From Sphingomonas anseongensis (GTDB taxonomy: Bacteria > Pseudomonadota > Alphaproteobacteria > Sphingomonadales > Sphingomonadaceae), in assembly GCF_023516495.1 (NCBI RefSeq), contig NZ_JAMGBC010000001.1:1240001-1304000 (forward strand): a stretch of 64,000 bases of DNA, read 5' to 3'. Under the pieces are notes generated by a model. The model ran no database searches. It saw nothing but the letters and a program-made list of their open reading frames with translations, and was not told the DNA's origin. Made by a program: the position numbers and the translations under genes. The stretch's first letter is position 1; every line of letters starts with the position of its first letter. Shown here one piece after another: positions 1 through 64,000 of the stretch.

Positions 1-99
1 ACTAACATTAGCGAGGCTTGTATTAAGCGCAGGGTCATACCAGTTGTTGCACTCCCGTAAGGGAACATGTGGGGCTGCCACACTGTCTAAGGATGCATA

Positions 100-1146
100 A
101 TGCAACCGTGCAGCCTTCTATCCCTCGCGACCGCAGTGCCTCCGCACGTCGTCGCTCAGAATCAGGCGAAAGAACTGGCTCGCGAAGCTTGGGGCGGAAG
201 GCCAGCCCTTTTCGACCGGCTGTCGGGCGTGTTCGACAATGCAGGGATCGCAAAGCGCCACGTCGTCGCTCCGCTCGACTGGTATGACCGGCCGCATGGC
301 TGGCGCGACCGCAACGCCCTCTATTTGGAGGCCGCGCAGGACCTTTTCGAGCGCGCAGCGACCGCTGCAATCGAAAAGGCGGGCCTCGACCCGTCCGAAA
401 TCGACGGCGTCGTCACCGTTTCCACTACCGGAATCGCGACACCCAGCCTCGAGGCTCGGGTCGGGCCGAAGATCGGCCTTCGCCCGGACGTCCGGCGAGT
501 CCCGATCTTCGGGCTTGGCTGTGCGGGCGGGGTGAACGGCCTCGCTACAGCGGCGCGCCTCGCGGCCGCAGAGCCTGGATCCAACTGGCTGTTCGTCACC
601 GTCGAGACCTGCTCCATTTCGATCAGGCTCGACAGCGACGATCCCGCCGCGATCGTCGCAACCGCCTTGTTCGGGGACGGGGCGGCGGCCGCGGTCTTGA
701 GGAGCGGCACCCATTGCATCGGTCAAATCACGGGCGCTGCCGAAAAGCTGTGGCCGGACACGCAGCGGATCATGGGCTGGAACGTCGAGGACCCGGGCCT
801 CGCCGTCGTCTTCGACCGGGCGATCCCGCCGTTCGTCGAGGAAAATATGGCTACGGCCGTCGACGAGATGCTTGCCTCCCTCGGCCGCACCCGCGACGAC
901 GTCGACCGCTTCTGCTGCCATCCCGGCGGGGTTAAGGTGGTCGACGCGATCGAGAGCGCGCTCGACCTTCCGCAGGGCGAGCTCAACCTCGAGCGCGAAG
1001 TACTCAACGACTACGGCAACATGAGTGCGCCGACCGTCCTCTTCGTGCTCGAACGCCTCATTGAGCGCGGGCTTCCAAAACGCGTTATGTTGACGGCTTT
1101 CGGCCCGGGCTTCACCGGCGCCGGCCTGATGCTGGAGTCCGCATGA
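100..1146 (+). CDS. Type III polyketide synthase
   Basis: Chalcone/stilbene synthase superfamily enzyme, predicted to extend an acyl-CoA starter with malonyl-CoA in the cytoplasm to an alkylresorcinol, alkylpyrone or similar product. The Cys-His-Asn catalytic triad is visible: Cys141 in GLGCAGG, His274 in FCCHPGG and Asn307 in YGNMSAP. The length, 348 aa, is near the family norm. AAGGA six bases before the ATG supports this start. The stop overlaps the next gene by four bases (ATGA); that partner is an ICMT-like methyltransferase, the same pairing as srsA-srsB of Streptomyces griseus, where a phenolic lipid is made and then methylated. Starter unit and product cannot be read from sequence. 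The 99 bases upstream contain no gene. Confidence 0.9.
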   Translation: MQPCSLLSLATAVPPHVVAQNQAKELAREAWGGRPALFDRLSGVFDNAGIAKRHVVAPLDWYDRPHGWRDRNALYLEAAQDLFERAATAAIEKAGLDPSEIDGVVTVSTTGIATPSLEARVGPKIGLRPDVRRVPIFGLGCAGGVNGLATAARLAAAEPGSNWLFVTVETCSISIRLDSDDPAAIVATALFGDGAAAAVLRSGTHCIGQITGAAEKLWPDTQRIMGWNVEDPGLAVVFDRAIPPFVEENMATAVDEMLASLGRTRDDVDRFCCHPGGVKVVDAIESALDLPQGELNLEREVLNDYGNMSAPTVLFVLERLIERGLPKRVMLTAFGPGFTGAGLMLESA

Positions 1147-1631
1147 ACCTCTTCGCAGTCGCGATCCTCGGCTATGTGACTCTCGAGCGGCTCGCCGAGC
1201 TCATCTTCGCCGACAGGAACACCAAGAGGCTGAAAGCGCAGGGCGCTACCGAGCATGCCGCTGGCCATTACCCCCTCATCGTCGCCGTCCATGTGTTGTG
1301 GCTTGGCTCGCTTTGGCTCCTCGCAAATGACCGCTCGCCGGACATGTTCTGGCTGGCGATGTATGTGATCCTGCAAGCCGCGCGGCTGTGGGTGCTGGCA
1401 ACGCTGGGGCCGCGCTGGACGACGCGGATCATCGTCGTTCCAGGCGAAGATCTGGTGAAGGAAGGCCCGTACCGCTTCGTCAACCACCCGAACTATTGGG
1501 TCGTGATCGGCGAAATCGCAGTGCTTCCGCTCGTCTTCGGGCTTCCTTGGGTGGCGCTGATATTCAGCCTTCTCAACGCTGCCGTGCTCACGGTTCGCGT
1601 CCGCGAGGAGAACCACGCGCTCCGCGGCTAA
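1143..1631 (+). CDS. ICMT-family membrane methyltransferase
   Basis: Integral membrane protein of 162 aa with several hydrophobic segments and the C-terminal signature of isoprenylcysteine carboxyl methyltransferase-like enzymes, GPYRFVNHPNYWVVIGE, in which the HPNY and downstream Glu form the SAM/substrate site. It probably methylates the lipid made by the polyketide synthase encoded immediately upstream, with which it shares an ATGA overlap. No flavoprotein hydroxylase (the third gene of the srs pathway) follows. Family assignment is firm; the substrate is inferred from context. Confidence 0.85.
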   Translation: MNLFAVAILGYVTLERLAELIFADRNTKRLKAQGATEHAAGHYPLIVAVHVLWLGSLWLLANDRSPDMFWLAMYVILQAARLWVLATLGPRWTTRIIVVPGEDLVKEGPYRFVNHPNYWVVIGEIAVLPLVFGLPWVALIFSLLNAAVLTVRVREENHALRG

Positions 1632-1759
1632 GCTCGCTTGCGCGGCTGCCTCGACAAGCCTATATCGCGCTTCTCTCCTCGACATCGTCATTGATGCTGA
1701 GGCTGGTCGCTTCCCAGCGGCCGGTCCGAGAGACGTTTTGGATTAAGCAGGACGAGCAA

Positions 1760-2290
1760 GTGGCCGACAATGCCGCGCTTACACGATTGATCGAGCCCGA
1801 GCTGAAATCGCTCGGCTACGATCTCGTGCGCGTCGCGATGATCGGCGGGACCTCCGATCCCACGCTCCAAGTGATGGCCGAGCGGCCCGACACCCGTCAG
1901 CTTCTCATCGACGATTGCGAGACGATCTCGAGGCGGCTGTCCGAGCTGCTCGACGAGAAGGATCCGATCGAAGGCGCGTACCGGCTGGAGGTCAGCTCGC
2001 CCGGAATCGACCGGCCGCTGACCAGGCTGAAGGATTATGACGACTGGTCCGGCCACGAGGCGCGGATCAACCTGGCCGAACCTATGGGCGGCCGGAAGCA
2101 ATTTTCAGGCGAGCTGCGCGGCACGGGCGAAGGCAATACCGTCCATGTCCTGGGCAAGGATGGCAGGGACTATGCGGTCCCGTTCGGGTCCATCGCGTCG
2201 GCAAAGCTCCTGCTCACTGACGAACTTATCAAGGCAACCGCGCCGCTAAGCCTCGAAGGTGCGGACGAAATCGAAGAAATGGAAGGTTAG
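1760..2290 (+). CDS. rimP: Ribosome maturation factor RimP
   Basis: RimP assists 30S subunit maturation. The protein (176 aa) begins VADNAALTRLIEPELKSLG, followed by the conserved stretch YRLEVSSPGIDRPL and the C-terminal SH3-like segment. I chose GTG at 1760 because AGGA lies 7 bases upstream and the N-terminus then matches the family; an in-frame ATG at 1694 would add a non-conserved extension. It lies just before nusA with a 5-base gap, the conserved bacterial order, and is the first gene of the nusA-infB operon here. Confidence 0.93.
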   Translation: MADNAALTRLIEPELKSLGYDLVRVAMIGGTSDPTLQVMAERPDTRQLLIDDCETISRRLSELLDEKDPIEGAYRLEVSSPGIDRPLTRLKDYDDWSGHEARINLAEPMGGRKQFSGELRGTGEGNTVHVLGKDGRDYAVPFGSIASAKLLLTDELIKATAPLSLEGADEIEEMEG

Positions 2291-2295
2291 AAGAC

Positions 2296-3924
2296 ATGGC
2301 TACCGCAGCACCAGCGGCTCCGACTGCAAACAAGGCCGAATTGCTCGCCATCGCCGATGCGGTCGCGCGCGAGAAGCTGATCGACAAAGCGATCGTCATC
2401 GAGGCGATGGAAGACGCGATCCAGCGCGCCGCCCGGGCCCGATACGGCGCCGAGAACGACATCCGAGCAAAGCTCGACCAGAACACCGGCGAGCTTCGCC
2501 TGTGGCGAGTTCTCGAAGTGGTCGAGGAGCCGGAGGATCATTTCAAGCAGGTCGACCTCAAGGGCGCGCAGAAGCTTGAGAAGGGTGCCGCGCTCGGCGA
2601 CTTCATCGTCGATCCGCTGCCCCCGATCGAGTTCGGGCGCATCGCTGCCCAGGCCGCCAAGCAGGTGATCTTCCAGAAGGTCCGCGATGCCGAGCGCGAG
2701 CGGCACTATGAGGAATTCAAGGACCGCGCCGGCGAGATCATCACCGGAGTCGTCAAGCGCGTCGAGTTCGGCCACGTCGTCGTCGACCTCGGCCGCGCCG
2801 AGGGCGTCATCCGCCGCGACCAGCAGATCCCTCGCGAAATGGTTCGCGTTGGCGACCGCATCCGCTCGCTGATCCTTCGGGTCAGCCGCGAAGCCCGCGG
2901 CCCGCAGATCTTCCTGAGCCGCGCTCACCCGGACTTCATGAAGAAGCTCTTCGCGCAGGAAGTCCCCGAGATTTACGACGGAATCATCGAGATCAAGGCC
3001 GCGGCACGCGACCCAGGATCGCGCGCGAAGATCGGGGTCATCAGCCACGACAGCTCGATCGACCCGGTCGGCGCCTGCGTCGGAATGAAGGGCAGCAGGG
3101 TGCAGGCCGTCGTCCAGGAACTCCAGGGCGAGAAGATCGACATCATCCCTTGGTCCGAGGACCTGGCGACGTTCGTCGTCAACGCACTCCAGCCGGCCAC
3201 CGTCAGCCGCGTCGTCATCGACGAGGAAGAGAGCCGCATCGAAGTCGTGGTTCCCGACGACCAGCTCAGCCTCGCGATCGGCCGCCGCGGCCAGAACGTC
3301 AGGCTCGCCAGCCAGCTGACCAACAGCCAGATTGACATCCTGACCGAAGCCGACGCGAGCGAGAAGCGCCAGCGCGAGTTCGTCGAGCGTTCGACGATGT
3401 TCCAGGAGGAGCTCGACGTCGACGAGACGCTCGCGCAGCTGCTGGTGGCCGAAGGCTTCACCACGCTGGAGGAAGTCGCCTACGTTCCGCAGGAGGAAAT
3501 CAGCACCATTGAGGGGCTGGACGAGGACATCGCGACCGAGCTCCAGAGCCGGGCAACCGAAGCTCTCGACCGCCGCGAGGCTGCCGCTCGCGAGCAACGC
3601 CGGGCTCTTGGGGTCGAGGATGCCCTCGCCGAAATGCCGCACCTCACCGAGCAGATGCTGGTGACTTTGGGCAAGGCGGGCATCAAGACTCTCGACGACC
3701 TCGCCGACCTTGCCACCGACGAGCTGGTGCAGAAGCGCCGGGTCGAGCCGCGCCGGCGCTCCGACGCTCCGGTCCGGTCCGAGGACAAGGGCGGTATCCT
3801 GGCCGAATATGGGCTGAGCGACGAGCAGGGCAACGAGATCATCATGGCCGCCCGAGCCCACTGGTTCGAGGACGAGGACAAGGCGCCGCAGCAGGAGGAC
3901 GCTGTTGCGGAAGACAAGCAATGA
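2296..3924 (+). CDS. nusA: Transcription termination/antitermination factor NusA
   Basis: NusA (542 aa) binds RNA polymerase and nascent RNA to control pausing, termination and antitermination. The order is N-terminal RNAP-binding domain, S1 domain (GEIITGVVKRVEFGHVVVDL), two KH domains (IGRRGQNVRLASQL in the second), and C-terminal helix-hairpin-helix repeats (LVAEGFTTLEEVAYV; LGKAGIKTLDDLADL) as in proteobacterial NusA. It sits between rimP and a ylxR-like gene whose TTG start and Shine-Dalgarno lie inside the nusA 3' end, so the two are probably translationally coupled. Confidence 0.97.
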   Translation: MATAAPAAPTANKAELLAIADAVAREKLIDKAIVIEAMEDAIQRAARARYGAENDIRAKLDQNTGELRLWRVLEVVEEPEDHFKQVDLKGAQKLEKGAALGDFIVDPLPPIEFGRIAAQAAKQVIFQKVRDAERERHYEEFKDRAGEIITGVVKRVEFGHVVVDLGRAEGVIRRDQQIPREMVRVGDRIRSLILRVSREARGPQIFLSRAHPDFMKKLFAQEVPEIYDGIIEIKAAARDPGSRAKIGVISHDSSIDPVGACVGMKGSRVQAVVQELQGEKIDIIPWSEDLATFVVNALQPATVSRVVIDEEESRIEVVVPDDQLSLAIGRRGQNVRLASQLTNSQIDILTEADASEKRQREFVERSTMFQEELDVDETLAQLLVAEGFTTLEEVAYVPQEEISTIEGLDEDIATELQSRATEALDRREAAAREQRRALGVEDALAEMPHLTEQMLVTLGKAGIKTLDDLADLATDELVQKRRVEPRRRSDAPVRSEDKGGILAEYGLSDEQGNEIIMAARAHWFEDEDKAPQQEDAVAEDKQ

Positions 3925-4606
3925 GACCGCCGAGCGCCTGAAGCACACGCCCGAGCGAACCTGCGTCCTCACCCGCCGGAAGGCGGCTCCCGATGAGCTC
4001 ATCCGGCTTGCGCTCGGTCCCGACGGGACGGTCGCGCCGGACGTTCGCGCCCGCGCGCCCGGCCGCGGCGCCTGGATTTCGGTCGGCAAGGCCCAGCTTG
4101 AGGAGGCCGTCGCTAACGGCAAGCTGAAGGGCGCGCTTCAGCGAGCCTTCAAGACCGGCGAGCTGTCGGTGCCCGACGATCTTGCCGAGCGAACCGAGCA
4201 GGCGCTTCGCCAATACGCGCTTGACCGCCTTGGAATGGAAGCGCGGGCAAGCAACCTGATCAACGGCACCGACAAGGTCGAAGCGGCGGCCCGATCGGGC
4301 AAGGTCCGGCTGCTGATCCACGCATCGGACGCGGCCGAGGACGGCACGAGGGCGCTCGACCAGGCGTGGCGGGTCGGCGGCGGCGAGGCGAAGGGGGTGA
4401 TATTCCCCGAGGACCGCACTATCTTGTCATTAGCTTTGGGGCGCGAAAATGTGGTACATGTCGCCCTGATCGAACCCGCTGCCGCGGCTCGCGTAAACCA
4501 AGCGCTTGCCAGGTGGCGAGCTTTCATTGACCCCGATGCCGGCTTTCTAGGCGGCGATTCCGCCTCTGGAACCGGCTCGGCTGACGAAGTTGAAGGAACA
4601 GAATGA
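3905..4606 (+). CDS. YlxR-family RNA-binding protein with L7Ae-like C-terminal domain
   Basis: The N-terminal ~85 residues match YlxR/DUF448 (ERTCVLTRRKAAPDELIRLA, then GRGAWI), an RNA-binding family encoded between nusA and infB. The C-terminal half (from about residue 135, VRLLIHASDAAEDG) looks like an L7Ae/ribosomal L7A fold, a fusion common in alphaproteobacteria (233 aa total). The start is TTG: a strong AGGAGG at 3893-3898 lies six bases before TTG 3905, both inside nusA, so the genes overlap by 20 bases in different frames. It also overlaps infB by four bases (ATGA). The exact role in translation or RNA processing is not established from this sequence. Confidence 0.88.
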   Translation: MRKTSNETAERLKHTPERTCVLTRRKAAPDELIRLALGPDGTVAPDVRARAPGRGAWISVGKAQLEEAVANGKLKGALQRAFKTGELSVPDDLAERTEQALRQYALDRLGMEARASNLINGTDKVEAAARSGKVRLLIHASDAAEDGTRALDQAWRVGGGEAKGVIFPEDRTILSLALGRENVVHVALIEPAAAARVNQALARWRAFIDPDAGFLGGDSASGTGSADEVEGTE

Positions 4607-7119
4607 GCGAGCAGACCGAAAAGCCGAAGCTTGGCACGCGCGCCCCGCTGGGGATCAAGCGGACGGTCGAGACCGGCAAGGTGAAGCAGAGCTTCAGCCA
4701 CGGCCGCTCGAACACGGTCGTCGTCGAGGTGAAGAAGCGGCGAATCCTGGGCAAGCCCGGCGAAGCGGCCGAAGCGCCCAAAACGCCGGAGCCCGCGCCC
4801 GCGCCTGCTCCAGAGGCAAAGAAGCCCGAGCCCAAGCCCGCGGCTCCCGCCCGCGCGCCCAAGGCGTCGCCAGCCGACGAGTTCGCCAACCGGAAGGAAT
4901 TGCAGGAGCGCCTTCTTCGCGAAGCCGAGGAATCGCGCCTCGCATCGCTCGAGGAAGCTCGCCGCCGCGAAGATCGCGAAAAGGTCGAGCAGACCGAGGA
5001 CGAGCGCCGCCGCGCCGAGGACAACCGCAAGGCCGAGGAAGCTGCCGCCGAAGAAGCTCGCAAGCGCGCCGAAGAGGAAGCGCTCGCTGCCCAGGCTCCT
5101 GCCGCGCCGGAACCAGCCGCGCCGCAGGTCCCGGACGAGGACGACGAGCGCGGCCCGCGCCGTCACGGCCATGCGCCAGCAGCCAAGCGCCCGGAGCCTG
5201 CGCGTCCGTCGCGCGGCCGCGGCGATGAGCAGCGCCATCGCGGCAAGCTCACCGTCAGCCGTGCCCTGTCCGGCGAGGACGACAGCCGTGCCCGTTCGCT
5301 CGCTGCGCTCCGCCGCGCCCGCGAAAAGGAAAAGCGCCATCACCAGGAAGCCGGTCCGGCCGCCAAGCAGGTCCGCGACGTGGTCGTCCCCGAGGCGATC
5401 ACCGTCCAGGAGCTCGCCAACCGTATGGCCGAGCGCGGCGCCGACCTGGTCAAAGCCCTGTTCAAGATGGGCATGCCCGTCACCCTGACCCAGACCATCG
5501 ACCAGGACACCGCCGAGCTTCTCGTCACCGAGTTCGGCCACGCGATCAAGCGCGTGAGCGAGTCCGACATCGACATCGACACGTCCGAGGACGTCGATGC
5601 TCCGGAAACTCTGAAGGCGCGTCCGGCGGTGGTCACGATCATGGGCCATGTCGATCACGGCAAGACGTCGCTCCTCGACGCCATCCGCGGCGAAGACGTC
5701 GTCTCCGGAGAAGCCGGCGGGATCACCCAACATATCGGCGCCTACCAGGTCAGCCTTCCGGACAAGTCGAGGATCACCTTCCTCGACACTCCGGGCCACG
5801 AGGCGTTCACCGAGATGCGCGCCCGCGGTGCCAACGTCACCGACATCGTCATCCTCGTGGTTGCAGCCGATGACGGCCTGAAGCCGCAGACGATCGAGGC
5901 GATCAACCACACCAAGGCTGCCGGCGTCCCGATGATCGTCGCGATCAACAAGATCGATAAGCCGGACTCCAAGCCGCAGAAGGTCCGCGAGGAGCTTCTC
6001 CAGCACGAAGTCATTGTCGAGGACATGGGCGGCGACGTGCAGGACGTCGAAGTCTCCGCGCTCAAGAAGACCAACCTCGACAAGCTTCTCGAAGCCATCC
6101 AGCTCCAGGCTGAAATCCTCGAACTGAAGGCCAACCCGGACCGCGCCGCCGAAGGCACGGTGGTCGAAGCCAAGCTCGACAAGGGCCGCGGCCCGCTCGC
6201 GACCGTGCTCGTCCAGCGCGGCACGCTTCGCGTCGGCGACGTGTTCGTCGCTGGCGCATCGTCGGGCAAGGTCCGGGCGATGATCGACGACAAGGGTCGC
6301 CAGGTTAAGGAAGCCGGGCCGTCGGTTCCGGTCGAAGTGCTCGGAATGTCCGTGGTGCCGGCCGCCGGTGACGCGTTCACCGTCGTCGAGAACGAGGCGC
6401 GCGCTCGCGAAGTCGCGTCCTATCGTCAGGGCGTGCTCGACAAGAAGCGCACGACATCAGCGCCGGTGACTCTGGAGAACATGTTCGCCAACCATGCGTC
6501 GACGACCAAGGAGCTGGCGCTCGTGGTCAAGGCGGACGTCCATGGCTCGATCGAGGCGATTGTCCATGCGCTCAACCGCCTGTCGACCGACGAGATCAAG
6601 GTCCGGATACTTCACTCGGGCGTGGGCGCGATCACCGAAAGCGACGTGACTCTCGCAAGCGCGAGCGGAGCGCCGATCATCGGCTTCAACGTCCGACCGA
6701 ATGCCAAGGCCCGCGAAGTCGCCGACCGCAACAAGGTCGAGTTCCGCTATTACGACGTCATCTACCACCTTACCGACTGGGTGAAGGGGGCGATGGCAGG
6801 CGAGCTCGGTCCCGAGATCATCGAGACGGTCGTCGGACGCGCCGAGGTCAAGGAAGTCTTCCCCGCCGGCAAGAAGGACAAGGCCGCCGGCCTCCTCGTC
6901 CTCGAGGGCATTATCCGCAAGGGCCTCAACGCCCGCCTCACCCGCGAGGACGTCATCGTCTCCAAGACGACCATCTCCTCGCTTCGGCGCTTCAAGGACG
7001 ACGTTTCCGAGGTCACGTCCGGCCTCGAGTGCGGCGTTCTCCTGGCCGATACCAACGACATCAAGCCGGGCGACTCGCTCGAAGTGTTCGAGGTCGAGGA
7101 GCGCGCGCGGACGCTTTGA
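4603..7119 (+). CDS. infB: Translation initiation factor IF-2
   Basis: IF-2 (838 aa) delivers fMet-tRNA to the 30S subunit and promotes subunit joining with GTP. After an IF2-associated N-terminal motif (about residues 8-45) comes a long Ala/Glu/Arg/Lys-rich charged linker (about 50-250), then the IF2 N-terminal domain and the GTPase domain, with G1 GHVDHGKTS near residue 348, DTPGHEAF for G3 and NKIDKPD for G4. Domains II, III and IV complete it. The start overlaps the ylxR-like stop (ATGA) and the stop overlaps a small downstream ORF (TTGA). Confidence 0.97.
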
Positions 7120-7250
7120 GCGAGCAGCCTGACACTCCGCCGGGCCAACTCTCGGCCAAGAAAGTCAACCGGATCGTTGGCTGGCTGGCAGGATGCGCAC
7201 CAATGTTGCTGCTAACCTTCGTTTCGGTCGTGTATTTGACGGTGAAGTAA
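7116..7250 (+). CDS. Small predicted membrane protein (44 aa) between infB and rbfA
   Basis: A 44-codon ORF starts at TTG 7116, overlapping the infB stop as TTGA, and ends two bases before rbfA. The predicted product has a polar N-terminus ([19 protein letters not shown]) and one hydrophobic helix (about residues 22-41, [20 protein letters not shown]), so it would be a single-pass membrane peptide. Support comes from the tight fit between two genes, the same overlap style used elsewhere in the window, and the clear hydrophobic segment. The nearest purine-rich site (GAGGAG) is rather far upstream, so initiation would rely on coupling to infB. I recognise no family. Confidence 0.5.
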
Positions 7251-7251
7251 C

Positions 7252-7644
7252 GTGCGCAAGGTTGAAACTCCCGAAGGCCGCTCGGTCCGCCTCCTCCGCG
7301 TCGGCGAGCAGGTGCGCCACGTGCTGAGCGAATTGCTCCAGCGCGGCGACGTGCATGACGAGACGCTTCAGAACCACCTGGTCAGCGTCACCGAGGTGCG
7401 GATGTCACCCGACCTTCGCCACGCGACCGTGTTCGTGAAGCCATTGCTCGGCCAGGACGAGGAAGCGGTGCTCAAGGCGCTGCGCCAGAACACGGCCTAC
7501 CTCCAGCGCGAGGTTGCCCGCCGCGTGCAGCTGAAATATGCCGCCAAGCTCAAGTTCCTGGCGGACGAGAGCTTCGATGAAGGCACACACATCGACCGCC
7601 TGCTGAGGTCGCCCAAGGTCGCCCAGGATATCGAGGGCGAATGA
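7252..7644 (+). CDS. rbfA: Ribosome-binding factor A
   Basis: RbfA (130 aa) is a 30S maturation and cold-adaptation factor with a KH-like fold. Typical features are the N-terminal [20 protein letters not shown], the central [19 protein letters not shown] and the C-terminal [19 protein letters not shown]. The start is GTG at 7252, just after the small membrane ORF. The stop overlaps a GNAT gene (ATGA). Its position downstream of infB is conserved, but truB is displaced here by about 2.9 kb containing three accessory genes. Confidence 0.96.
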
Positions 7645-8177
7645 TCGCGGGGCTCGATGCGCCGATGCAGGGCGACGACTGCAGCGCCGAGCTACTGACC
7701 GAAGCGCATCGAGAGGATCTCCGCTTGGCGTGCGGCGAAGACCCGGACCTTTGGCAGATCTGGTATGCAGACTTCGGCGCTCAAAATTTCGATGCCGCGT
7801 TCGACCAGCTGATGGCGCGTGCCGAATGGGTCCGCTTTGCGCTCCGTGACGGCGACACGTTCGCGGGCTTCAGCTGTTATTTGAACATCGACGACAGCCG
7901 CCAGCTGCTGGAGATCGGCAGCACCTATTATCGCCCGCGCCTCCGCCACATCGGCTTCAATCGGCGCTGCAAGTCGATGATGCTGAAGCGCGCCTTCGAA
8001 TTCGGCTATCGGCGCGTCGAATTCCGCGTCGACAGGCGGAACACCCGCAGCCAGGCAGCGATGAAGAATCTCGGCGCAGTCCGCGAAGGCGTGATGCGAA
8101 GCCACGGCATCACCTGGAACGGCCACGTTCGCGACACGGTGCTTTTCGCTATTTTGCGCGAGGAATGGCCGGTCTAA
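7641..8177 (+). CDS. GNAT-family N-acetyltransferase (RimJ/RimL type)
   Basis: Protein of 178 aa with the GNAT layout of RimJ/RimL-like acetyltransferases: a central beta segment ([22 protein letters not shown]) and the closing [29 protein letters not shown] region, where the N-R-S-x-x-A-x-x-x-L-G pattern is characteristic. It is predicted to transfer an acetyl group from acetyl-CoA to a protein N-terminus or small molecule. It is translationally coupled to rbfA by an ATGA overlap. Substrate unknown; its lodging in a ribosome-biogenesis operon makes a ribosomal target possible but unproven. Confidence 0.8.
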
Positions 8178-8207
8178 GGCTTGGGCTCACGCGCTCGTCA
8201 GCGGGGA

Positions 8208-9227
8208 ATGGCCATCGTCAGCAAACGCGCCAAGGCGGAAGGCATGCCGATCATCCACATCGGCTATCCCAAGACCGCGAGCACCTGGTTCCAGAAGGCT
8301 TTCTATCCGCACCTCAACTCGCCCCGATACATCGGCCGCGAAGCGATCAAGGCCGCACTCGCTGATTGGAACGCGCTCGATTTCGACCCGGAGAAATTCC
8401 GGAAGACGCTTGGCCTCGGCGAGCATGAGGCGGGCCTGATCAGTGAGGAGGGCCTGTGCGGCTACCTTCACAACGGCGGCGTGGGCGGGATGGTCTCCAA
8501 GGTGCTCGCCGAGCAATTGAAACAAGCATATCCGGACGCCCGCATCGTCATCTTCATCAGGTCGCAGCCGAGCATCCTCGTGGCCGCTTACGCGCAGTAC
8601 GTCCGCTCCGGCGGGACGCGTAGCGCGCGCCGCTATTTCTTCCCCAAGGATTATCTGATCGGGCCCAACGCCTCGACCTACAAGCAGCCGCGGTTCGATA
8701 TTGCCTTCTTCCGCTACTCGCGATTGATCGAGCTGTACGAAGGCCTGTTCGGGGCCGGAAACGTGCACATATTTCTCTACGAACAGTTCGCGACCGGCGG
8801 CGTCGACTTCCTCCGCGATTATTCGAAACGGCTGGCTCTCGACGTCGACTGGGACAAGGTTTCGGTAGAGCGGAAGCACGCGAGCTATTCGCACTCGCTG
8901 ATGCAGGTTGCGCGCGCGACTAACCTGCTCACCGCCCGGTCGGTCCAGGACAAGACGTCCGTGGTTCACGTGCCCGGCTGGTACGACGCCCGGCGGCAGC
9001 TTCTTGAAAGCGCCAACCGCACCGGCCTCTTCGGCCGTTCACCGGCGCTCGACCAGCTGGTCGGCAAGCCGACCGCCGACTGGCTCCGCGACTATTATGT
9101 CGAGGACAACAAGCGGCTCATGCAGACTCACAAGCTACCGCTAGCCGACTTCGAATATCCGATAGAGGCCGTGCAAGCGCCCGACCGGCCGACGCCGGGC
9201 CGCTGGCGCTCGGTTCTTCGGTTCTAG
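8208..9227 (+). CDS. Sulfotransferase family protein
   Basis: Predicted PAPS-dependent sulfotransferase (339 aa). The 5'-phosphosulfate loop is visible as HIGYPKTASTWFQ near the N-terminus and the 3'-phosphate region as RIVIFIRSQPSILVAAYAQY around residues 110-130. I prefer ATG 8208, preceded by GCGGGGA; a TTG at 8181 and an ATG at 8244 are alternatives. The acceptor is unknown; such enzymes in this lineage often act on glycans or lipids. The stop shares a CTAG palindrome with the opposed methyltransferase/P-loop gene, and the two may be functionally linked because both are foreign to the surrounding ribosome-biogenesis operon. Confidence 0.82.
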   Translation: MAIVSKRAKAEGMPIIHIGYPKTASTWFQKAFYPHLNSPRYIGREAIKAALADWNALDFDPEKFRKTLGLGEHEAGLISEEGLCGYLHNGGVGGMVSKVLAEQLKQAYPDARIVIFIRSQPSILVAAYAQYVRSGGTRSARRYFFPKDYLIGPNASTYKQPRFDIAFFRYSRLIELYEGLFGAGNVHIFLYEQFATGGVDFLRDYSKRLALDVDWDKVSVERKHASYSHSLMQVARATNLLTARSVQDKTSVVHVPGWYDARRQLLESANRTGLFGRSPALDQLVGKPTADWLRDYYVEDNKRLMQTHKLPLADFEYPIEAVQAPDRPTPGRWRSVLRF

Positions 9228-10447
9228 CTTTCCAGCAGCTTCGACAGCGTTTCGGGCTTGATCGTCGGGTAGCCCTCTTGCGCCCGAACGAGGAACGACT
9301 TGCCGCCGAACGGCGCGGTCGCCTTCGCCCAGGCGTCGTACCAGGCCTTTAGGAAGGCCGGGTTGCCATATTGCTTCTTAAGCAGTGCGTGGCGTTTGCG
9401 GCCCTTGCGGCCCGACGCACGGGCGGATTCGCTACCGATCCGCTGCTGGAGCGCCTTTCCCTCGGCCGCCAGCGTGATGAAGGTGATCCGCTCCGCCGAC
9501 TGCAGAATGTGGAAGGCCGGATCGCGACCGTGCGACTGCAACGGGCGGTCGAAGGGCCGGAGCATGTCGTAATGGAAGACGAGCGTGTCGTGCCGCCCAG
9601 GCTCGAGATCGTCGAGACGATTGGCGCTGACGCTCGTGAAGTTGTCGGCGATGCCAAATTTCTTGCGCAGCTTCGGGTCGTCCAGTGCCCGGATGAAGGA
9701 GGACTTGCCGACCGCGGTCGGACCGCAGACTACGACCAGATGGCCGATGTCGCGCCTCCGCGCCTCGACGATCCAGCGGCCCTTGAAGCTCGAATGGTGG
9801 AAGATGACCTGCTCGTAGGCCTTGCTGTGGCCGTTGACGATCGTAGCGATCGCCTTCTTCGAGAAAGTGAAGGTGCGGTCGGCGGCTCGGGTGCTGTTGG
9901 CTGTCGGCCCCAGGAGGATGACCGGTAGGCCGGATGCCCCGAACAGCGCGAGCGGATTGCCCATCTTCACGACGTCGCGGACGCTGACGGGCGCGACCTC
10001 CAGGTAGAAGCGCTTGGCCGTGATCCGCATGATCTTCCGAAGCGCCGCGACCGGGTCGTACAAATGGTGCAGCACGTTGAGGCAGAGCACGACGTCGAAG
10101 CTTTTGTCGGCGCTGTCCCAATATTCGAAGTCTGCCGGGATATATTGGGCCCGCGGATCGACGATGTCGGCAATTTCGCGCGCATGGCGTGCGCGTTCGG
10201 GTGACGTTTCCAGCCCGGTCGCGGCCGACGCACCGTGCTTCAGTGCCTCGAGGCAGAAATGGCCGAGCGCCGAGCCGATATCGAGCAGCCGAAGCCCCTT
10301 GAGATCGCTCGCGAACAATATGTCGTCCATCGACGTGCGCGTATGGCCGCCAGTGGTTTCTCCGCCGCCGAGGTTGATGTTCTGGTAGCGGATGTGCTCC
10401 GAGCCCAGCAGCTTCGCGACGCGCTCGTCGCGCTGGCTTTCATCCAT
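9224..10447 (-). CDS. Fusion of CmoB-like SAM methyltransferase and P-loop NTPase domain
   Basis: Two-domain protein of 407 aa. The N-terminal half is a class I methyltransferase: YQNINLGGGETTGGHTR and LLDIGSALGHFCLEALKHGA (motif I) resemble the CmoB-like group, followed by VVLCLNVLHHLYDP. The C-terminal third starts with a Walker A loop, VVVCGPTAVGKSSF (about residue 240), like nucleoside kinases or zeta-toxin-type kinases. The predicted chemistry is methylation coupled with phosphotransfer or NTP use; substrate unknown. It runs opposite to all neighbours between the sulfotransferase (4-bp shared stop) and truB. I do not recognise this exact fusion. Confidence 0.75.
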   Translation of the reverse strand: MDESQRDERVAKLLGSEHIRYQNINLGGGETTGGHTRTSMDDILFASDLKGLRLLDIGSALGHFCLEALKHGASAATGLETSPERARHAREIADIVDPRAQYIPADFEYWDSADKSFDVVLCLNVLHHLYDPVAALRKIMRITAKRFYLEVAPVSVRDVVKMGNPLALFGASGLPVILLGPTANSTRAADRTFTFSKKAIATIVNGHSKAYEQVIFHHSSFKGRWIVEARRRDIGHLVVVCGPTAVGKSSFIRALDDPKLRKKFGIADNFTSVSANRLDDLEPGRHDTLVFHYDMLRPFDRPLQSHGRDPAFHILQSAERITFITLAAEGKALQQRIGSESARASGRKGRKRHALLKKQYGNPAFLKAWYDAWAKATAPFGGKSFLVRAQEGYPTIKPETLSKLLES

Positions 10448-10521
10448 GTGGGTCGACCCGTTAAGTGTGCGCGCGGGCTACCGGAGGCAGGTGGCGCGCG
10501 CAAGCAGGAGCGATTGCACAA

Positions 10522-11421
10522 GTGAGGTCCGGCTGGATCATCCTCGACAAGCCCGTGGGGCTCGGCTCGACGCGGGCGGTGTCAGCAGTCAAGCGCGCGC
10601 TCCGCGAAGCGGGGGAGCCGAAGACCAAGGTCGGTCACGGCGGCACGCTCGACCCGCTCGCTAGCGGGGTCCTGCCGATCGCTCTGGGCGAAGCGACCAA
10701 GCTTGCTGGGAGGATGCTCGACGCGACCAAGGCCTATGATTTCACGATCAGCTTCGGCGGGGAAACCGACACGCTCGACGCCGAAGGCACGGTCATCGCG
10801 ACCAGCGACGTGCGACCGTCGCGCGACCAGGTGGAGGCGGTCCTTCCTCGCTTCACCGGCGAAATCGAGCAGGTGCCGCCGGCCTATTCGGCGCTGAAGC
10901 TGGATGGGAAGGCGGCCTATGCCCGAGCGAGGGCAGGCGAAAAGGTCGAAATGAAACCGCGCCGCGTGACGATCCACGAGCTCTGGTTGCTCGACGCCAA
11001 TCCCGATGAAGTGACCCTTTCCGCCACCGTCTCCAAGGGCACCTACATCCGCTCGCTGGCCCGAGACATCGCCCAGGCGGTTGGAGCGGTGGGGCACGTC
11101 ACCTATCTCAGACGCACGCGCGCCGGGCCGTTCGGCCTGGAATCAGCCATTTCGCTGGACTTTCTGGGTGAAGCCGCTAAGGCGCGCGACCTGACGAGGG
11201 CGGTGCTTCCGTTGGAAGCTGCGCTGGACGACATCCCGGCCCTCCCCGTCACTCCCGACCAGGCAGTGCTGCTCCGTCATGGACAGCGGCTTGGCGGGTT
11301 CCCGGTAAGTCCGGGGCTTCAGGTTGCGACATCGGACGGAATTCCGGTGGCCCTCGTGGAAGCCACGGCCGACGGCCTGAAGGTCGTCCGGGGTTTCAAT
11401 CTTCTCGATGTCGCGGAGTGA
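10522..11421 (+). CDS. truB: tRNA pseudouridine(55) synthase TruB
   Basis: TruB converts U55 of tRNA to pseudouridine. The protein starts [17 protein letters not shown], the standard N-terminus, and has the catalytic Asp44 in [15 protein letters not shown]; the C-terminal PUA-like segment follows. GTG 10522 was chosen because longer in-frame starts (for example 10465) add sequence not found in TruB; AGGAG at 10506-10510 is a workable ribosome-binding site. Length is 299 aa. It is followed after eight bases by rpsO. Confidence 0.95.
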
Positions 11422-11429
11422 TAAAAACA

Positions 11430-11699
11430 ATGTCGATTACAGCCGAGCGCAAGGAAACGCTGATCAAGGAACATGGCCGTGGCAAGGGCGACACCGGTTC
11501 GCCGGAAGTCCAGGTCGCGATCCTGACCGAGCGGATTCAGAACCTGACCCAGCATTTCAAGACGCACGCCAAGGACAACCATTCCCGCCGCGGGCTTCTG
11601 ATGCTGGTGAACCAGCGCCGCTCGCTGCTCGACTATCTTCGTCACAACGACGAGCAACGCTACACCGACATCATCGCGAAGCTGGGTCTTCGCAAGTAA
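11430..11699 (+). CDS. rpsO: 30S ribosomal protein S15
   Basis: S15 (89 aa) binds the central domain of 16S rRNA early in 30S assembly. The sequence is canonical: [20 protein letters not shown], then [16 protein letters not shown], and [23 protein letters not shown] 11430 gives the exact family length; an in-frame GTG at 11418 would add four residues. The gene lies between truB and pnp, the classic order, and is followed by an attenuator-like hairpin. Confidence 0.97.
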
Positions 11700-11706
11700 C
11701 TGAGGA

Positions 11707-11729
11707 AACGGCTCCCAAACGGAGCCGTT
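11707..11729 (+). terminator. Hairpin after rpsO (attenuator or partial terminator)
   Basis: AACGGCTCC and GGAGCCGTT form a perfect 9-bp stem with a 5-base loop, followed by the mixed CTTCATATT rather than a pure T-run. It probably gives partial termination or mRNA 3'-end protection between rpsO and pnp. Confidence 0.6.
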
Positions 11730-11770
11730 CTTCATATTGGCCAACCGCAATTCGGCGGACTGGCCTTTGA

Positions 11771-11849
11771 GGGGCAATTCAAGAGGCCCCGAACCGACCG
11801 CAGGCCGGATTGCCTGCGACAGCTGTCCCGCCGGCATCCGGCTGGCGGG
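11771..11849 (+). promoter_or_regulatory. Structured pnp leader with three hairpins
   Basis: Three inverted repeats lie in the 5' leader of pnp: GGGGC/GCCCC (11771-11775 with 11786-11790), CGCAGGC/GCCTGCG (11799-11805 with 11812-11818) and CCCGCC/GGCGGG (11827-11832 with 11844-11849). The last ends 14 bases before the start codon. In E. coli a comparable rpsO-pnp leader is cut by RNase III and then used for PNPase autoregulation; the same role here is inferred. Confidence 0.5.
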
Positions 11850-11863
11850 GTGAAGGAAAAGAT

Positions 11864-14260
11864 ATGTTCGACATCAAGACAGTGGAAATCGAGCTGGGGG
11901 ACAAGACCCTCAAGCTCGAAACGGGCCGTGTTGCCCGCCAGGCCGACGGCGCGGTTCTCGCGACCCTCGGCGAAACGGTGGTCCTGTGCGCAGTCACCGC
12001 CGCAAAGAACGTGAAGCCGGGGCAGGACTTCTTCCCGCTCACCGTTCACTACCAGGAAAAATTCTCGGCTGCCGGCCGTATCCCCGGCGGCTTCTTCAAG
12101 CGCGAGCGTGGAGCGACCGAGAAGGAAACGCTCACCAGCCGCCTCATCGACCGGCCGATCCGCCCGCTGTTCCCGGAAGGGTTCTACAACGAGGTCCTCG
12201 TGATCGCCCAGGTTCTTTCCTACGACGGAGAGAACGAGCCCGACATCGTCGCGATGATCGCCGCTTCGGCTGCGCTGACCATCTCCGGCGTGCCCTTCAT
12301 GGGCCCGATCGGCGCTGCCCGCGTCGGCTTCAAGGATGGCGAGTACATCCTGAACCCGTCGCCTGAGCAGACGAAGGAAAGCGCGCTCGAACTGGTGATG
12401 GCCGGAACGCCCAATGCGGTGATGATGGTCGAGTCCGAGGCCAAGGAGCTGACCGAAGAGCAGATGCTCGGTGCGGTCATGTTCGGCCACAAGGCCAGCC
12501 AGAAGGTTTGCGAGGCGATCATCAGCCTCGCCGAGAAGGCGGCCAAGGACCCGTGGGACCTGGAGTCCACCTCGGACCAGAAGGCCGGCATCAAGAAGAA
12601 GCTGAAGGACATCGTCGGCAAGGACATCGAGGCCGCCTACAAGCTGACCAACAAGTCGGAGCGTTCGGCCGCCCTCAACGCGGCCCGCGACAAGGCAAAG
12701 GAAGCTTTCGCCGAGGCCGACCCGCAGGAGCAGCTGGTCGCCGGCAAGGCGGTCAAGAGCCTGGAAGCGGACATCGTTCGCGGCGCAATCCTGAAGGAAG
12801 GCCGCCGGATCGACGGACGCGACACCAAGACGGTCCGTCCGATCGAGTCGATGGTCGGATTCCTTCCGCGCACCCACGGCTCGGCGATCTTCACCCGTGG
12901 GGAGACCCAGGCGATCGTCACCGTCACTCTCGGAACCAAGGAGTCCGAGCAGATGATCGACGGTCTTGAGGGCCTCTCCTACCAGGCCTTCATGCTGCAC
13001 TATAACTTCCCGCCCTATTCGGTCGGCGAAGTGGGCCGCTTCGGCGCTCCGTCGAGGCGCGAGACCGGCCACGGCAAGCTTGCCTGGCGCGCTCTCCACC
13101 CGATGCTGCCGAGTGCGGAGGAGTTCCCCTATACGATCCGCGTCCTGTCCGACATCACCGAGTCCAACGGCTCCTCGTCGATGGCCACGGTGTGCGGCGG
13201 AAGCCTGGCTCTGATGGATGCCGGCGTTCCGCTGAAGGCGCCGGTCGCGGGTATCGCGATGGGCCTCATCCTCGAAGGCAAGGACTATGCTGTGATCAGC
13301 GACATCCTTGGCGACGAGGACCACCTCGGCGACATGGACTTCAAGGTTGCGGGCACCGCGACCGGGGTCACATCGCTGCAGATGGACATCAAGGTCGCCG
13401 GGATCACCGAGGAGATCATGAAGACCGCCCTCGCCCAGGCGAAGGACGGCCGTGCGCATATCCTCGGCGAGATGGCCAAGGCCCTCGGGTCCGTTCGTGG
13501 CGAGCTTTCGGCTCACGCGCCGCGCATCGAAACGATGCAGATCCCGAAGGACAAGATCCGCGAAGTGATCGGGACCGGCGGAAAGGTGATCCGCGAGATC
13601 GTCGCCGAGACCGGAGCCAAGGTCGACATTGACGACGACGGAGTGATCAAGATCAGCTCGTCCGACCTGTCGCAGATCGAGGCTGCCCGCCAGTGGATCC
13701 ACGGCATCGTCGCCGAGCCGGAGCCGGGCACCATCTACACCGGCAAGGTCGCCAATATCGTCGATTTCGGCGCGTTCGTGACCTTCATGCCCGGGAAGGA
13801 CGGCCTGGTTCACGTGTCGGAGATCAGGAACGAGCGGGTCGAGAACGTCCGCGACGTGCTGAGCGAAGGCCAGGAAGTGAAGGTCAAGCTGCTCGAGGTC
13901 GACCAGCGCGGCAAGGTCCGCCTGTCGATGCGTCTCGTCGACCAGGAAACCGGCGAAGAGCTTCCCGACACGCGTCCCCCTCGCGAGCCTCGCGAGGGTG
14001 GCGACCGTGACCGCGGACCTCGCGGCGACCGCGGAGATCGCGGCCGTGGCGGCCGTGACCGTGGTCCGAGGCGCGACGGCGGCGGCGATCGCGGTGGCCG
14101 TGGCGGCGACCGGGATCGCGGACCGCGCGGCGAAGGCGGCGGCGACCGTGGCGGTCGTCCCCCGCGCCGCGAGCGTGAGGGTGGCGAGCGCCAGGGCGGT
14201 GACGAGGGCGAAGCGCCCAAGTTCGCTCCGGCGTTCCTGACCGGCGACGACTCGGATTAA
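11864..14260 (+). CDS. pnp: Polyribonucleotide nucleotidyltransferase (PNPase)
   Basis: PNPase degrades RNA 3'-to-5' by phosphorolysis as a trimer and joins the RNA degradosome. Two RNase PH-like cores, the second containing [19 protein letters not shown], are followed by a KH domain ([16 protein letters not shown], about residue 565) and an S1 domain ([18 protein letters not shown]). The last ~95 residues are an unusual Arg/Gly/Asp-rich tail with repeated GDRG, RGG and RDRGPR units, ending [15 protein letters not shown] 11864 is preceded by GAAGGAAAA; the longer frame from 11810 overlaps the leader hairpins. Length is 798 aa. A strong terminator follows. Confidence 0.97.
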
Positions 14261-14289
14261 ATCCGAGCGTCAGCCCGGCTGAAAAGACA

Positions 14290-14327
14290 AAGGCCTCGCG
14301 ATCCGATCGCGGGGCCTTTTCTTTTGC
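14290..14327 (+). terminator. Rho-independent terminator after pnp
   Basis: AAGGCCTCGCGAT (14290-14302) pairs with ATCGCGGGGCCTT (14306-14318), with one internal T-G position and a 3-base loop. TTTTCTTTT follows. This is a textbook intrinsic terminator closing the rimP-to-pnp transcription unit. Confidence 0.88.
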
Positions 14328-14339
14328 CTGGTGTCGATC

Positions 14340-16007
14340 TCAGCGGTCGGCGCGAAACTGAACCACATTCTCCGGCGCCTGGGACTGCAACAGCTCGGCG
14401 ACGAACTCCGCGAGGTCGGCCTGACGGAACGGCTTGGCAAGGCGCGGGACCGATGCTCCCGGCCCTTCGGCGAGGGTTGAATAGCCGGTGATCAACATCG
14501 CCTTCATCGCCGGCGCCAGCTTCGCCGCATGCTGGATGAGCTCAGCTCCGTTCATCCCTGGCATCAAATAGTCGGTGATCATCAGGTCGGCTTCGTCGCC
14601 GCTCCGAAGCAGCCGAAGCGCCTCCGCAGCGGAGTTGGCCTCGAGAACCTCGTAACCGAGGTCGGTCAGCATCTCACTCGTTCCGATCCGGACCAGCTCC
14701 TCGTCGTCGACCAGCAGGATGGTTGCCCGTCTCGCTGCGGGGATCAGCGGCCGCGTAGACCGTTCCTCTTCGCGCGCTGGCTCGGCGGCGACGGGAAGCC
14801 GCATCTCGGCGACCGTTCCGTGGCCGGGCGTGCTCTTCAATTCGAGGCTTCCGCCTAGCTGCGCCGCGAGGCCGTGGACCATCGAGAGCCCAAGGCCGGT
14901 TCCCTTGCCGACGCCCTTGGTCGAGAAGAAAGGCTCGACCGCGCGCGCCAGCGTGTGCTCGTCCATTCCCATCCCGGTGTCGCTGACGAGGATCCGGACA
15001 CAGTCGGCCTCGCCTTCCGATTTTCCGAACTCCGCTTCCGCGCTGATCGTTAGGGCCCCTCCGCGAGGCATGGCGTCGCGGGCGTTGATCGCGAGGTTGA
15101 GGATCGCAAGCTCAAGCTGGTTGGGGTCGACCCGCGCCGGCGGAAGGTCTTCGGGATAGGTGATCTGCACTTCGATCGCCGGGTCGATCGAGCGGCGGAT
15201 GAGGTCGCGCATGCCGTCCAGAAGCGCGCCGACATTCACCGAGCGAACCATCAGGTCCTGGCGCCTGGCGAAGGCCAAAAGGCGCTGCACCAAGGTCGCT
15301 GCCCTGCTGGCGGCCTGGAGTCCCGCATCGATCAGCCTTTGCGACGGGTCGCCGGGCGCCAGCCTCCGGCGAAGCAGGTCGAGATTGCCGATCACCGGAG
15401 TGAGCAGGTTGTTGAAGTCGTGCGCGACTCCGCCCGTCAGCTGGCCCAGCATCTCAAGCTTCTGCGCTTCGTGGAGCTTGGCCAGAGCGAGCTCATGCTC
15501 GCGGGTGCGCTCTACGACGCGCCCCTCCAGAGTCTCGTTGGCGGTGCGCAGCCGGTCCTCGCTCTGCTGCAGCTCCTTCAGCCGGGCGCGGGCGTCGTAT
15601 TGACGGCGCCGGGCTCTAAGCACCGCCTTCGCAAGGCTGACGAGCGTGGTCGGGTGGAACGGACGCTCGACGAAGGTGACGTTCCCGAGGGTGTCGAGCA
15701 GCCGTGCAGCCTCCGGATTGCGCTCCAGCCCGCCGCCCTTGTGGGTTAAAAGCACGAAGGGAAGGTCCGACCATTCGGGCTGCTCGTCGATCCAGCGAGC
15801 GACCTTGCGAAGGTCGCGGCCGACGAGCGCCTCTTCGGCCACCAGGACGAAGCCGACGTCGTCATCCAGCTCCCGGGCCAGGCATTCGAGGTCGGGGCAA
15901 ATCACCGATGAAATGCTCGCTTCGCGCAGCATTCCCGCAGCGATATTCGCGTCGCGGCCCACGGGCGCCAGGATCAGCGCACTTTCCGAGCGGTCGCGAG
16001 GGGTCAA
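14340..16007 (-). CDS. Hybrid sensor histidine kinase/response regulator
   Basis: Protein of 555 aa. Residues ~8-130 look like a degenerate receiver (ALILAPVGRDANIAAGMLRE... LPFVLLTHKGG), followed by a coiled coil (~140-185), a HisKA domain with phosphoacceptor His196 in GGVAHDFNNLLTPV, an HATPase_c domain (INARDAMPRGG; VSDTGMGM; GTGLGLSMVHGL) and a C-terminal receiver (ILLVDDEELVRIG, phosphoacceptor Asp in ITDYLMPGMNG). No membrane segment is present, so it is cytoplasmic. It starts with TTG at 16007, overlapping the KaiC-like stop as TTGA, so the two proteins are almost certainly made together. Confidence 0.9.
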   Translation of the reverse strand: MTPRDRSESALILAPVGRDANIAAGMLREASISSVICPDLECLARELDDDVGFVLVAEEALVGRDLRKVARWIDEQPEWSDLPFVLLTHKGGGLERNPEAARLLDTLGNVTFVERPFHPTTLVSLAKAVLRARRRQYDARARLKELQQSEDRLRTANETLEGRVVERTREHELALAKLHEAQKLEMLGQLTGGVAHDFNNLLTPVIGNLDLLRRRLAPGDPSQRLIDAGLQAASRAATLVQRLLAFARRQDLMVRSVNVGALLDGMRDLIRRSIDPAIEVQITYPEDLPPARVDPNQLELAILNLAINARDAMPRGGALTISAEAEFGKSEGEADCVRILVSDTGMGMDEHTLARAVEPFFSTKGVGKGTGLGLSMVHGLAAQLGGSLELKSTPGHGTVAEMRLPVAAEPAREEERSTRPLIPAARRATILLVDDEELVRIGTSEMLTDLGYEVLEANSAAEALRLLRSGDEADLMITDYLMPGMNGAELIQHAAKLAPAMKAMLITGYSTLAEGPGASVPRLAKPFRQADLAEFVAELLQSQAPENVVQFRADR

Positions 16008-17491
16008 GTTTCGAGGTCCATCAGCGCCTTGTCGATCCCGACCATTTCCGGGACCCCGCGAAGGACTCCCTGGAAATTCGTCAATGGCTCGCCAAGGTTG
16101 ATACCCTTCTGTCCGATCCGATATTCCCGGATCGTGTCCTCGTGGGCGCTGGTCCGCTTCTTGATGACGGAGATGGCCCGGCGCACTCGTCCCACAGCCT
16201 CGAAGTAGCGGAGCAGGATGACCGTGTCTGCGAGATAGGTGACGTCAACGGGCGAGCGCATGTCGCCGACCAAACCGTGCTGCGCGACCGTCAGGAAGGT
16301 GGTCGCCCCCTGCCGGTTCAGGAATTGCAGAAGCTCGTGCATGTGCAGGATCAGCTGCTTCTCCTCAGGCATCGCCGCCTGGTAGCCGTTGAGGCTGTCG
16401 ACGATCACGGTTCGCACCTTGTGCTGTTCGACGCACACCCGAACGCGGTGAGCGAATTCGCCCGGCGCAAGCTCTGCCGCATCGACCTGCTCAACCAGGA
16501 GATTCCCGGATTTCTGAAGCTGTTCAAGGTCTAGGCCGAGTCCCTTCGCCCGCTGGAACAGAAGCCCGATCTCCTCATCGAAGATGAACACGGCTGCCTT
16601 CTCGCCACGCTCCACGGCCTGAACCGCGAAGGTCAGCGAAAGCAGCGACTTTCCGGTGCCCGCGGGTCCGAGGATCAGAGTGCTCGATCCGCGTTCGATC
16701 CCGCCACCGAGCAAGGTGTTTAGCTCGGTCGAGTTGCTCTTAAGCGTCTCGCGCTTGAACTTAGACCTGTGCTCCGCGGAAACCAGGCGCGGAAAGACCT
16801 GCACTCCGCCCGTCTTGATGATGAGGTCGTGATAGCCGCCGCGGAAATTCTGGCCGCGATATTTCAGCACGCGCAGCCGCCTCCGCTCCGCGCCGTAATC
16901 GGGCGCGAGTTCGTCGAGCCTGATCACTCCGTGGGCGACGCTGTGGACGGTCTTGTCGTGGCTGTCGCTGGTCAGGTCGTCGAGCATGACAACCGTGGCG
17001 CCAGTGCGTGAAAAATAATGTTTCAGCGATAGCACCTGGCGCCGGTAGCGAAGCGAGCTTTGCGCGAGCAGCCGGATTTCCGACAGGCTGTCGATCACCA
17101 CCCGAATGGGTTTGTGTTTCTCTATCGCCTCGAAGATGCGCTTGGTGGTTTCGCCAAGCTCGAGGTCGGACGAATAGAGCAGGCTTTGCTGCTGGTCTTC
17201 GTCGAGCAAGCTTTCGGGCGGAACCAGCTCGAAGATCGCATTGGGTTCTTCGAACTTCCAGCCGTGCGAGGCGGCGCTTTCGCGAAGCTCCTCCTCGGTC
17301 TCCGACAGCGTGATGTAGAGCCCGCGCTCGCCGGCTTCCGCTCCTGCGAGGAGGAACTGGCTTGCGATGGTAGTCTTGCCCGTCCCCGGGCTTCCCTCGA
17401 CCAAATATAGGCGGCCGCGCTGCAGGCCGCCGGAGAGGATGTCGTCGAGCCCCTCGACGCCCGTCGACGCTTTCTTCTGTATTTCTTCCAT
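16004..17491 (-). CDS. KaiC-like double RecA-domain ATPase
   Basis: KaiC/RadA-superfamily ATPase of 495 aa with two tandem RecA-like domains, each with a P-loop: VEGSPGTGKTTIASQF (about residues 31-46) and ILGPAGTGKSLLSLTF (about 270-285). Walker B-like strands are IRVVIDSLSEIR and RTVIVDSLNGYQ. Cyanobacterial KaiC is the clock core; in heterotrophs, KaiC-like proteins partner with histidine kinases, which fits the coupled gene downstream. No kaiA or kaiB is present in the window. The function is probably a signalling or timing input to the kinase, inferred from context. Confidence 0.9.
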   Translation of the reverse strand: MEEIQKKASTGVEGLDDILSGGLQRGRLYLVEGSPGTGKTTIASQFLLAGAEAGERGLYITLSETEEELRESAASHGWKFEEPNAIFELVPPESLLDEDQQQSLLYSSDLELGETTKRIFEAIEKHKPIRVVIDSLSEIRLLAQSSLRYRRQVLSLKHYFSRTGATVVMLDDLTSDSHDKTVHSVAHGVIRLDELAPDYGAERRRLRVLKYRGQNFRGGYHDLIIKTGGVQVFPRLVSAEHRSKFKRETLKSNSTELNTLLGGGIERGSSTLILGPAGTGKSLLSLTFAVQAVERGEKAAVFIFDEEIGLLFQRAKGLGLDLEQLQKSGNLLVEQVDAAELAPGEFAHRVRVCVEQHKVRTVIVDSLNGYQAAMPEEKQLILHMHELLQFLNRQGATTFLTVAQHGLVGDMRSPVDVTYLADTVILLRYFEAVGRVRRAISVIKKRTSAHEDTIREYRIGQKGINLGEPLTNFQGVLRGVPEMVGIDKALMDLET

Positions 17492-17550
17492 TGCGTTCCG
17501 TCATTTCCGGCGGGCCGGTCGGCGCCGCCTGATTTAAGTTTGGAAATGGC

Positions 17551-17575
17551 AACGTTGAGCGACTGAAACGGTTGC
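17551..17575 (-). promoter_or_regulatory. Possible EcfG-type promoter before the kaiC-like gene
   Basis: On the minus strand GCAAC-N16-CGTT lies about 60 bases before the kaiC-like ATG. It differs from the general-stress sigma consensus GGAAC-N16/17-CGTT at one base. Weak evidence alone. Confidence 0.3.
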
Positions 17576-17641
17576 ACCGCTGCTGTGCCGGCCACGGCAG
17601 CGGCGCGCATGTTTCCGAGAGTAGTCGACGAGCGGGGAGCC

Positions 17642-18889
17642 TTATCGCTCGCCGAGTCTAGGCCCCCACAACACCGGATAATAAGCGATCGCGAAAAGCA
17701 GGAGCGCAGCGCCCCAGAAGGCGCCGGCGGCGTCGAGCATCGGCCCATACGGGCCAACGCCCGCGGAGGCCGTCACCCGAAGCAGCGCGCCGATGGTCAC
17801 GCAAACGTAGGAAAGAACCGTGACCGGGCTCGCCTTGAGCTCGCGAGCGGTATGGCCGAGGCTCGCCCGGGTCATCACCGCAAGGATCATGGTCGACATC
17901 GCTCCGGCGGTCAGCGCGTGAACGCCCGCGCTTCGCGGCAGGTCGACGCCCGCAATGGATAGGCCGAGCAGCATGAGCCCGACCGGAACCCAGAGGTATC
18001 CAACGTGAAGGATCACGACCAACGGATCGCTGAAGGTTCGGATCCCGCCCCAGCGCGACATCCGGAGAAGCTGCGCCGCGGAAGCAAGCATCAGGATGAA
18101 GCCGGTCAGTTGCACGTCCGGGAACGCGAGCCAGAAGATCAGCGCCAGCGCCACGGTGACAATCACCAGCAGGTCGAGCGGCTGAGGCTGGGTCGGCAGA
18201 GCCTTCTTCTCGCCCTGCTTTGCCATCCAGTTCCTGGTGAAGGAGGGGATGATGCGGCCGCCGATCACGGAGATCATGATGATGACCAGCGAAATCGCGC
18301 CCCGCCAGCCGAGGTCCGGCGAGACCAACCCGACGGCCCCCGCATAGTCTGCCGCATCCGCAAGGCCGAAGACGAGGACCAGCCCGACGATCGGGAGGTT
18401 GCGGTTCTTGCTGGCGATGACCTCGCGCGCCGCCATCGCGCCTAGGGTGACGAACAGTCCGACGTCGAAGATCGCGGCGACCCAAAGGCTCGCAGCTGCC
18501 GAGAAAAGCACCGCAACGCGCGCTGCGAACCACAGGCCGAAGAGCGCGAGGAGCGGGTTTCCAGCGATCGGAAGCCGGCCGGTCCAGTTCGGGATCGCGG
18601 TTAGGACGAAGCCGGCCACCGCCGCTCCGACGAATCCGAAGAGCATCTCGTGGCGATGCCAGGCGATTGCGTCGAAGGCGGTGGGAAGGACCAGCTGGCC
18701 GGCGAGAGCGAACACCCACAAGGCGATCGCGATGACCGCCCAGCTTGCTGCTCCGAAGAAGAAGGGGCGAAATCCGCCGCGAAGAATGGGCGGCGCCGCC
18801 GCCATCCGTTTCTTGCGCAGCGCGAGCATCTGCTCGCCGCGGGTCACGTTCGGCGTTGCGGCCGTCTTTGCGTTCTCGCGGTCCTTCAC
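17642..18889 (-). CDS. nnrS: NnrS family protein
   Basis: Polytopic membrane protein (415 aa from GTG 18889, or 395 aa from ATG 18829) of the NnrS family, haem- and copper-containing proteins linked to nitric-oxide response. Family marks are PPILRGGFRPFFFGAASWA at the N-terminus, WHRHEMLFGFVGAAVAGF, and VHALTAGAMSTMILAVMTRA; about twelve hydrophobic segments are present. GTG 18889 has GGAG at good spacing; the downstream ATG is a fair alternative. No denitrification genes accompany it here, so a role in NO tolerance is more likely than respiration. Confidence 0.88.
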   Translation of the reverse strand: MKDRENAKTAATPNVTRGEQMLALRKKRMAAAPPILRGGFRPFFFGAASWAVIAIALWVFALAGQLVLPTAFDAIAWHRHEMLFGFVGAAVAGFVLTAIPNWTGRLPIAGNPLLALFGLWFAARVAVLFSAAASLWVAAIFDVGLFVTLGAMAAREVIASKNRNLPIVGLVLVFGLADAADYAGAVGLVSPDLGWRGAISLVIIMISVIGGRIIPSFTRNWMAKQGEKKALPTQPQPLDLLVIVTVALALIFWLAFPDVQLTGFILMLASAAQLLRMSRWGGIRTFSDPLVVILHVGYLWVPVGLMLLGLSIAGVDLPRSAGVHALTAGAMSTMILAVMTRASLGHTARELKASPVTVLSYVCVTIGALLRVTASAGVGPYGPMLDAAGAFWGAALLLFAIAYYPVLWGPRLGER

Positions 18890-18929
18890 GATTTTACTCC
18901 GCCACCGCTGGATGCCAGGCAGGCAAGGC

Positions 18930-19005
18930 TGGTGGAGCTGAGGGGAATCGAACCCCTGACCTCTGCAGTGCGATTGCAGCGCTCTCCCATCTGAGCTACA
19001 GCCCC
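18930..19005 (-). tRNA. tRNA-Ala (anticodon CGC)
   Basis: Cloverleaf on the minus strand: acceptor GGGGCTG paired with CAGCTCC including the G3-U70 wobble that marks alanine tRNAs, D-arm GTAGCTCAGATGGGAGAGC, anticodon stem CTGCA/TGCAG with loop ATCGCAC (anticodon CGC), and T-arm GGGGTTCGATTCCCC. CCA is encoded. Length is 76 nt. Confidence 0.95.
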
Positions 19006-19147
19006 GCGCCGCCAGCCTGGCAGGAAAGACACGCCCTTGGGCGCGCTTTGGAGCGGCTGCAATAGCCCCGGATTCCCCTCCACGCAATCGCTCGCCGCAG
19101 GGTTCACCCGCCTTGCCGAAAACGGTCGTTTTGAAGGCCTCCCAACC

Positions 19148-19173
19148 GGAACGGCGCCATTCCTCCATTCGTT
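19148..19173 (+). promoter_or_regulatory. EcfG-type general stress promoter before the DUF2171 gene
   Basis: GGAAC (19148-19152), 17 bases, then CGTT (19170-19173): an exact match to the alphaproteobacterial general-stress sigma factor consensus, about 60 bases before the start codon at 19234. Confidence 0.7.
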
Positions 19174-19233
19174 TTTTCCCTGTGACGCGCGGGGGTTCAC
19201 CCCGCCGCCCCGGATTCCCACGAAGGAGACCAG

Positions 19234-20289
19234 ATGATGGCCTATGACCGTTATGAAACACGCCGCGACCGCGACTGGCGAGGCAACAGCGACTACGAGC
19301 GCGGCCGCCGCGACGAGCGCGGGTTCTTCGAGCGCGCTGGCGACGAGATCGCCTCCTGGTTCGGCGACGACGACGCCGAGCGCCGTCGGCGCCAGGACGA
19401 GCAGATGAACCGCGGATCGGGACGCGAAAGCGGCTGGGGCCGCGACCGCGACTATGACCGTGGCTTCGGACGCGACTACGACCGCGACCGCCAGTCCGTC
19501 GCAAGCTCGGACCGCGACTTTGACCGCAACCGGTCGAGCAGCCGGCCGACAAACTGGACGTCGAGCGACCGCGACTATCGCTCCGGCCAGTCAACCCGCG
19601 GCTATGCCGGTTACGACCGCGACTACTCGTCGCGAGGCGGGATCGGCGGGTCGATGAGCTCCGACTACATGTCCCCGACCGGGCCGAGCTTCGGCTATGG
19701 CGGCACCTACGGCGCCGGAAGCAGCAACGGCTACGGAAGCGGCGGCTACGGCTCGGGCTTCGGCGGCGACCGCGAAAGCGACCGCAGCTACCGGCCGATG
19801 GCCGGCGACTATGGCCGGTCGGACCGTAACGAGGATCGCCACTATCACGCCTGGCGCCAGCGCCAGCTCGACGAGCTCGACCGCGACTATGACAATTACT
19901 GCCGCGAACGTCAGAACCGGTTCGAGAGCGATTTCGGCAGCTGGAGGCAGAACCGCATGTCGAAGCGGCAGCATCTCGGCAGCATCCGCGAGCATATGGA
20001 TGTGGTCGGAAGCGACGGCGAGACGGTCGGCAAGGTCGACTGCGTCAAGGGCGACCATATCGTCCTCACGAGGTCGGATTCGGACGACAACCGGCATCAC
20101 ATGATTGATTGTTCGATGGTCCAGACGGTCGAGGGCGACCAGGTCCGGCTCGAAATGCCTGCTGAGGAAGCCAAGAGCCGATTCCAGGAATCGGACGGCC
20201 GCGGCCTGTTCGGGCGCGACGACGACCGCGGCGAAGGCGGCGAGCGCACCGACCTCGAGCGGAGCTTCTCCGGCACCTACAAGAGCTAG
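19234..20289 (+). CDS. Low-complexity Arg/Asp/Tyr/Gly-rich protein with DUF2171 domain
   Basis: Protein of 351 aa. The N-terminal segment (AGDEIASWFGDDDAERRRRQDE) is typical of sphingomonad stress proteins. Residues ~60-200 are low complexity, dominated by RDRDYDRG, SSDRDYRSG and GYGSGGYGSG repeats and probably disordered. The C-terminal ~85 residues (SIREHMDVVGSDGETVGKVDCVKGDHIVL) form a PRC-barrel-like DUF2171 domain. The ATG is preceded by GAAGGAGA, and a perfect EcfG-type promoter lies upstream, so it is probably induced by general stress. Molecular role unknown; no signal peptide is visible. Confidence 0.85.
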   Translation: MMAYDRYETRRDRDWRGNSDYERGRRDERGFFERAGDEIASWFGDDDAERRRRQDEQMNRGSGRESGWGRDRDYDRGFGRDYDRDRQSVASSDRDFDRNRSSSRPTNWTSSDRDYRSGQSTRGYAGYDRDYSSRGGIGGSMSSDYMSPTGPSFGYGGTYGAGSSNGYGSGGYGSGFGGDRESDRSYRPMAGDYGRSDRNEDRHYHAWRQRQLDELDRDYDNYCRERQNRFESDFGSWRQNRMSKRQHLGSIREHMDVVGSDGETVGKVDCVKGDHIVLTRSDSDDNRHHMIDCSMVQTVEGDQVRLEMPAEEAKSRFQESDGRGLFGRDDDRGEGGERTDLERSFSGTYKS

Positions 20290-20312
20290 GCCCTGCTGAA
20301 GCTGGAATGAGG

Positions 20313-20345
20313 AAGGCCCGGCGGCGCGAGCTGCCGGGCCTTTCG
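20313..20345 (+). terminator. Intrinsic terminator after the DUF2171 gene
   Basis: AAGGCCCGGC (20313-20322) pairs with GCCGGGCCTT (20333-20342), a 10-bp stem ending in a short T-run. Confidence 0.75.
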
Positions 20346-20391
20346 CATGCCGCCCGGCGAGCCTAAGCAGCGGCTCGAAAAGGAGGGATCG

Positions 20392-21378
20392 ATGGCCCGA
20401 GCCTGGCATTTGGTGAGCCGCCCCGAGGCGCTTCCGACGAGCGACAATTTCGCCCTTCGCGACATCGAGCTTCCAAAGCTCGAGGACGGCCAGGTGCACG
20501 TCCGCAACCTTTGGCTGTCCGTCGATCCCTACATGCGCGGCCGGATGAACGAGTCGAGGTCGTATATCCCGCCGTTCCAGATCGATGAGCCCATGGACGG
20601 AGGAGCGATCGGCGAGGTCGTCGAATCCCGGGCCGACGGCTTTGCTCCCGGCGATCTCGTCTCCCACTTTTCCGGCTGGCGCGACGAGGCAGTGCTGCCG
20701 GCGAAGGCGCTCACCAAGATTCCCGATGTCGGAGCAAAGCCGGAAACGTTCCTGAGCGTGCTCGGAATGCCGGGAGCGACAGCTTACTTCGGACTCCTCG
20801 ACGCGGCCCAAGCCAAGGCGGGAGACACGGTCTTCGTCTCGGCTGCTGCGGGAGCGGTCGGCTCAGCGGTCGTACAGATCGCCAAGGCCAAGGGCATGAC
20901 CGTCGTCGGATCCGCAGGCGGCAAGGAGAAATGCGAGTTCGTCCGCTCGCTCGGCGCCGATGCCGCCATCGACTATCGCGCCGGCCCAGTTCTGGCCTCG
21001 CTTCGCGACGCCGCCCCCGACGGCATCGACGTCTATTTCGACAATGTCGGCGGCGACCACCTCGATGCCGCCTTCGCCCGCGCCCGGCTCAACGCCCGCT
21101 TCGCCTTGTGCGGGATGATTGCCGGCTACAACAGCCGGGAGCCGCAGCAATTCCGCTACATCATCCGCATGATCGCGATGCGCGTTACCATGCGCGGCTT
21201 CCTCTACGGCGACTACGTGTCGCGGCTCGACGAATTCTATCGCGACATGGGCGAGCTGATGGCCACCGGCAAAGTCCGCTCGCACGAGACCGTGTTCGAT
21301 GGGCTGGAAAAGGCCCCCGATGCGTTCCTCGGCCTGTTCTCGGGCGCCAACACCGGAAAGATGCTCGTCCGGGTCTAG
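20392..21378 (+). CDS. NADP-dependent alkenal/enone reductase (CurA-like MDR family)
   Basis: Medium-chain dehydrogenase/reductase of 328 aa without zinc ligands, close to CurA and leukotriene B4 12-hydroxydehydrogenase-type double-bond reductases. Marks are LWLSVDPYMRGRM near the N-terminus, the Rossmann motif VSAAAGAVGSAVVQIAKAKG, and FDNVGGDHLDAAF. AAGGAGG 7 bases before ATG 20392 fixes the start; the frame from 20347 runs through the preceding terminator. The substrate is probably an alpha,beta-unsaturated carbonyl. Its stop shares CTAG with the opposed metallopeptidase gene. Confidence 0.88.
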   Translation: MARAWHLVSRPEALPTSDNFALRDIELPKLEDGQVHVRNLWLSVDPYMRGRMNESRSYIPPFQIDEPMDGGAIGEVVESRADGFAPGDLVSHFSGWRDEAVLPAKALTKIPDVGAKPETFLSVLGMPGATAYFGLLDAAQAKAGDTVFVSAAAGAVGSAVVQIAKAKGMTVVGSAGGKEKCEFVRSLGADAAIDYRAGPVLASLRDAAPDGIDVYFDNVGGDHLDAAFARARLNARFALCGMIAGYNSREPQQFRYIIRMIAMRVTMRGFLYGDYVSRLDEFYRDMGELMATGKVRSHETVFDGLEKAPDAFLGLFSGANTGKMLVRV

Positions 21379-22262
21379 ATCTTGCAGGCGGCCGGGTCGC
21401 CGCTCTGGTACCCGGTGCGGAGCGCAGCCATCCTCTGTGCCGACGTGCCGTGCGTGAAGCTCTCCGGAACAACTCGCCCCTGTGTCTGCCTCTGAAGCGT
21501 GTCGTCGCCGATGGCTTCGGCGGCGCGCATGCCTTCTTCGATGTCGCCTGCTTCCATGATGCTTCCGCGTTCGTCGCGCGCATTGGCCGCCCACACGCCC
21601 GCGTAGCAATCGGCTTGCAGCTCCACCCTCACCTGGATGGCATTACCCTCGGCCTCGCTTGCCCGAACCTGCGCATTGTGAGCTTCGTCGAGGCCGCCCT
21701 GCAAATCCTGCACGTGATGTCCGACTTCGTGGGCAATTACATACGCCATTGCGAAGTCGCCGGGCGCTCCGAACCGCTGTGAAAGCTCGTTGAAGAATTG
21801 CGGGTCGATGTAGATCTTCTTGTCCGTCGGACAATAAAATGGGCCCATCGCCGCCTGCGCTGCACCGCAGCCCGAACTGCTGCTGTTCGAATAAGCGACC
21901 ATCGTGGTCGGCGAATATTGGGCGTTGCTCTTGGCGAAGATCTCGCCCCAGGTCTGCTCCGTCGAGCCAAGCACGCGCGTCAGGAAGGATCGAACGTTCG
22001 GGTCGAGCGTGGACTGGCCGGAAGGCGCGGTTTGCTGCGTCCCGCCACCCGGCAGAATTCCACCGCCGCCGCCGAGCCCGCCAAGCGAGCTCAGGATGAA
22101 GTAGCCGATGACGAGGATGACCACGCCGCCGAGCCCGAACCGGCTCATGATCAGGGGGATCAGGCAGCCGAGCGCGTTGCCGCCTCCGCCGCCAAAGCCA
22201 TAGCCGGACTGGCCGGTCCGGTCCTCGAAGTTGCTGCTTTCGGGTTCGCCGCCAAGACGCAT
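21375..22262 (-). CDS. Putative neutral zinc metallopeptidase (YpfJ family)
   Basis: Membrane-anchored protein of 295 aa: a Gly-rich N-terminus, one hydrophobic segment (LGGVVILVIGYFILSSLGGL, about residues 45-64), and a C-terminal domain with the zinc site AYVIAHEVGHHVQ (HExxH), preceded by FYCPTDKKIYIDPQFFNEL. This is the conserved layout of the YpfJ/KPN_02809 family. Its substrate is not known. GGGAGGAG upstream of ATG 22262 supports the start. Confidence 0.88.
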   Translation of the reverse strand: MRLGGEPESSNFEDRTGQSGYGFGGGGGNALGCLIPLIMSRFGLGGVVILVIGYFILSSLGGLGGGGGILPGGGTQQTAPSGQSTLDPNVRSFLTRVLGSTEQTWGEIFAKSNAQYSPTTMVAYSNSSSSGCGAAQAAMGPFYCPTDKKIYIDPQFFNELSQRFGAPGDFAMAYVIAHEVGHHVQDLQGGLDEAHNAQVRASEAEGNAIQVRVELQADCYAGVWAANARDERGSIMEAGDIEEGMRAAEAIGDDTLQRQTQGRVVPESFTHGTSAQRMAALRTGYQSGDPAACKI

Positions 22263-22358
22263 GGTTCACTCCTCCCTGTTCCGCCCCCAATGCGCGAACG
22301 GGCACGGCAGTTGCAAACAGGTCGTCAGGCGGCGACTAGCGGGAGGAAAGGAGCTTCC

Positions 22359-23126
22359 ATGATTCTCGAAGGAAAAGTCGCGCTGGTCACCGGCTCGACG
22401 TCCGGAATCGGACTCGCGATTGCGCGCGCGTTCGCCGCCGAGGGCGCCAGCCTGATGATCAACGGTTTCGGCGATACGCAGGAAATCGAGCGGGTGAAGT
22501 CGGAGCTCGGAGCCGTCCACGATGGCGCCGACATGTCCGACCCCGCTGCGATCGAGCGGATGATGCGCCGCTGCGCGGACGAACTCGGCGGGCCCGACAT
22601 TCTCGTCAACAATGCGGGGATCCAGCACGTCGCGCCGATCGACAGTTTTCCACCCGAAAAGTGGGACGCGATCATCGCCATCAACCTGTCGGCGGTCTTC
22701 CACACCACCCGCCACGCGCTTCCGGCGATGAAGGCAAAAGGCTGGGGCCGGGTGATCAACACGGCGAGCGCTCACAGCCTCGTCGCGAGCCCCAACAAGT
22801 CGGCTTATGTCGCAGCAAAGCACGGAGTCGCCGGCTTCACCAAGACCGCCGCTCTTGAGGTTGCCCGGGAGGGCGTTACCGTCAACTGCATTTCGCCTGG
22901 TTATGTCTGGACCACGCTGGTCGAGAACCAGATCCCGGACACGATGAAGGCGCGCGGCCTGACTCGCGAGCAGGTGATGAACGACGTCCTCCTCGCCGCC
23001 CAGCCGACCAAGCAGTTCGTCACTCCCGAACAGGTGGCTGCGCTTGCGGTCTTTCTGTGCCGCGACGAAGCTGCGTCGATTACGGGCACGAACATCAGCA
23101 TGGACGGGGGCTGGACGGCTGCATAG
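22359..23126 (+). CDS. bdhA: 3-hydroxybutyrate dehydrogenase (SDR family)
   Basis: Short-chain dehydrogenase of 255 aa that interconverts (R)-3-hydroxybutyrate and acetoacetate with NAD. It has TGSTSGIG at the nucleotide site, MINGFGD, which is characteristic of this enzyme, NNAGIQ, catalytic Ser/Tyr/Lys in TASAHS...YVAAKHG, and the closing QPTKQFVTPEQVAALAVF and SITGTNISMDGGW typical of the family. GGGAGGAAAGGAG precedes ATG 22359. No polyhydroxybutyrate genes are in the window. Confidence 0.92.
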   Translation: MILEGKVALVTGSTSGIGLAIARAFAAEGASLMINGFGDTQEIERVKSELGAVHDGADMSDPAAIERMMRRCADELGGPDILVNNAGIQHVAPIDSFPPEKWDAIIAINLSAVFHTTRHALPAMKAKGWGRVINTASAHSLVASPNKSAYVAAKHGVAGFTKTAALEVAREGVTVNCISPGYVWTTLVENQIPDTMKARGLTREQVMNDVLLAAQPTKQFVTPEQVAALAVFLCRDEAASITGTNISMDGGWTAA

Positions 23127-23136
23127 TCTGACCGCC

Positions 23137-23757
23137 ATGCGGGTCGCTCTCTCCTTCTTGGCACTGCCGCTCGCCTGCACCGGCTGCTCGATGATGGCGC
23201 CGTCGACGGCGGTGGTTCAGCCTGCGCACGACTGGCGAGCGGTTGCTACCGACTCCGACCGTGCGCGTCTCCGCGACTGGCGGGGCGCATTCACGGCGGC
23301 GCTCGCCGCAGCGAGCAAGAGCGGTCACGCCGCCGACATCGCAAAGGAGGGCGCGCTTCTGAATCCCGACTCTGCGATCGGCGGGCCGATCCCCGACGGA
23401 ATGTATCGCTGCCGGGTGATCAAGCTCGGAGCCAAGTCGGTCGGAATGCTCGACTATGTCGCTTATCCCTATTTCAACTGCCGGGTTCAGCAGAAGGGCG
23501 AAGCGCAGTCCTTCGCCAAGCTCAACGGGTCCCAGCGCCAGGTCGGGATCATCTTCCCGCACGACCAGCTCCGAAGCGTGTTCCTCGGCACATTGACGCT
23601 TGGCGATGAAGCGCGGGCGACACCATACGGCGTCGATCCCGACCGCGACGTCGTCGGCTATGTCGAGCGGATCGGCGAGGCCCGCTGGCGGCTGGTCATG
23701 CCCTACCCGCATTTCGAATCTCAGCTCGACGTGATGGAGTTGGTCCCTGCCTCTTGA
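23137..23757 (+). CDS. DUF4893-type lipoprotein
   Basis: Protein of 206 aa with an N-terminal signal (MRVALSFLALPLACTGCSMM) carrying one or two possible lipobox cysteines, followed by a globular region resembling DUF4893 (GPIPDGMYRCRVIKLG, then YFNCRVQQKGE, and VGYVERIGEARWRLVMPYPH). It probably sits in the periplasm or at the outer-membrane face. It starts ten bases after the dehydrogenase stop, so co-transcription is likely. Function unknown. Confidence 0.75.
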   Translation: MRVALSFLALPLACTGCSMMAPSTAVVQPAHDWRAVATDSDRARLRDWRGAFTAALAAASKSGHAADIAKEGALLNPDSAIGGPIPDGMYRCRVIKLGAKSVGMLDYVAYPYFNCRVQQKGEAQSFAKLNGSQRQVGIIFPHDQLRSVFLGTLTLGDEARATPYGVDPDRDVVGYVERIGEARWRLVMPYPHFESQLDVMELVPAS

Positions 23758-23770
23758 GGAGTGCGTTTGA

Positions 23771-25084
23771 ATGAAGTCCGCGATCGCCATCGGAGTAGCC
23801 GCTATGACGCTTTCGAGCATGGCCCCCGCCGCAACCATTGCCGACGCGGTCCAGGCCGACATGCCGCAGCTGATGACGCTGTACCGCGACCTCCATGCCA
23901 ACCCCGAGCTGTCGATGCAGGAGGTCCGAACACCGGCGAAGCTCGCCGCGGAAATGCGCAAGCTCGGCTTCGACGTCACCGAACATGTCGGCAAGACAGG
24001 CGTAGTCGCGGTGATGAAGAACGGCCCCGGCCCGGTACTCCTGATCCGCGCCGACATGGATGCGCTCCCGGTCAAGGAGCAGACCGGCCTTCCCTTCTCG
24101 TCGAAGGTCGTCGGCAAGCTGCCGGACGGCACGGCAACTCCGGTGATGCACGCCTGCGGACATGACACCCACATTACGACCTGGCTCGCCACGGGCCGTC
24201 GGCTGGCGGCGATGAAGGATCAGTGGTCGGGCACGGTCGTCATGGTCCTGCAGCCCGGCGAGGAGCTGGTGATGGGCGCCCAGGCGATGCTCGACGACGG
24301 ACTCTACACGCGCTTCCCCAAGCCCCAATATCTCCTCGCCTTCCACGACGCCGCGTCGCTTCCCGCCGGACAGATCGGGGTGACTCCAGGCTATGTGCTG
24401 GCGAACGTCGACACGGTGAACATCTCCGTCAAAGGCATCGGCGGCCACGGCGCTTATCCTTATGCGACCAAGGATCCGATCGTCCTCGCGTCGCGCATCG
24501 TCAGCGCGCTTCAGACGCTGATCAGCCGCGAGAACAACCCGCTCAATCCCGGCGTGGTGACAGTCGGGAGCTTCCATGCGGGGACCAAGAGCAACATCAT
24601 TCCGGACGAGGCCAAGCTCGCGCTGACGGTGCGCAGCTACACACCCGAGACCCGCAAGCTCCTTCTCGACGGCATCCGACGGATCGCCCGCGGTGAAGCG
24701 ATCGCGGCCGGGCTTCCGGACGACAAGATGCCCGTCGTCGAGATCGAAGAGCCTTCGGCCGACGCGACGTTCAACACCTCGCCGTTTGCCGAACATTTGA
24801 CTCAGGTGTTCGCCGGCCATTTCGGCAAGGACCGGGTGACCCAGCCGCAACCGGTGATGGCGGCGGAAGACTTCAGTCGCTACTGGCTCGCCGACAAGTC
24901 CACTCAGAGCACCATCTTCTGGGTGGGAGGAGTGCCCAAGGAAAAGTGGGACGCGGCGAACGGCGACACGACCAAGCTGCCCTCCCTGCACAGCCCCTTT
25001 TGGGCGCCGGACGCGGAGGCGGTGATTTCGACGGCGACGGAAGCGCTGACCGTTGCCGCGCTCGACGTGCTCAAGAAGGGCTAA
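23771..25084 (+). CDS. Secreted M20-family amidohydrolase
   Basis: Metal-dependent amidohydrolase of 437 aa, similar to hippurate/N-acyl-amino-acid hydrolases. A signal peptide (MKSAIAIGVAAMTLSSMAPAA) predicts a periplasmic enzyme. Metal-site marks are LLIRADMDALPV, HACGHDTH and a bridging Glu in LQPGEELVMGA; the dimerisation domain follows (VKGIGGHGAYP). The late VMAAEDFSRY is also standard. The start lies 13 bases after the preceding lipoprotein stop. Substrate unknown. Confidence 0.88.
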   Translation: MKSAIAIGVAAMTLSSMAPAATIADAVQADMPQLMTLYRDLHANPELSMQEVRTPAKLAAEMRKLGFDVTEHVGKTGVVAVMKNGPGPVLLIRADMDALPVKEQTGLPFSSKVVGKLPDGTATPVMHACGHDTHITTWLATGRRLAAMKDQWSGTVVMVLQPGEELVMGAQAMLDDGLYTRFPKPQYLLAFHDAASLPAGQIGVTPGYVLANVDTVNISVKGIGGHGAYPYATKDPIVLASRIVSALQTLISRENNPLNPGVVTVGSFHAGTKSNIIPDEAKLALTVRSYTPETRKLLLDGIRRIARGEAIAAGLPDDKMPVVEIEEPSADATFNTSPFAEHLTQVFAGHFGKDRVTQPQPVMAAEDFSRYWLADKSTQSTIFWVGGVPKEKWDAANGDTTKLPSLHSPFWAPDAEAVISTATEALTVAALDVLKKG

Positions 25085-25087
25085 ACA

Positions 25088-25354
25088 CTACTCGGCTGCC
25101 CACTGCGCCGATTTCTCGATGATCGTCAGCTCGCGCAGAAGCGCATCGACGCTTTGCGTGAGCTCCGGAAGCTGGGTGATCTGGTGGCGAGCGCCGCGAT
25201 AGGCTTCGGCGATCAATATGGCGTCGATGAGGATCGGAACGACGAGGGTTTCCGGATCGTCCATCTCCGCCAGGCCCTGAAGCTTTTCCAGCGCCTTGCG
25301 CCGAGCCGCTTCCGGATCGGACACGACCGCTGCTCTTCCGATCATCCACCCCAT
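25088..25354 (-). CDS. Small conserved-looking hypothetical protein (88 aa)
   Basis: Unrecognised 88-aa protein, predominantly helical: MGWMIGRAAVVSDPEAARRK, then a segment LVVPILIDAILIAEAYRG, ending KSAQWAAE. AAGGAGAG lies six bases before the ATG, good evidence for a real gene. It ends three bases after the opposed amidohydrolase stop. No membrane signal is convincing. Confidence 0.65.
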   Translation of the reverse strand: MGWMIGRAAVVSDPEAARRKALEKLQGLAEMDDPETLVVPILIDAILIAEAYRGARHQITQLPELTQSVDALLRELTIIEKSAQWAAE

Positions 25355-25443
25355 CGCTCTCTCCTTGCCGCAACTCTAGTCCGGACCTTGGAGCGGCGAA
25401 AATCGCGTGGGCGCGCGATTGAGGCGCTTCGGCGTAACCGCCG

Positions 25444-26382
25444 TTAAGCGCTTGCGGCGTCGAGGCGCGCGATCTGATCCGGCGTCAGCTGGAGCTGAAG
25501 CGCCGCGAGCAACTCGCCGAGCTGCTCCATGCTCGTCGCGCTCGCGATCGGCGCCGTGATCGCCGGCTGGACCATCGTCCAGGCGAGGGTGACGGTGGCA
25601 AGCGCAGCCCCCGTTTCCGCGGCCACTTCGTCGAGTACCTGGAGAACGCGCATTCCTCGGCCTTCCAGATATTCGACGTTGCGCATTCCGCGGACCGACT
25701 TCGTCAGATCGTCCTGCGAGCGGTACTTGCCGGTGAGGAAGCCGTTGGCGAGGCTGTAGAAGGGGAAGACGGCGAGGCCGTTGCGGACGGCGACGTCGCG
25801 CAGCCCGTCCTCGAACTTCGCCCGCTCGACGAGATTGTACCAGGGCTGGAGCGCACTAACCGGAGTGAGCTCCAGCCGCCGCGACGTTTCGAGCGCTTCG
25901 TCGAGCCGCTCGGCAGTGAACTGCGACAGGCCAATCGCGCGTATCTTGCCCGCTTCGACGAGCCGCTCGAAAGCGCCGAGGCTGTCGGCGAGCGGGACAG
26001 TCTCATCGTCCTTGTGCTGGTAATAGAGGTCGATCCGCTCGATCCCGAGCCTCTCTAGCGAGGCGTCGCAGGCCGCCGCGATCTTGTCCGGAGCGAGGCC
26101 TTCCAGGAACCCGACCTTCGTCGCGATCACCACCTTGTCGCGTTTCGACGGGTCGCGCTTCAGCCAGCGGCCGATCACGCCTTCGCTCTCGCCCCCGCTG
26201 TGGCCGGGCACCCACGCCGTATAGACGTCGGCAGTGTCGATCATCGTTCCGCCGGCATTGACGAAGGCGTCGAGGATGGCGAAGCTGGTCTCCTCGTCCG
26301 CGGTCCAGCCGAACACGTTTCCACCCAGCGCCAGCGACGCCACCTCGATTCCGCTGCTTCCGATCGGGCGCTTGCTGACCAT
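25444..26382 (-). CDS. Aldo/keto reductase
   Basis: NADPH-dependent aldo/keto reductase (312 aa, AKR superfamily TIM barrel). The catalytic positions are visible: Asp and Tyr in MIDTADVYTAW, Lys in VVIATKVG and His in IDLYYQHKDD. The NADP-binding C-terminal part includes ATVTLAWTMVQPAITAPIAS. AAGGAGG before ATG 26382 sets the start. The physiological substrate is unknown. It is divergently transcribed from prsK across about 110 bases that must hold both promoters. Confidence 0.92.
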   Translation of the reverse strand: MVSKRPIGSSGIEVASLALGGNVFGWTADEETSFAILDAFVNAGGTMIDTADVYTAWVPGHSGGESEGVIGRWLKRDPSKRDKVVIATKVGFLEGLAPDKIAAACDASLERLGIERIDLYYQHKDDETVPLADSLGAFERLVEAGKIRAIGLSQFTAERLDEALETSRRLELTPVSALQPWYNLVERAKFEDGLRDVAVRNGLAVFPFYSLANGFLTGKYRSQDDLTKSVRGMRNVEYLEGRGMRVLQVLDEVAAETGAALATVTLAWTMVQPAITAPIASATSMEQLGELLAALQLQLTPDQIARLDAASA

Positions 26383-26493
26383 GACCTGCCTCCTTCGGCC
26401 TCGCTACCAGAAAGCGGCGTTCGAGGAAGCGTTCACCACTTATTTGTAAAGTTTAGCGACACCTGTCGCCATGTCGGTCGATTTGCCACTCTC

Positions 26494-28551
26494 ATGTCCG
26501 CGCTAATCTCCTTCTGGAGCCACGCGCTCGGCGCCACCATGTTCGCCTCGCTTCTCGTGTGGCGGCTGTTCGCGGGCGCTCGCCAGCCGGGCCACCGGCT
26601 GCTCCTCGGAGGATTCGCGCTGACCGCCTGCTGGTCGTGGCTCGCGGCCATCGGCCCGAATAGCGGCCTTGCCCATTATGCGGAAACCGCGCGCAACCTC
26701 GTGTGGGTCGGCCTCCTCTACAGCCTCTACACCTCCAGCGAGGGGCGCCAGCAGGGCGTGCGGCTGGTCTATGGCGCTGTGTCGGCCGTGCTGGGCATGG
26801 AGTTCGTCACTTCGACGCTTCTCATCGTCGGGCCGAGCGCCGCAGTCGAGCAGACCGCGCGCATCCTCGGCATCACCGCGGCCGCGGGATCGTTGGTGCT
26901 GGTCCACAATCTCTACGGCCAGGCGGCGCCGTCGAGCCGTCCGAACATCCGCTTCGCCATGCTCGCGCTGGCGCTCAGCTGGGTTTACGACCTCAATTAC
27001 TACACCATCGCCTACATCGACCCGGCGTCTGCGACCGGCCTCGGCGACTGGCGCGGCCTTGCAGTCGCACTGACCGGCCCATTGTTCGCGCTTGCCGCAC
27101 GTCACGAAGACGATTGGCGGATCCGCCTTTCCAGGGCAGCGACCTTCCAGTCGCTCTCCCTGCTCGCGATCTGCGCTTATTTCGCGGTGATGGCCGTGCT
27201 CGCCACGGCGCTTCGCGGCACCGGCGGCGACTGGCTTCGCTCGCTTTCGGCAGGACTGCTCGCAGTCATGGTCGTTGGCGCGATGGTGCTCGTCCCGAGC
27301 CCGCGCGCGCGAAGCTGGGCGAAGGTCAAGATTGCCAAACATTTCTTCGAGCATCGTTATGACTACCGCACCGAATGGCTCCGCTTCACCGATACGCTTG
27401 GAGCGTCGGGGGCCGACGCCCGGCCGCTCGGCGAGCGTGTCATCAAGGCGTTCGCTGACGTTCTCGACGCTCCCGGCGGCCTTCTTCTCGAGCGCGATTC
27501 CTCCGGCGCGTTCGTCACCGGTGCCGAGTGGAACTGGCATGGCCGAGGCCCAGCCGGTCTGGACGCCGCCTCCGCCGACGCATTCTGGGACGAAATCTCC
27601 AGCAGCGGCAGGATCCTCGAACTCGACGCCGCGCGCGGTGGCTGGGGTGGAGCTCCAGAAACGGTGGCAATCCCGGCGTGGATGGTCGACGATCCCGACG
27701 CGTGGATCGGCGTTCCGCTGATCCACAAGGAGCGCGCCGTCGGACTCGTCCTGCTCGCAGCGCCCGAATACCGCCGCCCGCTGGACTGGGAAGACTTCGA
27801 CCTCATCCGCACCGCCGGACGGCAGGCCGCGAGCTCGCTGGCGGAGGCCCAGGGGCAGCGCGCCCTTTCGAACGCGCAGCGGTTCGAGGAATTCAACCGT
27901 CGCTTCGCCTTCATCCTGCACGACATCAAAAACCTCGTCAGCCAGCTTTCGCTCCTGACCCGCAACGCGGAGCGCCACGCCGACAATGCCGATTTCCGCG
28001 CCGACATGATCGCGACCCTTAAGAGCTCGACCGAGAAGATGACGGACCTGCTTGCCCGGCTTTCACCCCAGGCGACTGCCCGCTCGCAGAAGCTTCACCC
28101 ACAGCCGCTCCGCGACATCGTCACGGCTGCAATCGCCGGACGGCGCGCTATCCACGAGATCAAGCTCCTCGGCGACTGCGGCGAGTGGGTGGCGGTAGAC
28201 GCGCCTGCGCTCGACCAGGCGATCGGCCACTTGCTCCAGAACGCAATCGACGCCAGCCCGCGGAACGAGCCGGTGACGGTCAGGGTCGGCCGCTCCGCCG
28301 AAGAGGTGAGGATCCTCATCAGCGACAAGGGCTCGGGAATGGACGCCGACTTCGTGCGAAGCCGGCTGTTCCAGCCATTCGTCTCTACAAAAGAGAGCGG
28401 CTTCGGGATCGGCGCATTCGAGGCGCGCTCGCTCATCGCGAGCATGGGCGGGCGAATCAGCGTCGAGAGCCGCCCTGGCCAGGGCACTACTTTCACCATC
28501 CACCTTCCGGCGGCCGAATCCCCGCCGGAACTACAGCGGAAGATCGCATGA
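26494..28551 (+). CDS. prsK: PEP-CTERM/XrtA-system histidine kinase PrsK
   Basis: Sensor kinase of 685 aa. The N-terminal half has about eight to ten membrane helices (from MSALISFWSHALGATMFASL to VVGAMVLVP), then an amphipathic linker (KIAKHFFEHRYDYRTEWLRF), a GAF-like domain (about 315-455), and a kinase core with RRFAFILHDIKNLVSQLSLL as H-box and ISDKGSGMDADFV and ESGFGIGAFE in the ATPase domain. This layout and the KNLVSQLSLL H-box match PrsK, partner of the sigma-54 regulator PrsR. It overlaps prsR by ATGA. The exosortase/exopolysaccharide cluster it normally serves is not in the window. Confidence 0.88.
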   Translation: MSALISFWSHALGATMFASLLVWRLFAGARQPGHRLLLGGFALTACWSWLAAIGPNSGLAHYAETARNLVWVGLLYSLYTSSEGRQQGVRLVYGAVSAVLGMEFVTSTLLIVGPSAAVEQTARILGITAAAGSLVLVHNLYGQAAPSSRPNIRFAMLALALSWVYDLNYYTIAYIDPASATGLGDWRGLAVALTGPLFALAARHEDDWRIRLSRAATFQSLSLLAICAYFAVMAVLATALRGTGGDWLRSLSAGLLAVMVVGAMVLVPSPRARSWAKVKIAKHFFEHRYDYRTEWLRFTDTLGASGADARPLGERVIKAFADVLDAPGGLLLERDSSGAFVTGAEWNWHGRGPAGLDAASADAFWDEISSSGRILELDAARGGWGGAPETVAIPAWMVDDPDAWIGVPLIHKERAVGLVLLAAPEYRRPLDWEDFDLIRTAGRQAASSLAEAQGQRALSNAQRFEEFNRRFAFILHDIKNLVSQLSLLTRNAERHADNADFRADMIATLKSSTEKMTDLLARLSPQATARSQKLHPQPLRDIVTAAIAGRRAIHEIKLLGDCGEWVAVDAPALDQAIGHLLQNAIDASPRNEPVTVRVGRSAEEVRILISDKGSGMDADFVRSRLFQPFVSTKESGFGIGAFEARSLIASMGGRISVESRPGQGTTFTIHLPAAESPPELQRKIA

Positions 28552-29915
28552 GCAACGAATCCGACCTCCCAGTCCTGCTCGTCGTCGAGGATGACGAGGG
28601 CCTGCAGCGCCAGCTTAGGTGGGCCTATGACGGCTATCGGGTCGTCTCGGCCACCGACCGCGCCTCCGCGGTCGAGGCGCTCCGCCTCCACGAGCCGGCT
28701 GTCGTTACTCTCGACCTCGGGCTTCCGCCCGACCCGGACGGTACCGACGAGGGCTTCGCAACCCTTCGCGACATCGTCGAGCTGAAGCCCGACACCAAGA
28801 TCATCGTCGCGTCGGGCCACGGCGCCCGCGAAAGCGCGATGAAGGCAATCGCGTTCGGGGCCTATGATTTCTACCGGAAACCGATCGACATCGACGAACT
28901 CGGCCTGATCGTGGCGCGCGCTTTTCACCTCCACGGCATCGAGGACGAGAACCGGCGCCTTGAGAAATCGGGCGGATCGACGGTGCTCGGATCGATCATC
29001 ACCGCCGCCCCTGAGATGCTCAAGGTCGGCCGGACGATCGAGCGGGTCGCCTCTACGAATGTGTCCGTGATGCTCCTCGGCGCGAGCGGCACCGGCAAGG
29101 AGCTTCTCGCGCGGGCCGTCCACGACCAGAGCGACCGCAAGTCGGGGCCGTTCGTCGCCATCAACTGCGCGGCGATCCCCGAGAACCTGCTCGAGGCCGA
29201 GCTGTTCGGATACGAGCGGGGCGCGTTCACCGGCGCGGTCAAGACCAACGTCGGCAAGATCGAGCTTGCCGAGGGCGGCACCCTGTTCCTCGACGAGGTC
29301 GGGGACATTCCGCTTCCGCTCCAGGTCAAGCTCCTCCGCTTCCTCCAGGAACGGGTGATCGAGCGCATCGGCGGACGGCAGCAGATCGCCGTCGATACGC
29401 GCATCGTCTGCGCGACCCATCAGAAGCTCGAGGAGATGATCTCCGACGGCCGCTTCCGCGAGGACCTCTATTACCGGCTCGCCGAAGTCGTCGTGAAGAT
29501 CCCGTCGCTCGCCGATCGCGCGGGCGATGCGGTCCTTCTCGCCCGCCATTTCGTCAACCGCTTCGCCCGGGAGATGAACACCAAGGTTCAGGGCATTTCG
29601 CCCGACGCCCTTGCGGCGATCGATGGTTACAGCTGGCCGGGCAACGTCCGCGAGTTGGAGAACCGCATCAAGCGCGCCGTGATAATGGCCGACGGCAAGC
29701 TGGTCACCGCCGCGGATCTGGATCTTTCCGGCAACGCGCCAGATGGCGAAGACATGCTGATCAACCTTCGAGCCGCCCGCGAGACGGCCGACCGCAAAGC
29801 GATCCGCCAGGCGCTGAGCCGCACCGACAACAATATTTCGGGGGCTGCGAAGCTTCTCGGGATCAGCCGGCCGACTCTCTACGACCTGCTCAAGCAGTAT
29901 CAGCTGACGGCTTAA
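28548..29915 (+). CDS. prsR: Sigma-54-dependent response regulator PrsR
   Basis: Protein of 455 aa: receiver domain (LLVVEDDEGLQRQLRWAYDG; phosphoacceptor Asp in VVTLDLGLPP), AAA+ sigma-54 activator domain (Walker A LLGASGTGKELLARA, sigma-54 loop GAFTGA, Walker B GGTLFLDEVGDIP) and a C-terminal Fis-type helix-turn-helix (ISGAAKLLGISRPTLYDLLK). The unusual receiver insertion LPPDPDGTDEGFATL is typical of PrsR. It activates RpoN promoters of PEP-CTERM/exopolysaccharide genes in related bacteria; targets here lie elsewhere. The TTAA at its stop is shared with the opposed gene. Confidence 0.9.
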   Translation: MSNESDLPVLLVVEDDEGLQRQLRWAYDGYRVVSATDRASAVEALRLHEPAVVTLDLGLPPDPDGTDEGFATLRDIVELKPDTKIIVASGHGARESAMKAIAFGAYDFYRKPIDIDELGLIVARAFHLHGIEDENRRLEKSGGSTVLGSIITAAPEMLKVGRTIERVASTNVSVMLLGASGTGKELLARAVHDQSDRKSGPFVAINCAAIPENLLEAELFGYERGAFTGAVKTNVGKIELAEGGTLFLDEVGDIPLPLQVKLLRFLQERVIERIGGRQQIAVDTRIVCATHQKLEEMISDGRFREDLYYRLAEVVVKIPSLADRAGDAVLLARHFVNRFAREMNTKVQGISPDALAAIDGYSWPGNVRELENRIKRAVIMADGKLVTAADLDLSGNAPDGEDMLINLRAARETADRKAIRQALSRTDNNISGAAKLLGISRPTLYDLLKQYQLTA

Positions 29916-30352
29916 CGCTGCGGATCCATCGGCTGCGGCATGTTCGCGGTGACCCGCTCCAGCTCCGCCGCGATCTGCGACATCGACTGAGATATCCTCG
30001 GCAGGGCTTCGCCAAAGGCCTTCATGCTCTGCTTCATCATCGGCCCGGCCTGCGCGATCTGCCGTTCGAAATTGCGGTCGAAGTCCGGGTCGTCGCGCCG
30101 GGCCATGTCGCGGACCGTAAGCTTCCTCTCCGCACGTGTCGGGCGCCGCCCCTCGGCGGCCGCCTCGATCTCTCCGACCGGGAGGTTCAGGAAAGCCTTC
30201 GACAGCGCCTGCATCATGTTGCCCATGCGATCGATGGTCGCGGGGTCCGTGAGCTCGGGCGGGATCTGGATTTGCTGGGGCTGAGGCGGCGGGGCGGCCA
30301 CGGCCGGCGTTGCAAGCAAGGCGAGCGGCATCAGGAAGAGGATATTACGCAT
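29912..30352 (-). CDS. Periplasmic hypothetical protein (146 aa)
   Basis: Unrecognised protein with a clear signal peptide (MRNILFLMPLALLATPAVAA) and a Pro/Gln-rich start to the mature chain, followed by helical, charged sequence (PTRAERKLTVRDMARRDDPD; MMKQSMKAFGEALPRISQSM). It looks like a sphingomonad periplasmic protein of unknown role. Its stop shares TTAA with prsR. Confidence 0.7.
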   Translation of the reverse strand: MRNILFLMPLALLATPAVAAPPPQPQQIQIPPELTDPATIDRMGNMMQALSKAFLNLPVGEIEAAAEGRRPTRAERKLTVRDMARRDDPDFDRNFERQIAQAGPMMKQSMKAFGEALPRISQSMSQIAAELERVTANMPQPMDPQR

Positions 30353-30402
30353 GGGACAAGCTCCTCGGCCGCGATCATATCACGACGAGAAGCGCAATCA
30401 AA

Positions 30403-31215
30403 TCAGCGCATTGCGATCCAGACGAGGGCCGCCCCACCGGCGATGATCCGGTACCAGGCGAACGGGCCGAAGCCGTGCTTCGAGATGTAGTGGACGAACG
30501 CCTTCACGACGACGATGGCAGTCACGAAGCTGACGATGAAACCGACCGCAACTGTGCCGAAGCCGACTTGGGCGCTCCCGGCCAGAAGGGCGTCGTGATG
30601 CTTGACCAGCTCCAGCGTCGTGGCGCCCGCCATCGTCGGAATCGCGAGGAAGAAGCTGAACTCGGCTGCGGTCCGCCGCTCGACTCCAAGCGACAGGCCG
30701 CCGAGGATCGTAGCTCCCGAGCGGCTGACTCCCGGAATCATGGACAGGCACTGGATCAGGCCGATCCCGAGCACGCGTCCCATCGGCATTTCGGAGACGC
30801 CGATAATATTGCCGGGCTTCACCGTCTTCTCGATGACGAGGATCGCGACGCCGCCGAGGATCAGGGCCAGGGCGACCACCATCGCATTGCCGAGCAGCGC
30901 CTCGATATTGTTGATCAGAAGGAACCCGAGGATAGCCGAGGGCAGGAATCCGATCAGCACGTTGCGGACGAACAACCAAGACATCTTCTGCCCGCCGAAC
31001 AGGCCTTCGAGCACCGCCCAGAAGGTGCGCCAGTAAAGCACCACGATCGCCAGGATCGCGCCCAGCTGGATGATCACGTTGAACGCCGCCCAGCGGTTCG
31101 CATCGAAACCGAGAAGCTCGGTCGCCAGGATCAGGTGTCCCGTCGAGGACACCGGAAGGAATTCGGTCACGCCCTCGACGATGCCGAGGATGATCGCAAT
31201 CAGCAGGACCGGCAT
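30403..31215 (-). CDS. uppP: Undecaprenyl-diphosphate phosphatase UppP (BacA)
   Basis: Integral membrane enzyme (270 aa) that recycles undecaprenyl pyrophosphate to the carrier phosphate for cell-wall and glycan synthesis; overproduction of this family gives bacitracin resistance. The two active-site motifs are present: EGVTEFLPVSSTGH at residues ~14-27 and PGVSRSGAT around residue 160. Its start codon immediately follows the stop of the NDUFA9-like gene (TGA-ATG), so the two are co-transcribed. Confidence 0.95.
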   Translation of the reverse strand: MPVLLIAIILGIVEGVTEFLPVSSTGHLILATELLGFDANRWAAFNVIIQLGAILAIVVLYWRTFWAVLEGLFGGQKMSWLFVRNVLIGFLPSAILGFLLINNIEALLGNAMVVALALILGGVAILVIEKTVKPGNIIGVSEMPMGRVLGIGLIQCLSMIPGVSRSGATILGGLSLGVERRTAAEFSFFLAIPTMAGATTLELVKHHDALLAGSAQVGFGTVAVGFIVSFVTAIVVVKAFVHYISKHGFGPFAWYRIIAGGAALVWIAMR

Positions 31216-32166
31216 TCAGGCGGCTTGCTGCACGGCGCGGCCCGCCCAGCGGCCGCCTTGGCGAAAACGCTCGAGCCAGTCCGGGGCCACGGCTTCCAGC
31301 GCCGCGGGCTCGATCCCGAACGCTTCCAGCCCTTCGGCCTTCTTCGCGGGCAAGTTGTCGCTCTGGAGCATTTTCCACTGGTCGCGGGTCAGCGGCGCCC
31401 CAGGAAGGAAGCCGAACATCGACAGCAAAGCGGAAGCGAAATTGGGAAGGTCGAGGAGCTCCGGCTCCCGGCCGGCAGCGCGCGCCGCGGTCGCATAGAT
31501 GTCCTCCATCGTCATGACCTTCGGTCCGCCGATCTCGAAGGTCCTGCCGCCGAACGAGCGAGGATCGAGCGCGGCCATAGCGATCGCCTTTGCGATGTCC
31601 TTCACATAGACCGGCTGGAACCGCCGCTTGGCGGCGACCACCGGAAGCAGCGGCAGCCGCGACAGGGCCGCCAGGCGGTTGGTGAGATCGTCCTCGGGTC
31701 CGAAGACGATCGACGGGCGGATGATGGTGGCATTGGGAAAGGCGCCGCGAACGGCTTCCTCGCCTTCCCCCTTCGTCCGGCCGTAGACCGAATCGGCCGA
31801 ACTGTCGGCTCCGATCGCTGACACATGGACCAGCGAGCCGGCGCCAAGGTCGCGCACGGCCTCGGCTATGTTGCGGGCGCCGTCGACATGGGTTGCCTGA
31901 AGCGAGCCGCTGAACGTTCCGACAAGGTTGATGACCGCCGATGCGCCATTGACCGCCGCCCGCACCGAATCCCGGTTTGCGACGTCGGCATGCACGAGGC
32001 CCAGCGCTCCGACGGGGGCCAGCGGCTGGAGGAAATAGGCGCTTCTCGGATCGCGGCAGGCGACCCGGACCCGAACATCTTGCTTGAACAGCTGTTCGCA
32101 CACGTAGCGGCCGATGAAACCGCCCCCGCCGAACACCGTGACGATGCGAGAATCCGCGTTGAGCAT
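31216..32166 (-). CDS. Complex I NDUFA9-subunit-like NAD(P)-binding protein
   Basis: Atypical short-chain dehydrogenase of 316 aa with Rossmann motif VTVFGGGGFIGRYVCEQL, then HVDGARNIAEAVRD, VHVSAIGADSSADSVYGRTK and IIRPSIVFGPEDDLTNRLA. This pattern is the NDUFA9-like group of alphaproteobacteria, related to an accessory complex I subunit, and may act on sugar nucleotides or quinone-linked reactions. ATG 32166 gives a normal N-terminus; the longer frame runs through the tRNA-Leu locus on the other strand. It precedes uppP directly. Confidence 0.85.
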   Translation of the reverse strand: MLNADSRIVTVFGGGGFIGRYVCEQLFKQDVRVRVACRDPRSAYFLQPLAPVGALGLVHADVANRDSVRAAVNGASAVINLVGTFSGSLQATHVDGARNIAEAVRDLGAGSLVHVSAIGADSSADSVYGRTKGEGEEAVRGAFPNATIIRPSIVFGPEDDLTNRLAALSRLPLLPVVAAKRRFQPVYVKDIAKAIAMAALDPRSFGGRTFEIGGPKVMTMEDIYATAARAAGREPELLDLPNFASALLSMFGFLPGAPLTRDQWKMLQSDNLPAKKAEGLEAFGIEPAALEAVAPDWLERFRQGGRWAGRAVQQAA

Positions 32167-32254
32167 GGACGCTGCCCTAGCGCCTCGGGCTCGGTTGACA
32201 AGCACCTTGCCGACCCCCAAATGGCGCCGCCTACCACTCATCGATGAGCTCCGT

Positions 32255-32341
32255 GCCCAGGTGGCGGAATTGGTAGACGCACCAGCTTCAGGTGCTGGCG
32301 CTCGCAAGGGCGTGGAGGTTCGAGTCCTCTCCTGGGCACCA
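32255..32341 (+). tRNA. tRNA-Leu (anticodon CAG)
   Basis: Type II tRNA with a long variable arm: acceptor GCCCAGG/CCTGGGC, D-arm GCGGAATTGGTAGACGC, anticodon stem-loop with TTCAGGT (anticodon CAG), variable arm GGCGCTCGCAAGGGCGT, and T-arm GAGGTTCGAGTCCTC. CCA is encoded; 87 nt. Its 3' end is the attachment site of the genomic island that follows, and the tRNA is intact. Confidence 0.95.
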
Positions 32342-32343
32342 TC
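32321..32343 (+). repeat. attL core (tRNA-Leu 3' end)
   Basis: A 23-nt sequence beginning CGAGTCCTCTCCTGGG, covering the T-arm 3' half, the acceptor stem and CCA of tRNA-Leu. It is repeated at 46387-46408 with one G missing, in the same orientation. Confidence 0.85.
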
Positions 32344-32456
32344 CCCCCCATTCGCCAATGTCCACCAACGGTTGCAAAACCGTTGGAAATCAGCCAAAAA
32401 CGACCGGCGAACTGTCCGGTGGTGACCGCCGTTGATCGTGTGCAATCACACGAAAG

Positions 32457-32528
32457 TGGGGGCCTAATTTGGGGCTTTTTCGCAAAAGGCCCCCATTTCG
32501 GGAGCCAGATCGAGAAAAAAGGCCCCCA
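32457..32528. repeat. Cluster of GGGGGCC/GGCCCCC motifs at left island end
   Basis: TGGGGGCC at 32457-32464 and two inverted copies GGCCCCCA at 32488-32495 and 32521-32528 lie between attL and the integrase start. A further TTGGGGGCCTA occurs inside the integrase gene near 32683. The first copy is part of a 28-base block matched at the right end (46311-46338). Candidate arm-type integrase sites or an autoregulatory operator. Confidence 0.5.
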
Positions 32529-32529
32529 A

Positions 32530-33756
32530 ATGCCGCTGAACGACACTGTCATCAAAGCTGCTAAGGCACGACAAAAGAACTGGAAATTGGCCGATGAGAA
32601 GGGGCTGTATCTTCTGATCACTCCAGCCGGTGGAAAGCTCTGGAAAGTTAAGTTCCGCCACCATGGCAAGGAGAAGAAGCTCTCTTTGGGGGCCTATCCC
32701 GATGTCAGCTTGGCTAAGGCACGGAAGCTCCGAGACGCTGCCCGAGAGCAGTTGGCGGAAGGACTAGATCCGGCGCTTGATCGGAAGAAGGCCAAGTTCG
32801 CGGCAAAGCTCAGCGCAGGGGTTACGTTCTCAAGCGTCGCTAAAGAATACATCGATTCGAAGATGGCCGGAGACTGCAGGGCCGAGGCGACGATCTCCAA
32901 GGCTCGCTGGTTCCTGGAACAGCTGGAGCCAGCAATCGGGAATATGCCTCTGGCGGATGTGGACCCACAGATGCTGCTTGCTGCCCTGAAGCGGCTCGAG
33001 GCCAAGGGCCGGCACGAGACCGCCAAGAAATGCCGATCGTTCGCCAGTCGAGTGTTTCGCTATGGCGTCGCAACAGGCCGTTGCAAATCAGACCCCGCTC
33101 AGTTGCTGCAGGGCGCTCTGATCACGCCAAAGGCGCGGCACTATGCGGCAATCCTCGAGCCGAGGAAGCTGGGTCAGCTGCTCCGTGCCATTGATGCATT
33201 CTCAGGCTCGCCGGTCACGATGGCGGCGTTGCGGATCGCCCCACATGTCTTCGTTCGACCTGGCGAACTTCGGCACGCCGAGTGGAGCGAGTTCGACCTC
33301 AAACAAGGAATCTGGAACATTCCGGCGGGGAAGATGAAGGCCAGGCGTCCACATGCGGTGCCTCTTTCGAACCAGGTCCGGAACATGCTGAAGGAGCTTC
33401 GAGCTCTCACCGGCCGAGGCAAGTACGTCTTCCCGTCAGCCCACGGGACCAGCCGGCCAATGAGCGAGAACACCCTCAACGCCTCGTTCCGCAGAATGGG
33501 ATTCGAGAAGGATGAGGTTACCGCTCACGGCCTGAGGTCCACCGCATCAACTCTGTTGAACGAGAGTGGCATGTGGAGCCCGGATGCGATCGAGCGAGCC
33601 TTAGCTCATGGCGAAAGCAACGCCACCCGAGGGGCGTACCATCGGGGACTTCACTGGGATGAGCGGGTGAAAATGGCCCAGTGGTGGAGCGATCATCTCG
33701 ATGAGCTCCGCAGGGGCGGTGAGGAAGCACGGCTCACTGTGACAAGCGGAGGTTAG
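32530..33756 (+). CDS. Tyrosine-type site-specific integrase (P4-like)
   Basis: Integrase of 408 aa. The N-terminal DUF4102 arm-binding domain begins MPLNDTVIKAAKARQKN and has DEKGLYLLITPAGGKLW; SAM-like core-binding and catalytic domains follow. Catalytic residues visible are Arg in VRPGELRHAEW (about 248), His-x-x-Arg in TAHGLRSTAS (about 333-336), His in RALAHGES and Tyr in RGAYHRGLHW (about 369). It catalyses insertion and excision at tRNA-Leu. ATG 32530 gives the standard N-terminus; the frame open from 32383 adds non-family sequence. Confidence 0.93.
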   Translation: MPLNDTVIKAAKARQKNWKLADEKGLYLLITPAGGKLWKVKFRHHGKEKKLSLGAYPDVSLAKARKLRDAAREQLAEGLDPALDRKKAKFAAKLSAGVTFSSVAKEYIDSKMAGDCRAEATISKARWFLEQLEPAIGNMPLADVDPQMLLAALKRLEAKGRHETAKKCRSFASRVFRYGVATGRCKSDPAQLLQGALITPKARHYAAILEPRKLGQLLRAIDAFSGSPVTMAALRIAPHVFVRPGELRHAEWSEFDLKQGIWNIPAGKMKARRPHAVPLSNQVRNMLKELRALTGRGKYVFPSAHGTSRPMSENTLNASFRRMGFEKDEVTAHGLRSTASTLLNESGMWSPDAIERALAHGESNATRGAYHRGLHWDERVKMAQWWSDHLDELRRGGEEARLTVTSGG

Positions 33757-33762
33757 AGACCT

Positions 33763-34173
33763 CTACGTTGGCAGTCGTTCCCAGCGGTTCTGATAGGGCG
33801 CGGCTGCGGAGGATGAAAAGCCGCTGAGACTGGGATTGTTGGAGTTGAGCCGCGTCAAGTTCGCCGCCTCCCCTTGCTCCAAAACGTAGAAGCGATCCCG
33901 GCATCTATCCATTCCGTTTGGCGTCATCCCCAGCCTGACGAGGATGTAGAACAGATCGGGCGTCTCAGCCTTCGGCTTCACCATCCAACGACCTGGGCGA
34001 CACTTGCCCTTAACATCCACGAGGAAGGCTTTTCCACTGGGGGCGCGGACCACTAGATCGGCCAAAGGAGCATTTGGCCCGAGTGTGAAGCTGACACGGT
34101 AACCGCGCCGCATAAGTTCGCCTGCCGCTAAGAACACGGCAGTCCATTCAGCTTGGTCTCGCGATAACGACAT
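33763..34173 (-). CDS. Small PD-(D/E)XK-like protein
   Basis: Protein of 136 aa, transcribed towards the integrase. The stretch ADLVVRAPSGKAFLVDVKGK fits the PD-(D/E)XK nuclease core (D, then a strand carrying DxK), as in small Holliday-junction-resolvase-like or restriction-type folds. A helix before it (AEWTAVFLAAGELMRRGYRV) also fits that fold. The C-terminal 40 residues are low complexity and Ser/Asn-rich. It could be a nuclease or a catalytically dead structural relative; the fold call rests on one motif. Confidence 0.55.
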   Translation of the reverse strand: MSLSRDQAEWTAVFLAAGELMRRGYRVSFTLGPNAPLADLVVRAPSGKAFLVDVKGKCRPGRWMVKPKAETPDLFYILVRLGMTPNGMDRCRDRFYVLEQGEAANLTRLNSNNPSLSGFSSSAAAPYQNRWERLPT

Positions 34174-34612
34174 CCTTCCCTCCTACGACCGGAAGGTTGA
34201 GGATGAGTGACTTGAAACGGTCGACCGGGACGGTTCAGGGTGAGAAGGACGCGCAACCCCTGCACCCACAATAATGGAAAACGAGCGTTCAACCTTCCCG
34301 ACAGCGAATCGGCATCCGTTTACGTAAGCTTTGCGATCGATTCGCGGGATTCAAGCTCGCCCTACCGGGGCAACGGGCGGTGTGCGGACGCTCAACTTAT
34401 CCTGAGTAAAAAAACTTTTTGGAAGGCCAGCCTTTAGGCTGTCTACAGTCATTTCTCTCCATGATCTGGGGATTGATTTTTAGAGAATGACACAAGGAGG
34501 AAACTTCAACTTATTTCTAATAGGCTTCAGAGGCTTGCAAACCTCATAATGGACGATAACTCCTCTGTGTGTTCACCGGAACATTGGTGAATTACTACGG
34601 AGACTTTCTGTA
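34174..34612. other. AT-richer intergenic region with regulatory inverted repeats
   Basis: This 439-bp gap separates the divergent PD-(D/E)XK-like gene and the AlpA-like gene. It is AT-richer than its surroundings and holds AGCCTTTAGGCT (near 34428), GAGG...CCTC around a CTTGCAAA loop (near 34530) and TTCACC/GGTGAA (34572-34577 with 34586-34591), the last a likely operator just before the AlpA-like gene. I see no convincing gene. Confidence 0.5.
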
Positions 34613-34780
34613 ATGCTTTATTCAATAAATGAGACGGCTGGAGCTCTGAGGCTCGGCCGCACTTCAATTTACAATTTCATCAAGAAGGGTCGCCTTCAGA
34701 CCGTCAAGTTGGGTCGGCGCCGGTTGGTGACGGCGTCCTCGATCAAGGCACTCATCGGTGAAAGTGAGGTGGCCCAGTGA
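34613..34780 (+). CDS. AlpA/excisionase-like helix-turn-helix protein (55 aa)
   Basis: Small DNA-binding protein: MLYSINETAGALRLGRTSIY, then NFIKKGRLQTVKLGRRRLVT and a short tail. This is the MerR-like winged-helix pattern of AlpA/Xis (NETA..LRLGRTSIYNFIKKG..). GGAG at 34599-34602 serves as ribosome-binding site. Such proteins act as excisionases or as activators of integrase transcription. It overlaps the next gene (GTGA), so it is part of that operon. Confidence 0.82.
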   Translation: MLYSINETAGALRLGRTSIYNFIKKGRLQTVKLGRRRLVTASSIKALIGESEVAQ

Positions 34781-36114
34781 GAGTTGTCACCATAGAAGAG
34801 GCCGGAGAGCGCTCCCACGCTTCCGGCCCCGAGGATGCCAAAGCTGTCGGCCCGGCAATTGATCTTAGCGATGATTTGCAGGTTCCACCAGACACGACAC
34901 TCCAAGTCGTTCCAGATGGCGATGACCTGCTAGATCGTGCTCTGGCATTCGTGAATCGGTTTGTGAGCCTTCCATCCGATCATGCAGGCTACGCCGTAGT
35001 TCTCTGGGCAGCTCACACGCACCTGATGGATTCATGGGACACAACACCGCGTCTTGCCTTTCTCTCTGCAGAACCAGAGAGCGGCAAGACGCGAGCGATG
35101 GAAATCACCTCAATGTTGGCTCCCTTGGCGCTGGAGGCAGCAAATGCGACGACCCCCAGCCTAATTCGAGCCTTGGACGATCCAGCAGGACGGCCGACCT
35201 TCTTCATCGACGAAATCGACACAAAGTATGGACCGAAGGCCAAGGGCGACGAAGAGTTGCGCTGCATGGTCAACGCTGGCCATCGCAAAGGGGGCGGCTT
35301 CTTGCGATGTGAGAAAGTTGATGAGCACTGGGTTCCGGTTCGAAAGGATTGCTACGCTGCTGTCGCCATGGCGGGCATCGGAGATGTCCCGCATACGATC
35401 CTGACGCGGTCGGTTGTGGTGCGAATGAGGAAGCGAGCACCGACCGAGAAAGTCGAACCATATCGCCAACGTGATCATAAAAATCTCGGTCACGCGTTGC
35501 GGGACAAGTTGGCTGCATGGGCTCATTGCGTTCGTGAAGCAGCTGCCGAGTGCAGACCTAATTTGCCTATCGAGATAGTCGATCGCAAAGCGGATGTCTG
35601 GGAACCGCTGATAGTGGTCGCAGATCTCGCGGGAGGATCTTGGCCGGCAAAGGCACGGGAGGCGGCACTTCACTTTGTCGCTGCCAGCAAGACGGCAACC
35701 CCGTCTAGCCTCGGCATACGGCTGCTGAGAGACATCCAGGCATGTTTTGGTCAAGACCAGAAAGTTCGAACCAAGGACCTGTTGGAACGGCTTCTTGCCG
35801 ATCAGGAGGCTCCCTGGGGCGATCTCCGTGGCAAGAAGCTCAATGATCGTAAGCTTGCCGAATTGCTCAGACCTTACGGAATTGGCTCGGAGGGGCTCCG
35901 GATGGCGGATGGGTCAACACCCAAGGGCTACAAGCGGCAAGCGTTCCACGATGCGTGGCACCGTTATCTCACTCCGCCCCAGGCCGGCGCAACTGGCGCA
36001 ACAAGCGCAACGGCCAACGGTAAATCGCAGATTCCCAATGACCCGAGCGTTGCGGACGAAACGCCATGTTGCGGCGATGTTGCGGAAGCTGCCAGCGAGA
36101 ATCTCGAGAATTAA
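34777..36114 (+). CDS. DUF3631 ATPase (phage/island replication-type)
   Basis: Protein of 445 aa starting at GTG. The core (LPSDHAGYAVVLWAAHTHLM; then PRLAFLSAEPESGKTRAMEI with a Walker A-like SGKT near residue 97; FFIDEIDTKYG as Walker B; and CYAAVAMAGIGDVPHTILTR) matches the P-loop region found with DUF3631. The C-terminal DUF3631 region (GIRLLRDIQACFG; LLADQEAPWGDLRGKKLNDR; LRPYGIGS) is clear. These proteins are common in prophages and islands and probably act in replication or DNA unwinding. The last 40 codons contain a GCAACnnnC repeat. Confidence 0.8.
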   Translation: MRVVTIEEAGERSHASGPEDAKAVGPAIDLSDDLQVPPDTTLQVVPDGDDLLDRALAFVNRFVSLPSDHAGYAVVLWAAHTHLMDSWDTTPRLAFLSAEPESGKTRAMEITSMLAPLALEAANATTPSLIRALDDPAGRPTFFIDEIDTKYGPKAKGDEELRCMVNAGHRKGGGFLRCEKVDEHWVPVRKDCYAAVAMAGIGDVPHTILTRSVVVRMRKRAPTEKVEPYRQRDHKNLGHALRDKLAAWAHCVREAAAECRPNLPIEIVDRKADVWEPLIVVADLAGGSWPAKAREAALHFVAASKTATPSSLGIRLLRDIQACFGQDQKVRTKDLLERLLADQEAPWGDLRGKKLNDRKLAELLRPYGIGSEGLRMADGSTPKGYKRQAFHDAWHRYLTPPQAGATGATSATANGKSQIPNDPSVADETPCCGDVAEAASENLEN

Positions 36115-36145
36115 GCCAATGTTGCGGATGTGGCGCATGTTGCGC
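35988..36145 (+). repeat. Cluster of short CGCAAC/GTTGCG repeats
   Basis: Three CGCAAC units at 9-bp spacing (35988, 35997, 36006) are followed by five GTTGCG units in inverted orientation (36049, 36068, 36079, 36121, 36139), four of them within TGTTGCG. The cluster spans the end of the DUF3631 gene and runs past its stop. It could be a protein-binding (iteron-like) site or only repetitive coding sequence. Confidence 0.45.
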
Positions 36146-36219
36146 TCGTCCGCAGCAGGTATTGAAAAGTTGAATTTTCAACTTCTCAGACGTCAACTTC
36201 TGACCCGGTGAGTAGCAAA

Positions 36220-36588
36220 ATGAACGCTTTTACGAACGATCCCATAGAGCCGCCCAATCTGGCCAATGCGCGACGCTGTGGCGCCAGGACGAGGTCGGGC
36301 CGTCCATGTCAGTCTCCAGCAGTTAGAGGTAAGCAGCGTTGCCGGCTTCATGGGGGCACCAATCCTGGTCCGCCGAAGGGCAATCGGAATGCCTGGAAGC
36401 ACGGTAATCGATCCGCAGAGGCGGAAGCGCAGTTGAAGATTGTTAGGGCGGCTGACCGCGACCTTCGGATACTGTCGAAGGTCAGTCAGGGCCTCGATCT
36501 GCGTCCCAAAGAAAAGGGCCGGCTGATCCAGATGCAGCTTGAAGAACGAACTTTCAGGTTGAGAGCCAAAGCCATGTTGATGAAGTGA
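36220..36588 (+). CDS. HGG-motif small protein of mobile elements
   Basis: Protein of 122 aa (126 aa if GTG 36208 is used). It has RRCGARTRSGRPCQSPAVRG with paired cysteines and a third Cys and His downstream, suggesting a small zinc-binding element, then RLHGGTNPGPPKGNRNAWKHG, the hallmark of a small family found in alphaproteobacterial prophages and islands. The C-terminal part is helical and charged. Function unknown; a DNA-binding or packaging role is only a guess. Confidence 0.75.
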   Translation: MNAFTNDPIEPPNLANARRCGARTRSGRPCQSPAVRGKQRCRLHGGTNPGPPKGNRNAWKHGNRSAEAEAQLKIVRAADRDLRILSKVSQGLDLRPKEKGRLIQMQLEERTFRLRAKAMLMK

Positions 36589-36634
36589 AGGAGGCAGGTC
36601 CGGATCAACAGAGTTGGTCCACGCCCTTGGCCTC

Positions 36635-37228
36635 TCAGGCCGCCGTTCTTTCAGTGGTCAGATGTCGAAAAATCCTGATGCAGGCTCTGACATCTGCTTC
36701 CGCATCGTGAGCGTCGCTGTGCTCTTCGCCAAAGAAGTGCCTCATACACTCAGAGAGGCTTGGTGATTTCGGGTGAAATCTACCGGCAGCCATCATTCGA
36801 AAGGTCGGTGGTAAGTTCACCAACGCGGTAGATTGAGCCATGGTACAAAAGGTGTTGGGCGGTGCGGACCATCCGGTTTCTCCGAGCCTAGCTGCAACAA
36901 TAGCCATGATCCGCAGGTCGAAGTCGACGTTGTGGCCCACAATGCACGTCGATCGCTTCGAAGCGGAATTGAACCAGCGGAATACCGCGGAGACTTCAAC
37001 TCCGCGGTGGAAGGCTTCCTCCAAAGATATGCCGTGTGCTGCGAAGGCATGAGTTGATAGCAGAGCATCACGTCCTGGCCGGACCATCGTGAAGAGTCGG
37101 TCGAGTTCTGTCCCATTTTCGTCGAACAGAATCCCAGCAAACTGGAGCAGGTGTGGCTGAGCTCGATGGTCAGGTTCGAGATGCGGACGTGGGAGGTCGG
37201 TCGTCTCTGTGTCATATGCGAGATACAT
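36635..37228 (-). CDS. DnaQ-like 3'-5' exonuclease (DEDDh)
   Basis: Exonuclease of 197 aa with DEDDh motifs: ExoI YLAYDTETTDLP (Asp6 and Glu8), ExoII IVGHNVDFDLRIM, and ExoIII DAHDAEADVRAC with the general-base His. This is the epsilon/RNase T superfamily; substrate (DNA or RNA) unclear. AGGAAAGGAA precedes the ATG. It faces the HGG-motif gene convergently and is divergent from the six-gene operon across an 855-bp gap. Confidence 0.88.
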   Translation of the reverse strand: MYLAYDTETTDLPRPHLEPDHRAQPHLLQFAGILFDENGTELDRLFTMVRPGRDALLSTHAFAAHGISLEEAFHRGVEVSAVFRWFNSASKRSTCIVGHNVDFDLRIMAIVAARLGETGWSAPPNTFCTMAQSTALVNLPPTFRMMAAGRFHPKSPSLSECMRHFFGEEHSDAHDAEADVRACIRIFRHLTTERTAA

Positions 37229-37403
37229 GAGGTTCCTTTCCTGGGTTTGAGACCAAGAAAAGGACTGCGGGGCAAACTCCGTGGTTGATCGCTGCTCAAC
37301 TAGGTGAAACTCGAAGTGTTCTCTGGGTGACTAAGAGGGCAACCTAAACTCAGCCGCGGAGCGGCAGTGTACTGTTCAACCTAGCTGACATTGAATTGAG
37401 GTT

Positions 37404-37472
37404 GGGGGGCACCTCCGTTGTTTGTGTTGCCCCCCGGGGGGGTGTTTTGTGTTCGGGGGGTGCTCCGCACCC
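37404..37472. repeat. G-run/C-run inverted repeats
   Basis: GGGGGGC (37404-37410) can pair with GCCCCCC (37429-37435), which is itself followed directly by a run of seven G. GGGTGC-TCC-GCACCC (37458-37472) forms a perfect small hairpin. The G-runs could also form quadruplex structure. Confidence 0.5.
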
Positions 37473-37542
37473 ACACAGTGGAAGCGGACCTAGCTAGAGC
37501 AGATTAGACAAAGGTCCATATTCAACTCTTTCCCCACTCCTC

Positions 37543-37650
37543 CTTTGGTTCCTTGGCCACTTGCAGCGAAGGCTTACCCGGCTCGGCGCGCAGCTCCGCG
37601 AGCACCGGCCGGGTCAAAGCCGAGAGTGGAGAGTGGGCAAGGAACCAAAG
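37543..37650. repeat. Long imperfect hairpin (candidate structured RNA or DNA element)
   Basis: Outer arms CTTTGGTTCCTTGGCCACT (37543-37561) and AGTGGGCAAGGAACCAAAG (37632-37650) pair over 19 bp with one mismatch. Inside, GGCTT/AAGCC and ACCCGGC/GCCGGGT (37571-37582 with 37608-37621) continue the stem, and CTCG/CGAG can close the apex. No ORF explains the symmetry. Confidence 0.55.
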
Positions 37651-37755
37651 GGAAAGAAAAGCTAACTTTCTGCTTTCGCCAACTCTCGGTGAGACTCTGC
37701 GGACTCAATTCATCTTCTCCCTGGTTCAGGCGTGAGGTTTCTTATCTTTGGTCAA

Positions 37756-37844
37756 CCCATCGACTGCCCCCAAGCTCAGCCATCCCTGCCCCACGCTTGC
37801 CTGCGGCAGCGTGGCTTGGGCGGCCAGCTGGGTCAGCCGATGGG
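37756..37844. repeat. Nested hairpin upstream of the operon
   Basis: Three nested stems: CCCATCG/CGATGGG (37756-37762 with 37838-37844), CCCAAGC/GCTTGGG (37769-37775 with 37814-37820) and CCACGC/GCGTGG plus TGCC/GGCA around a TGC loop (37791-37814). The innermost part is a nearly perfect 24-base hairpin. Confidence 0.6.
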
Positions 37845-38083
37845 GGAGGGATTGGGGGTGTGACCGTTATTGGTCCTTAGCAGAAGAGCGCTGCGCCATG
37901 CGGGCACATCGATGCCCAATCGCATGAGTTTCTAGTGACAAGACCGACGAAGGCAGTATGGTCGGACTGCGGGAAAGGGGGACTACGGTGGGGGCAGTAG
38001 CGCGGAAGGCGCCAGTTAGAAAAAACCAGACATCTTTCGCCTGGACCCCGAGGCCAGACGCGCCTAGTAACAAGGCTCTGTAA

Positions 38084-39964
38084 GTGGCCTCGCAAGACGT
38101 CGATGTGAATCAGTTTTACCATGTGCTGAATTCGGCACCGAAAGAGCACCAACGCAGAGTTGTAGTGAGCGACGATGCTGGCAAGTCGTCCACGCTGCAC
38201 GTCCACCGTTTCGCGCAGGTCGGCAAGGGGGACCGGCTTCGGCTCGACCCGGCTTCCACGAGGAATGTCTTCGTTGTGTCTGCCGAAGATCAATCGGATC
38301 TAATTCGGCTCACACCGGCTTTTGAGCAAAGTGGCGAGATCTGCGTCGGGTCTCAGCGGATAGCATACCGGATAGCTGAGGTTGCCTCGGCGTCCGATCT
38401 TCAATCGCTTCAGTACCTTGAGCAGTTCCACTACAAGACGGCCATCCTTTCAGACGAGGGCACTGACGAGGCACCTACCGCAACAGCGTCTGTTGGAGGT
38501 CGAAAGGCGATCCTGCTCTTGCAGTTCAAGGTAGGAATCAGCTGGCACGCCGCCGCATATGTCGACATCCAAATGCCACTGCTGATGGTGAAGCCGCGGC
38601 ATGAGCTATTCGCGAACGCGTTTCGGCATCCGGATAGGCCCGTTCGCTGGGAGCAATGGGACCAGCACGCCATGCGCGAAAACGTGAACCTCATTGCTCG
38701 CATAGCTCGCGTGGTCGTGAGCCCGGAGTATCGCGGTCTCGGGCTAGCTCGAACTATGCTGGAGGCGGCGAAGACATTCTGCAAGACTAGATGGCATATC
38801 GCTGGCCGTCGGCCCTTGTTCTTGGAGATTATGGCCGAAATGCTCCACTACATAGACTTCGTGTCTACGAGTGGTTTCGTCCGGGTCGGCAATACTGAGG
38901 GAAATGTTGCCAGAGTATCCAGAGACCTCCTTTCAATGAAGAAAGGATACGGCATCAGCTCTGGAATTATGAGCTTGCAAAAGAAATACCTAACTCAACT
39001 TCAAGATTTCTGTAAGACTACGAACAGGGATTTCGAAGAAGTAGTGGCACGACTGGAAGAGGTCCTCCAGACAGAGGACCCCTCTTCTCACCTTTCGCCC
39101 GAGGAATGGCTCGCCTTCAGAAAGGTCATACGCTTCCCCATTCCATATTATTTGTGCCCGCTAGACGATTATGCAGAGCAGTATCTCCGTGAGCACGCTC
39201 CCGCGTCACCCAAGTTGAGGCGCAACAGGTTCAAGATCAACTCCCAGGCGATTGCGGTAACAGGAATTCGCGTCACATCAGATCTCCAGATTTCTCAATC
39301 GAAACCCGTTCGCCTCATCATGGACTGCTTCGGTCTTTCCGCCGACCGCATCCAGCAGCGCATTATCGGGCCGTTGGACGTCAAAGCGTCTGCGGGAAAC
39401 ATCATATTTATTTCTGGTTCGAGCGGCAGCGGCAAGAGTCTACTCCTCCGGGCTCTTGATCACGAGGGGAGCTACCGATCAAATCATCTGAAATTCCAGC
39501 GAAGCGTGTCGCGGACATACTCTGCTGGATGGCTGAAATGCCTTCCTTCGGAAGTTTGCATTTTCGAGTATTTCGCGGAGAAGTATTCGGTCTCTAGGTC
39601 CCTTAGCGCCTTGAGCCAGGTCGGCCTCTCCGAGGCTACGGCCTTTATTCGCCCTTTCGACATGTTGAGCAAAGGGCAGCAGTATAGGGCTATGCTCGCC
39701 GATCTCCTGTTACGCGACGATGAGGTTTGGCTTCTAGACGAATTTTGCGCCGATCTTGACCCACTCACCGCTCGCGTAGTCGCACACAATTTCCGGCGTC
39801 ACGTGATGGCAGCTGGAAGAATTGCGATAGTCGCAGCAGCAAACCACGGGCATTATCTTGACGCGCTTCGTCCCTCGAAGATCATTGCGCTGCGAGCCGG
39901 TGATGCTCCTCGCTTAGTAACATACAGGGAGTACCAGGATGAGTTTCTCGCTCAAGCTGGCTGA
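38084..39964 (+). CDS. GNAT-ABC ATPase fusion protein (operon gene 1)
   Basis: Protein of 626 aa. A middle GNAT acetyltransferase domain carries the acetyl-CoA motif RVVVSPEYRGLGLARTMLEA (about residues 209-228). The C-terminal ABC-type ATPase has Walker A ISGSSGSGKSLLL (about 443-455), signature LSKGQQYRAMLADLLL (about 528) and Walker B EVWLLDEFCADLD (about 546). Soluble: no membrane segments. The same composite is known as the COG2401 type (ABC ATPase fused to an acetyltransferase). The target of acylation is unknown; nucleic-acid modification (compare phage Mu Mom, also GNAT-fold) or a tRNA/protein substrate are possible. It starts with GTG after AAGG and overlaps gene 2 by 26 bases. Confidence 0.82.
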   Translation: MASQDVDVNQFYHVLNSAPKEHQRRVVVSDDAGKSSTLHVHRFAQVGKGDRLRLDPASTRNVFVVSAEDQSDLIRLTPAFEQSGEICVGSQRIAYRIAEVASASDLQSLQYLEQFHYKTAILSDEGTDEAPTATASVGGRKAILLLQFKVGISWHAAAYVDIQMPLLMVKPRHELFANAFRHPDRPVRWEQWDQHAMRENVNLIARIARVVVSPEYRGLGLARTMLEAAKTFCKTRWHIAGRRPLFLEIMAEMLHYIDFVSTSGFVRVGNTEGNVARVSRDLLSMKKGYGISSGIMSLQKKYLTQLQDFCKTTNRDFEEVVARLEEVLQTEDPSSHLSPEEWLAFRKVIRFPIPYYLCPLDDYAEQYLREHAPASPKLRRNRFKINSQAIAVTGIRVTSDLQISQSKPVRLIMDCFGLSADRIQQRIIGPLDVKASAGNIIFISGSSGSGKSLLLRALDHEGSYRSNHLKFQRSVSRTYSAGWLKCLPSEVCIFEYFAEKYSVSRSLSALSQVGLSEATAFIRPFDMLSKGQQYRAMLADLLLRDDEVWLLDEFCADLDPLTARVVAHNFRRHVMAAGRIAIVAAANHGHYLDALRPSKIIALRAGDAPRLVTYREYQDEFLAQAG

Positions 39965-41336
39965 CGCGTTCGGCAAGGTGGTTGAGCGGAGCCCGTTCAC
40001 TGCACTCGACCCTATAGTTAAGATCAACCACGTTCCGAAGGGCAACAATGTCATCTTTGGGCGCGCTAAGTATGAAGACCGCCCTTCGGATGTCGTCTAT
40101 ATTGGTAAGGTTCTCGAGAACGCGGCTGGCAAGAGCTACTTAGGCGCAGACGCGTGGATGGACGTCACCTTTCCACACGTGATTTACATTACCGGCACTC
40201 GAGGAAGTGGCAAGTCCTTCGACCTTGGAGTTCTGATCGAGGGGATCTCGGAGCTTCAGGAAAAAAGCCCCGTCCAGAACGACGTCACTCCGATCACCTC
40301 GATACTCATCGATACGCAAAGCCAGTTCTGGACATTGAGGTATGAGCCGCGAGGAGCGGTGAAAGAAAACGCCCAGCAGTTAGAAGAGCTCAAGCGCTGG
40401 AACATCAAGCCCAACGCCCTTAAGAATTGCCGAATCTATATCCCGCCGAACACCGAGCCTTTTCTCGGCGACGAGATCAAGTTCCGCTTACAGCCGAGGT
40501 ATGTGACAGCGGAGGATTGGTGCAGTCTCCTAGGCCAGGAGGTCTATGGGCCACAGGGACACATTGTCTCCGAGACATGTGAATCGCTCTCGCCGGCGAA
40601 CTACTCCTTGAATGACATGATCGCGTATATTTCGGATGCGTCGAACTGGCCGGGCATCGCAGAGTCATCACGAAACGCCCTGGTTTACAAACTAACAGAC
40701 TACCTAAGGACGGGGCTGTTTGATCCCGCTGGATTGGACGTAAGGTCACTACTTACGCCGGGGGTCGCCAACATCTTCATGCTCAGGGACCTGCGAAATG
40801 AGGACAAGTCGCTCGTCACGGCCATCATCGCTCGCCAACTGTTTCTCATCATGGGCCAGCATCATAAGGAGCTCAAAGTCGCTCACTTTTTTGACAAGCC
40901 TTTTAAGGGTGAGAACCTCCCAACGAGAGTTTGGCTGTTGATCGACGAAGCGCACGTTGTAGCTCCTGCAAATCTCCCATCACCGGCCAGAGAAGCGCTC
41001 GTAGAGTATGTAAAACGGGGGCGTGACGCAGGGCTTTCGCTGGTGCTCGCAACACAGCAGCCATCGGCCGTTGACGACAGAATACTGAGCCAAGTGAATA
41101 TCAGCTTCAATCATCGGCTGACCTTTCAAAGCGATATTAGTGCCGCAATCAATCGAGTGCCAACAAAGACGCTCGCCGGCATGAAGATGTCGGGAACCAC
41201 ACTAACCGATTTCGGAGATATGATTCGCCTGCTGGAGGCCGGGCAGTGCTTCCTTGGCGATCACGCAAGCAGTCGTACTGTTCTAGTTCAAATTCGACCG
41301 AGGGTGACGTCGCATGGTGGCTACAACCCAGTCTGA
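39939..41336 (+). CDS. HerA-type hexameric ATPase (operon gene 2)
   Basis: Protein of 465 aa in the HerA/FtsK/VirB4 superfamily. Walker A is YITGTRGSGKSFDLG (about residues 83-97), Walker B VWLLIDEAHVVAP (about 325-337), followed by VKRGRDAGLSLVLATQQPSAVDD, the sensor/arginine-finger region typical of DUF87/HerA translocases. HerA proteins translocate DNA and work with nucleases (NurA, Sir2, DUF4297 or PLD). GGGAG upstream supports the ATG. It overlaps gene 1 and gene 3. The likely role is DNA translocation for the PLD-like nuclease encoded by gene 4. Confidence 0.85.
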   Translation: MSFSLKLADAFGKVVERSPFTALDPIVKINHVPKGNNVIFGRAKYEDRPSDVVYIGKVLENAAGKSYLGADAWMDVTFPHVIYITGTRGSGKSFDLGVLIEGISELQEKSPVQNDVTPITSILIDTQSQFWTLRYEPRGAVKENAQQLEELKRWNIKPNALKNCRIYIPPNTEPFLGDEIKFRLQPRYVTAEDWCSLLGQEVYGPQGHIVSETCESLSPANYSLNDMIAYISDASNWPGIAESSRNALVYKLTDYLRTGLFDPAGLDVRSLLTPGVANIFMLRDLRNEDKSLVTAIIARQLFLIMGQHHKELKVAHFFDKPFKGENLPTRVWLLIDEAHVVAPANLPSPAREALVEYVKRGRDAGLSLVLATQQPSAVDDRILSQVNISFNHRLTFQSDISAAINRVPTKTLAGMKMSGTTLTDFGDMIRLLEAGQCFLGDHASSRTVLVQIRPRVTSHGGYNPV

Positions 41337-42519
41337 CCCATACAGCGCCCTAAGCCACAAGATCGGTTGGTCAGTCGGTTTGGAGTACACGTTTGATCGC
41401 GTGCGGCGCCTTGTCGAAATCTACGCCGAACAGGGGGATCTGACCTATGGTATGTGGTCAGAACTCGTTACGAAAGAGTGGGGGCTGAAGAACTTCCATA
41501 TAACTGATTTCTTTGGGTCCATTGACCTTATTTCCGCTAGCGGCCGCACGTTGTACGTCCAGCCTACACTTGATGTGCTCTCAATACTCTGGAGGGCGCT
41601 TCCTGCAGAGAAGCGAGACGACGCGCTTCGTTTGGTTCTCGCTGTTCGCTTTGTTCTCGACGACGGTGACATCTTCTTGAACTGCCTCGCATCGGAGTTT
41701 GATCCGGATGCTACGCGCTCGTCGCTTATCGCGATGGGAACATACAAGATCGCCGCGCTGAAAAGGGTGTTTCCCAGTTCGGCGGTCCAAGCGAAAATCT
41801 TCAAGCTCGTCAAAGTTGATACGCAGCCTACGAATAAGGGCAGCAAGGGGAAGGCCGGCGAAACGTTGGCATCGCGCAGACTTGAAGAGCTTTCGCACCG
41901 CACTGGCTCGCTGTCAGCTGTACCATCCGAAGAAATCACAGTTTCCGATGATTACCTCCGGAAGGTTCTCGGCCGAAGACGAGATTGGGCCACCTCGCTT
42001 GGTCTAGCGACAGACAAGGGCAAGCTTACCGGCAAAGGGAGACGTTTTCTTGACGTTCTCACGGATGCTGGTTTTTGTACATCAGGCGAGGCATTCGCTG
42101 TTTGGCCGCTCCATCACCAGTTTCGACGTCTCGCGATAAAGCCTGAACGCATCGACGCGCCAGATTTAAATATGTGGTCGTTCCTTGCGGTCGTTTACAG
42201 CGCGATGGGTGGCGCAGCTGACCCTCGGATAGACGAAGCAAGCCTGGAGCGAATCATCGAGTTCTTGGCTCGATGCTATCAAACCTACCGACTGACTAAC
42301 AAAGGTATGGCGGTACTGAAGAACGAGTTGCCAACCTATGTCGCGTACCTGACGTATTTGGCTCATTGCTATTCGAATAACGAAGGAGCACTTGACGTCC
42401 CTGCTCTTATAGAGACGGATAGAAATAGCCCTGAGCAACGGGTGCTACTTAGACTGTCGCAGTATAGCGACGGGTCGTTCACGATCAGGAAGAAAAATGC
42501 CTCTGTATTTCTGTCCTGA
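41314..42519 (+). CDS. Unrecognised protein with winged-helix-like segment (operon gene 3)
   Basis: Protein of 401 aa, unrecognised as a whole. Around residues 228-250 the pattern WATSLGLATDKGKLTGKGRRFLDVL fits the recognition helix and wing of a winged-helix DNA-binding domain; the N-terminal half (RRLVEIYAEQGDLTYGMWSE; ALPAEKRDDALRLVLAVRF) is helical. No catalytic motif is seen. GAGGG before ATG 41314 is a good ribosome-binding site. Overlaps of 23 bases with both neighbours suggest it is a subunit of the same complex, perhaps a DNA-recognition or adaptor protein. Confidence 0.75.
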   Translation: MVATTQSDPYSALSHKIGWSVGLEYTFDRVRRLVEIYAEQGDLTYGMWSELVTKEWGLKNFHITDFFGSIDLISASGRTLYVQPTLDVLSILWRALPAEKRDDALRLVLAVRFVLDDGDIFLNCLASEFDPDATRSSLIAMGTYKIAALKRVFPSSAVQAKIFKLVKVDTQPTNKGSKGKAGETLASRRLEELSHRTGSLSAVPSEEITVSDDYLRKVLGRRRDWATSLGLATDKGKLTGKGRRFLDVLTDAGFCTSGEAFAVWPLHHQFRRLAIKPERIDAPDLNMWSFLAVVYSAMGGAADPRIDEASLERIIEFLARCYQTYRLTNKGMAVLKNELPTYVAYLTYLAHCYSNNEGALDVPALIETDRNSPEQRVLLRLSQYSDGSFTIRKKNASVFLS

Positions 42520-43408
42520 GTTCGTTGCGGACTTGCAAAATCACGGCGATGCGAACTTTGCGAAGCGGGTACTGCAGAAAGTCGTGGATGGGTCTGAACT
42601 TCGCCCCGATAGCAAGGACCATCGCTATGAGGGATTCCCAGGAGCGTGGATTCGATATGTAAGTCGGGGCAACTCGGCGTATCGAGTAATCTATATACGG
42701 CGAGGCTCCGACGTTTTCCTCTATCGTGCAGGGGAACATTCCGTTGAGGACCGCCTTACGCAGCCAGGCGAGCTCGTCGGTTTGCCAGTTCAAGGTTACA
42801 CAGCGCCCACGGCAGCAACCACGTCGGAGCCAGATTACTGGCCAAATCAGCTTTGGGCTGCCGCGCCACGGCCGCAGCCGAGTGGATCACCGTTCCTGAA
42901 GAACTTCTCCGTTCGCTATTTGAAGACGGCTCTTCTCTCGCGCAGACTCGTCCCGCACAAGCGCGTAACGTTAATCAGCCCTTATCTCTCAGTTGAGCTA
43001 TTCGAAATGTCGAATATCTTCGGCAAGATGCTGTTCGATCTCATCGGGGATGGAGCAGAAGTCGCTCTGATAACAAAGCCCCCCAACCCCAAAGAGATCG
43101 GTGTTTTTGAACGACTCGAGCAGCGTAACGTGCAGCTTCATTTCCATGAAACGCTGCACGCGAAGATATTTTTATTCGAGATCGACCAGCGGCGGACAAG
43201 AGCACACGATGAACCTATTGCCATTGTCGGTTCGGCGAACCTCACACAGTCCGGATTGGCCTTTGCGGTCCGATCGAACGAGGAATTTTGCTACGAACTC
43301 CGCGGATCCGAGATAAGGGAGGTGAAGGAATTTGCCGCCTACCTCAAGCTGTCGTGCGTCGATCTCCAGTACATCAGATTAGCTAATGCCCGAAGGAGAG
43401 TTACATGA
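42497..43408 (+). CDS. RelE/ParE-like domain fused to PLD-family nuclease (operon gene 4)
   Basis: Protein of 303 aa. Residues ~1-95 resemble a RelE/ParE/HigB-type fold: an early helix FAKRVLQKVVDGSEL, then GFPGAWIRYVSRGNSAYRVIYIRRGSDVFLYRAGEHSVEDRL, matching the strand pattern and YRVIY...H of that family. From about residue 130 a phospholipase-D-like nuclease domain follows, with one HKD motif: HAKIFLFEID (His221, Lys223) and IVGSANLTQSG (about 243-253). A single HKD implies dimerisation for activity. AGGAAG precedes the ATG. It is probably the effector nuclease of the operon; the RelE-like part may be toxin or only a binding module. Confidence 0.75.
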   Translation: MPLYFCPEFVADLQNHGDANFAKRVLQKVVDGSELRPDSKDHRYEGFPGAWIRYVSRGNSAYRVIYIRRGSDVFLYRAGEHSVEDRLTQPGELVGLPVQGYTAPTAATTSEPDYWPNQLWAAAPRPQPSGSPFLKNFSVRYLKTALLSRRLVPHKRVTLISPYLSVELFEMSNIFGKMLFDLIGDGAEVALITKPPNPKEIGVFERLEQRNVQLHFHETLHAKIFLFEIDQRRTRAHDEPIAIVGSANLTQSGLAFAVRSNEEFCYELRGSEIREVKEFAAYLKLSCVDLQYIRLANARRRVT

Positions 43409-44580
43409 GTGGGATCATTGACCCGCAGCAGTTCTACAGTGCGTCGAATCTGACGGGCAATCCGTTCCGGTCGAACCCCACCCAGGAGAGCGATCCACGA
43501 ATGGATGTTTGGGTGGGGTACGAACGTCAGCAGAACCAGTTGGTGAAGTTCATCACTCGCAGTCGAGCTGACCAAGTCGGCAACGTCAATTTCATCATGC
43601 TCTACGGCGGTTATGGAACGGGTAAGTCGCACGCGTTGCTTTGGGCACAGCACCAGATTCTCGTGACCAAGGCTGAGGAGTTCAATTCGGTCGCGTACTT
43701 CGTCCCGTCCTTGCGCAAGGACAAAGGCAAACTCACATTCGCTGGTGCGTTCGTCGAAGACCTCGTTGCCAAGTCAAGCTTGGTGGCTGATGTCCAGGCG
43801 TATCGCACGTTTCTCGGAATGTGCATTTTCCGATACCGGGATCAGATGAAGATTCCAGAGAGCGTCAAAGCAGAAGAAGTCATCGAGAGAATTCTGCCCT
43901 CTGTCGAGCTCTACAACTTCGCTAAAGACATCTACAAAGCAGAGACGGAAGCAGAGGTTCGCTCGCTTCTGGTTCCCAAGGGGTTCAATGATTACCAGGC
44001 CGTCGTCACGTTCACGCGGCTCGTCAACCTGTTCGTCTTTGACGTGAACCTTCCAGAGGGCGGTCGGCGGTTCAAGCAAGCGGTGTATCTTCTCATAGAT
44101 GAGCTCGACGACCTACTGCGAACGCCGAACGTTAAAGAGGTGCGAGAGGTCAATGACGCACTCCGCCACATCTACGATTCTTGCCCGAACTCCTTTTGTC
44201 TCGTCATCGCGCTTTCAGCGGAGGCCGCGGAGCTCACGGCGGCGTTTGAAAAGTACATCCTAGATCGCATCCAGAAGCAGATCGTCTTCGAGCTCCTCGA
44301 CAAGGATGACGCGGTTCGCTTCGTGGCCGAAGTCCTGCAGGCGAACCGTGTGGATCCTGCCAGTTCAGACAAATTCTTCCCGTTTGATGAAGCCGCTATC
44401 GAGGCGATAATCTCTCAACTCGTCGAGATAACGCCTCGTAAGGTCGTCAACGTCATGCAGCAGGTGATCGAAGAAGCTCGCCTCGCGGGAGTCGACCCGC
44501 AAAAGGAGCGGATATCGATCGAGACCCTGGACGACCGAGAAATCATGGACGAGGTCTTTGGCGAAGGCGGATTGATGTAG
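43405..44580 (+). CDS. Orc1/Cdc6- or ExeA-like AAA+ ATPase (operon gene 5)
   Basis: Protein of 391 aa. The N-terminus (NLTGNPFRSNPTQES; VGYERQQNQLVKFI) followed by Walker A MLYGGYGTGKSHALLWAQ (about residues 64-81) and Walker B VYLLIDELDDLL (about 226-237) resembles Orc1/Cdc6- and ExeA-type AAA+ proteins. A sensor-like IALSAEA and a helical lid (PRKVVNVMQQVIEEAR) follow. AAGGAGAG precedes the ATG; it overlaps gene 4 by ATGA. It may load the HerA-like ring or sense foreign DNA or proteins. Confidence 0.8.
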   Translation: MSGIIDPQQFYSASNLTGNPFRSNPTQESDPRMDVWVGYERQQNQLVKFITRSRADQVGNVNFIMLYGGYGTGKSHALLWAQHQILVTKAEEFNSVAYFVPSLRKDKGKLTFAGAFVEDLVAKSSLVADVQAYRTFLGMCIFRYRDQMKIPESVKAEEVIERILPSVELYNFAKDIYKAETEAEVRSLLVPKGFNDYQAVVTFTRLVNLFVFDVNLPEGGRRFKQAVYLLIDELDDLLRTPNVKEVREVNDALRHIYDSCPNSFCLVIALSAEAAELTAAFEKYILDRIQKQIVFELLDKDDAVRFVAEVLQANRVDPASSDKFFPFDEAAIEAIISQLVEITPRKVVNVMQQVIEEARLAGVDPQKERISIETLDDREIMDEVFGEGGLM

Positions 44581-44616
44581 CCCGCCGTCCGGGCGGCATG
44601 TCTCCTGTACTGATTC

Positions 44617-46182
44617 ATGCTCGAGCAGAGCTCCTCAGCAATATTCGACCAGGGATGGGGCCTGAACGGCTTCATCGCCGTAGCGAACGCGGTCAACCTC
44701 GGTTGCATAGATGAACTCTGTTCCGCCGCTTGCGAAGCTGTAGCCGTTGCAGCTCAACACAGCCCGTCTGTCTGGCTGTCGTGCGCCACATCCCAACAAG
44801 ACGTCAGTCGCGAACTCGTAATTGAGCTGTTGGAAGAGGACGAAGCAGCACACATCCTAGCACAGGAGTATCTGGCTGGTGTCAGCGGAATCCTGGGCCA
44901 CAATTCAGCTCCTCTGACCCCATCATATTTCCTGGAAGTTCTGCGCGAATGGGCTGAAGGTGACATAGAGCTCACCGCAGCGTGGATTTCGATCTACCGA
45001 CACACTTGGCGTATCGAGCGCGACTACAGGCTGCTCGGACTGACATTGCTTGCGCCTTTCTGCTTGTTGCTTCTCGAGCCAGAGCTCGATTGGCGCAGTT
45101 TGGATCTGGTCTTTTTGGACATTGCGGATCAAGCCCGAGACGGCCCAGTCACGCTGGCTGGCATTGCTTCCGAATATGAAAATCTAGGTGTCATCGCGTC
45201 GCTTGATCTGCTGCACTTCGCGGCACTGAATCATCCCAAATTAATCACCGTACCTGCCGAAGATCTAATCGTAGATCAGCTTTACCGGGCCGTTCCGATT
45301 GCACATTTGGCGAAGCACATTCTGGCGAAGAGCAAATACGTCGTGTTTCCGCAGAACAGCTGGAGAAGCACGCGTGAAGTGCTGCAGCGGAAGTGCGAGA
45401 TCAACAGGGAAGGTTTGTATGGCTTCTTCGCTCACTGGGGAGCCGAACAACAGTTGGCATTGTGCATCCTCGAAGAGCTGGTTTCAAAGATTTGGTCGGA
45501 GAGCATTCACTGCTGCAATGAGGTCCAAGGACTCCCCGCACCCGTTGAGGCAGCTATCGTTGACTGCCTAAAGCGAGAGAGTCGCGTTCTCTCGCGGGGC
45601 GAACTGATGTCGTTATTGCACGCAGATCGCATTGATCTCGACCCTCTAGAACTGGGTCCTGGTCGCATACTCGCGTATGTTCCCGGTCCGCGGTTCGCTT
45701 CCTCTAAGACCTGCTTGTACGTTTTGAGCGAGTGGGTGCAGGACGCGCACCATTCCCGGAACCGGATCTCGGCCACTCGAGTAATTACCCCGCGTCGCCA
45801 TAAAGATGTCAGTTTCAGCGAAGCGGATTGCAAAGCTGCGCTCGCACGAGATCCGGTCTATTTAGCATTGGGCGCCACTTGCACCCGCCGCTTAGCTCGT
45901 TCCATTGCCATCAGGCTCCTGAACCAACCCACAGAGCCGTATTATCTAAATAAGATGGCGGGAACCGTTGAGCGTTTCCTCGCCTCGGAGATGGAGCCGC
46001 TGGGCGGAGGACTACTGGTAGACGAACGTTGGCACGAGATTCTGACTACTTTTGAGAAGCCGGCTCGTCAGCGCTCCCTCGTTATGAAGACTCTGCGGTC
46101 TATCGCATCACGGTACAACGACAGTGATCGCCAAGCGGCCGCAGCCACGCTCTTGAAGGACCTCAGCACGACTTTGCACTAG
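44617..46182 (+). CDS. Unrecognised 521-aa protein (operon gene 6)
   Basis: No family recognised. The sequence is soluble and mostly helical, rich in Leu/Ala, with segments such as YFLEVLREWAEGDIELTAAW, ALCILEELVSKIWSE and LNKMAGTVERFLASEMEPLG. No nuclease, kinase or P-loop motif is evident. A winged-helix-like ESRVLSRGELMSLLHADRID lies near residue 320. It starts 36 bases after gene 5, following a small CCGCC/GGCGG hairpin and without a strong ribosome-binding site, so its expression may differ from genes 1-5. Position argues that it belongs to the system. Confidence 0.7.
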   Translation: MLEQSSSAIFDQGWGLNGFIAVANAVNLGCIDELCSAACEAVAVAAQHSPSVWLSCATSQQDVSRELVIELLEEDEAAHILAQEYLAGVSGILGHNSAPLTPSYFLEVLREWAEGDIELTAAWISIYRHTWRIERDYRLLGLTLLAPFCLLLLEPELDWRSLDLVFLDIADQARDGPVTLAGIASEYENLGVIASLDLLHFAALNHPKLITVPAEDLIVDQLYRAVPIAHLAKHILAKSKYVVFPQNSWRSTREVLQRKCEINREGLYGFFAHWGAEQQLALCILEELVSKIWSESIHCCNEVQGLPAPVEAAIVDCLKRESRVLSRGELMSLLHADRIDLDPLELGPGRILAYVPGPRFASSKTCLYVLSEWVQDAHHSRNRISATRVITPRRHKDVSFSEADCKAALARDPVYLALGATCTRRLARSIAIRLLNQPTEPYYLNKMAGTVERFLASEMEPLGGGLLVDERWHEILTTFEKPARQRSLVMKTLRSIASRYNDSDRQAAAATLLKDLSTTLH

Positions 46183-46310
46183 TTAAGGTCCCAAGTTGCT
46201 CCAGTCCTTCTCGGGATCCGTGTGCTCCAGCGAGAGACATACCGCGAATGCTCTCCCGCGCGTTCAAGCCTACCCCGAAGCTGAGATCAGCCGCACTTGT
46301 TTGAATGTTC

Positions 46311-46338
46311 TGGGGGCCCATTTGGGGGCCTTTCGCAA
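46311..46338 (+). repeat. Right-end copy of the island terminal motif
   Basis: TGGGGGCC...ATTTGGGG...CTTTCGCAA, matching 32457-32485 at the left end with small indels and in the same orientation. It contains two GGGGGCC units. It lies about 50 bases inside attR; the left copy lies about 115 bases inside attL. Confidence 0.55.
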
Positions 46339-46386
46339 GCTCACATTACGAATAGCCTATGAAGGCAACTACTTACGCTAGGACCG

Positions 46387-46408
46387 CGAGTCCTCTCCTG
46401 GCACCATC
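46387..46408 (+). repeat. attR core (one base shorter than attL)
   Basis: 22-nt direct repeat of the tRNA-Leu 3' end: CGAGTCCTCTCCTGG then CACCATC, lacking one G of the GGG in attL. It marks the right boundary of the island; sequence to the right is again GC-rich chromosome. Confidence 0.8.
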
Positions 46409-46449
46409 ATCGAACCCGAAATGCCGGGGCATTTCGAAGGTTCGATGAT
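46406..46449. terminator. Perfect long hairpin beside attR (probable original tRNA-Leu terminator)
   Basis: ATCATCGAACC (46406-46416) pairs with GGTTCGATGAT (46439-46449), and GAAATGCC (46418-46425) with GGCATTTC (46428-46435). Its first bases are the last bases of attR, so before island insertion it would have followed tRNA-Leu directly. It also stands downstream of the opposed SLC13 gene. There is no T-run, so its efficiency as a terminator is uncertain. Confidence 0.5.
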
Positions 46450-46479
46450 CCGCCGGACGGCGACCAATCCGGCCGCGAC

Positions 46480-47802
46480 CTAAAATGGGAAGTAAATCTG
46501 GATCGCCACGACCGCCGCCGCCCAGGTAATGAGGTTGAGCGGAAGCCCGATCTTCAGGAAGTCGAGATAGCTGTAGCCGCCCATTTGGTAGACGAGCACG
46601 TTGGTCTGGTAGCCGAACGGCGTCGCGAATGCCGCGCTGGCGGCGACCATCACAGCCACGAGGAACGGCCGCGGGCTCACCGAGAATGCATCCGCCATCG
46701 ATACCGCGACGGGCGTGAATAGCACCGCCACGGTCGCGTTCGACAGAAGCTCGGTTGCGAACAGCGTTACGCCGTAAAGGATGATCAGCGCGAGTAGCGG
46801 GCTCATCCCCTCCATGGTTCCGATGAGCGCGTGCGTTGCCGATTCAGCAAGGCCCGTCTGGTCGAGCGCAATTCCCAAAACGACCATTCCGGCGATCAGC
46901 ATCAGCACCTCCGGCCGCAATCCGCGATAGGCTTCGTCGGCGGTGATCACCCGCATCAGGATCAGCAGTACCGCGCCAGCGAACGCCGCCGCGGCGATCG
47001 GTGCGACGTTGAAGCTGGCGAGCGCAACGACGCCGACGAACGTCAGAGACGAGGCCAGCGCCGCCCAGGGTCGAAGCTCCGATTTCTTCGCGAAGGGGCC
47101 CGCGCGCCCCACGAGTCCTCCGGCAAGACCCGGTTCCCGGAAATCCTCGGCCTTGCTCACGGCTTCATCGACGTCCGAAGCGCCGTTTTCACCGGCCTTG
47201 ATCAGCTTCGAGGTGAAGAAGAACAGGTAAAGTCCGCCGGCAATCGACACCGCCAGCCCAACCGGAGTGATCTCGAACATCCCGAACCGCGGCTGGCCGG
47301 CAACGGTCGCCATGTCGTTGACCAGCAGGTTGGTCGACGTTCCGATCAGGGTGCAGCAGCCGCCGAGGACGGCGGCGTAGGACAAGGGAATGAGGTAGCA
47401 TTTGGGCGACCGATTGAGCGATTTCGCAACGTCGCGGACAACCGGAGCGCCAAGCACGACGATCGGCGTATTGTTGAGGAAGGCGGAGGCTGCCCCGGCA
47501 AGGCCGATCAGCACCCAGAGGCCCGCGACTCCGATCCGGCGGCACAAGGCGACTAGCTTGCCGATCGCTGCGTCCAGCAATCCCGACAGCTCCATCGCGT
47601 AGGCAATGACAAACAAGGACGCGAGGGCAATGATCGCGGGGCTCGCGAACGCTCCTTCGACCTCCACCGGGCGAACCACTCCGGCCATCAACAGGACGGC
47701 CGCCCCGGCGAGGGCGACGATATCCGCCCGCATCTTGTCCTGGATCAGCGCCGCAACCACCGCGGCCAGGACCAGCAAGGTGATGATCTGCTCCAGGGTC
47801 AC
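46480..47802 (-). CDS. SLC13-family anion permease
   Basis: Polytopic inner-membrane transporter of 440 aa with the two pseudo-symmetric substrate/Na+ motifs of the divalent anion:Na+ symporter family: SAFLNNTPIVV with GTSTNLLVN in the first half, and ELLSNATVAVLFTP with TPFGYQTN in the second. No TrkA-C regulatory domains separate the halves; only a short charged loop (ENGASDVDEAVSKAEDF) is present. It probably imports sulfate, dicarboxylates or a similar anion. It is the first chromosomal gene right of the island. Confidence 0.85.
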   Translation of the reverse strand: MTLEQIITLLVLAAVVAALIQDKMRADIVALAGAAVLLMAGVVRPVEVEGAFASPAIIALASLFVIAYAMELSGLLDAAIGKLVALCRRIGVAGLWVLIGLAGAASAFLNNTPIVVLGAPVVRDVAKSLNRSPKCYLIPLSYAAVLGGCCTLIGTSTNLLVNDMATVAGQPRFGMFEITPVGLAVSIAGGLYLFFFTSKLIKAGENGASDVDEAVSKAEDFREPGLAGGLVGRAGPFAKKSELRPWAALASSLTFVGVVALASFNVAPIAAAAFAGAVLLILMRVITADEAYRGLRPEVLMLIAGMVVLGIALDQTGLAESATHALIGTMEGMSPLLALIILYGVTLFATELLSNATVAVLFTPVAVSMADAFSVSPRPFLVAVMVAASAAFATPFGYQTNVLVYQMGGYSYLDFLKIGLPLNLITWAAAVVAIQIYFPF

Positions 47803-47902
47803 TCTTTGCTCGTCCGCTTCACCGTGGTCCCGGGCCTGGCCAAGACCGTAACTACGAACCCGCGGTGGACATTCAGGTCGGCGATTGTGCTATCCCCTGC
47901 TG

Positions 47903-48736
47903 ATGCTGACGAAGCGCCATCGACGCTCAGCCGCATTGATTGCCGCTTGCCTCGCGGCTTGTGCATGCGGCGGACCCGCGAGCCAAGACAACGCCTCCGC
48001 CAATACGGCGAACACTGCACAACAGCAGGCGGTTCCCGAGCTTCCCATCCCAGCTGCCGAGGCAATTCTGGGCCGCGAGCAACTGCTGCTTGCGGCGCAG
48101 CGTGCGGCGAGCGACTTCGCGGTAGGGGTGGACGATGCCCAACGCCAAAAGGAGCTGGCCGGGAGTAAGTTTGAGTTCCGCATGCGCTTTGGCTGCGACG
48201 GCCCTTCGCAAGAAGAGGCCGGATCGCTGGGCTGGAGCCTGAGCGAGGAGAGCCGCGCGCTCAAAGTCCGGGCGACGCCGACGCTGTCCGCCGCTGATGC
48301 CCCGGTCAAGGCCATTGCCGGCCAGGCGTTCGAGGCAGTGGAGGGCTTTTGGATTCGCGAGCCGTGGCTTTTGACGGCTGCCTGCCCGCAGGCCGGAACG
48401 GAACCGGAGAAAAGGTCCCAGCAGGACCAAGGGGCTGCGGGCGTTCCCCAGACTGTCGGAATCGCTCAATTTTTCGCTGCCCGCGGCGCGCGAACCGTTC
48501 GCCGCTCCGGCCGGGCCTATGAAGCGACCACGAAATTGGACGAGGGCGATCAGCCGAGTGGAGGCTTCGACCTCGTGCTAAGAGGCCGCCTCGTCGCGCT
48601 GCCAAACGGTCGGGTCATCGCATGCAGGGTGGCAGAATCGGGTCGGCCCAGCTGCGTGATCTCGGTCGAGTTCAGCAAGGTTTCGATCGAGCGAGCCGAC
48701 ACGCACGAGCAGCTCGCGCAATGGGGCCCAAGTTGA
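47903..48736 (+). CDS. Putative lipoprotein of unknown function (277 aa)
   Basis: The N-terminus MLTKRHRRSAALIAACLAAC with a lipobox at LAAC predicts an outer-membrane-directed lipoprotein. The mature part begins with an Ala/Asn/Gln-rich linker and continues as an unrecognised domain (FEFRMRFGCDGPSQEEAGSL; GFWIREPWLLTAACP; VALPNGRVIACRVAESGRPS). ATG 47903 gives the best signal sequence; a GTG at 47885 is in frame. The stop overlaps the gamma carbonic anhydrase start by 16 bases. Confidence 0.7.
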   Translation: MLTKRHRRSAALIAACLAACACGGPASQDNASANTANTAQQQAVPELPIPAAEAILGREQLLLAAQRAASDFAVGVDDAQRQKELAGSKFEFRMRFGCDGPSQEEAGSLGWSLSEESRALKVRATPTLSAADAPVKAIAGQAFEAVEGFWIREPWLLTAACPQAGTEPEKRSQQDQGAAGVPQTVGIAQFFAARGARTVRRSGRAYEATTKLDEGDQPSGGFDLVLRGRLVALPNGRVIACRVAESGRPSCVISVEFSKVSIERADTHEQLAQWGPS

Positions 48737-49254
48737 CGCTCTACAGCCTCGGCGACCTCTCGCCTGCCCTGGCAGACGGCGCCTGGGCCGCGCCTTCCGC
48801 AGACCTGATCGGCGACGTCCGGATGGCCGGGCGGGCAAGCGTCTGGTTCGGAGCCGTGATCCGCGCCGACAACACTCCGATCCTCATCGGCGAGGAGAGC
48901 AACGTCCAGGACGGCGCGGTCGGCCATTCCGACCCTGGCGCGCCGCTGACCATCGGCGCCCGGGTAACGATCGGCCATCAGGCGGTCGTCCACGGATGCA
49001 CCATCGCCGACCACTGCCTGATCGGAATGGGCGCCCGGATCCTCAACGGCGCGGTGATCGGCCCCGAATGCCTGGTCGGAGCAGGAGCCCTCATCACCGA
49101 AGGAAAGAGCTTCGAGGGCGGGAGCCTGATCGTCGGCGTTCCCGCTCGCGTGTTGCGCCCGCTGACCATCGAAGAGAGGGCCGCCATCCGGGTTTCCGCC
49201 GCCCATTACGCGGAAAAGGCGGCGCGCTACGCTGCGGAGCTACAGCGCGTCTAG
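48721..49254 (+). CDS. Gamma carbonic anhydrase-like hexapeptide-repeat protein
   Basis: Left-handed beta-helix protein of 177 aa with hexapeptide repeats. Metal-ligand and family marks are VWFGAVIRADNTPILIGEES, NVQDGAVGHSDPG, TIGHQAVVHGCTI and LIGMGARILNGAVIG; three His residues lie at the expected sites. It belongs to the gamma-CA group widespread in alphaproteobacteria, acting on CO2/bicarbonate or as a scaffold. ATG 48721 overlaps the upstream lipoprotein gene; the longer frame from 48622 has no family support. Confidence 0.9.
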   Translation: MGPKLTLYSLGDLSPALADGAWAAPSADLIGDVRMAGRASVWFGAVIRADNTPILIGEESNVQDGAVGHSDPGAPLTIGARVTIGHQAVVHGCTIADHCLIGMGARILNGAVIGPECLVGAGALITEGKSFEGGSLIVGVPARVLRPLTIEERAAIRVSAAHYAEKAARYAAELQRV

Positions 49255-49291
49255 ACGCCTCCGCGCGCGGCGCTAAAGCTGCCGCCCACCC

Positions 49292-49963
49292 ATGTGGCAA
49301 CTCTATCAATTCCCGCTCTGTCCGTTTTCCCGCAAGGTCCGGCTGGTCCTCGCCGAAAAAGCCATCGCTCACGAGCTGGTGAGGGAGAATCCGTGGGAGA
49401 AGCGCGACGAGTTCGTCGACCTCAATCCGGCGGGCGAAACCCCGGTGATGGTTGACGCCGAAGCGGGGATCACCCTGATCGGAAGCCAGCCGATCGTCGA
49501 ATATCTCGACGAGACGGTCGAGAAGATGCCGATGATCCACGGCAATGCGACCCTCCGCGCCGAGATCAGGCGGCTGGTCGAATGGTTCGATGAGAAACTG
49601 TACCGCGAGGTGGTCGAGCCGCTGATGAACGAGCGGATGCGCAAGCGGCTGGTCAGCCGCGAAAGCCCGGACACGCGCGTGCTTCGCGATTCGATGCGTA
49701 TCGCCAACGGCCATCTCGATTATCTCGATTATCTGCTCGACCACCGCCGTTGGCTGGCCGGGCCCGGCCTCAGCCTTGCGGACTTCACCGCCGCCGCTCA
49801 ACTCAGCGTCATCGACTATCTCGGTGCAGTCGACTGGCGAGGACACCAGCAGACTAAGGACTGGTATGCGGTGATGAAATCCAGGCCCTGCTTCCGTCCG
49901 CTTCTGGGTGAGCGGATGGAAGTGATCGTCCCGCCGCAGCATTACGACAAGGTCGACTTCTAA
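49292..49963 (+). CDS. fzlA: FzlA-like glutathione S-transferase family protein
   Basis: GST-fold protein of 223 aa: N-terminal thioredoxin-like domain (LYQFPLCPFSRKVRLVLAEK), then NPAGETPVMVDAE and LIGSQPIVEYLDETV, and an all-helical C-terminal domain. The overall pattern resembles alphaproteobacterial FzlA, a GST relative that binds FtsZ filaments and promotes division rather than detoxification. General GST function cannot be excluded. The next gene follows after 18 bases. Confidence 0.7.
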   Translation: MWQLYQFPLCPFSRKVRLVLAEKAIAHELVRENPWEKRDEFVDLNPAGETPVMVDAEAGITLIGSQPIVEYLDETVEKMPMIHGNATLRAEIRRLVEWFDEKLYREVVEPLMNERMRKRLVSRESPDTRVLRDSMRIANGHLDYLDYLLDHRRWLAGPGLSLADFTAAAQLSVIDYLGAVDWRGHQQTKDWYAVMKSRPCFRPLLGERMEVIVPPQHYDKVDF

Positions 49964-49981
49964 CTGGGGAGCCAAAAGCCG

Positions 49982-51526
49982 ATGACCGTAGCCGACGCCA
50001 CGCCCGACTATGAAGTCGGCACTCACGACGACCGCGCCTTCCTCGGCCATCCAAAGGGCCTCGGCTTCCTCGGCTTCACCGAAGGATGCGAGCGCTTCTC
50101 TTATTATTCCATGCAGACGCTGCTCACGCTCTACATGGTCAATTACCTGCTGCTCCCGGGGCAGATCGAAAATGTGACCGGTCTCGCCTGGCTCCGAAGC
50201 TGGCATTATCCAGGGCTGGAGGGGCAGCCGCTCTCCTCCGCGATCTTCGGCGACTATACTTCGCTCGTCTATCTGATGCCGATCCTCGGCGGGATCATCG
50301 CCGACAAGTTCACCGGCCGGAAAGTCGCGCTGATCGCGGGAGGGCTGGTCATGGCGCTCGGCCATTTCCTGATGGCGATCGAAGGCGCCTTCCTGTTCGC
50401 GCTTCTATCGCTGATCGTCGGGGTCGGGCTGTTCAAGGGCAATATCGCCACGCAGGTCGGCGAGCTCTATGCGGAGAACGACCTTCGCCGGGCGATGGCG
50501 TTCCAGATCTTCTATATCTTCATCAACGTCAGCGTCATCGCCGCTCCGCTCGTCTCCGGCACCCTGGGGCAGAAGGTCGGCTGGCATTATGGCTTCGGCT
50601 GCGCCGGCGTGGTGATGGTCTTCGGGCTGATGATTTACTTGTGGGGGCAGAAGACCCTTCCACGCGACCTTGAGGTGGCCAACCGCGACCGCAACACTCT
50701 GGTCGGCCGCGTCGTCGCCGGCGCCGTCGGAATCGCGGCGCTGGTCGTCGTCTGGCTGTTGATCTCCGGAATCCTGTTTTCGTCCTGGATCATCGGTACG
50801 ATCAGCGCGCTCGTGATGATAGGCGCGCTCTACATGTACCTGACGCGCAATCTGGATGCGCAGGACAGGTTCAAGGTGCTGACCCTGTGCATCCTCATCC
50901 CGGTGCTCGCGATTTCGCTGCTCACCAATCAGGAGATCTTCAACGCCTACCTCGTGTGGGGAGATCAGCACTTCAACCTGAAGTTCATGAGCTACACGAT
51001 GCCGAGCAGCTGGCTGATCACGCTCGACGCGATCCTCAGCTTCTCCATGCTCGTCGCTGTTGCCGGCTTCTGGAAATGGTGGAGCCTCAATCATCGCGAG
51101 CCGGACGAGGTCAGCAAGATGATCATCGGCAGCCTGTTCACCATTGCGGGGGGCGTATGCCTGTTCCTGGCCGCGCTAACCCAGGGTGAAGGCGCCAAGA
51201 TCGGGTTGTTCTGGCCCTTCATGTTCCACCTTCTGAACAGCATCGGCTTCGCTCACATCCTTCCGATCAGCCTTGCGCTCTTCACCAAGATCGCGCCGCG
51301 GCAGATCACCGCCACCGTGATCGGACTTTATTACCTGTCCTTCTTCGCGGCGAACAAAGTGGTTGGCTATGTCGGCGGCCTGTATTCGACGCTTCCGACC
51401 ACCACCTTCTGGCTGCTTCATGTCGCGAGCGCCGGCGTCGGCCTGATCGCCTTCGCCATCTTCAAGGTCGCGCTCGGCAAGCGGATGCAGAACAGCGCGG
51501 CGGACCAGGCGCGGGCACTGAGCTGA
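49982..51526 (+). CDS. POT/PTR2-family proton-dependent peptide transporter
   Basis: Inner-membrane transporter of 514 aa with 12-14 helices. POT hallmarks are GFTEGCERFSYYSMQTLLTLYM near the N-terminus (the ExxERFxYY motif) and the conserved proline/glycine helices (LVYLMPILGGIIADKFTGRK; GVGLFKGNIATQVGELY). It imports di- and tripeptides with protons. GGGGAG precedes the ATG. The stop overlaps the next start (TGATG). Confidence 0.92.
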   Translation: MTVADATPDYEVGTHDDRAFLGHPKGLGFLGFTEGCERFSYYSMQTLLTLYMVNYLLLPGQIENVTGLAWLRSWHYPGLEGQPLSSAIFGDYTSLVYLMPILGGIIADKFTGRKVALIAGGLVMALGHFLMAIEGAFLFALLSLIVGVGLFKGNIATQVGELYAENDLRRAMAFQIFYIFINVSVIAAPLVSGTLGQKVGWHYGFGCAGVVMVFGLMIYLWGQKTLPRDLEVANRDRNTLVGRVVAGAVGIAALVVVWLLISGILFSSWIIGTISALVMIGALYMYLTRNLDAQDRFKVLTLCILIPVLAISLLTNQEIFNAYLVWGDQHFNLKFMSYTMPSSWLITLDAILSFSMLVAVAGFWKWWSLNHREPDEVSKMIIGSLFTIAGGVCLFLAALTQGEGAKIGLFWPFMFHLLNSIGFAHILPISLALFTKIAPRQITATVIGLYYLSFFAANKVVGYVGGLYSTLPTTTFWLLHVASAGVGLIAFAIFKVALGKRMQNSAADQARALS

Positions 51527-52356
51527 TGCCGCCGCAGGCCGCCACCCAGATTGCCGGGGAGGTCGCCTATGAAGGTAAGTTCCAGTGGCTGACGCGGCTC
51601 GGCTTTGCGGCCCGTGGACTGTTGTACATCCTCATCGCCGTCCTGGTCGTGAGGACCGGGCGGACCGAAGATCTCACTGGAGCCTTGGAATATGTAGGGC
51701 ACGGAGCCGGCAAGTTCCTCCTTGCCGGCCTGGCAGCGGGCCTCGCCACCTACGGGCTATGGAGGCTCAGCGACGCTGCGCTCGGCACCGAGCATCCCGG
51801 GACTGAATGGAAGCAGCTCGGCAAGCGCGCTGTCGCCGGCGGCATCGGCGCGATCTACATTTATCTCGCGTTCAAGGCCGTTCGAGTGATCCTTGCCGGC
51901 CGCTCCGGCGCGATGGGCACCGAGCAACAGGCAGATACGGTGCTTGACTTGCCTGGCGGCGAGCTCGTGCTCCTGGGCGCGGCTGCGATCCTCGCGATCG
52001 CCGCCTGCAACCAGTTCTACAAGGCTTTGAGATGCAGGTTCATGCGCACGCTCCAGGAAGGGGCCAGCGCGAAGGGCTGGATCAAATGGATGGGCCGCCT
52101 CGGCTATGCCGCACGAGGCGTGATCTTCTTCGTCGTCGCCTGGCTGATCTATCGCGCCGCGGTTGATCACAAGGCCAGCGAGGCGGGCAATCTGGAAAAA
52201 GCGCTGGACGTGCTTCGCGGCCCATTCCTGCTGCCGATTGCAGCAGGGCTGTTCCTGTTCGGGACCTTCAGCCTGGTCGAGGCGCGCTACCGCGCGATCC
52301 ACAAGCCGCCCGTCGACGGCGTGAAAAGGAAGATCGAAGACAAGGTCACCCGCTAG
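51526..52356 (+). CDS. DUF1206 membrane protein
   Basis: Membrane protein of 276 aa composed of three DUF1206 repeats, each with two helices and a family start such as RLGFAARGLLYILIAVLVVR, KQLGKRAVAGGIGAIYIYLA and RLGYAARGVIFFVVAWLIYR. Function unknown. Its start overlaps the transporter stop, indicating co-transcription. Its stop shares CTAG with the opposed PPOX-type gene. Confidence 0.85.
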   Translation: MPPQAATQIAGEVAYEGKFQWLTRLGFAARGLLYILIAVLVVRTGRTEDLTGALEYVGHGAGKFLLAGLAAGLATYGLWRLSDAALGTEHPGTEWKQLGKRAVAGGIGAIYIYLAFKAVRVILAGRSGAMGTEQQADTVLDLPGGELVLLGAAAILAIAACNQFYKALRCRFMRTLQEGASAKGWIKWMGRLGYAARGVIFFVVAWLIYRAAVDHKASEAGNLEKALDVLRGPFLLPIAAGLFLFGTFSLVEARYRAIHKPPVDGVKRKIEDKVTR

Positions 52357-52847
52357 AAGTCGACCTCCGCGACCTTCTCTTTCATCCCGGCTTCGGGCTT
52401 GCGGCCGAACAGCTTGTTGAAAGCGGGCTTCAGGAACCCCCCGATGTCGCTCAGCCAGATCTTCGCGTCGTCTATTTCGAAGCGGACGAGCGCGAGCTTG
52501 GGGTCGTCTTTTCCTTCGTACCATTGAGCTACGATCGGATTCCACAGCCGGTCGATCGTGGAGCGATCGTTGTCGACCGTCAGGGTCCCGCGAAGGCTCG
52601 CGAACAGGCCGTGGTCCTTGCCGGAAAAAGCGCCGATGGCGCGGTTCGACTGGCCCATAGCGCGAGTGAAGTCATGGTCGTTGGCAGTGAAGAAATAGAC
52701 CCGGCCAGCCTCGCGATCTGAATCTTCGAAGTTCGCCGTCATCGGCTGCGTCGCGCCCTCGCGAGCGCCTTCGATGCCAAGCATCACGAAGGGGCTGTCC
52801 TTCAGAGCCTCCCAGAACTGCTCTTCGATGTCGCGGTCGTCGGCCAT
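52353..52847 (-). CDS. Pyridoxamine 5'-phosphate oxidase-related general stress protein
   Basis: Split-barrel flavin-binding-type protein of 164 aa, similar to general stress protein 26: FWEALKDSPFVMLGIEG, VYFFTANDHDFTRAM, ASLRGTLTVDNDRSTIDRLW, PKLALVRFEIDDAKIWLSD. It probably binds FMN or F420. ATG 52847 is preceded by GGAGAG and lies 28 bases after the -10 element of a perfect EcfG-type promoter; the longer frame from 52883 would include that promoter, so the short form is right. Confidence 0.88.
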   Translation of the reverse strand: MADDRDIEEQFWEALKDSPFVMLGIEGAREGATQPMTANFEDSDREAGRVYFFTANDHDFTRAMGQSNRAIGAFSGKDHGLFASLRGTLTVDNDRSTIDRLWNPIVAQWYEGKDDPKLALVRFEIDDAKIWLSDIGGFLKPAFNKLFGRKPEAGMKEKVAEVDF

Positions 52848-52874
52848 TTGTCTCTCCACTTCTTGGAAGCAGAG

Positions 52875-52900
52875 AACGGCCATCGGTTAGGTGGCGTTCC
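52875..52900 (-). promoter_or_regulatory. EcfG-type general stress promoter before the PPOX gene
   Basis: On the minus strand GGAAC (52900-52896), 17 bases, CGTT (52878-52875): an exact match to the consensus at ideal distance from the ATG at 52847. Confidence 0.75.
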
Positions 52901-52905
52901 GGCGG

Positions 52906-54807
52906 TCAGGGCACGATGGGCAGGTAGACGGCGCTTGCATTGGTGCCGCCGTGGAAGACGGTCTGCGTAGCCGCGCGATAGTCGCCCGACTTCGCATAGA
53001 AGATGTTCGGGACGTACGTCTGCGGGTTGCGGTCGTAGAGCGGGAACAGGCTCGACTGCACCTGCACCATGATCTTGTGCCCGGGCAGGAAGACGTGATC
53101 GACGTTCGGAAGGCCGAAGCGATATTCGGTGGCCTTGCCGGGCGTCAGCGCGTGCGGCCGGGCGAAGCTGTCGACGTAGCGGCCGCGGAAGATCTCGATC
53201 CCGATCGGAAGCTGGAAGCCCGACATGTCGCGCTTCGAGCCTTGTGACTCACCTTCGGGATTCTCGTTGGGATAGACGTCGATCAGCTTGACCACCCAGT
53301 CGCTGTCCGTGCCGCTCGTCGCCGCGAACAGGTCGACCTGCGGCGCGCCCATGATGTGCACCGGCTTGGTCAGCGGCGCGGTGGTATAACTGAGCACGTC
53401 AGTGCGCCCGTCGACGAAGCGCTGATCGGTGACGAGCCATGTCTTCCATTGCGCGCCGGTGATGGGCCGAGGAAGGTAGGGAACGGGCTTGGCGGGGTCC
53501 GATACATAATTGTCGTGACCGCTCGCCGCGGGGCGATCGAAGGTCGCTCCGGCGCCGGCCGTCAGGAACAGCGGAGTCGGCGTTCCCATCGGCCACCGCG
53601 GCGAACCCTCCCATTTGTCGATGCCAGTCGCATAGGTAAGCACGGGAGGGTGCTTCGGGTCGGCCGAGCCCTTCAAATAATGGTCCAGCCAGGGCTTCAG
53701 CCAATCGCGCCGCCATTGCAACGCGGTGTCGCCGGCGAAAGTCAGGTCGCCCAGCTCATAGCCGTAATGGTTCGCACCCGAATGGCGCCACGGGCCGATG
53801 ACCAGGTGGAGAAGGCCGCTGCCTTCATATTTGTCCTTGAGCGCCTTGTAGACCGCGGGGCCTCCGTAACTGTCCTCCTGGTCCCACTGGCCGACCTCGA
53901 GCATCGTCGGAACCGTCAGCGGATGCGCCGCCATCCACTTGTCGACCGCCTGACCGGACCAGAATTCCGTATAGGCCGGGTTCTGCATCAACTTTTGGAC
54001 GAAGGGGACGTTCTCGATCCGGTACTTGCGCGCGAAGTCGGCCATCGATCCGGCTTCGAGGTAGCGCGCGTAATCGTCGCCCGTGCCGACCGGCAGGCTT
54101 GCGCCGGCGTCTGCCTTGCCCGTGCTTTGCGACAGGCCGAAGTCGAAGCCGCCGACCCTGAAGGCCCCGTTGTGGAACCAGTCGTCGCCCATCCAGCCGT
54201 CTACCATCGGGCTCTGTGGAACGGCCGCCTTCAGCGCAGCGTGCGGGTTGATCTCCGACGCCAGAGTGAGGAAGCCGAGATAGGAGGAGCCGATGGTGCC
54301 GACGCGGCCGTTGGATTCCGGCACGTTCTTCACCAGCCAGTCGATCGCGTCATAAGCATCGGTGCTCTCGTCAATGCCGGTGGTGTTGAGCGGCCCGACG
54401 ATCGGCCGGTTCATCACGAACGTGCCTTCTGAGTTGTGGAGTCCGCGGATGTCCTGTTGGACGATGATGTAACCGTCCTCGACGAACTCCTTGTACATGA
54501 TGGGAAGCTTGTCGACGACCTTGAGGCTGGACGTGCGGTTGGTGCTCCCCTTCGCATCATAGGGCGTCCGCGACAGCAGGATCGGCGCGTTGGCCACGCC
54601 CTTTTTCATGTAGATGACTGTGTAGAGCTTGGTCCCGTCGCGCATCGGCACCATCGCCTCGCGCCGGATGAAGTCCGCCTGCGGAAGGACGGCATCGTAC
54701 GAAGCGACGACGTCCGGGGTCATCGGAGTCACGCGCTCGGGCGGAGCGGCGGCGATTGCGAGAAGCGGGAGGATGGAGGCGGCGGCGCGGAGGAGGATGC
54801 GGTTCAT
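52906..54807 (-). CDS. CocE/NonD-family secreted alpha/beta hydrolase
   Basis: Hydrolase of 633 aa with a signal peptide (MNRILLRAAASILPLLAIAA). The X-Pro-dipeptidyl-peptidase S15-type domain has MVPMRDGTKLYTVIYMKKG, IVQQDIRGLHNSEGTF, nucleophile Ser in GRVGTIGSSYLGF and a late catalytic His region (IGPWRHSGANHYGYELG); the C-terminal jelly-roll domain (GAPQVDLFAATSGTDSDWVV) completes it. The family includes cocaine esterase, glutaryl-7-ACA acylase and peptidases. Substrate unknown, probably periplasmic acyl esters or amides. Confidence 0.88.
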   Translation of the reverse strand: MNRILLRAAASILPLLAIAAAPPERVTPMTPDVVASYDAVLPQADFIRREAMVPMRDGTKLYTVIYMKKGVANAPILLSRTPYDAKGSTNRTSSLKVVDKLPIMYKEFVEDGYIIVQQDIRGLHNSEGTFVMNRPIVGPLNTTGIDESTDAYDAIDWLVKNVPESNGRVGTIGSSYLGFLTLASEINPHAALKAAVPQSPMVDGWMGDDWFHNGAFRVGGFDFGLSQSTGKADAGASLPVGTGDDYARYLEAGSMADFARKYRIENVPFVQKLMQNPAYTEFWSGQAVDKWMAAHPLTVPTMLEVGQWDQEDSYGGPAVYKALKDKYEGSGLLHLVIGPWRHSGANHYGYELGDLTFAGDTALQWRRDWLKPWLDHYLKGSADPKHPPVLTYATGIDKWEGSPRWPMGTPTPLFLTAGAGATFDRPAASGHDNYVSDPAKPVPYLPRPITGAQWKTWLVTDQRFVDGRTDVLSYTTAPLTKPVHIMGAPQVDLFAATSGTDSDWVVKLIDVYPNENPEGESQGSKRDMSGFQLPIGIEIFRGRYVDSFARPHALTPGKATEYRFGLPNVDHVFLPGHKIMVQVQSSLFPLYDRNPQTYVPNIFYAKSGDYRAATQTVFHGGTNASAVYLPIVP

Positions 54808-54872
54808 GCCGCGACCGTAACCAGCCCCGTTGAGCGCGGCAACATCGCGCAACATCGCACGTTTCAGCGAGA

Positions 54873-55547
54873 ATGGCGGACGTCGCTGCTGAAGGTCTGA
54901 GAAATGCGCTCGACGCCGAACGGCGCGCCGAGCCGAAGAGCAACCTGCGCTCCTCCTGGGAGGCTTTATTCAAGGAGGCGCGCGGCTGCACCCGCTGCGA
55001 ACTCCATAAGTGCGGGACTCAGACCGTGTTCGGCGAAGGTCCGCTCGAGGCGAAGCTGGTGTTTGTCGGCGAGCAGCCGGGCGACCAGGAGGACCTCGCC
55101 GGCCGGCCGTTCGTCGGGCCCGCCGGCCAATTGTTCGACCGCCTCCTGGAGAAGGCGGGCGTCGACCGCTCCCAGACCTACGTCACCAATGCCGTCAAGC
55201 ATTTCAAGTTCGTCCAGCGCGGCAAGCGGCGGATCCACAACAAGCCGGACGCGGGCGAAATCCAGGCGTGCAAGTTCTGGCTTGAGCAGGAGCGCGAGTT
55301 GATACGGCCGCCGGTGACGGTGGCCCTCGGAGCCACCGCGGCACGCTCGCTGATCGGCAAGTCAGTGACAATCAGCAAGGTGCGCGGCGCGCCGATCGAG
55401 CTCGATGACGGGCTGGAATGCTGGGTGACCACTCACCCGAGCGCGCTGCTTCGTATGCCCGAACCCGAGCGTCGGCGTGAGGCGCGCGACCTGTTCATCG
55501 ATGAAATGAAGCGGATCTGGGCGCGCGCCGAAAAGCTGTCCGTCTAG
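54873..55547 (+). CDS. udgX: UdgX-type uracil-DNA glycosylase
   Basis: Protein of 224 aa in the uracil-DNA glycosylase superfamily. Motif A is GEQPGDQED (residues 66-74), then GRPFVGPAGQLFDRLL. The insertion KRRIH (118-122, His122) is the special loop of UdgX, which in Mycobacterium smegmatis forms a covalent bond to the abasic site after uracil removal. Four cysteines (39, 42, 133 and about 187) fit a 4Fe-4S cluster, and motif B is THPSALLR. It removes uracil from DNA and may trap the site for RecA-dependent repair. Confidence 0.9.
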   Translation: MADVAAEGLRNALDAERRAEPKSNLRSSWEALFKEARGCTRCELHKCGTQTVFGEGPLEAKLVFVGEQPGDQEDLAGRPFVGPAGQLFDRLLEKAGVDRSQTYVTNAVKHFKFVQRGKRRIHNKPDAGEIQACKFWLEQERELIRPPVTVALGATAARSLIGKSVTISKVRGAPIELDDGLECWVTTHPSALLRMPEPERRREARDLFIDEMKRIWARAEKLSV

Positions 55548-57640
55548 AAGCGATAGCCTAGCGACAGCTTCACGGTCCGCGGCGCTCCCGGCGCGATGTT
55601 GTTGTCGTTGCTCGCAGTGGGGAAATAGTGGGCGCCGAGGATATTCTCGACGTTCAGCTGCGCCTCGAGCCCGTAGGGAAGCCTGTAGAAAGCGGCAGCG
55701 TCGATCCGCGCGTAGCCTGGAAGGCGCACGTTGTTACTGATCGACGCATAGGATTTCGAGCGGGCGATTACGCCCAGCCCGACGCCCAGCGCATTCGTCA
55801 CCTCATAGCGGTTCCACAGCGAGAAGCTGTGCCGCGGGACGAGCGGGACTTCGCGGCCCGCCGGAGCCGAAACCGTCGTCTCGGTGATCTTCGCCTTTTG
55901 AAGGGCATAGCCCGCCGACATCAGCCAGCGGCTGGTGACGCTGCGCTCGAGGCCAAGCTCCAGCCCGCGGCTGCGCTGCATTCCGGTCAGCACGGTGCGC
56001 GTTGGATCGAGCGGATCGGATGCGCGCGTGTTGCTCCGGTCGAGCTGGTACAGCGCGGCGGTCGCGAGCAGCCCGTCGAGGATTTCCCATTTGGCGCCGA
56101 CTTCGTAATTGTCGAAGCGTTCGGGCTTCAGCGCGGCGCGCTGCGGGTCCAGGCTGCTGAACTGGTCGCCCGACTGCGGCAGGTAGGACCGGCTGTAGCT
56201 CGCATAGAACGACAGGTTGCGCTGCGGCTTGAGGACGAGCCCGAGGCGGGGCGACCATAGATCGTCGCGACGGCTCACCGTACCGCCGGCGCGGAAGTCG
56301 TCCACCGCGACCTTGAAGCTGTCGAAGCGAAGGCCTGCGACGATCTCCAGCCATTCGGCCGGACGGATCTGGTCCTGGACATAGGCCGCTGCGACGGTCA
56401 CCTTGACGCGGTTGTCGGCATCGTCGGCGTCCGGAGCAAAGATCACCGGCCGGTCGACCGTGGGGTCGGTGATCGGGGTCGTATTCCCGCCAACGAATGT
56501 CCCGGTGTTGCGGCGGTTGCGCGATCGCTCGCGGCCGACCTCGAAACCGACCAGCAAGGTCTGGTCGATCCCGCCGAGCCGGTTGTCCCAGACGAGATCG
56601 GTCTGGCTGAACAGGTTCGTCCGGTTGTTGCGGTTGTTGTAGGCGCTCAAGGTCACCAGGCCGGTGGCCGCGTTGAACCCGCTTCCGTAGGCGTTTTGGT
56701 AAAACTTCTTATAGTCGCCGAGCGAAGTGTGGTTGCGCAGGGTCAAGCCGTTGCCGAAGTCATGCTCCACCGCGATCGTGGCGAGATCCACATTGGCCTT
56801 CGCGAAGCTGACGTCCGGATTGCCGAAGAAGGTTCGGGTGAATCCCCGGATCGGTTCGTGGCCGTCGGCCGGAACTCCACGGTCGGCCGTCCGGCGATCG
56901 TGGAAATGCTCATAGGACAGGTCGATCCGGGTGTTGCCGCTGACCACTGCAACCGTGGGATTGAAGCCGTAGCGCTGCAGGTCGACGTGGCGACGGAAGC
57001 TGTCGCCATCCTCGAACAAGCCGTTGAGGCGCAGGCCGACATTGCCGCTTAGCGGCACATCGACATCGCCGGTGAAACGCAGGTCGCCCCAATTGTCCGC
57101 CGAGGCGGTGAAGGCGCGATAGGCGGCCAGGCTCGGCTTCTTCATGACCCGATTGACGATTCCGCCGCCGCCTCCGCGGCCGAAGATCATCGCATTGGGG
57201 CCTTTGAGCACTTCGACGCGGTCGACGTTGTAGAAGTCGCGGAAATACTGGACGTCATCGCGCACGCCGTCGACGAAGAAGTCCGCGGTGCTACTGTTTC
57301 CGCGAAGAACGATCGTGTCGCGATTGCCTTCGCCCGCATTGTAGGACGCGCCGGGAACGAACAGCAGCAGGTCGCCGACCGAGCGAAGCTGCTGGTCCTC
57401 GATCTGCTGGGCGGTGACCGTCGTCATCGCCTGGGGAATGTCCTTTACGTCGGTGTTCGTCTTGGTCGCCGTGCTCGTCGACTTCACGCCATATTTGACG
57501 TGCTCGCCGACCACGACGATCGGCGTCCCTTCTTCTGCGGACGCGTCGACCGCCGCATCCTTAGCCCCGTCCGCAGCATGGGCAGGGACGGCGGCACAGG
57601 CGAGGATGGCGGTAAGCGAATAGAGCAACGGACGAGACAT
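55544..57640 (-). CDS. TonB-dependent siderophore receptor
   Basis: Outer-membrane receptor of 698 aa: signal peptide (MSRPLLYSLTAILACAAVPAHA), a plug domain (DIPQAMTTVTAQQIEDQQL; SVGDLLLFVPGASYNAGEGN; VEVLKGPNAMIFGRGGGGGI) and a 22-strand barrel ending NIAPGAPRTVKLSLGYRF, with the aromatic terminal residue needed for assembly. It resembles FhuA/FiuA-type ferric-siderophore receptors. A Fur-box-like AT-rich palindrome lies just upstream, so iron repression is likely. Its stop shares CTAG with udgX. Confidence 0.92.
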   Translation of the reverse strand: MSRPLLYSLTAILACAAVPAHAADGAKDAAVDASAEEGTPIVVVGEHVKYGVKSTSTATKTNTDVKDIPQAMTTVTAQQIEDQQLRSVGDLLLFVPGASYNAGEGNRDTIVLRGNSSTADFFVDGVRDDVQYFRDFYNVDRVEVLKGPNAMIFGRGGGGGIVNRVMKKPSLAAYRAFTASADNWGDLRFTGDVDVPLSGNVGLRLNGLFEDGDSFRRHVDLQRYGFNPTVAVVSGNTRIDLSYEHFHDRRTADRGVPADGHEPIRGFTRTFFGNPDVSFAKANVDLATIAVEHDFGNGLTLRNHTSLGDYKKFYQNAYGSGFNAATGLVTLSAYNNRNNRTNLFSQTDLVWDNRLGGIDQTLLVGFEVGRERSRNRRNTGTFVGGNTTPITDPTVDRPVIFAPDADDADNRVKVTVAAAYVQDQIRPAEWLEIVAGLRFDSFKVAVDDFRAGGTVSRRDDLWSPRLGLVLKPQRNLSFYASYSRSYLPQSGDQFSSLDPQRAALKPERFDNYEVGAKWEILDGLLATAALYQLDRSNTRASDPLDPTRTVLTGMQRSRGLELGLERSVTSRWLMSAGYALQKAKITETTVSAPAGREVPLVPRHSFSLWNRYEVTNALGVGLGVIARSKSYASISNNVRLPGYARIDAAAFYRLPYGLEAQLNVENILGAHYFPTASNDNNIAPGAPRTVKLSLGYRF

Positions 57641-57676
57641 TTTTTCCCCTGTGGCGACTGTTGCCCGGGGCTCTAT

Positions 57677-57698
57677 CGTTATTGATAGTTATTCGCAA
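57677..57698 (-). promoter_or_regulatory. Possible Fur-type box upstream of the TonB receptor
   Basis: An AT-rich partial palindrome (minus strand TTGCGAATAACTATCAATAA) sits 37-58 bases upstream of the receptor ATG in otherwise GC-rich DNA. It resembles iron-responsive operators in front of siderophore receptors, but matches the classical Fur consensus only loosely. Confidence 0.35.
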
Positions 57699-57706
57699 TA
57701 GCAGAG

Positions 57707-60700
57707 CTATTCCGCTGCCAGCAGTGTCTCCGCGCCTCCAAGATCGACCGAAACCAGGCGGCTAACGCCCTTCTCGATCATCGTCACTCCGTAGAGCCGA
57801 TGCATCCGGCTCATCGTCACCGCATTGTGCGTGACGATCAGGTAGCGGGTGTCCGTCTCCTGCGTCATCCGATCGAGCAGGTCGCAGAAACGCTCGACAT
57901 TGGCGTCGTCCAGCGGAGCGTCGACCTCGTCGAGCACGCAGATCGGCGCCGGGTTCGTCAGGAACAGTGCGAAGATCAGCGCGATTGCCGTCAGCGCCTG
58001 CTCGCCGCCCGAAAGCAGGGTCAGCGACTGGAGCCGCTTGCCCGGCGGCTGCGCCATGATCTCCAGCCCCGCCTCCAGCGGGTCGTCGCTCTCGACCAGT
58101 TCAAGGTGCGCCTGCCCGCCTTCGAACAGCGTAGTGAACAGGCTCCGGAAATGCTGATTCACCCGCTCGAACGCCTCGAGCAGCCGGACCCGGCCTTCGC
58201 GGTTGAGGCTGCCGATCGATCCGCGAAGGCGGTGGATCGCCTGCGTGAGCTCGTCCGCCTCGGCCGCTCCGCGAAGGCGCTCGCCCTCGATCTCGGCAAG
58301 CTCCTGCTCGGCGACCAGGTTCACAGGGCCGATCCGGTCGCGGTCGGCGGTCAGCTTCTCGAGCATCGCCGATTCGGCCTCTGGGTCGACGACCTCAGTC
58401 GGGTGGAACGCCATTTTTTCCGGAAGTCGCTGCGGGACGCATTCGAAGCGCTCGAGGCAGATCCGGGCATATTCCGCACGTCGTGACTCTTGAGCTTCGG
58501 ATCGTGCCTGGGCCGCCGCCCTTCGCTCTCGCGCGGAGGCGGAGGATTCGGACGCGGCCGAAGTTGCCCCACTCGCTTCGGCCAAGGCCGCTTCTGCTTC
58601 ACGCTCGGCCGCCGCGGCTTGGGCGACCACGGCTTCGCTTCCCGCGCTCTCCTGCTCGAGCGCCGTCACTTGCTCATCGAGAGCGGCTGGCTCGGTCTCG
58701 AGCGAGCTATGCTCTTCCTTCTGCTGATTGAGCCGCTCGCGCGCCTGCTGGAGCCTCTGTTCTGCATCGGACTGGCGGCGATGCCACTCGGCCTGTTCGC
58801 GCCCCGCGGTCGAGTGGCGTTCCCTCGCCGCCGATGTCTCCCTCGCGCGGGTCGCCGCTTCGGCACGCTTTTCGGCGACGGCCTTGCCGGCTTCTCCCGC
58901 CGCATCGCGCGCGCGCTGAACCTCCGCCTCTAGCTCCGCCGGATCCGCAAGACCGCCCAACGCTGCTTCTGCGGCGGCGACCGCCTCGGCTGAGGCTTTC
59001 GCCAATGGAGCGAGATCGGCGAGGCGCTGCTCGAGAGCGCTCCTTTGCGCCTCCAACCGCTCGATCGCTGCGGCCGCGCTGTCGCTTGCACGCTCGGCCT
59101 CGCGCATCTCCCGCTCGGCCAGAAGCGCGGTCGATCGAGCGGTGTCGGCGTCCTGACGGACCCTCTCCAGCCGATCGAGCGCGGCTTTCCGTTTGGCTTC
59201 GCTTTCGGCAACGGCGGCTTCGAGCTGCGGCAAATGGCGGGCGAGGTCGGACAGCCTGTTGGCCCGGATCAGGCGTTCGGCCGCAGCCGCTCCGGCGCCC
59301 TCGGCGACGAAGCCGTCCCAGCGCCGCATGCGCCCATCGCGCGTCACCAGCCGCTGGCCGACGGCGAGCTGCTGTCCTTGGTCCGTCTCGGCGACTCCGA
59401 CCTGCCGGAGCCTGCGAAGCATCTCCGCCGGCGCTTTCACATGATCGGCAAGGCATTCCAGCCCATTGGGCAGCGTTGGATCGCCGTCCGTCGGTTCGCT
59501 GCCCTCCCAGCGGCGAGCGCCGTCCGAGCCGATCTCGGCGTCGGCATCGTCGCCGAGCGCCGCTGCAAGCGCCTTCTCATATCCTGCTTCCGCGCTCAGC
59601 CTTGCAACCGCCGACGAGCCCGAGCTTTGCTGGAGCGCGCGCGACAGGGCCTCATGTTCGGAGCGCGCGGCGGATAGCGCCGCCCTTGCCTTCGCAAGCT
59701 CGGTTTCAGCCTCGTCGCGGGCATCGGCCGCTGCCGAGCGCTGCTCTTCGGACCCTGCCAGTTGCTCTTCCGCCTTTGCACGAGCCTTCGCTGCCGCCTC
59801 GGCTCGAGCGGCGGCTTCGCCCTTGGTCCGCTCATTGTCGGAGCCGTCCGACATCGAATCGAGCTGCTGCTTCAGCTTGTCCCGCTCGCCCTGGACTCGC
59901 GAAGCATGTGCCCGCGAAGCTTCCAGCGCTGCTTCGGCAACGCGCCGTTCTGCCCGCATGGCCGCCTGCCGAGCCAGCAGGTCGGCCAGCGCCGCTTCCG
60001 CGTCGCGCGACTGGGTTTCGAGCTCGCCGAGCTCAGCGGACACCCGCGCGGCTTCGCCCTCGCCGTCGGCCAGCCGCTTCTCGATAGCAGCCCGCTCTTC
60101 CTCCAGCTGGGCGATCGCGCTCCCAGCGTCGGCCTTGAGCGCCTCTTCGCGGCGAATGTCCTCGGCCGTTGCCGTTTCCAGCCGCTCCAGCTCCGCAAGC
60201 CGCCGGGCGACGGTGTCGCGGCGGGCGCGGGCCGTGGCGAGCTGGTGAGCGATGTCATTCCCGCGAGTCCGAGCGTCGGCGGTCGCCCCGCGGCGGAGCC
60301 CGAGTTCCCCTTCCGCTTTCTCCTGCGCGGCCCGAAGCTCCACGATGTGGCTGCGAAGCTGCTCGACTTCCTGCTCCGCAGCCACGGCGTCGAGCCTCGC
60401 CTGCTCGGCTGCCTGGTCGGCCTCGACCCAGCGGGCATGGACCAGCCGCGCCTCGACCGAGCGGATCTTGTCGGTGAGCTGGCGATAGCGCTCCGCAGCG
60501 CGGGCCTGGCGGCGGAGTGTAGACGCACGCTGCTCCTGGTCGCTCAGAAGCTCCGATAGCCGCGCCAGATTCGCCTCCGCAGCGCGAAGCTTCTGCTCTG
60601 CATCCTTGCGGCGGGCGTGAAGCCCGGAAATTCCAGCGGCTTCCTCCAGCAGCAGGCGCCGCTCGGTCGGTTTTGCCGCGATGATCGACGCGATCTTGCC

Positions 60701-61123
60701 CTGGCTGACGAGAGCCGGGGAATGCGCACCGGTCGCAGCATCGGCGAACAGCAAAGCCACGTCCTTGGCCCGCACGTCGCGGCCGTCGATCCGATAGGCG
60801 GAGCCTGCGCCTCGCTCGATCCTCCGCGTGACTTCGCCTTCGCCGCTTTCGCCTTCATCGCTGTCGCGATCGACGAGCATCGACACTTCGGCGAAATCGC
60901 GCGCGGGGCGAGTGGCGGTGCCGGCGAAGATCACGTCTTCCATCCCGTCGCCGCGAAGCGACTTGGGACTGCCCTCGCCCATCACCCAGCGGATCGCCTC
61001 GAGCAGGTTCGACTTGCCGCAGCCGTTGGGGCCGACGACACCGGTAAGGCCCGGCTCGATCCTCAGCTCAGTGGGTTCGACGAAGCTCTTGAACCCGCTG
61101 AGCTTGAGGCGACGGATGCGCAA
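57707..61123 (-). CDS. smc: Chromosome segregation protein SMC
   Basis: SMC ATPase of 1138 aa. The N-terminal head has LKLSGFKSFVEPTELRIEPG and Walker A VVGPNGCGKSNLLEAIRW (about 30-47). Long coiled coils (about 170-500 and 650-900, extremely rich in Ala/Glu/Arg) flank a hinge near 510-640. The C-terminal head carries the signature LLSGGEQALTAIALIFAL and Walker B PICVLDEVDAPLDDAN. It forms a ring with ScpA/ScpB that organises chromosomes. It is last in the dciA-dsbA-smc run, 24 bases after the dsbA-like gene. Confidence 0.96.
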   Translation of the reverse strand: MRIRRLKLSGFKSFVEPTELRIEPGLTGVVGPNGCGKSNLLEAIRWVMGEGSPKSLRGDGMEDVIFAGTATRPARDFAEVSMLVDRDSDEGESGEGEVTRRIERGAGSAYRIDGRDVRAKDVALLFADAATGAHSPALVSQGKIASIIAAKPTERRLLLEEAAGISGLHARRKDAEQKLRAAEANLARLSELLSDQEQRASTLRRQARAAERYRQLTDKIRSVEARLVHARWVEADQAAEQARLDAVAAEQEVEQLRSHIVELRAAQEKAEGELGLRRGATADARTRGNDIAHQLATARARRDTVARRLAELERLETATAEDIRREEALKADAGSAIAQLEEERAAIEKRLADGEGEAARVSAELGELETQSRDAEAALADLLARQAAMRAERRVAEAALEASRAHASRVQGERDKLKQQLDSMSDGSDNERTKGEAAARAEAAAKARAKAEEQLAGSEEQRSAAADARDEAETELAKARAALSAARSEHEALSRALQQSSGSSAVARLSAEAGYEKALAAALGDDADAEIGSDGARRWEGSEPTDGDPTLPNGLECLADHVKAPAEMLRRLRQVGVAETDQGQQLAVGQRLVTRDGRMRRWDGFVAEGAGAAAAERLIRANRLSDLARHLPQLEAAVAESEAKRKAALDRLERVRQDADTARSTALLAEREMREAERASDSAAAAIERLEAQRSALEQRLADLAPLAKASAEAVAAAEAALGGLADPAELEAEVQRARDAAGEAGKAVAEKRAEAATRARETSAARERHSTAGREQAEWHRRQSDAEQRLQQARERLNQQKEEHSSLETEPAALDEQVTALEQESAGSEAVVAQAAAAEREAEAALAEASGATSAASESSASARERRAAAQARSEAQESRRAEYARICLERFECVPQRLPEKMAFHPTEVVDPEAESAMLEKLTADRDRIGPVNLVAEQELAEIEGERLRGAAEADELTQAIHRLRGSIGSLNREGRVRLLEAFERVNQHFRSLFTTLFEGGQAHLELVESDDPLEAGLEIMAQPPGKRLQSLTLLSGGEQALTAIALIFALFLTNPAPICVLDEVDAPLDDANVERFCDLLDRMTQETDTRYLIVTHNAVTMSRMHRLYGVTMIEKGVSRLVSVDLGGAETLLAAE

Positions 61124-61147
61124 GCTGTCTCTCCCCTTCCCGCGCCC

Positions 61148-61918
61148 TTATCCGCCCATCGCCGCCTTGATCTTGGACTCGAGCGCAGGCCACACCTGCG
61201 CCTCCGTCACCGGCCCAAGCTCAACCAGCTTGCCGTTAATGATGAAGGTCGGGGTGCCCGGGAAGTCCGGATATTTGGCGGTTACGTCGCTATCCATCTG
61301 GACCAGCTGGTTGATCGACGCCTGGTTGGTCAGGCAGGCCGTGCTTTTGGCCGTCGGCACTCCGCGCATCGCCGCCCATTTCTGAAGGTCGGCGACCTTC
61401 GCAATTTCGAGGAACTGCTTGTCCGGCCCAAGGCTCTGGAGCGCCTCGAGCTGCGCGGGCGGTGCAGCCTGGATCTTGGCGACCCAGTTGGGCTGGTCCT
61501 TGTACAGCGCGCGGGCGAGCGGGAAGAAGCTCTTGGCGCCGTTGCACCGGGCGATCAGCGAGGCCGCGATGTCGAACGGATCGCGGACGTAATTGCGGAA
61601 TTCGTAGCTGATCTTGCCCGGCTTCACATATTTCTCGGTGAGCGGAGTGACCCCGTTCTCGTCGAACGACCGGCAGTGCGGGCAGGTCATCGATCCGTAC
61701 TCGATCAGGTGGATCTTCGCGTTGGGATTGCCCATCCGGTAGCCGCCGGCGCTGGTGGCAGTGACGATGCTGCTCCAGTCGCCGTTGGCGGGCGGCTTTA
61801 CCGCGATCGGCTTGCCGGAATCCTCGACTGAAGCGGCGGCGTCGTTACCCTTTTCGGCGTTGCAGGCTCCGCTCGCGAGGACGGCGGTTATCGCCAGAAG
61901 CAAATGGCTCGGTTTCAT
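61148..61918 (-). CDS. DsbA-like thioredoxin-domain lipoprotein
   Basis: Protein of 256 aa with a lipoprotein-type signal (MKPSHLLLAITAVLASGACN) and a DsbA/DsbG-like thioredoxin fold: active site CPHC in LIEYGSMTCPHCRSF, a helical insertion, and the cis-Pro region PGTPTFIINGKL. It is predicted to act as a periplasmic thiol oxidase or isomerase. The start codon directly follows the dciA-like stop (TAA-ATG), and smc follows after 24 bases, a conserved arrangement in this lineage. Confidence 0.9.
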   Translation of the reverse strand: MKPSHLLLAITAVLASGACNAEKGNDAAASVEDSGKPIAVKPPANGDWSSIVTATSAGGYRMGNPNAKIHLIEYGSMTCPHCRSFDENGVTPLTEKYVKPGKISYEFRNYVRDPFDIAASLIARCNGAKSFFPLARALYKDQPNWVAKIQAAPPAQLEALQSLGPDKQFLEIAKVADLQKWAAMRGVPTAKSTACLTNQASINQLVQMDSDVTAKYPDFPGTPTFIINGKLVELGPVTEAQVWPALESKIKAAMGG

Positions 61919-62476
61919 TTACTGGTTCACTCCAGTTGTTGGAATCCTGTCGGGTTTTGGGGAATCGACCTCCGGAGGCCCATCGCTTGCCTCGATGCGG
62001 GCCGCAAGGGCTTCCAGGCACGCACGAAGCTCGGGATCGACGATTTCGCGCAAGCCCTCTCCTAGTTCCTTCGGCACCGGCGCAAGCTGCGGCCGCTTCG
62101 GCGACTCTTCGCGCGCCATTGGCGTGCCCTGCCTGAACGAGAGCTTTGCAACGGCGGCATAGCCGAAAAATCTGTTCACCCGCTCGACGATCACCGGAGC
62201 GAGATGCTGCATCAGCGGGGCGTGCGCCCCCTGGACGACGATGCTCAATACTCCGCCATATCTCTTGCCGGTGGGAAAGCGGATGGATTCGGGCGAGGAG
62301 ACCTTGGCGTAGCGCTCGCCGACGATCTCGGTCCAGCGGCTGACGACGGAGCCCTGGATGAAGCCGAAGCGGCGGAACGCGACTCCGCCGGCATTGCCGA
62401 TCAGCTCGCCGGCGGCGCGCGCACGGCCATGGCGCGGCGCGTCATTGTCGCTGCTTTTTCCCACCCTCTTCGCCAT
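61919..62476 (-). CDS. dciA: DUF721/DciA family protein
   Basis: Protein of 185 aa matching DUF721: RWTEIVGERYAKVSSPESIR and LSIVVQGAHAPLMQHLAPVI are the conserved segments, followed by a Pro-rich disordered tail. DciA proteins load the replicative helicase DnaB in bacteria without DnaC, so this is its likely role. ATG 62476 (MAKRVGKSS) was chosen; in-frame ATGs further upstream would run towards the divergent mutY start at 62504. The two genes leave only 27 bases between starts. Confidence 0.85.
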   Translation of the reverse strand: MAKRVGKSSDNDAPRHGRARAAGELIGNAGGVAFRRFGFIQGSVVSRWTEIVGERYAKVSSPESIRFPTGKRYGGVLSIVVQGAHAPLMQHLAPVIVERVNRFFGYAAVAKLSFRQGTPMAREESPKRPQLAPVPKELGEGLREIVDPELRACLEALAARIEASDGPPEVDSPKPDRIPTTGVNQ

Positions 62477-62503
62477 TTGCGCCGAGCATGCCATAGGCAG
62501 CGC

Positions 62504-63502
62504 ATGCGTGCCAATGTCGCCGGGCGGCTGCTCCAACATTATGTGGATAAGTCGAGGTCGCTTCCGTGGCGCTCGCCGCCGGGATCGCCGGCTCCCGATC
62601 CATACCGGGTGTGGCTAAGCGAAGTGATGCTCCAGCAGACGACGGTGGCGGCCGTCGCTCCCCGGTTCGAGCGATTCATCGCCCGCTGGCCGACGGTGCA
62701 AGCGCTCGCCGCCGCTCCGGACGAAGACGTTCTCGGCGAGTGGGCGGGCCTCGGCTATTATGCCCGGGCCAGGAACCTGATCGCCTGCGGCCGTGAAGTG
62801 GCGGAGCGCGGCGGGTTCCCCGACACCGAAGCGGAGCTGAGGAAGCTGCCAGGCGTGGGCGACTATACCGCAGCCGCCATCGCTGCGATCGCGTTTGGCC
62901 GGCGCGCGGTCGTCATAGATTCGAACGTCGAGCGGGTCGCCGCGCGGCTGCAGGGGCTCGCCAACCCGACGAAATCGCAGCTTCGCGAGGCCGTGGAGGC
63001 CATAACTCCGGACGAACGCTCCGGCGACTTTGCCCAGGCGATGATGGACCTGGGCGCTACAATCTGCAGGCCGCGATCGCCTCTTTGCGCCGACTGCCCG
63101 CTTCGGAGCGACTGCGCGGCCTTTGCAAGCGGCAGCCCCGAGCTGTTTCCCAAGCCGAAGGCGAAGCGCCGCAAGCCCGTCCGATACGGCATCGCCCGGT
63201 GGATAGAGCGCGACGGAACCATCTGGCTGGTAAGGAGACCGAGCCGCGGGTTGCTCGGTGGGATGGCGGCGCTTCCCGGCCCGGACTGGACCGACGAGAA
63301 GCCTGAGCCGCGAGAAGTCCTCGCACAGGTCCGCCATGTCTTCACCCATTTCGCGCTGGAGCTCTCGATCGTCCGGTCGGATGAAGCGCCCGGGGACGGC
63401 TGGTGGCAGCCGATCCGTTCGCTGGATCAAGCCGGCCTTCCAACGCTCTATCGCCGAGCCGTCGACGCAGTGCTGTCTTCGGGAGTGAAGATTGCCGCCT
63501 GA
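62504..63502 (+). CDS. mutY: A/G-specific adenine glycosylase MutY
   Basis: MutY (332 aa) removes adenine mispaired with 8-oxoguanine. Features are LPWRSPPGSPAPDPYRVWLSEVMLQQTT at the N-terminus (read in two parts: LPWR, then YRVWLSEVMLQQTT), the helix-hairpin-helix LPGVGDYTAAAI with catalytic Asp in AVVIDSNVERV, the 4Fe-4S Cys cluster CRPRSPLCADCPLRSDC, and a C-terminal NUDIX-like recognition domain (LLGGMAALPG; HVFTHFALEL). ATG 62504 gives a normal N-terminus. It overlaps nudC by 11 bases. Confidence 0.95.
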   Translation: MRANVAGRLLQHYVDKSRSLPWRSPPGSPAPDPYRVWLSEVMLQQTTVAAVAPRFERFIARWPTVQALAAAPDEDVLGEWAGLGYYARARNLIACGREVAERGGFPDTEAELRKLPGVGDYTAAAIAAIAFGRRAVVIDSNVERVAARLQGLANPTKSQLREAVEAITPDERSGDFAQAMMDLGATICRPRSPLCADCPLRSDCAAFASGSPELFPKPKAKRRKPVRYGIARWIERDGTIWLVRRPSRGLLGGMAALPGPDWTDEKPEPREVLAQVRHVFTHFALELSIVRSDEAPGDGWWQPIRSLDQAGLPTLYRRAVDAVLSSGVKIAA

Positions 63503-64000
63503 GCCTTTTTTCGCAGGACCGGGACTGGATCGGGCGGATTCGCTTCGCGCCGATCCGGACAAGATTCGCGGTCTCGCGGCGAGGGACGACGCGCGCGAGC
63601 TCGTTTGGGAGGGTGGGCTTCCGGCGATCGGAAGCTCGGGGAAGCTGCAATGGCGCCCAGCGAGCGGCCCGGCGCTGTTCCTCGGAATCGATCGGGCCGG
63701 CACGCCGAGTTTCTGCGGGCTCCAAGCGGACGTTGCGGGCGGACCGGCGGTCTTTTCGCTACTTGGGAGCCTCGACGCTGAGGACGCGCCTCTTTTCGCC
63801 ACCGCGCTGAGCCTCGCCCGCTGGCACTCTCGACACCGGTTCTGCGCCAATTGCGGGGCGTCGACCGAAATCGTACGCGGCGGCTGGTCGAGGCGGTGCC
63901 ACGCTTGCTCGGCCGAGCATTTCCCCCGCGTCGACCCCGTCGTCATCATGCTCGCCGAACATGACGGCAAGCTGCTGCTCGGCCGCCAGTATCATTATCC
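63492..64000 (+). CDS. nudC: NAD(H) pyrophosphatase/RNA decapping hydrolase NudC (truncated by window end)
   Basis: The first ~169 residues of a NudC-type NUDIX hydrolase, which splits NADH and removes NAD caps from RNA. Visible parts are the N-terminal domain (ELVWEGGLPAIG; FLGIDRAGTPSFCG), the linking helix ALSLARWHSRHRFCANCG, the four-Cys zinc ribbon (CANC and CHAC) and the start of the NUDIX domain, FPRVDPVVIMLAEHDGKLLL. The NUDIX box lies beyond the window. The start is TTG 63492, with GGGAG six bases upstream, inside the mutY 3' end. Confidence 0.88.
   Translation, partial: MPPEPFFAGPGLDRADSLRADPDKIRGLAARDDARELVWEGGLPAIGSSGKLQWRPASGPALFLGIDRAGTPSFCGLQADVAGGPAVFSLLGSLDAEDAPLFATALSLARWHSRHRFCANCGASTEIVRGGWSRRCHACSAEHFPRVDPVVIMLAEHDGKLLLGRQYHY

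Follow-up and report, generated by a model that had tools for sequence, protein, structure and literature searches.

The predicted HerA/FtsK capture systems have a recurring make-up, in which a HerA/FtsK and an ORC/Cdc6 ATPase are joined by fast-evolving wHTH proteins and nucleases (PMC10853773; PMC12839542). Acyl modification of a DNA nucleobase has been predicted for a pair of an ABC ATPase and a GNAT protein (PMC7824862). We analysed a locus in which these two predictions seem to meet, located in a 64,000-nucleotide stretch of Sphingomonas anseongensis DNA, hereafter the window. Four of its genes (2, 5, 3, and 4) are the counterparts of the HerA/FtsK ATPase, Orc/Cdc6 ATPase, wHTH protein, and nuclease that the capture class holds in one operon, and gene 1 encodes a GNAT domain fused to an ABC ATPase. 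The cassette looks like an undescribed anti-virus system, possibly one that puts a chemical mark on the DNA of its host cell and destroys unmarked DNA.

Genomic setting and distribution of the cassette

The cassette is the cargo of a 14.07-kb island at a tRNA-Leu (CAG) gene (32255–32341, forward strand, predicted with ARAGORN), which served as the integration target. The island lies between two copies of an exact 15-bp attachment-site repeat (CGAGTCCTCTCCTGG, both on the forward strand), of which the left one is part of the tRNA 3' end (32321–32335) and the right one (46387–46401) closes the island approximately 205 bp 3' of gene 6. The tyrosine integrase of the island (32383–33756, forward strand; Pfam Phage_integrase 1.6e-22, Phage_int_M 1.7e-26) is separated from the cassette by genes for a DUF3631 protein, a small HGGxSTG protein, and a DEDDh exonuclease on the reverse strand. 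The G+C content is approximately 55% within the island versus 65% beyond it, with a step from 0.56 to 0.64 at the right repeat. All six cassette-associated genes are on the forward strand; genes 1–5 overlap successively by 26, 23, 23, and 4 bases, and gene 6 follows after a gap of 36 bases. The first-pass annotation of this DNA had given the coordinates of the six open reading frames, their overlaps, and the gap exactly to the base, and its tRNA-integrated island was recovered with all its parts (tRNA-Leu, tyrosine integrase, exact repeat, and G+C step).

Scanning species genomes with gene 2 yielded eight further loci, to which one locus from a same-genus genome was added. Hosts of the eight scan loci are Acidithiobacillus, Pseudomonas, Luteimonas, Stappia (L037), a member of the Caulobacterales, another alphaproteobacterium, a Planctomycetota MAG, and Rhodovulum (L041), a spread that comprises Alpha- and Gammaproteobacteria, Acidithiobacillus, and one Planctomycetota MAG. 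Genes 1–5 keep one order in each of the eight other loci that are long enough (L034, L035, L036, L037, L038, L040, L041, and L042), including L040, the contig of which starts inside gene 1. The contig of L039 ends after gene 2, and genes 1 and 2 are kept there. For seven loci, the pairwise distances obtained with the five proteins correlate at 0.96–0.99, and dN is 0.04–0.28 in cassette genes in which synonymous sites approach or have reached saturation. Because genes 1–5 recur in one order and their distances correlate to this degree, the grouping is more than chance, and sequence comparison identifies them as one unit moving between unrelated bacteria. Co-occurrence of the homologues across genomes had been named as a check of the first-pass proposal, and it was found for these five genes.

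In L035, L037, and L041, the matching DNA begins at the gene 1 start codon (base 7146) and extends at most a few bases past the gene 5 stop codon. Nothing beyond the five genes matched in the pairwise DNA comparison of these loci, the flanks of which are unrelated and share no end sequences. The cassette was accordingly rejected as a transposon. Gene 6 (44617–46182, 521 aa) lies outside the conserved cassette and had no match in domain and family profile searches. Its only homologue (25–27% identity) was found in the same-genus locus (G007/L042); 384 further genomes of the class had none. Since it is present in just one same-genus relative, gene 6 is, by its distribution, a lineage-specific accessory. 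The six-gene system that had been claimed was rejected because gene 6 is missing from every locus outside the genus; the conserved unit comprises five genes.

Mobile settings are not confined to the window. L038 has a tRNA-Arg gene and an integrase, L042 an integrase, and L041 a Prim-Pol and a tRNA-Thr gene, which brings the loci with integrase, Prim-Pol, or tRNA genes near the cassette to four, the window among them. These neighbours, together with a weak match of gene 5 to TniB (0.0024), are consistent with a function for the mobile element itself (island transfer, integration targeting, or partition), for which the HerA motor, the TniB-like AAA+ protein, and the PLD nuclease would form a DNA-handling machine. 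We consider such a function unlikely, since the cassette occurs in unrelated elements and also in chromosomal settings, with neither related flanks nor common ends. Searches of mobile DNA argue in the same direction: plasmids had no match except distant haloarchaeal homologues of gene 2, phage records had none to gene 2, and 2.9 million viral contigs had none to genes 2, 3, and 5.

The cassette is rare and patchy. It was found in one of 60 sampled relatives, and E. coli, which was also searched, had no match to it. A gene 5 homologue was present in one of 384 other genomes of the class; this distant copy (L049) stands alone amid metabolic genes and was rejected as a further cassette. No gene 5 homologue was found in the other phylum genomes drawn, and no homologue of genes 1 and 2 in the other sampled genomes. 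Rarity and the island-borne position speak against a DNA-repair or chromosome-maintenance module, even though archaeal HerA-NurA likewise pairs HerA with a nuclease (PMC12977600). Profile searches of the cassette for a NurA or Mre11 partner were negative, which also counts against a repair function, and we regard it as highly improbable.

Predicted functions of the five proteins

Gene 2 (39939–41336, 465 aa) encodes a HerA/FtsK-type DNA translocase ATPase that is assigned by sequence to the HerA subfamily of Mad8 and of the BREX-Related Capture (BRC) systems. It matches DUF87 in Pfam (2.5e-7), has mad8 as its best PADLOC model (1e-16), and possesses Walker motifs that are invariant across homologues. 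Its closest plasmid homologue is from a Haloplanus locus (L031) that also encodes a TGT, a BREX-type ATPase, a PglZ-like protein, a GNAT, and QueF; this locus is taken as BRC-type because its gene content fits the published BRC description (PMC12839542). The alignment of gene 2 with the HerA of L031 is full-length (hhalign 99.9%, 358 columns, 28% identity). Gene 5 (43405–44580, 391 aa) is classified, likewise from alignments, as a BrxD/Orc1-Cdc6-type AAA+ ATPase. Besides TniB, its weak matches are AAA-type and BrxC (0.004), and it aligns over its full length (hhalign 98.3%) with a protein from haloarchaea whose own match to BrxD is at 4e-12. The gene of this haloarchaeal protein adjoins TGT genes and, in one of two plasmids, also preQ0 synthesis genes. 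Gene 5 has conserved Walker motifs, its alignment with the 1363-aa BrxC-like protein of L031 is limited to the P-loop, and it is a probable loader or switch. HerA and Orc-like ATPases had already been named for these two genes, and the matches agree with both names.

Gene 3 (41314–42519, 401 aa) encodes a predicted multi-wHTH DNA-binding protein with a BrxA/SspB-like predicted fold (AF2 model, pTM 0.82). Foldseek by itself gave no match. Realignment of its top 1000 chains with VIA-align ranked BrxA first (7zge, 168/199 residues, rmsd 3.7) with a Z of 7.5, a size often reached by unrelated models, and SspB second (Z 5.6). The match to BrxA and SspB as nearest folds is nevertheless credible, because both leaders are families expected in such systems, and it supports the wHTH-type DNA-binding protein of the first-pass annotation. 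No Pfam or PDB sequence match was obtained, DUF4007 included, and no sequence relative was found outside the cassette. Gene 3 has the lowest identity to the window copy among the five proteins (29–33%) and mostly the highest dN among the five genes, as would fit a protein that reads sequences or senses invaders, its probable role.

Gene 1 (38084–39964, 626 aa) has a GNAT domain in its N-terminal half (Pfam Acetyltransf_1, 4.5e-5) and an ABC ATPase in its C-terminal part (ABC_tran, 1.2e-13), and is predicted to be an ATP-dependent acyltransferase. Walker A, signature, and Walker B are kept in all nine loci. Among the PADLOC models, the ABC domain had a weak partial match to mad3 (2.5e-9), and gene 1 a weak match to mad8. 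Both domains are homologous to those of the phage ABC ATPase and GNAT pair (MK0520-like; SSU5-type phages). The family profile of the GNAT region matches the GNAT protein of SSU5-type phages, with which gene 1 has HY, PRH, and RxxG motifs and a conserved glutamate region in common, and it is related at 91.7% to the GNAT of the Haloplanus BRC-type locus. The GNAT gene of SSU5-type phages adjoins genes for an ABC ATPase and ParB directly ahead of the terminase. Relatives of gene 1 in viral contigs are ABC-GNAT fusions, three of four beside terminase-like genes. The phage pair thus has the order ABC-GNAT or separate genes, whereas gene 1 has the GNAT domain first, and the phage pair adjoins ParB and terminase without a HerA or PLD partner, unlike the cassette. 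Kinship with a pair for which DNA base acylation is predicted makes the proposed part of the GNAT-ABC protein as a self-marker plausible, and gene 1 may act on DNA bases.

A defence without DNA marking is a somewhat less likely alternative. The HerA/Orc/BrxA-like complex would then sense the DNA of an invader or the packaging of that DNA, and the GNAT would act on a protein, for instance the gene 4 product or one of the host, as a switch or second effector. HerA-DUF4297 is not known to need DNA modification. It is described as a two-component HerA defence complex (PMC12198126, PMC11291478). GNATs modify many substrates, and a GNAT fused to DndF has been read as a protein-targeting co-effector (PMC10853773). 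Moreover, L036 and L038 have a changed RxxG loop in the GNAT but a preserved ABC site, suggesting that acylation may not always be needed. What weighs against a protein substrate is the phage kin of the GNAT, whose place next to ParB and terminase resembles a DNA-modification setting.

Gene 4 (42497–43408, 303 aa) comprises a small N-terminal domain (~1–95) and a C-terminal PLD nuclease domain (~135–300; Pfam PLDc_2, 2.4e-7). Structural matches of the PLD type include the NgoAVII R protein (Foldseek, 6.7e-6), SauUSI and NucT (VIA-align, Z 15.8 and 14.9), and BfiI. The active site is complete in the window copy (H221, K223, S246, and N248), which is probably a nuclease, and intact in five of nine loci. 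The remaining four (L035, L036, L038, and L040) have lost His and Asn together, with changes of His to Asn or Gln and of Asn to Asp or Glu in separate branches, consistent with at least two or three independent losses. Because the site is lost in four of nine homologues, nuclease action appears dispensable in some lineages and gene 4 is apparently kept for something else too. Cutting by the PLD protein, as first proposed, is probable for the window copy with its intact site, but not as the sole function of gene 4. The RelE half that had been assigned to gene 4 is unproven: the strand and helix order predicted for the N-terminal domain (b-a-a-b-b-b) is that of RelE, which is the sole basis of the assignment, and profile searches of this domain against PDB and Pfam were empty.

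Eight loci could be read for both the GNAT loop and the PLD site. Both are intact in five, an intact GNAT occurs with a dead PLD site in one, neither is intact in two, and none has an intact PLD site without the GNAT. This asymmetry would be expected if a GNAT mark protected from the PLD nuclease; eight loci with common ancestry are too small a set to prove it (p ~0.1 at best, an estimate that already assumes independence).

Possible mode of action

We infer a role in defence, and tentatively favour an anti-invader cassette of the HerA/FtsK-capture kind that acts by modification-guided restriction with an acyl mark. The BrxA/SspB-like protein of gene 3 would read DNA, possibly at a specific site, and gene 1 would add an acyl group from acyl-CoA and ATP to a DNA base as the self mark. 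On unmarked incoming DNA, gene 5 would load or license the gene 2 motor, which would pump the DNA. The PLD domain of gene 4 would then cut it, and its N-terminal domain could provide a second, RelE-like activity.

The more specific proposal is a restriction-modification system in which ATP-dependent DNA-base acylation by the GNAT-ABC protein is the self mark, enforced by a HerA/Orc pumping complex and the PLD nuclease. This is rather doubtful. The acyl mark would extend the range of self marks known in defence, which are listed as methylation, phosphorothioation, and deazaguanines (review PMC12904381) and the chemistry of which it would not resemble. The marking enzyme would be common to phages and maybe serve their protection. 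HerA/FtsK capture and DNA modification by the ABC and GNAT pair are both predictions, and they could be tested together in one cassette construct. The compact five-gene unit, which joins a predicted DNA-acylation enzyme to a HerA-capture machine, has exact edges and several cultured hosts.

Relation to described systems

None of the PADLOC system models fits the cassette, and no exact match to a named system, which would have contradicted the first-pass proposal, was found in PADLOC 2023, NCBIfam, or the part of the literature searched. Scanned against PADLOC, the flanks did not show other known defence systems in any clear cluster. The BREX core (BrxC, PglZ, and BrxX methyltransferase) had no match in the cassette other than the weak BrxC match of gene 5. 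Among MADS components (Mad1–8), gene 2 is nearest to Mad8 and the ABC domain of gene 1 weakly resembles Mad3 in PADLOC models, by which the MADS methyltransferase and other Mad components were not found in the cassette. Profile searches of the cassette for TGT, STAND, and methyltransferase were negative, and PglZ was absent from the six window proteins and from 44 scanned flanking proteins of relatives. With defining genes missing, membership in both BRC and MADS was rejected. The undescribed defence system of the first-pass annotation is upheld as a co-inherited, defence-like, and unmatched gene set; its nearest relatives, BRC and MADS, which have HerA proteins of the gene 2 subfamily, had been overlooked.

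The HerA/FtsK capture systems and DndFGH (PMC10853773) have a fast-evolving, DndG/SspB-like wHTH protein, to which gene 3 is the counterpart here. Their nuclease is an REase, whereas that of the cassette is of the PLD type and is accompanied by the GNAT-ABC protein; an inactive REase insertion, as in capture systems, was not seen in the cassette. BRC (Rakesh and Krishnan 2026, PMC12839542) contains PglZ, DUF6079, a STAND NTPase, and, in a subset of loci, a TGT, in place of which the cassette has the PLD protein and an ABC-fused GNAT, and the large BrxC-like DUF6079 protein of BRC differs from the BrxD-like ORC protein of 391 aa. BRC and the cassette are alike in the HerA subfamily, the translocase being universal in BRC, and in an ORC/Cdc6-type ATPase, and both have a sparse but wide spread. 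The predicted BrxA-like fold of gene 3 may correspond to the tripartite DUF4007/BrxA-type DNA-binding protein of BRC, and the GNAT of gene 1, though fused to an ABC ATPase, to the GNAT found in a subset of BRC loci. As judged from its gene content, the cassette is an undescribed, BREX-related version of the predicted HerA/FtsK capture systems.

Surroundings and same-genus copy of the cassette

On the island carrying the five-gene cassette, an inverted repeat with 20-nt arms (95%) and a 70-nt spacer lies upstream of the cassette (window 37542-37651), and a DEDDh exonuclease gene (window 36635-37228, minus strand; PADLOC DEDDh, 1.6e-20) runs opposite to it. In the cassette locus of the same-genus relative (L042), gene 2 (HerA, 11460-12856) and gene 3 (wHTH protein, 12774-14035) are each split by one frameshift, which may reflect decay or sequencing error.

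ABC+GNAT genes in phages and a plasmid

ABC+GNAT genes, which are related to gene 1, adjoin terminase genes on three viral contigs (L043, L045, and L046), in a Klebsiella phage (L054), and on a Pectobacterium plasmid (L055), and are a candidate coherent DNA-modification cassette acting near packaging. Two ParB genes accompany them in SSU5-type phages. Viral contig L044 encodes a 1310-aa ORF (6637-10569) with an internal, in-frame ABC-GNAT-like stretch, which may be a fusion, an insertion, or an intein.

Gene 5 relatives outside the cassette

A homologue of gene 5, the BrxD/Orc-type ATPase, is solitary in a class relative (L049, 8807-10030; 35% identity), with metabolic genes on either side. 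Two haloarchaeal plasmids (L052, 3424-10119; L053, 3863-9990), one of which also carries preQ0 synthesis genes, encode a TGT, a protein of ~300 aa, and a gene-5-like BREX ATPase, closely packed, a set that resembles Dpd.
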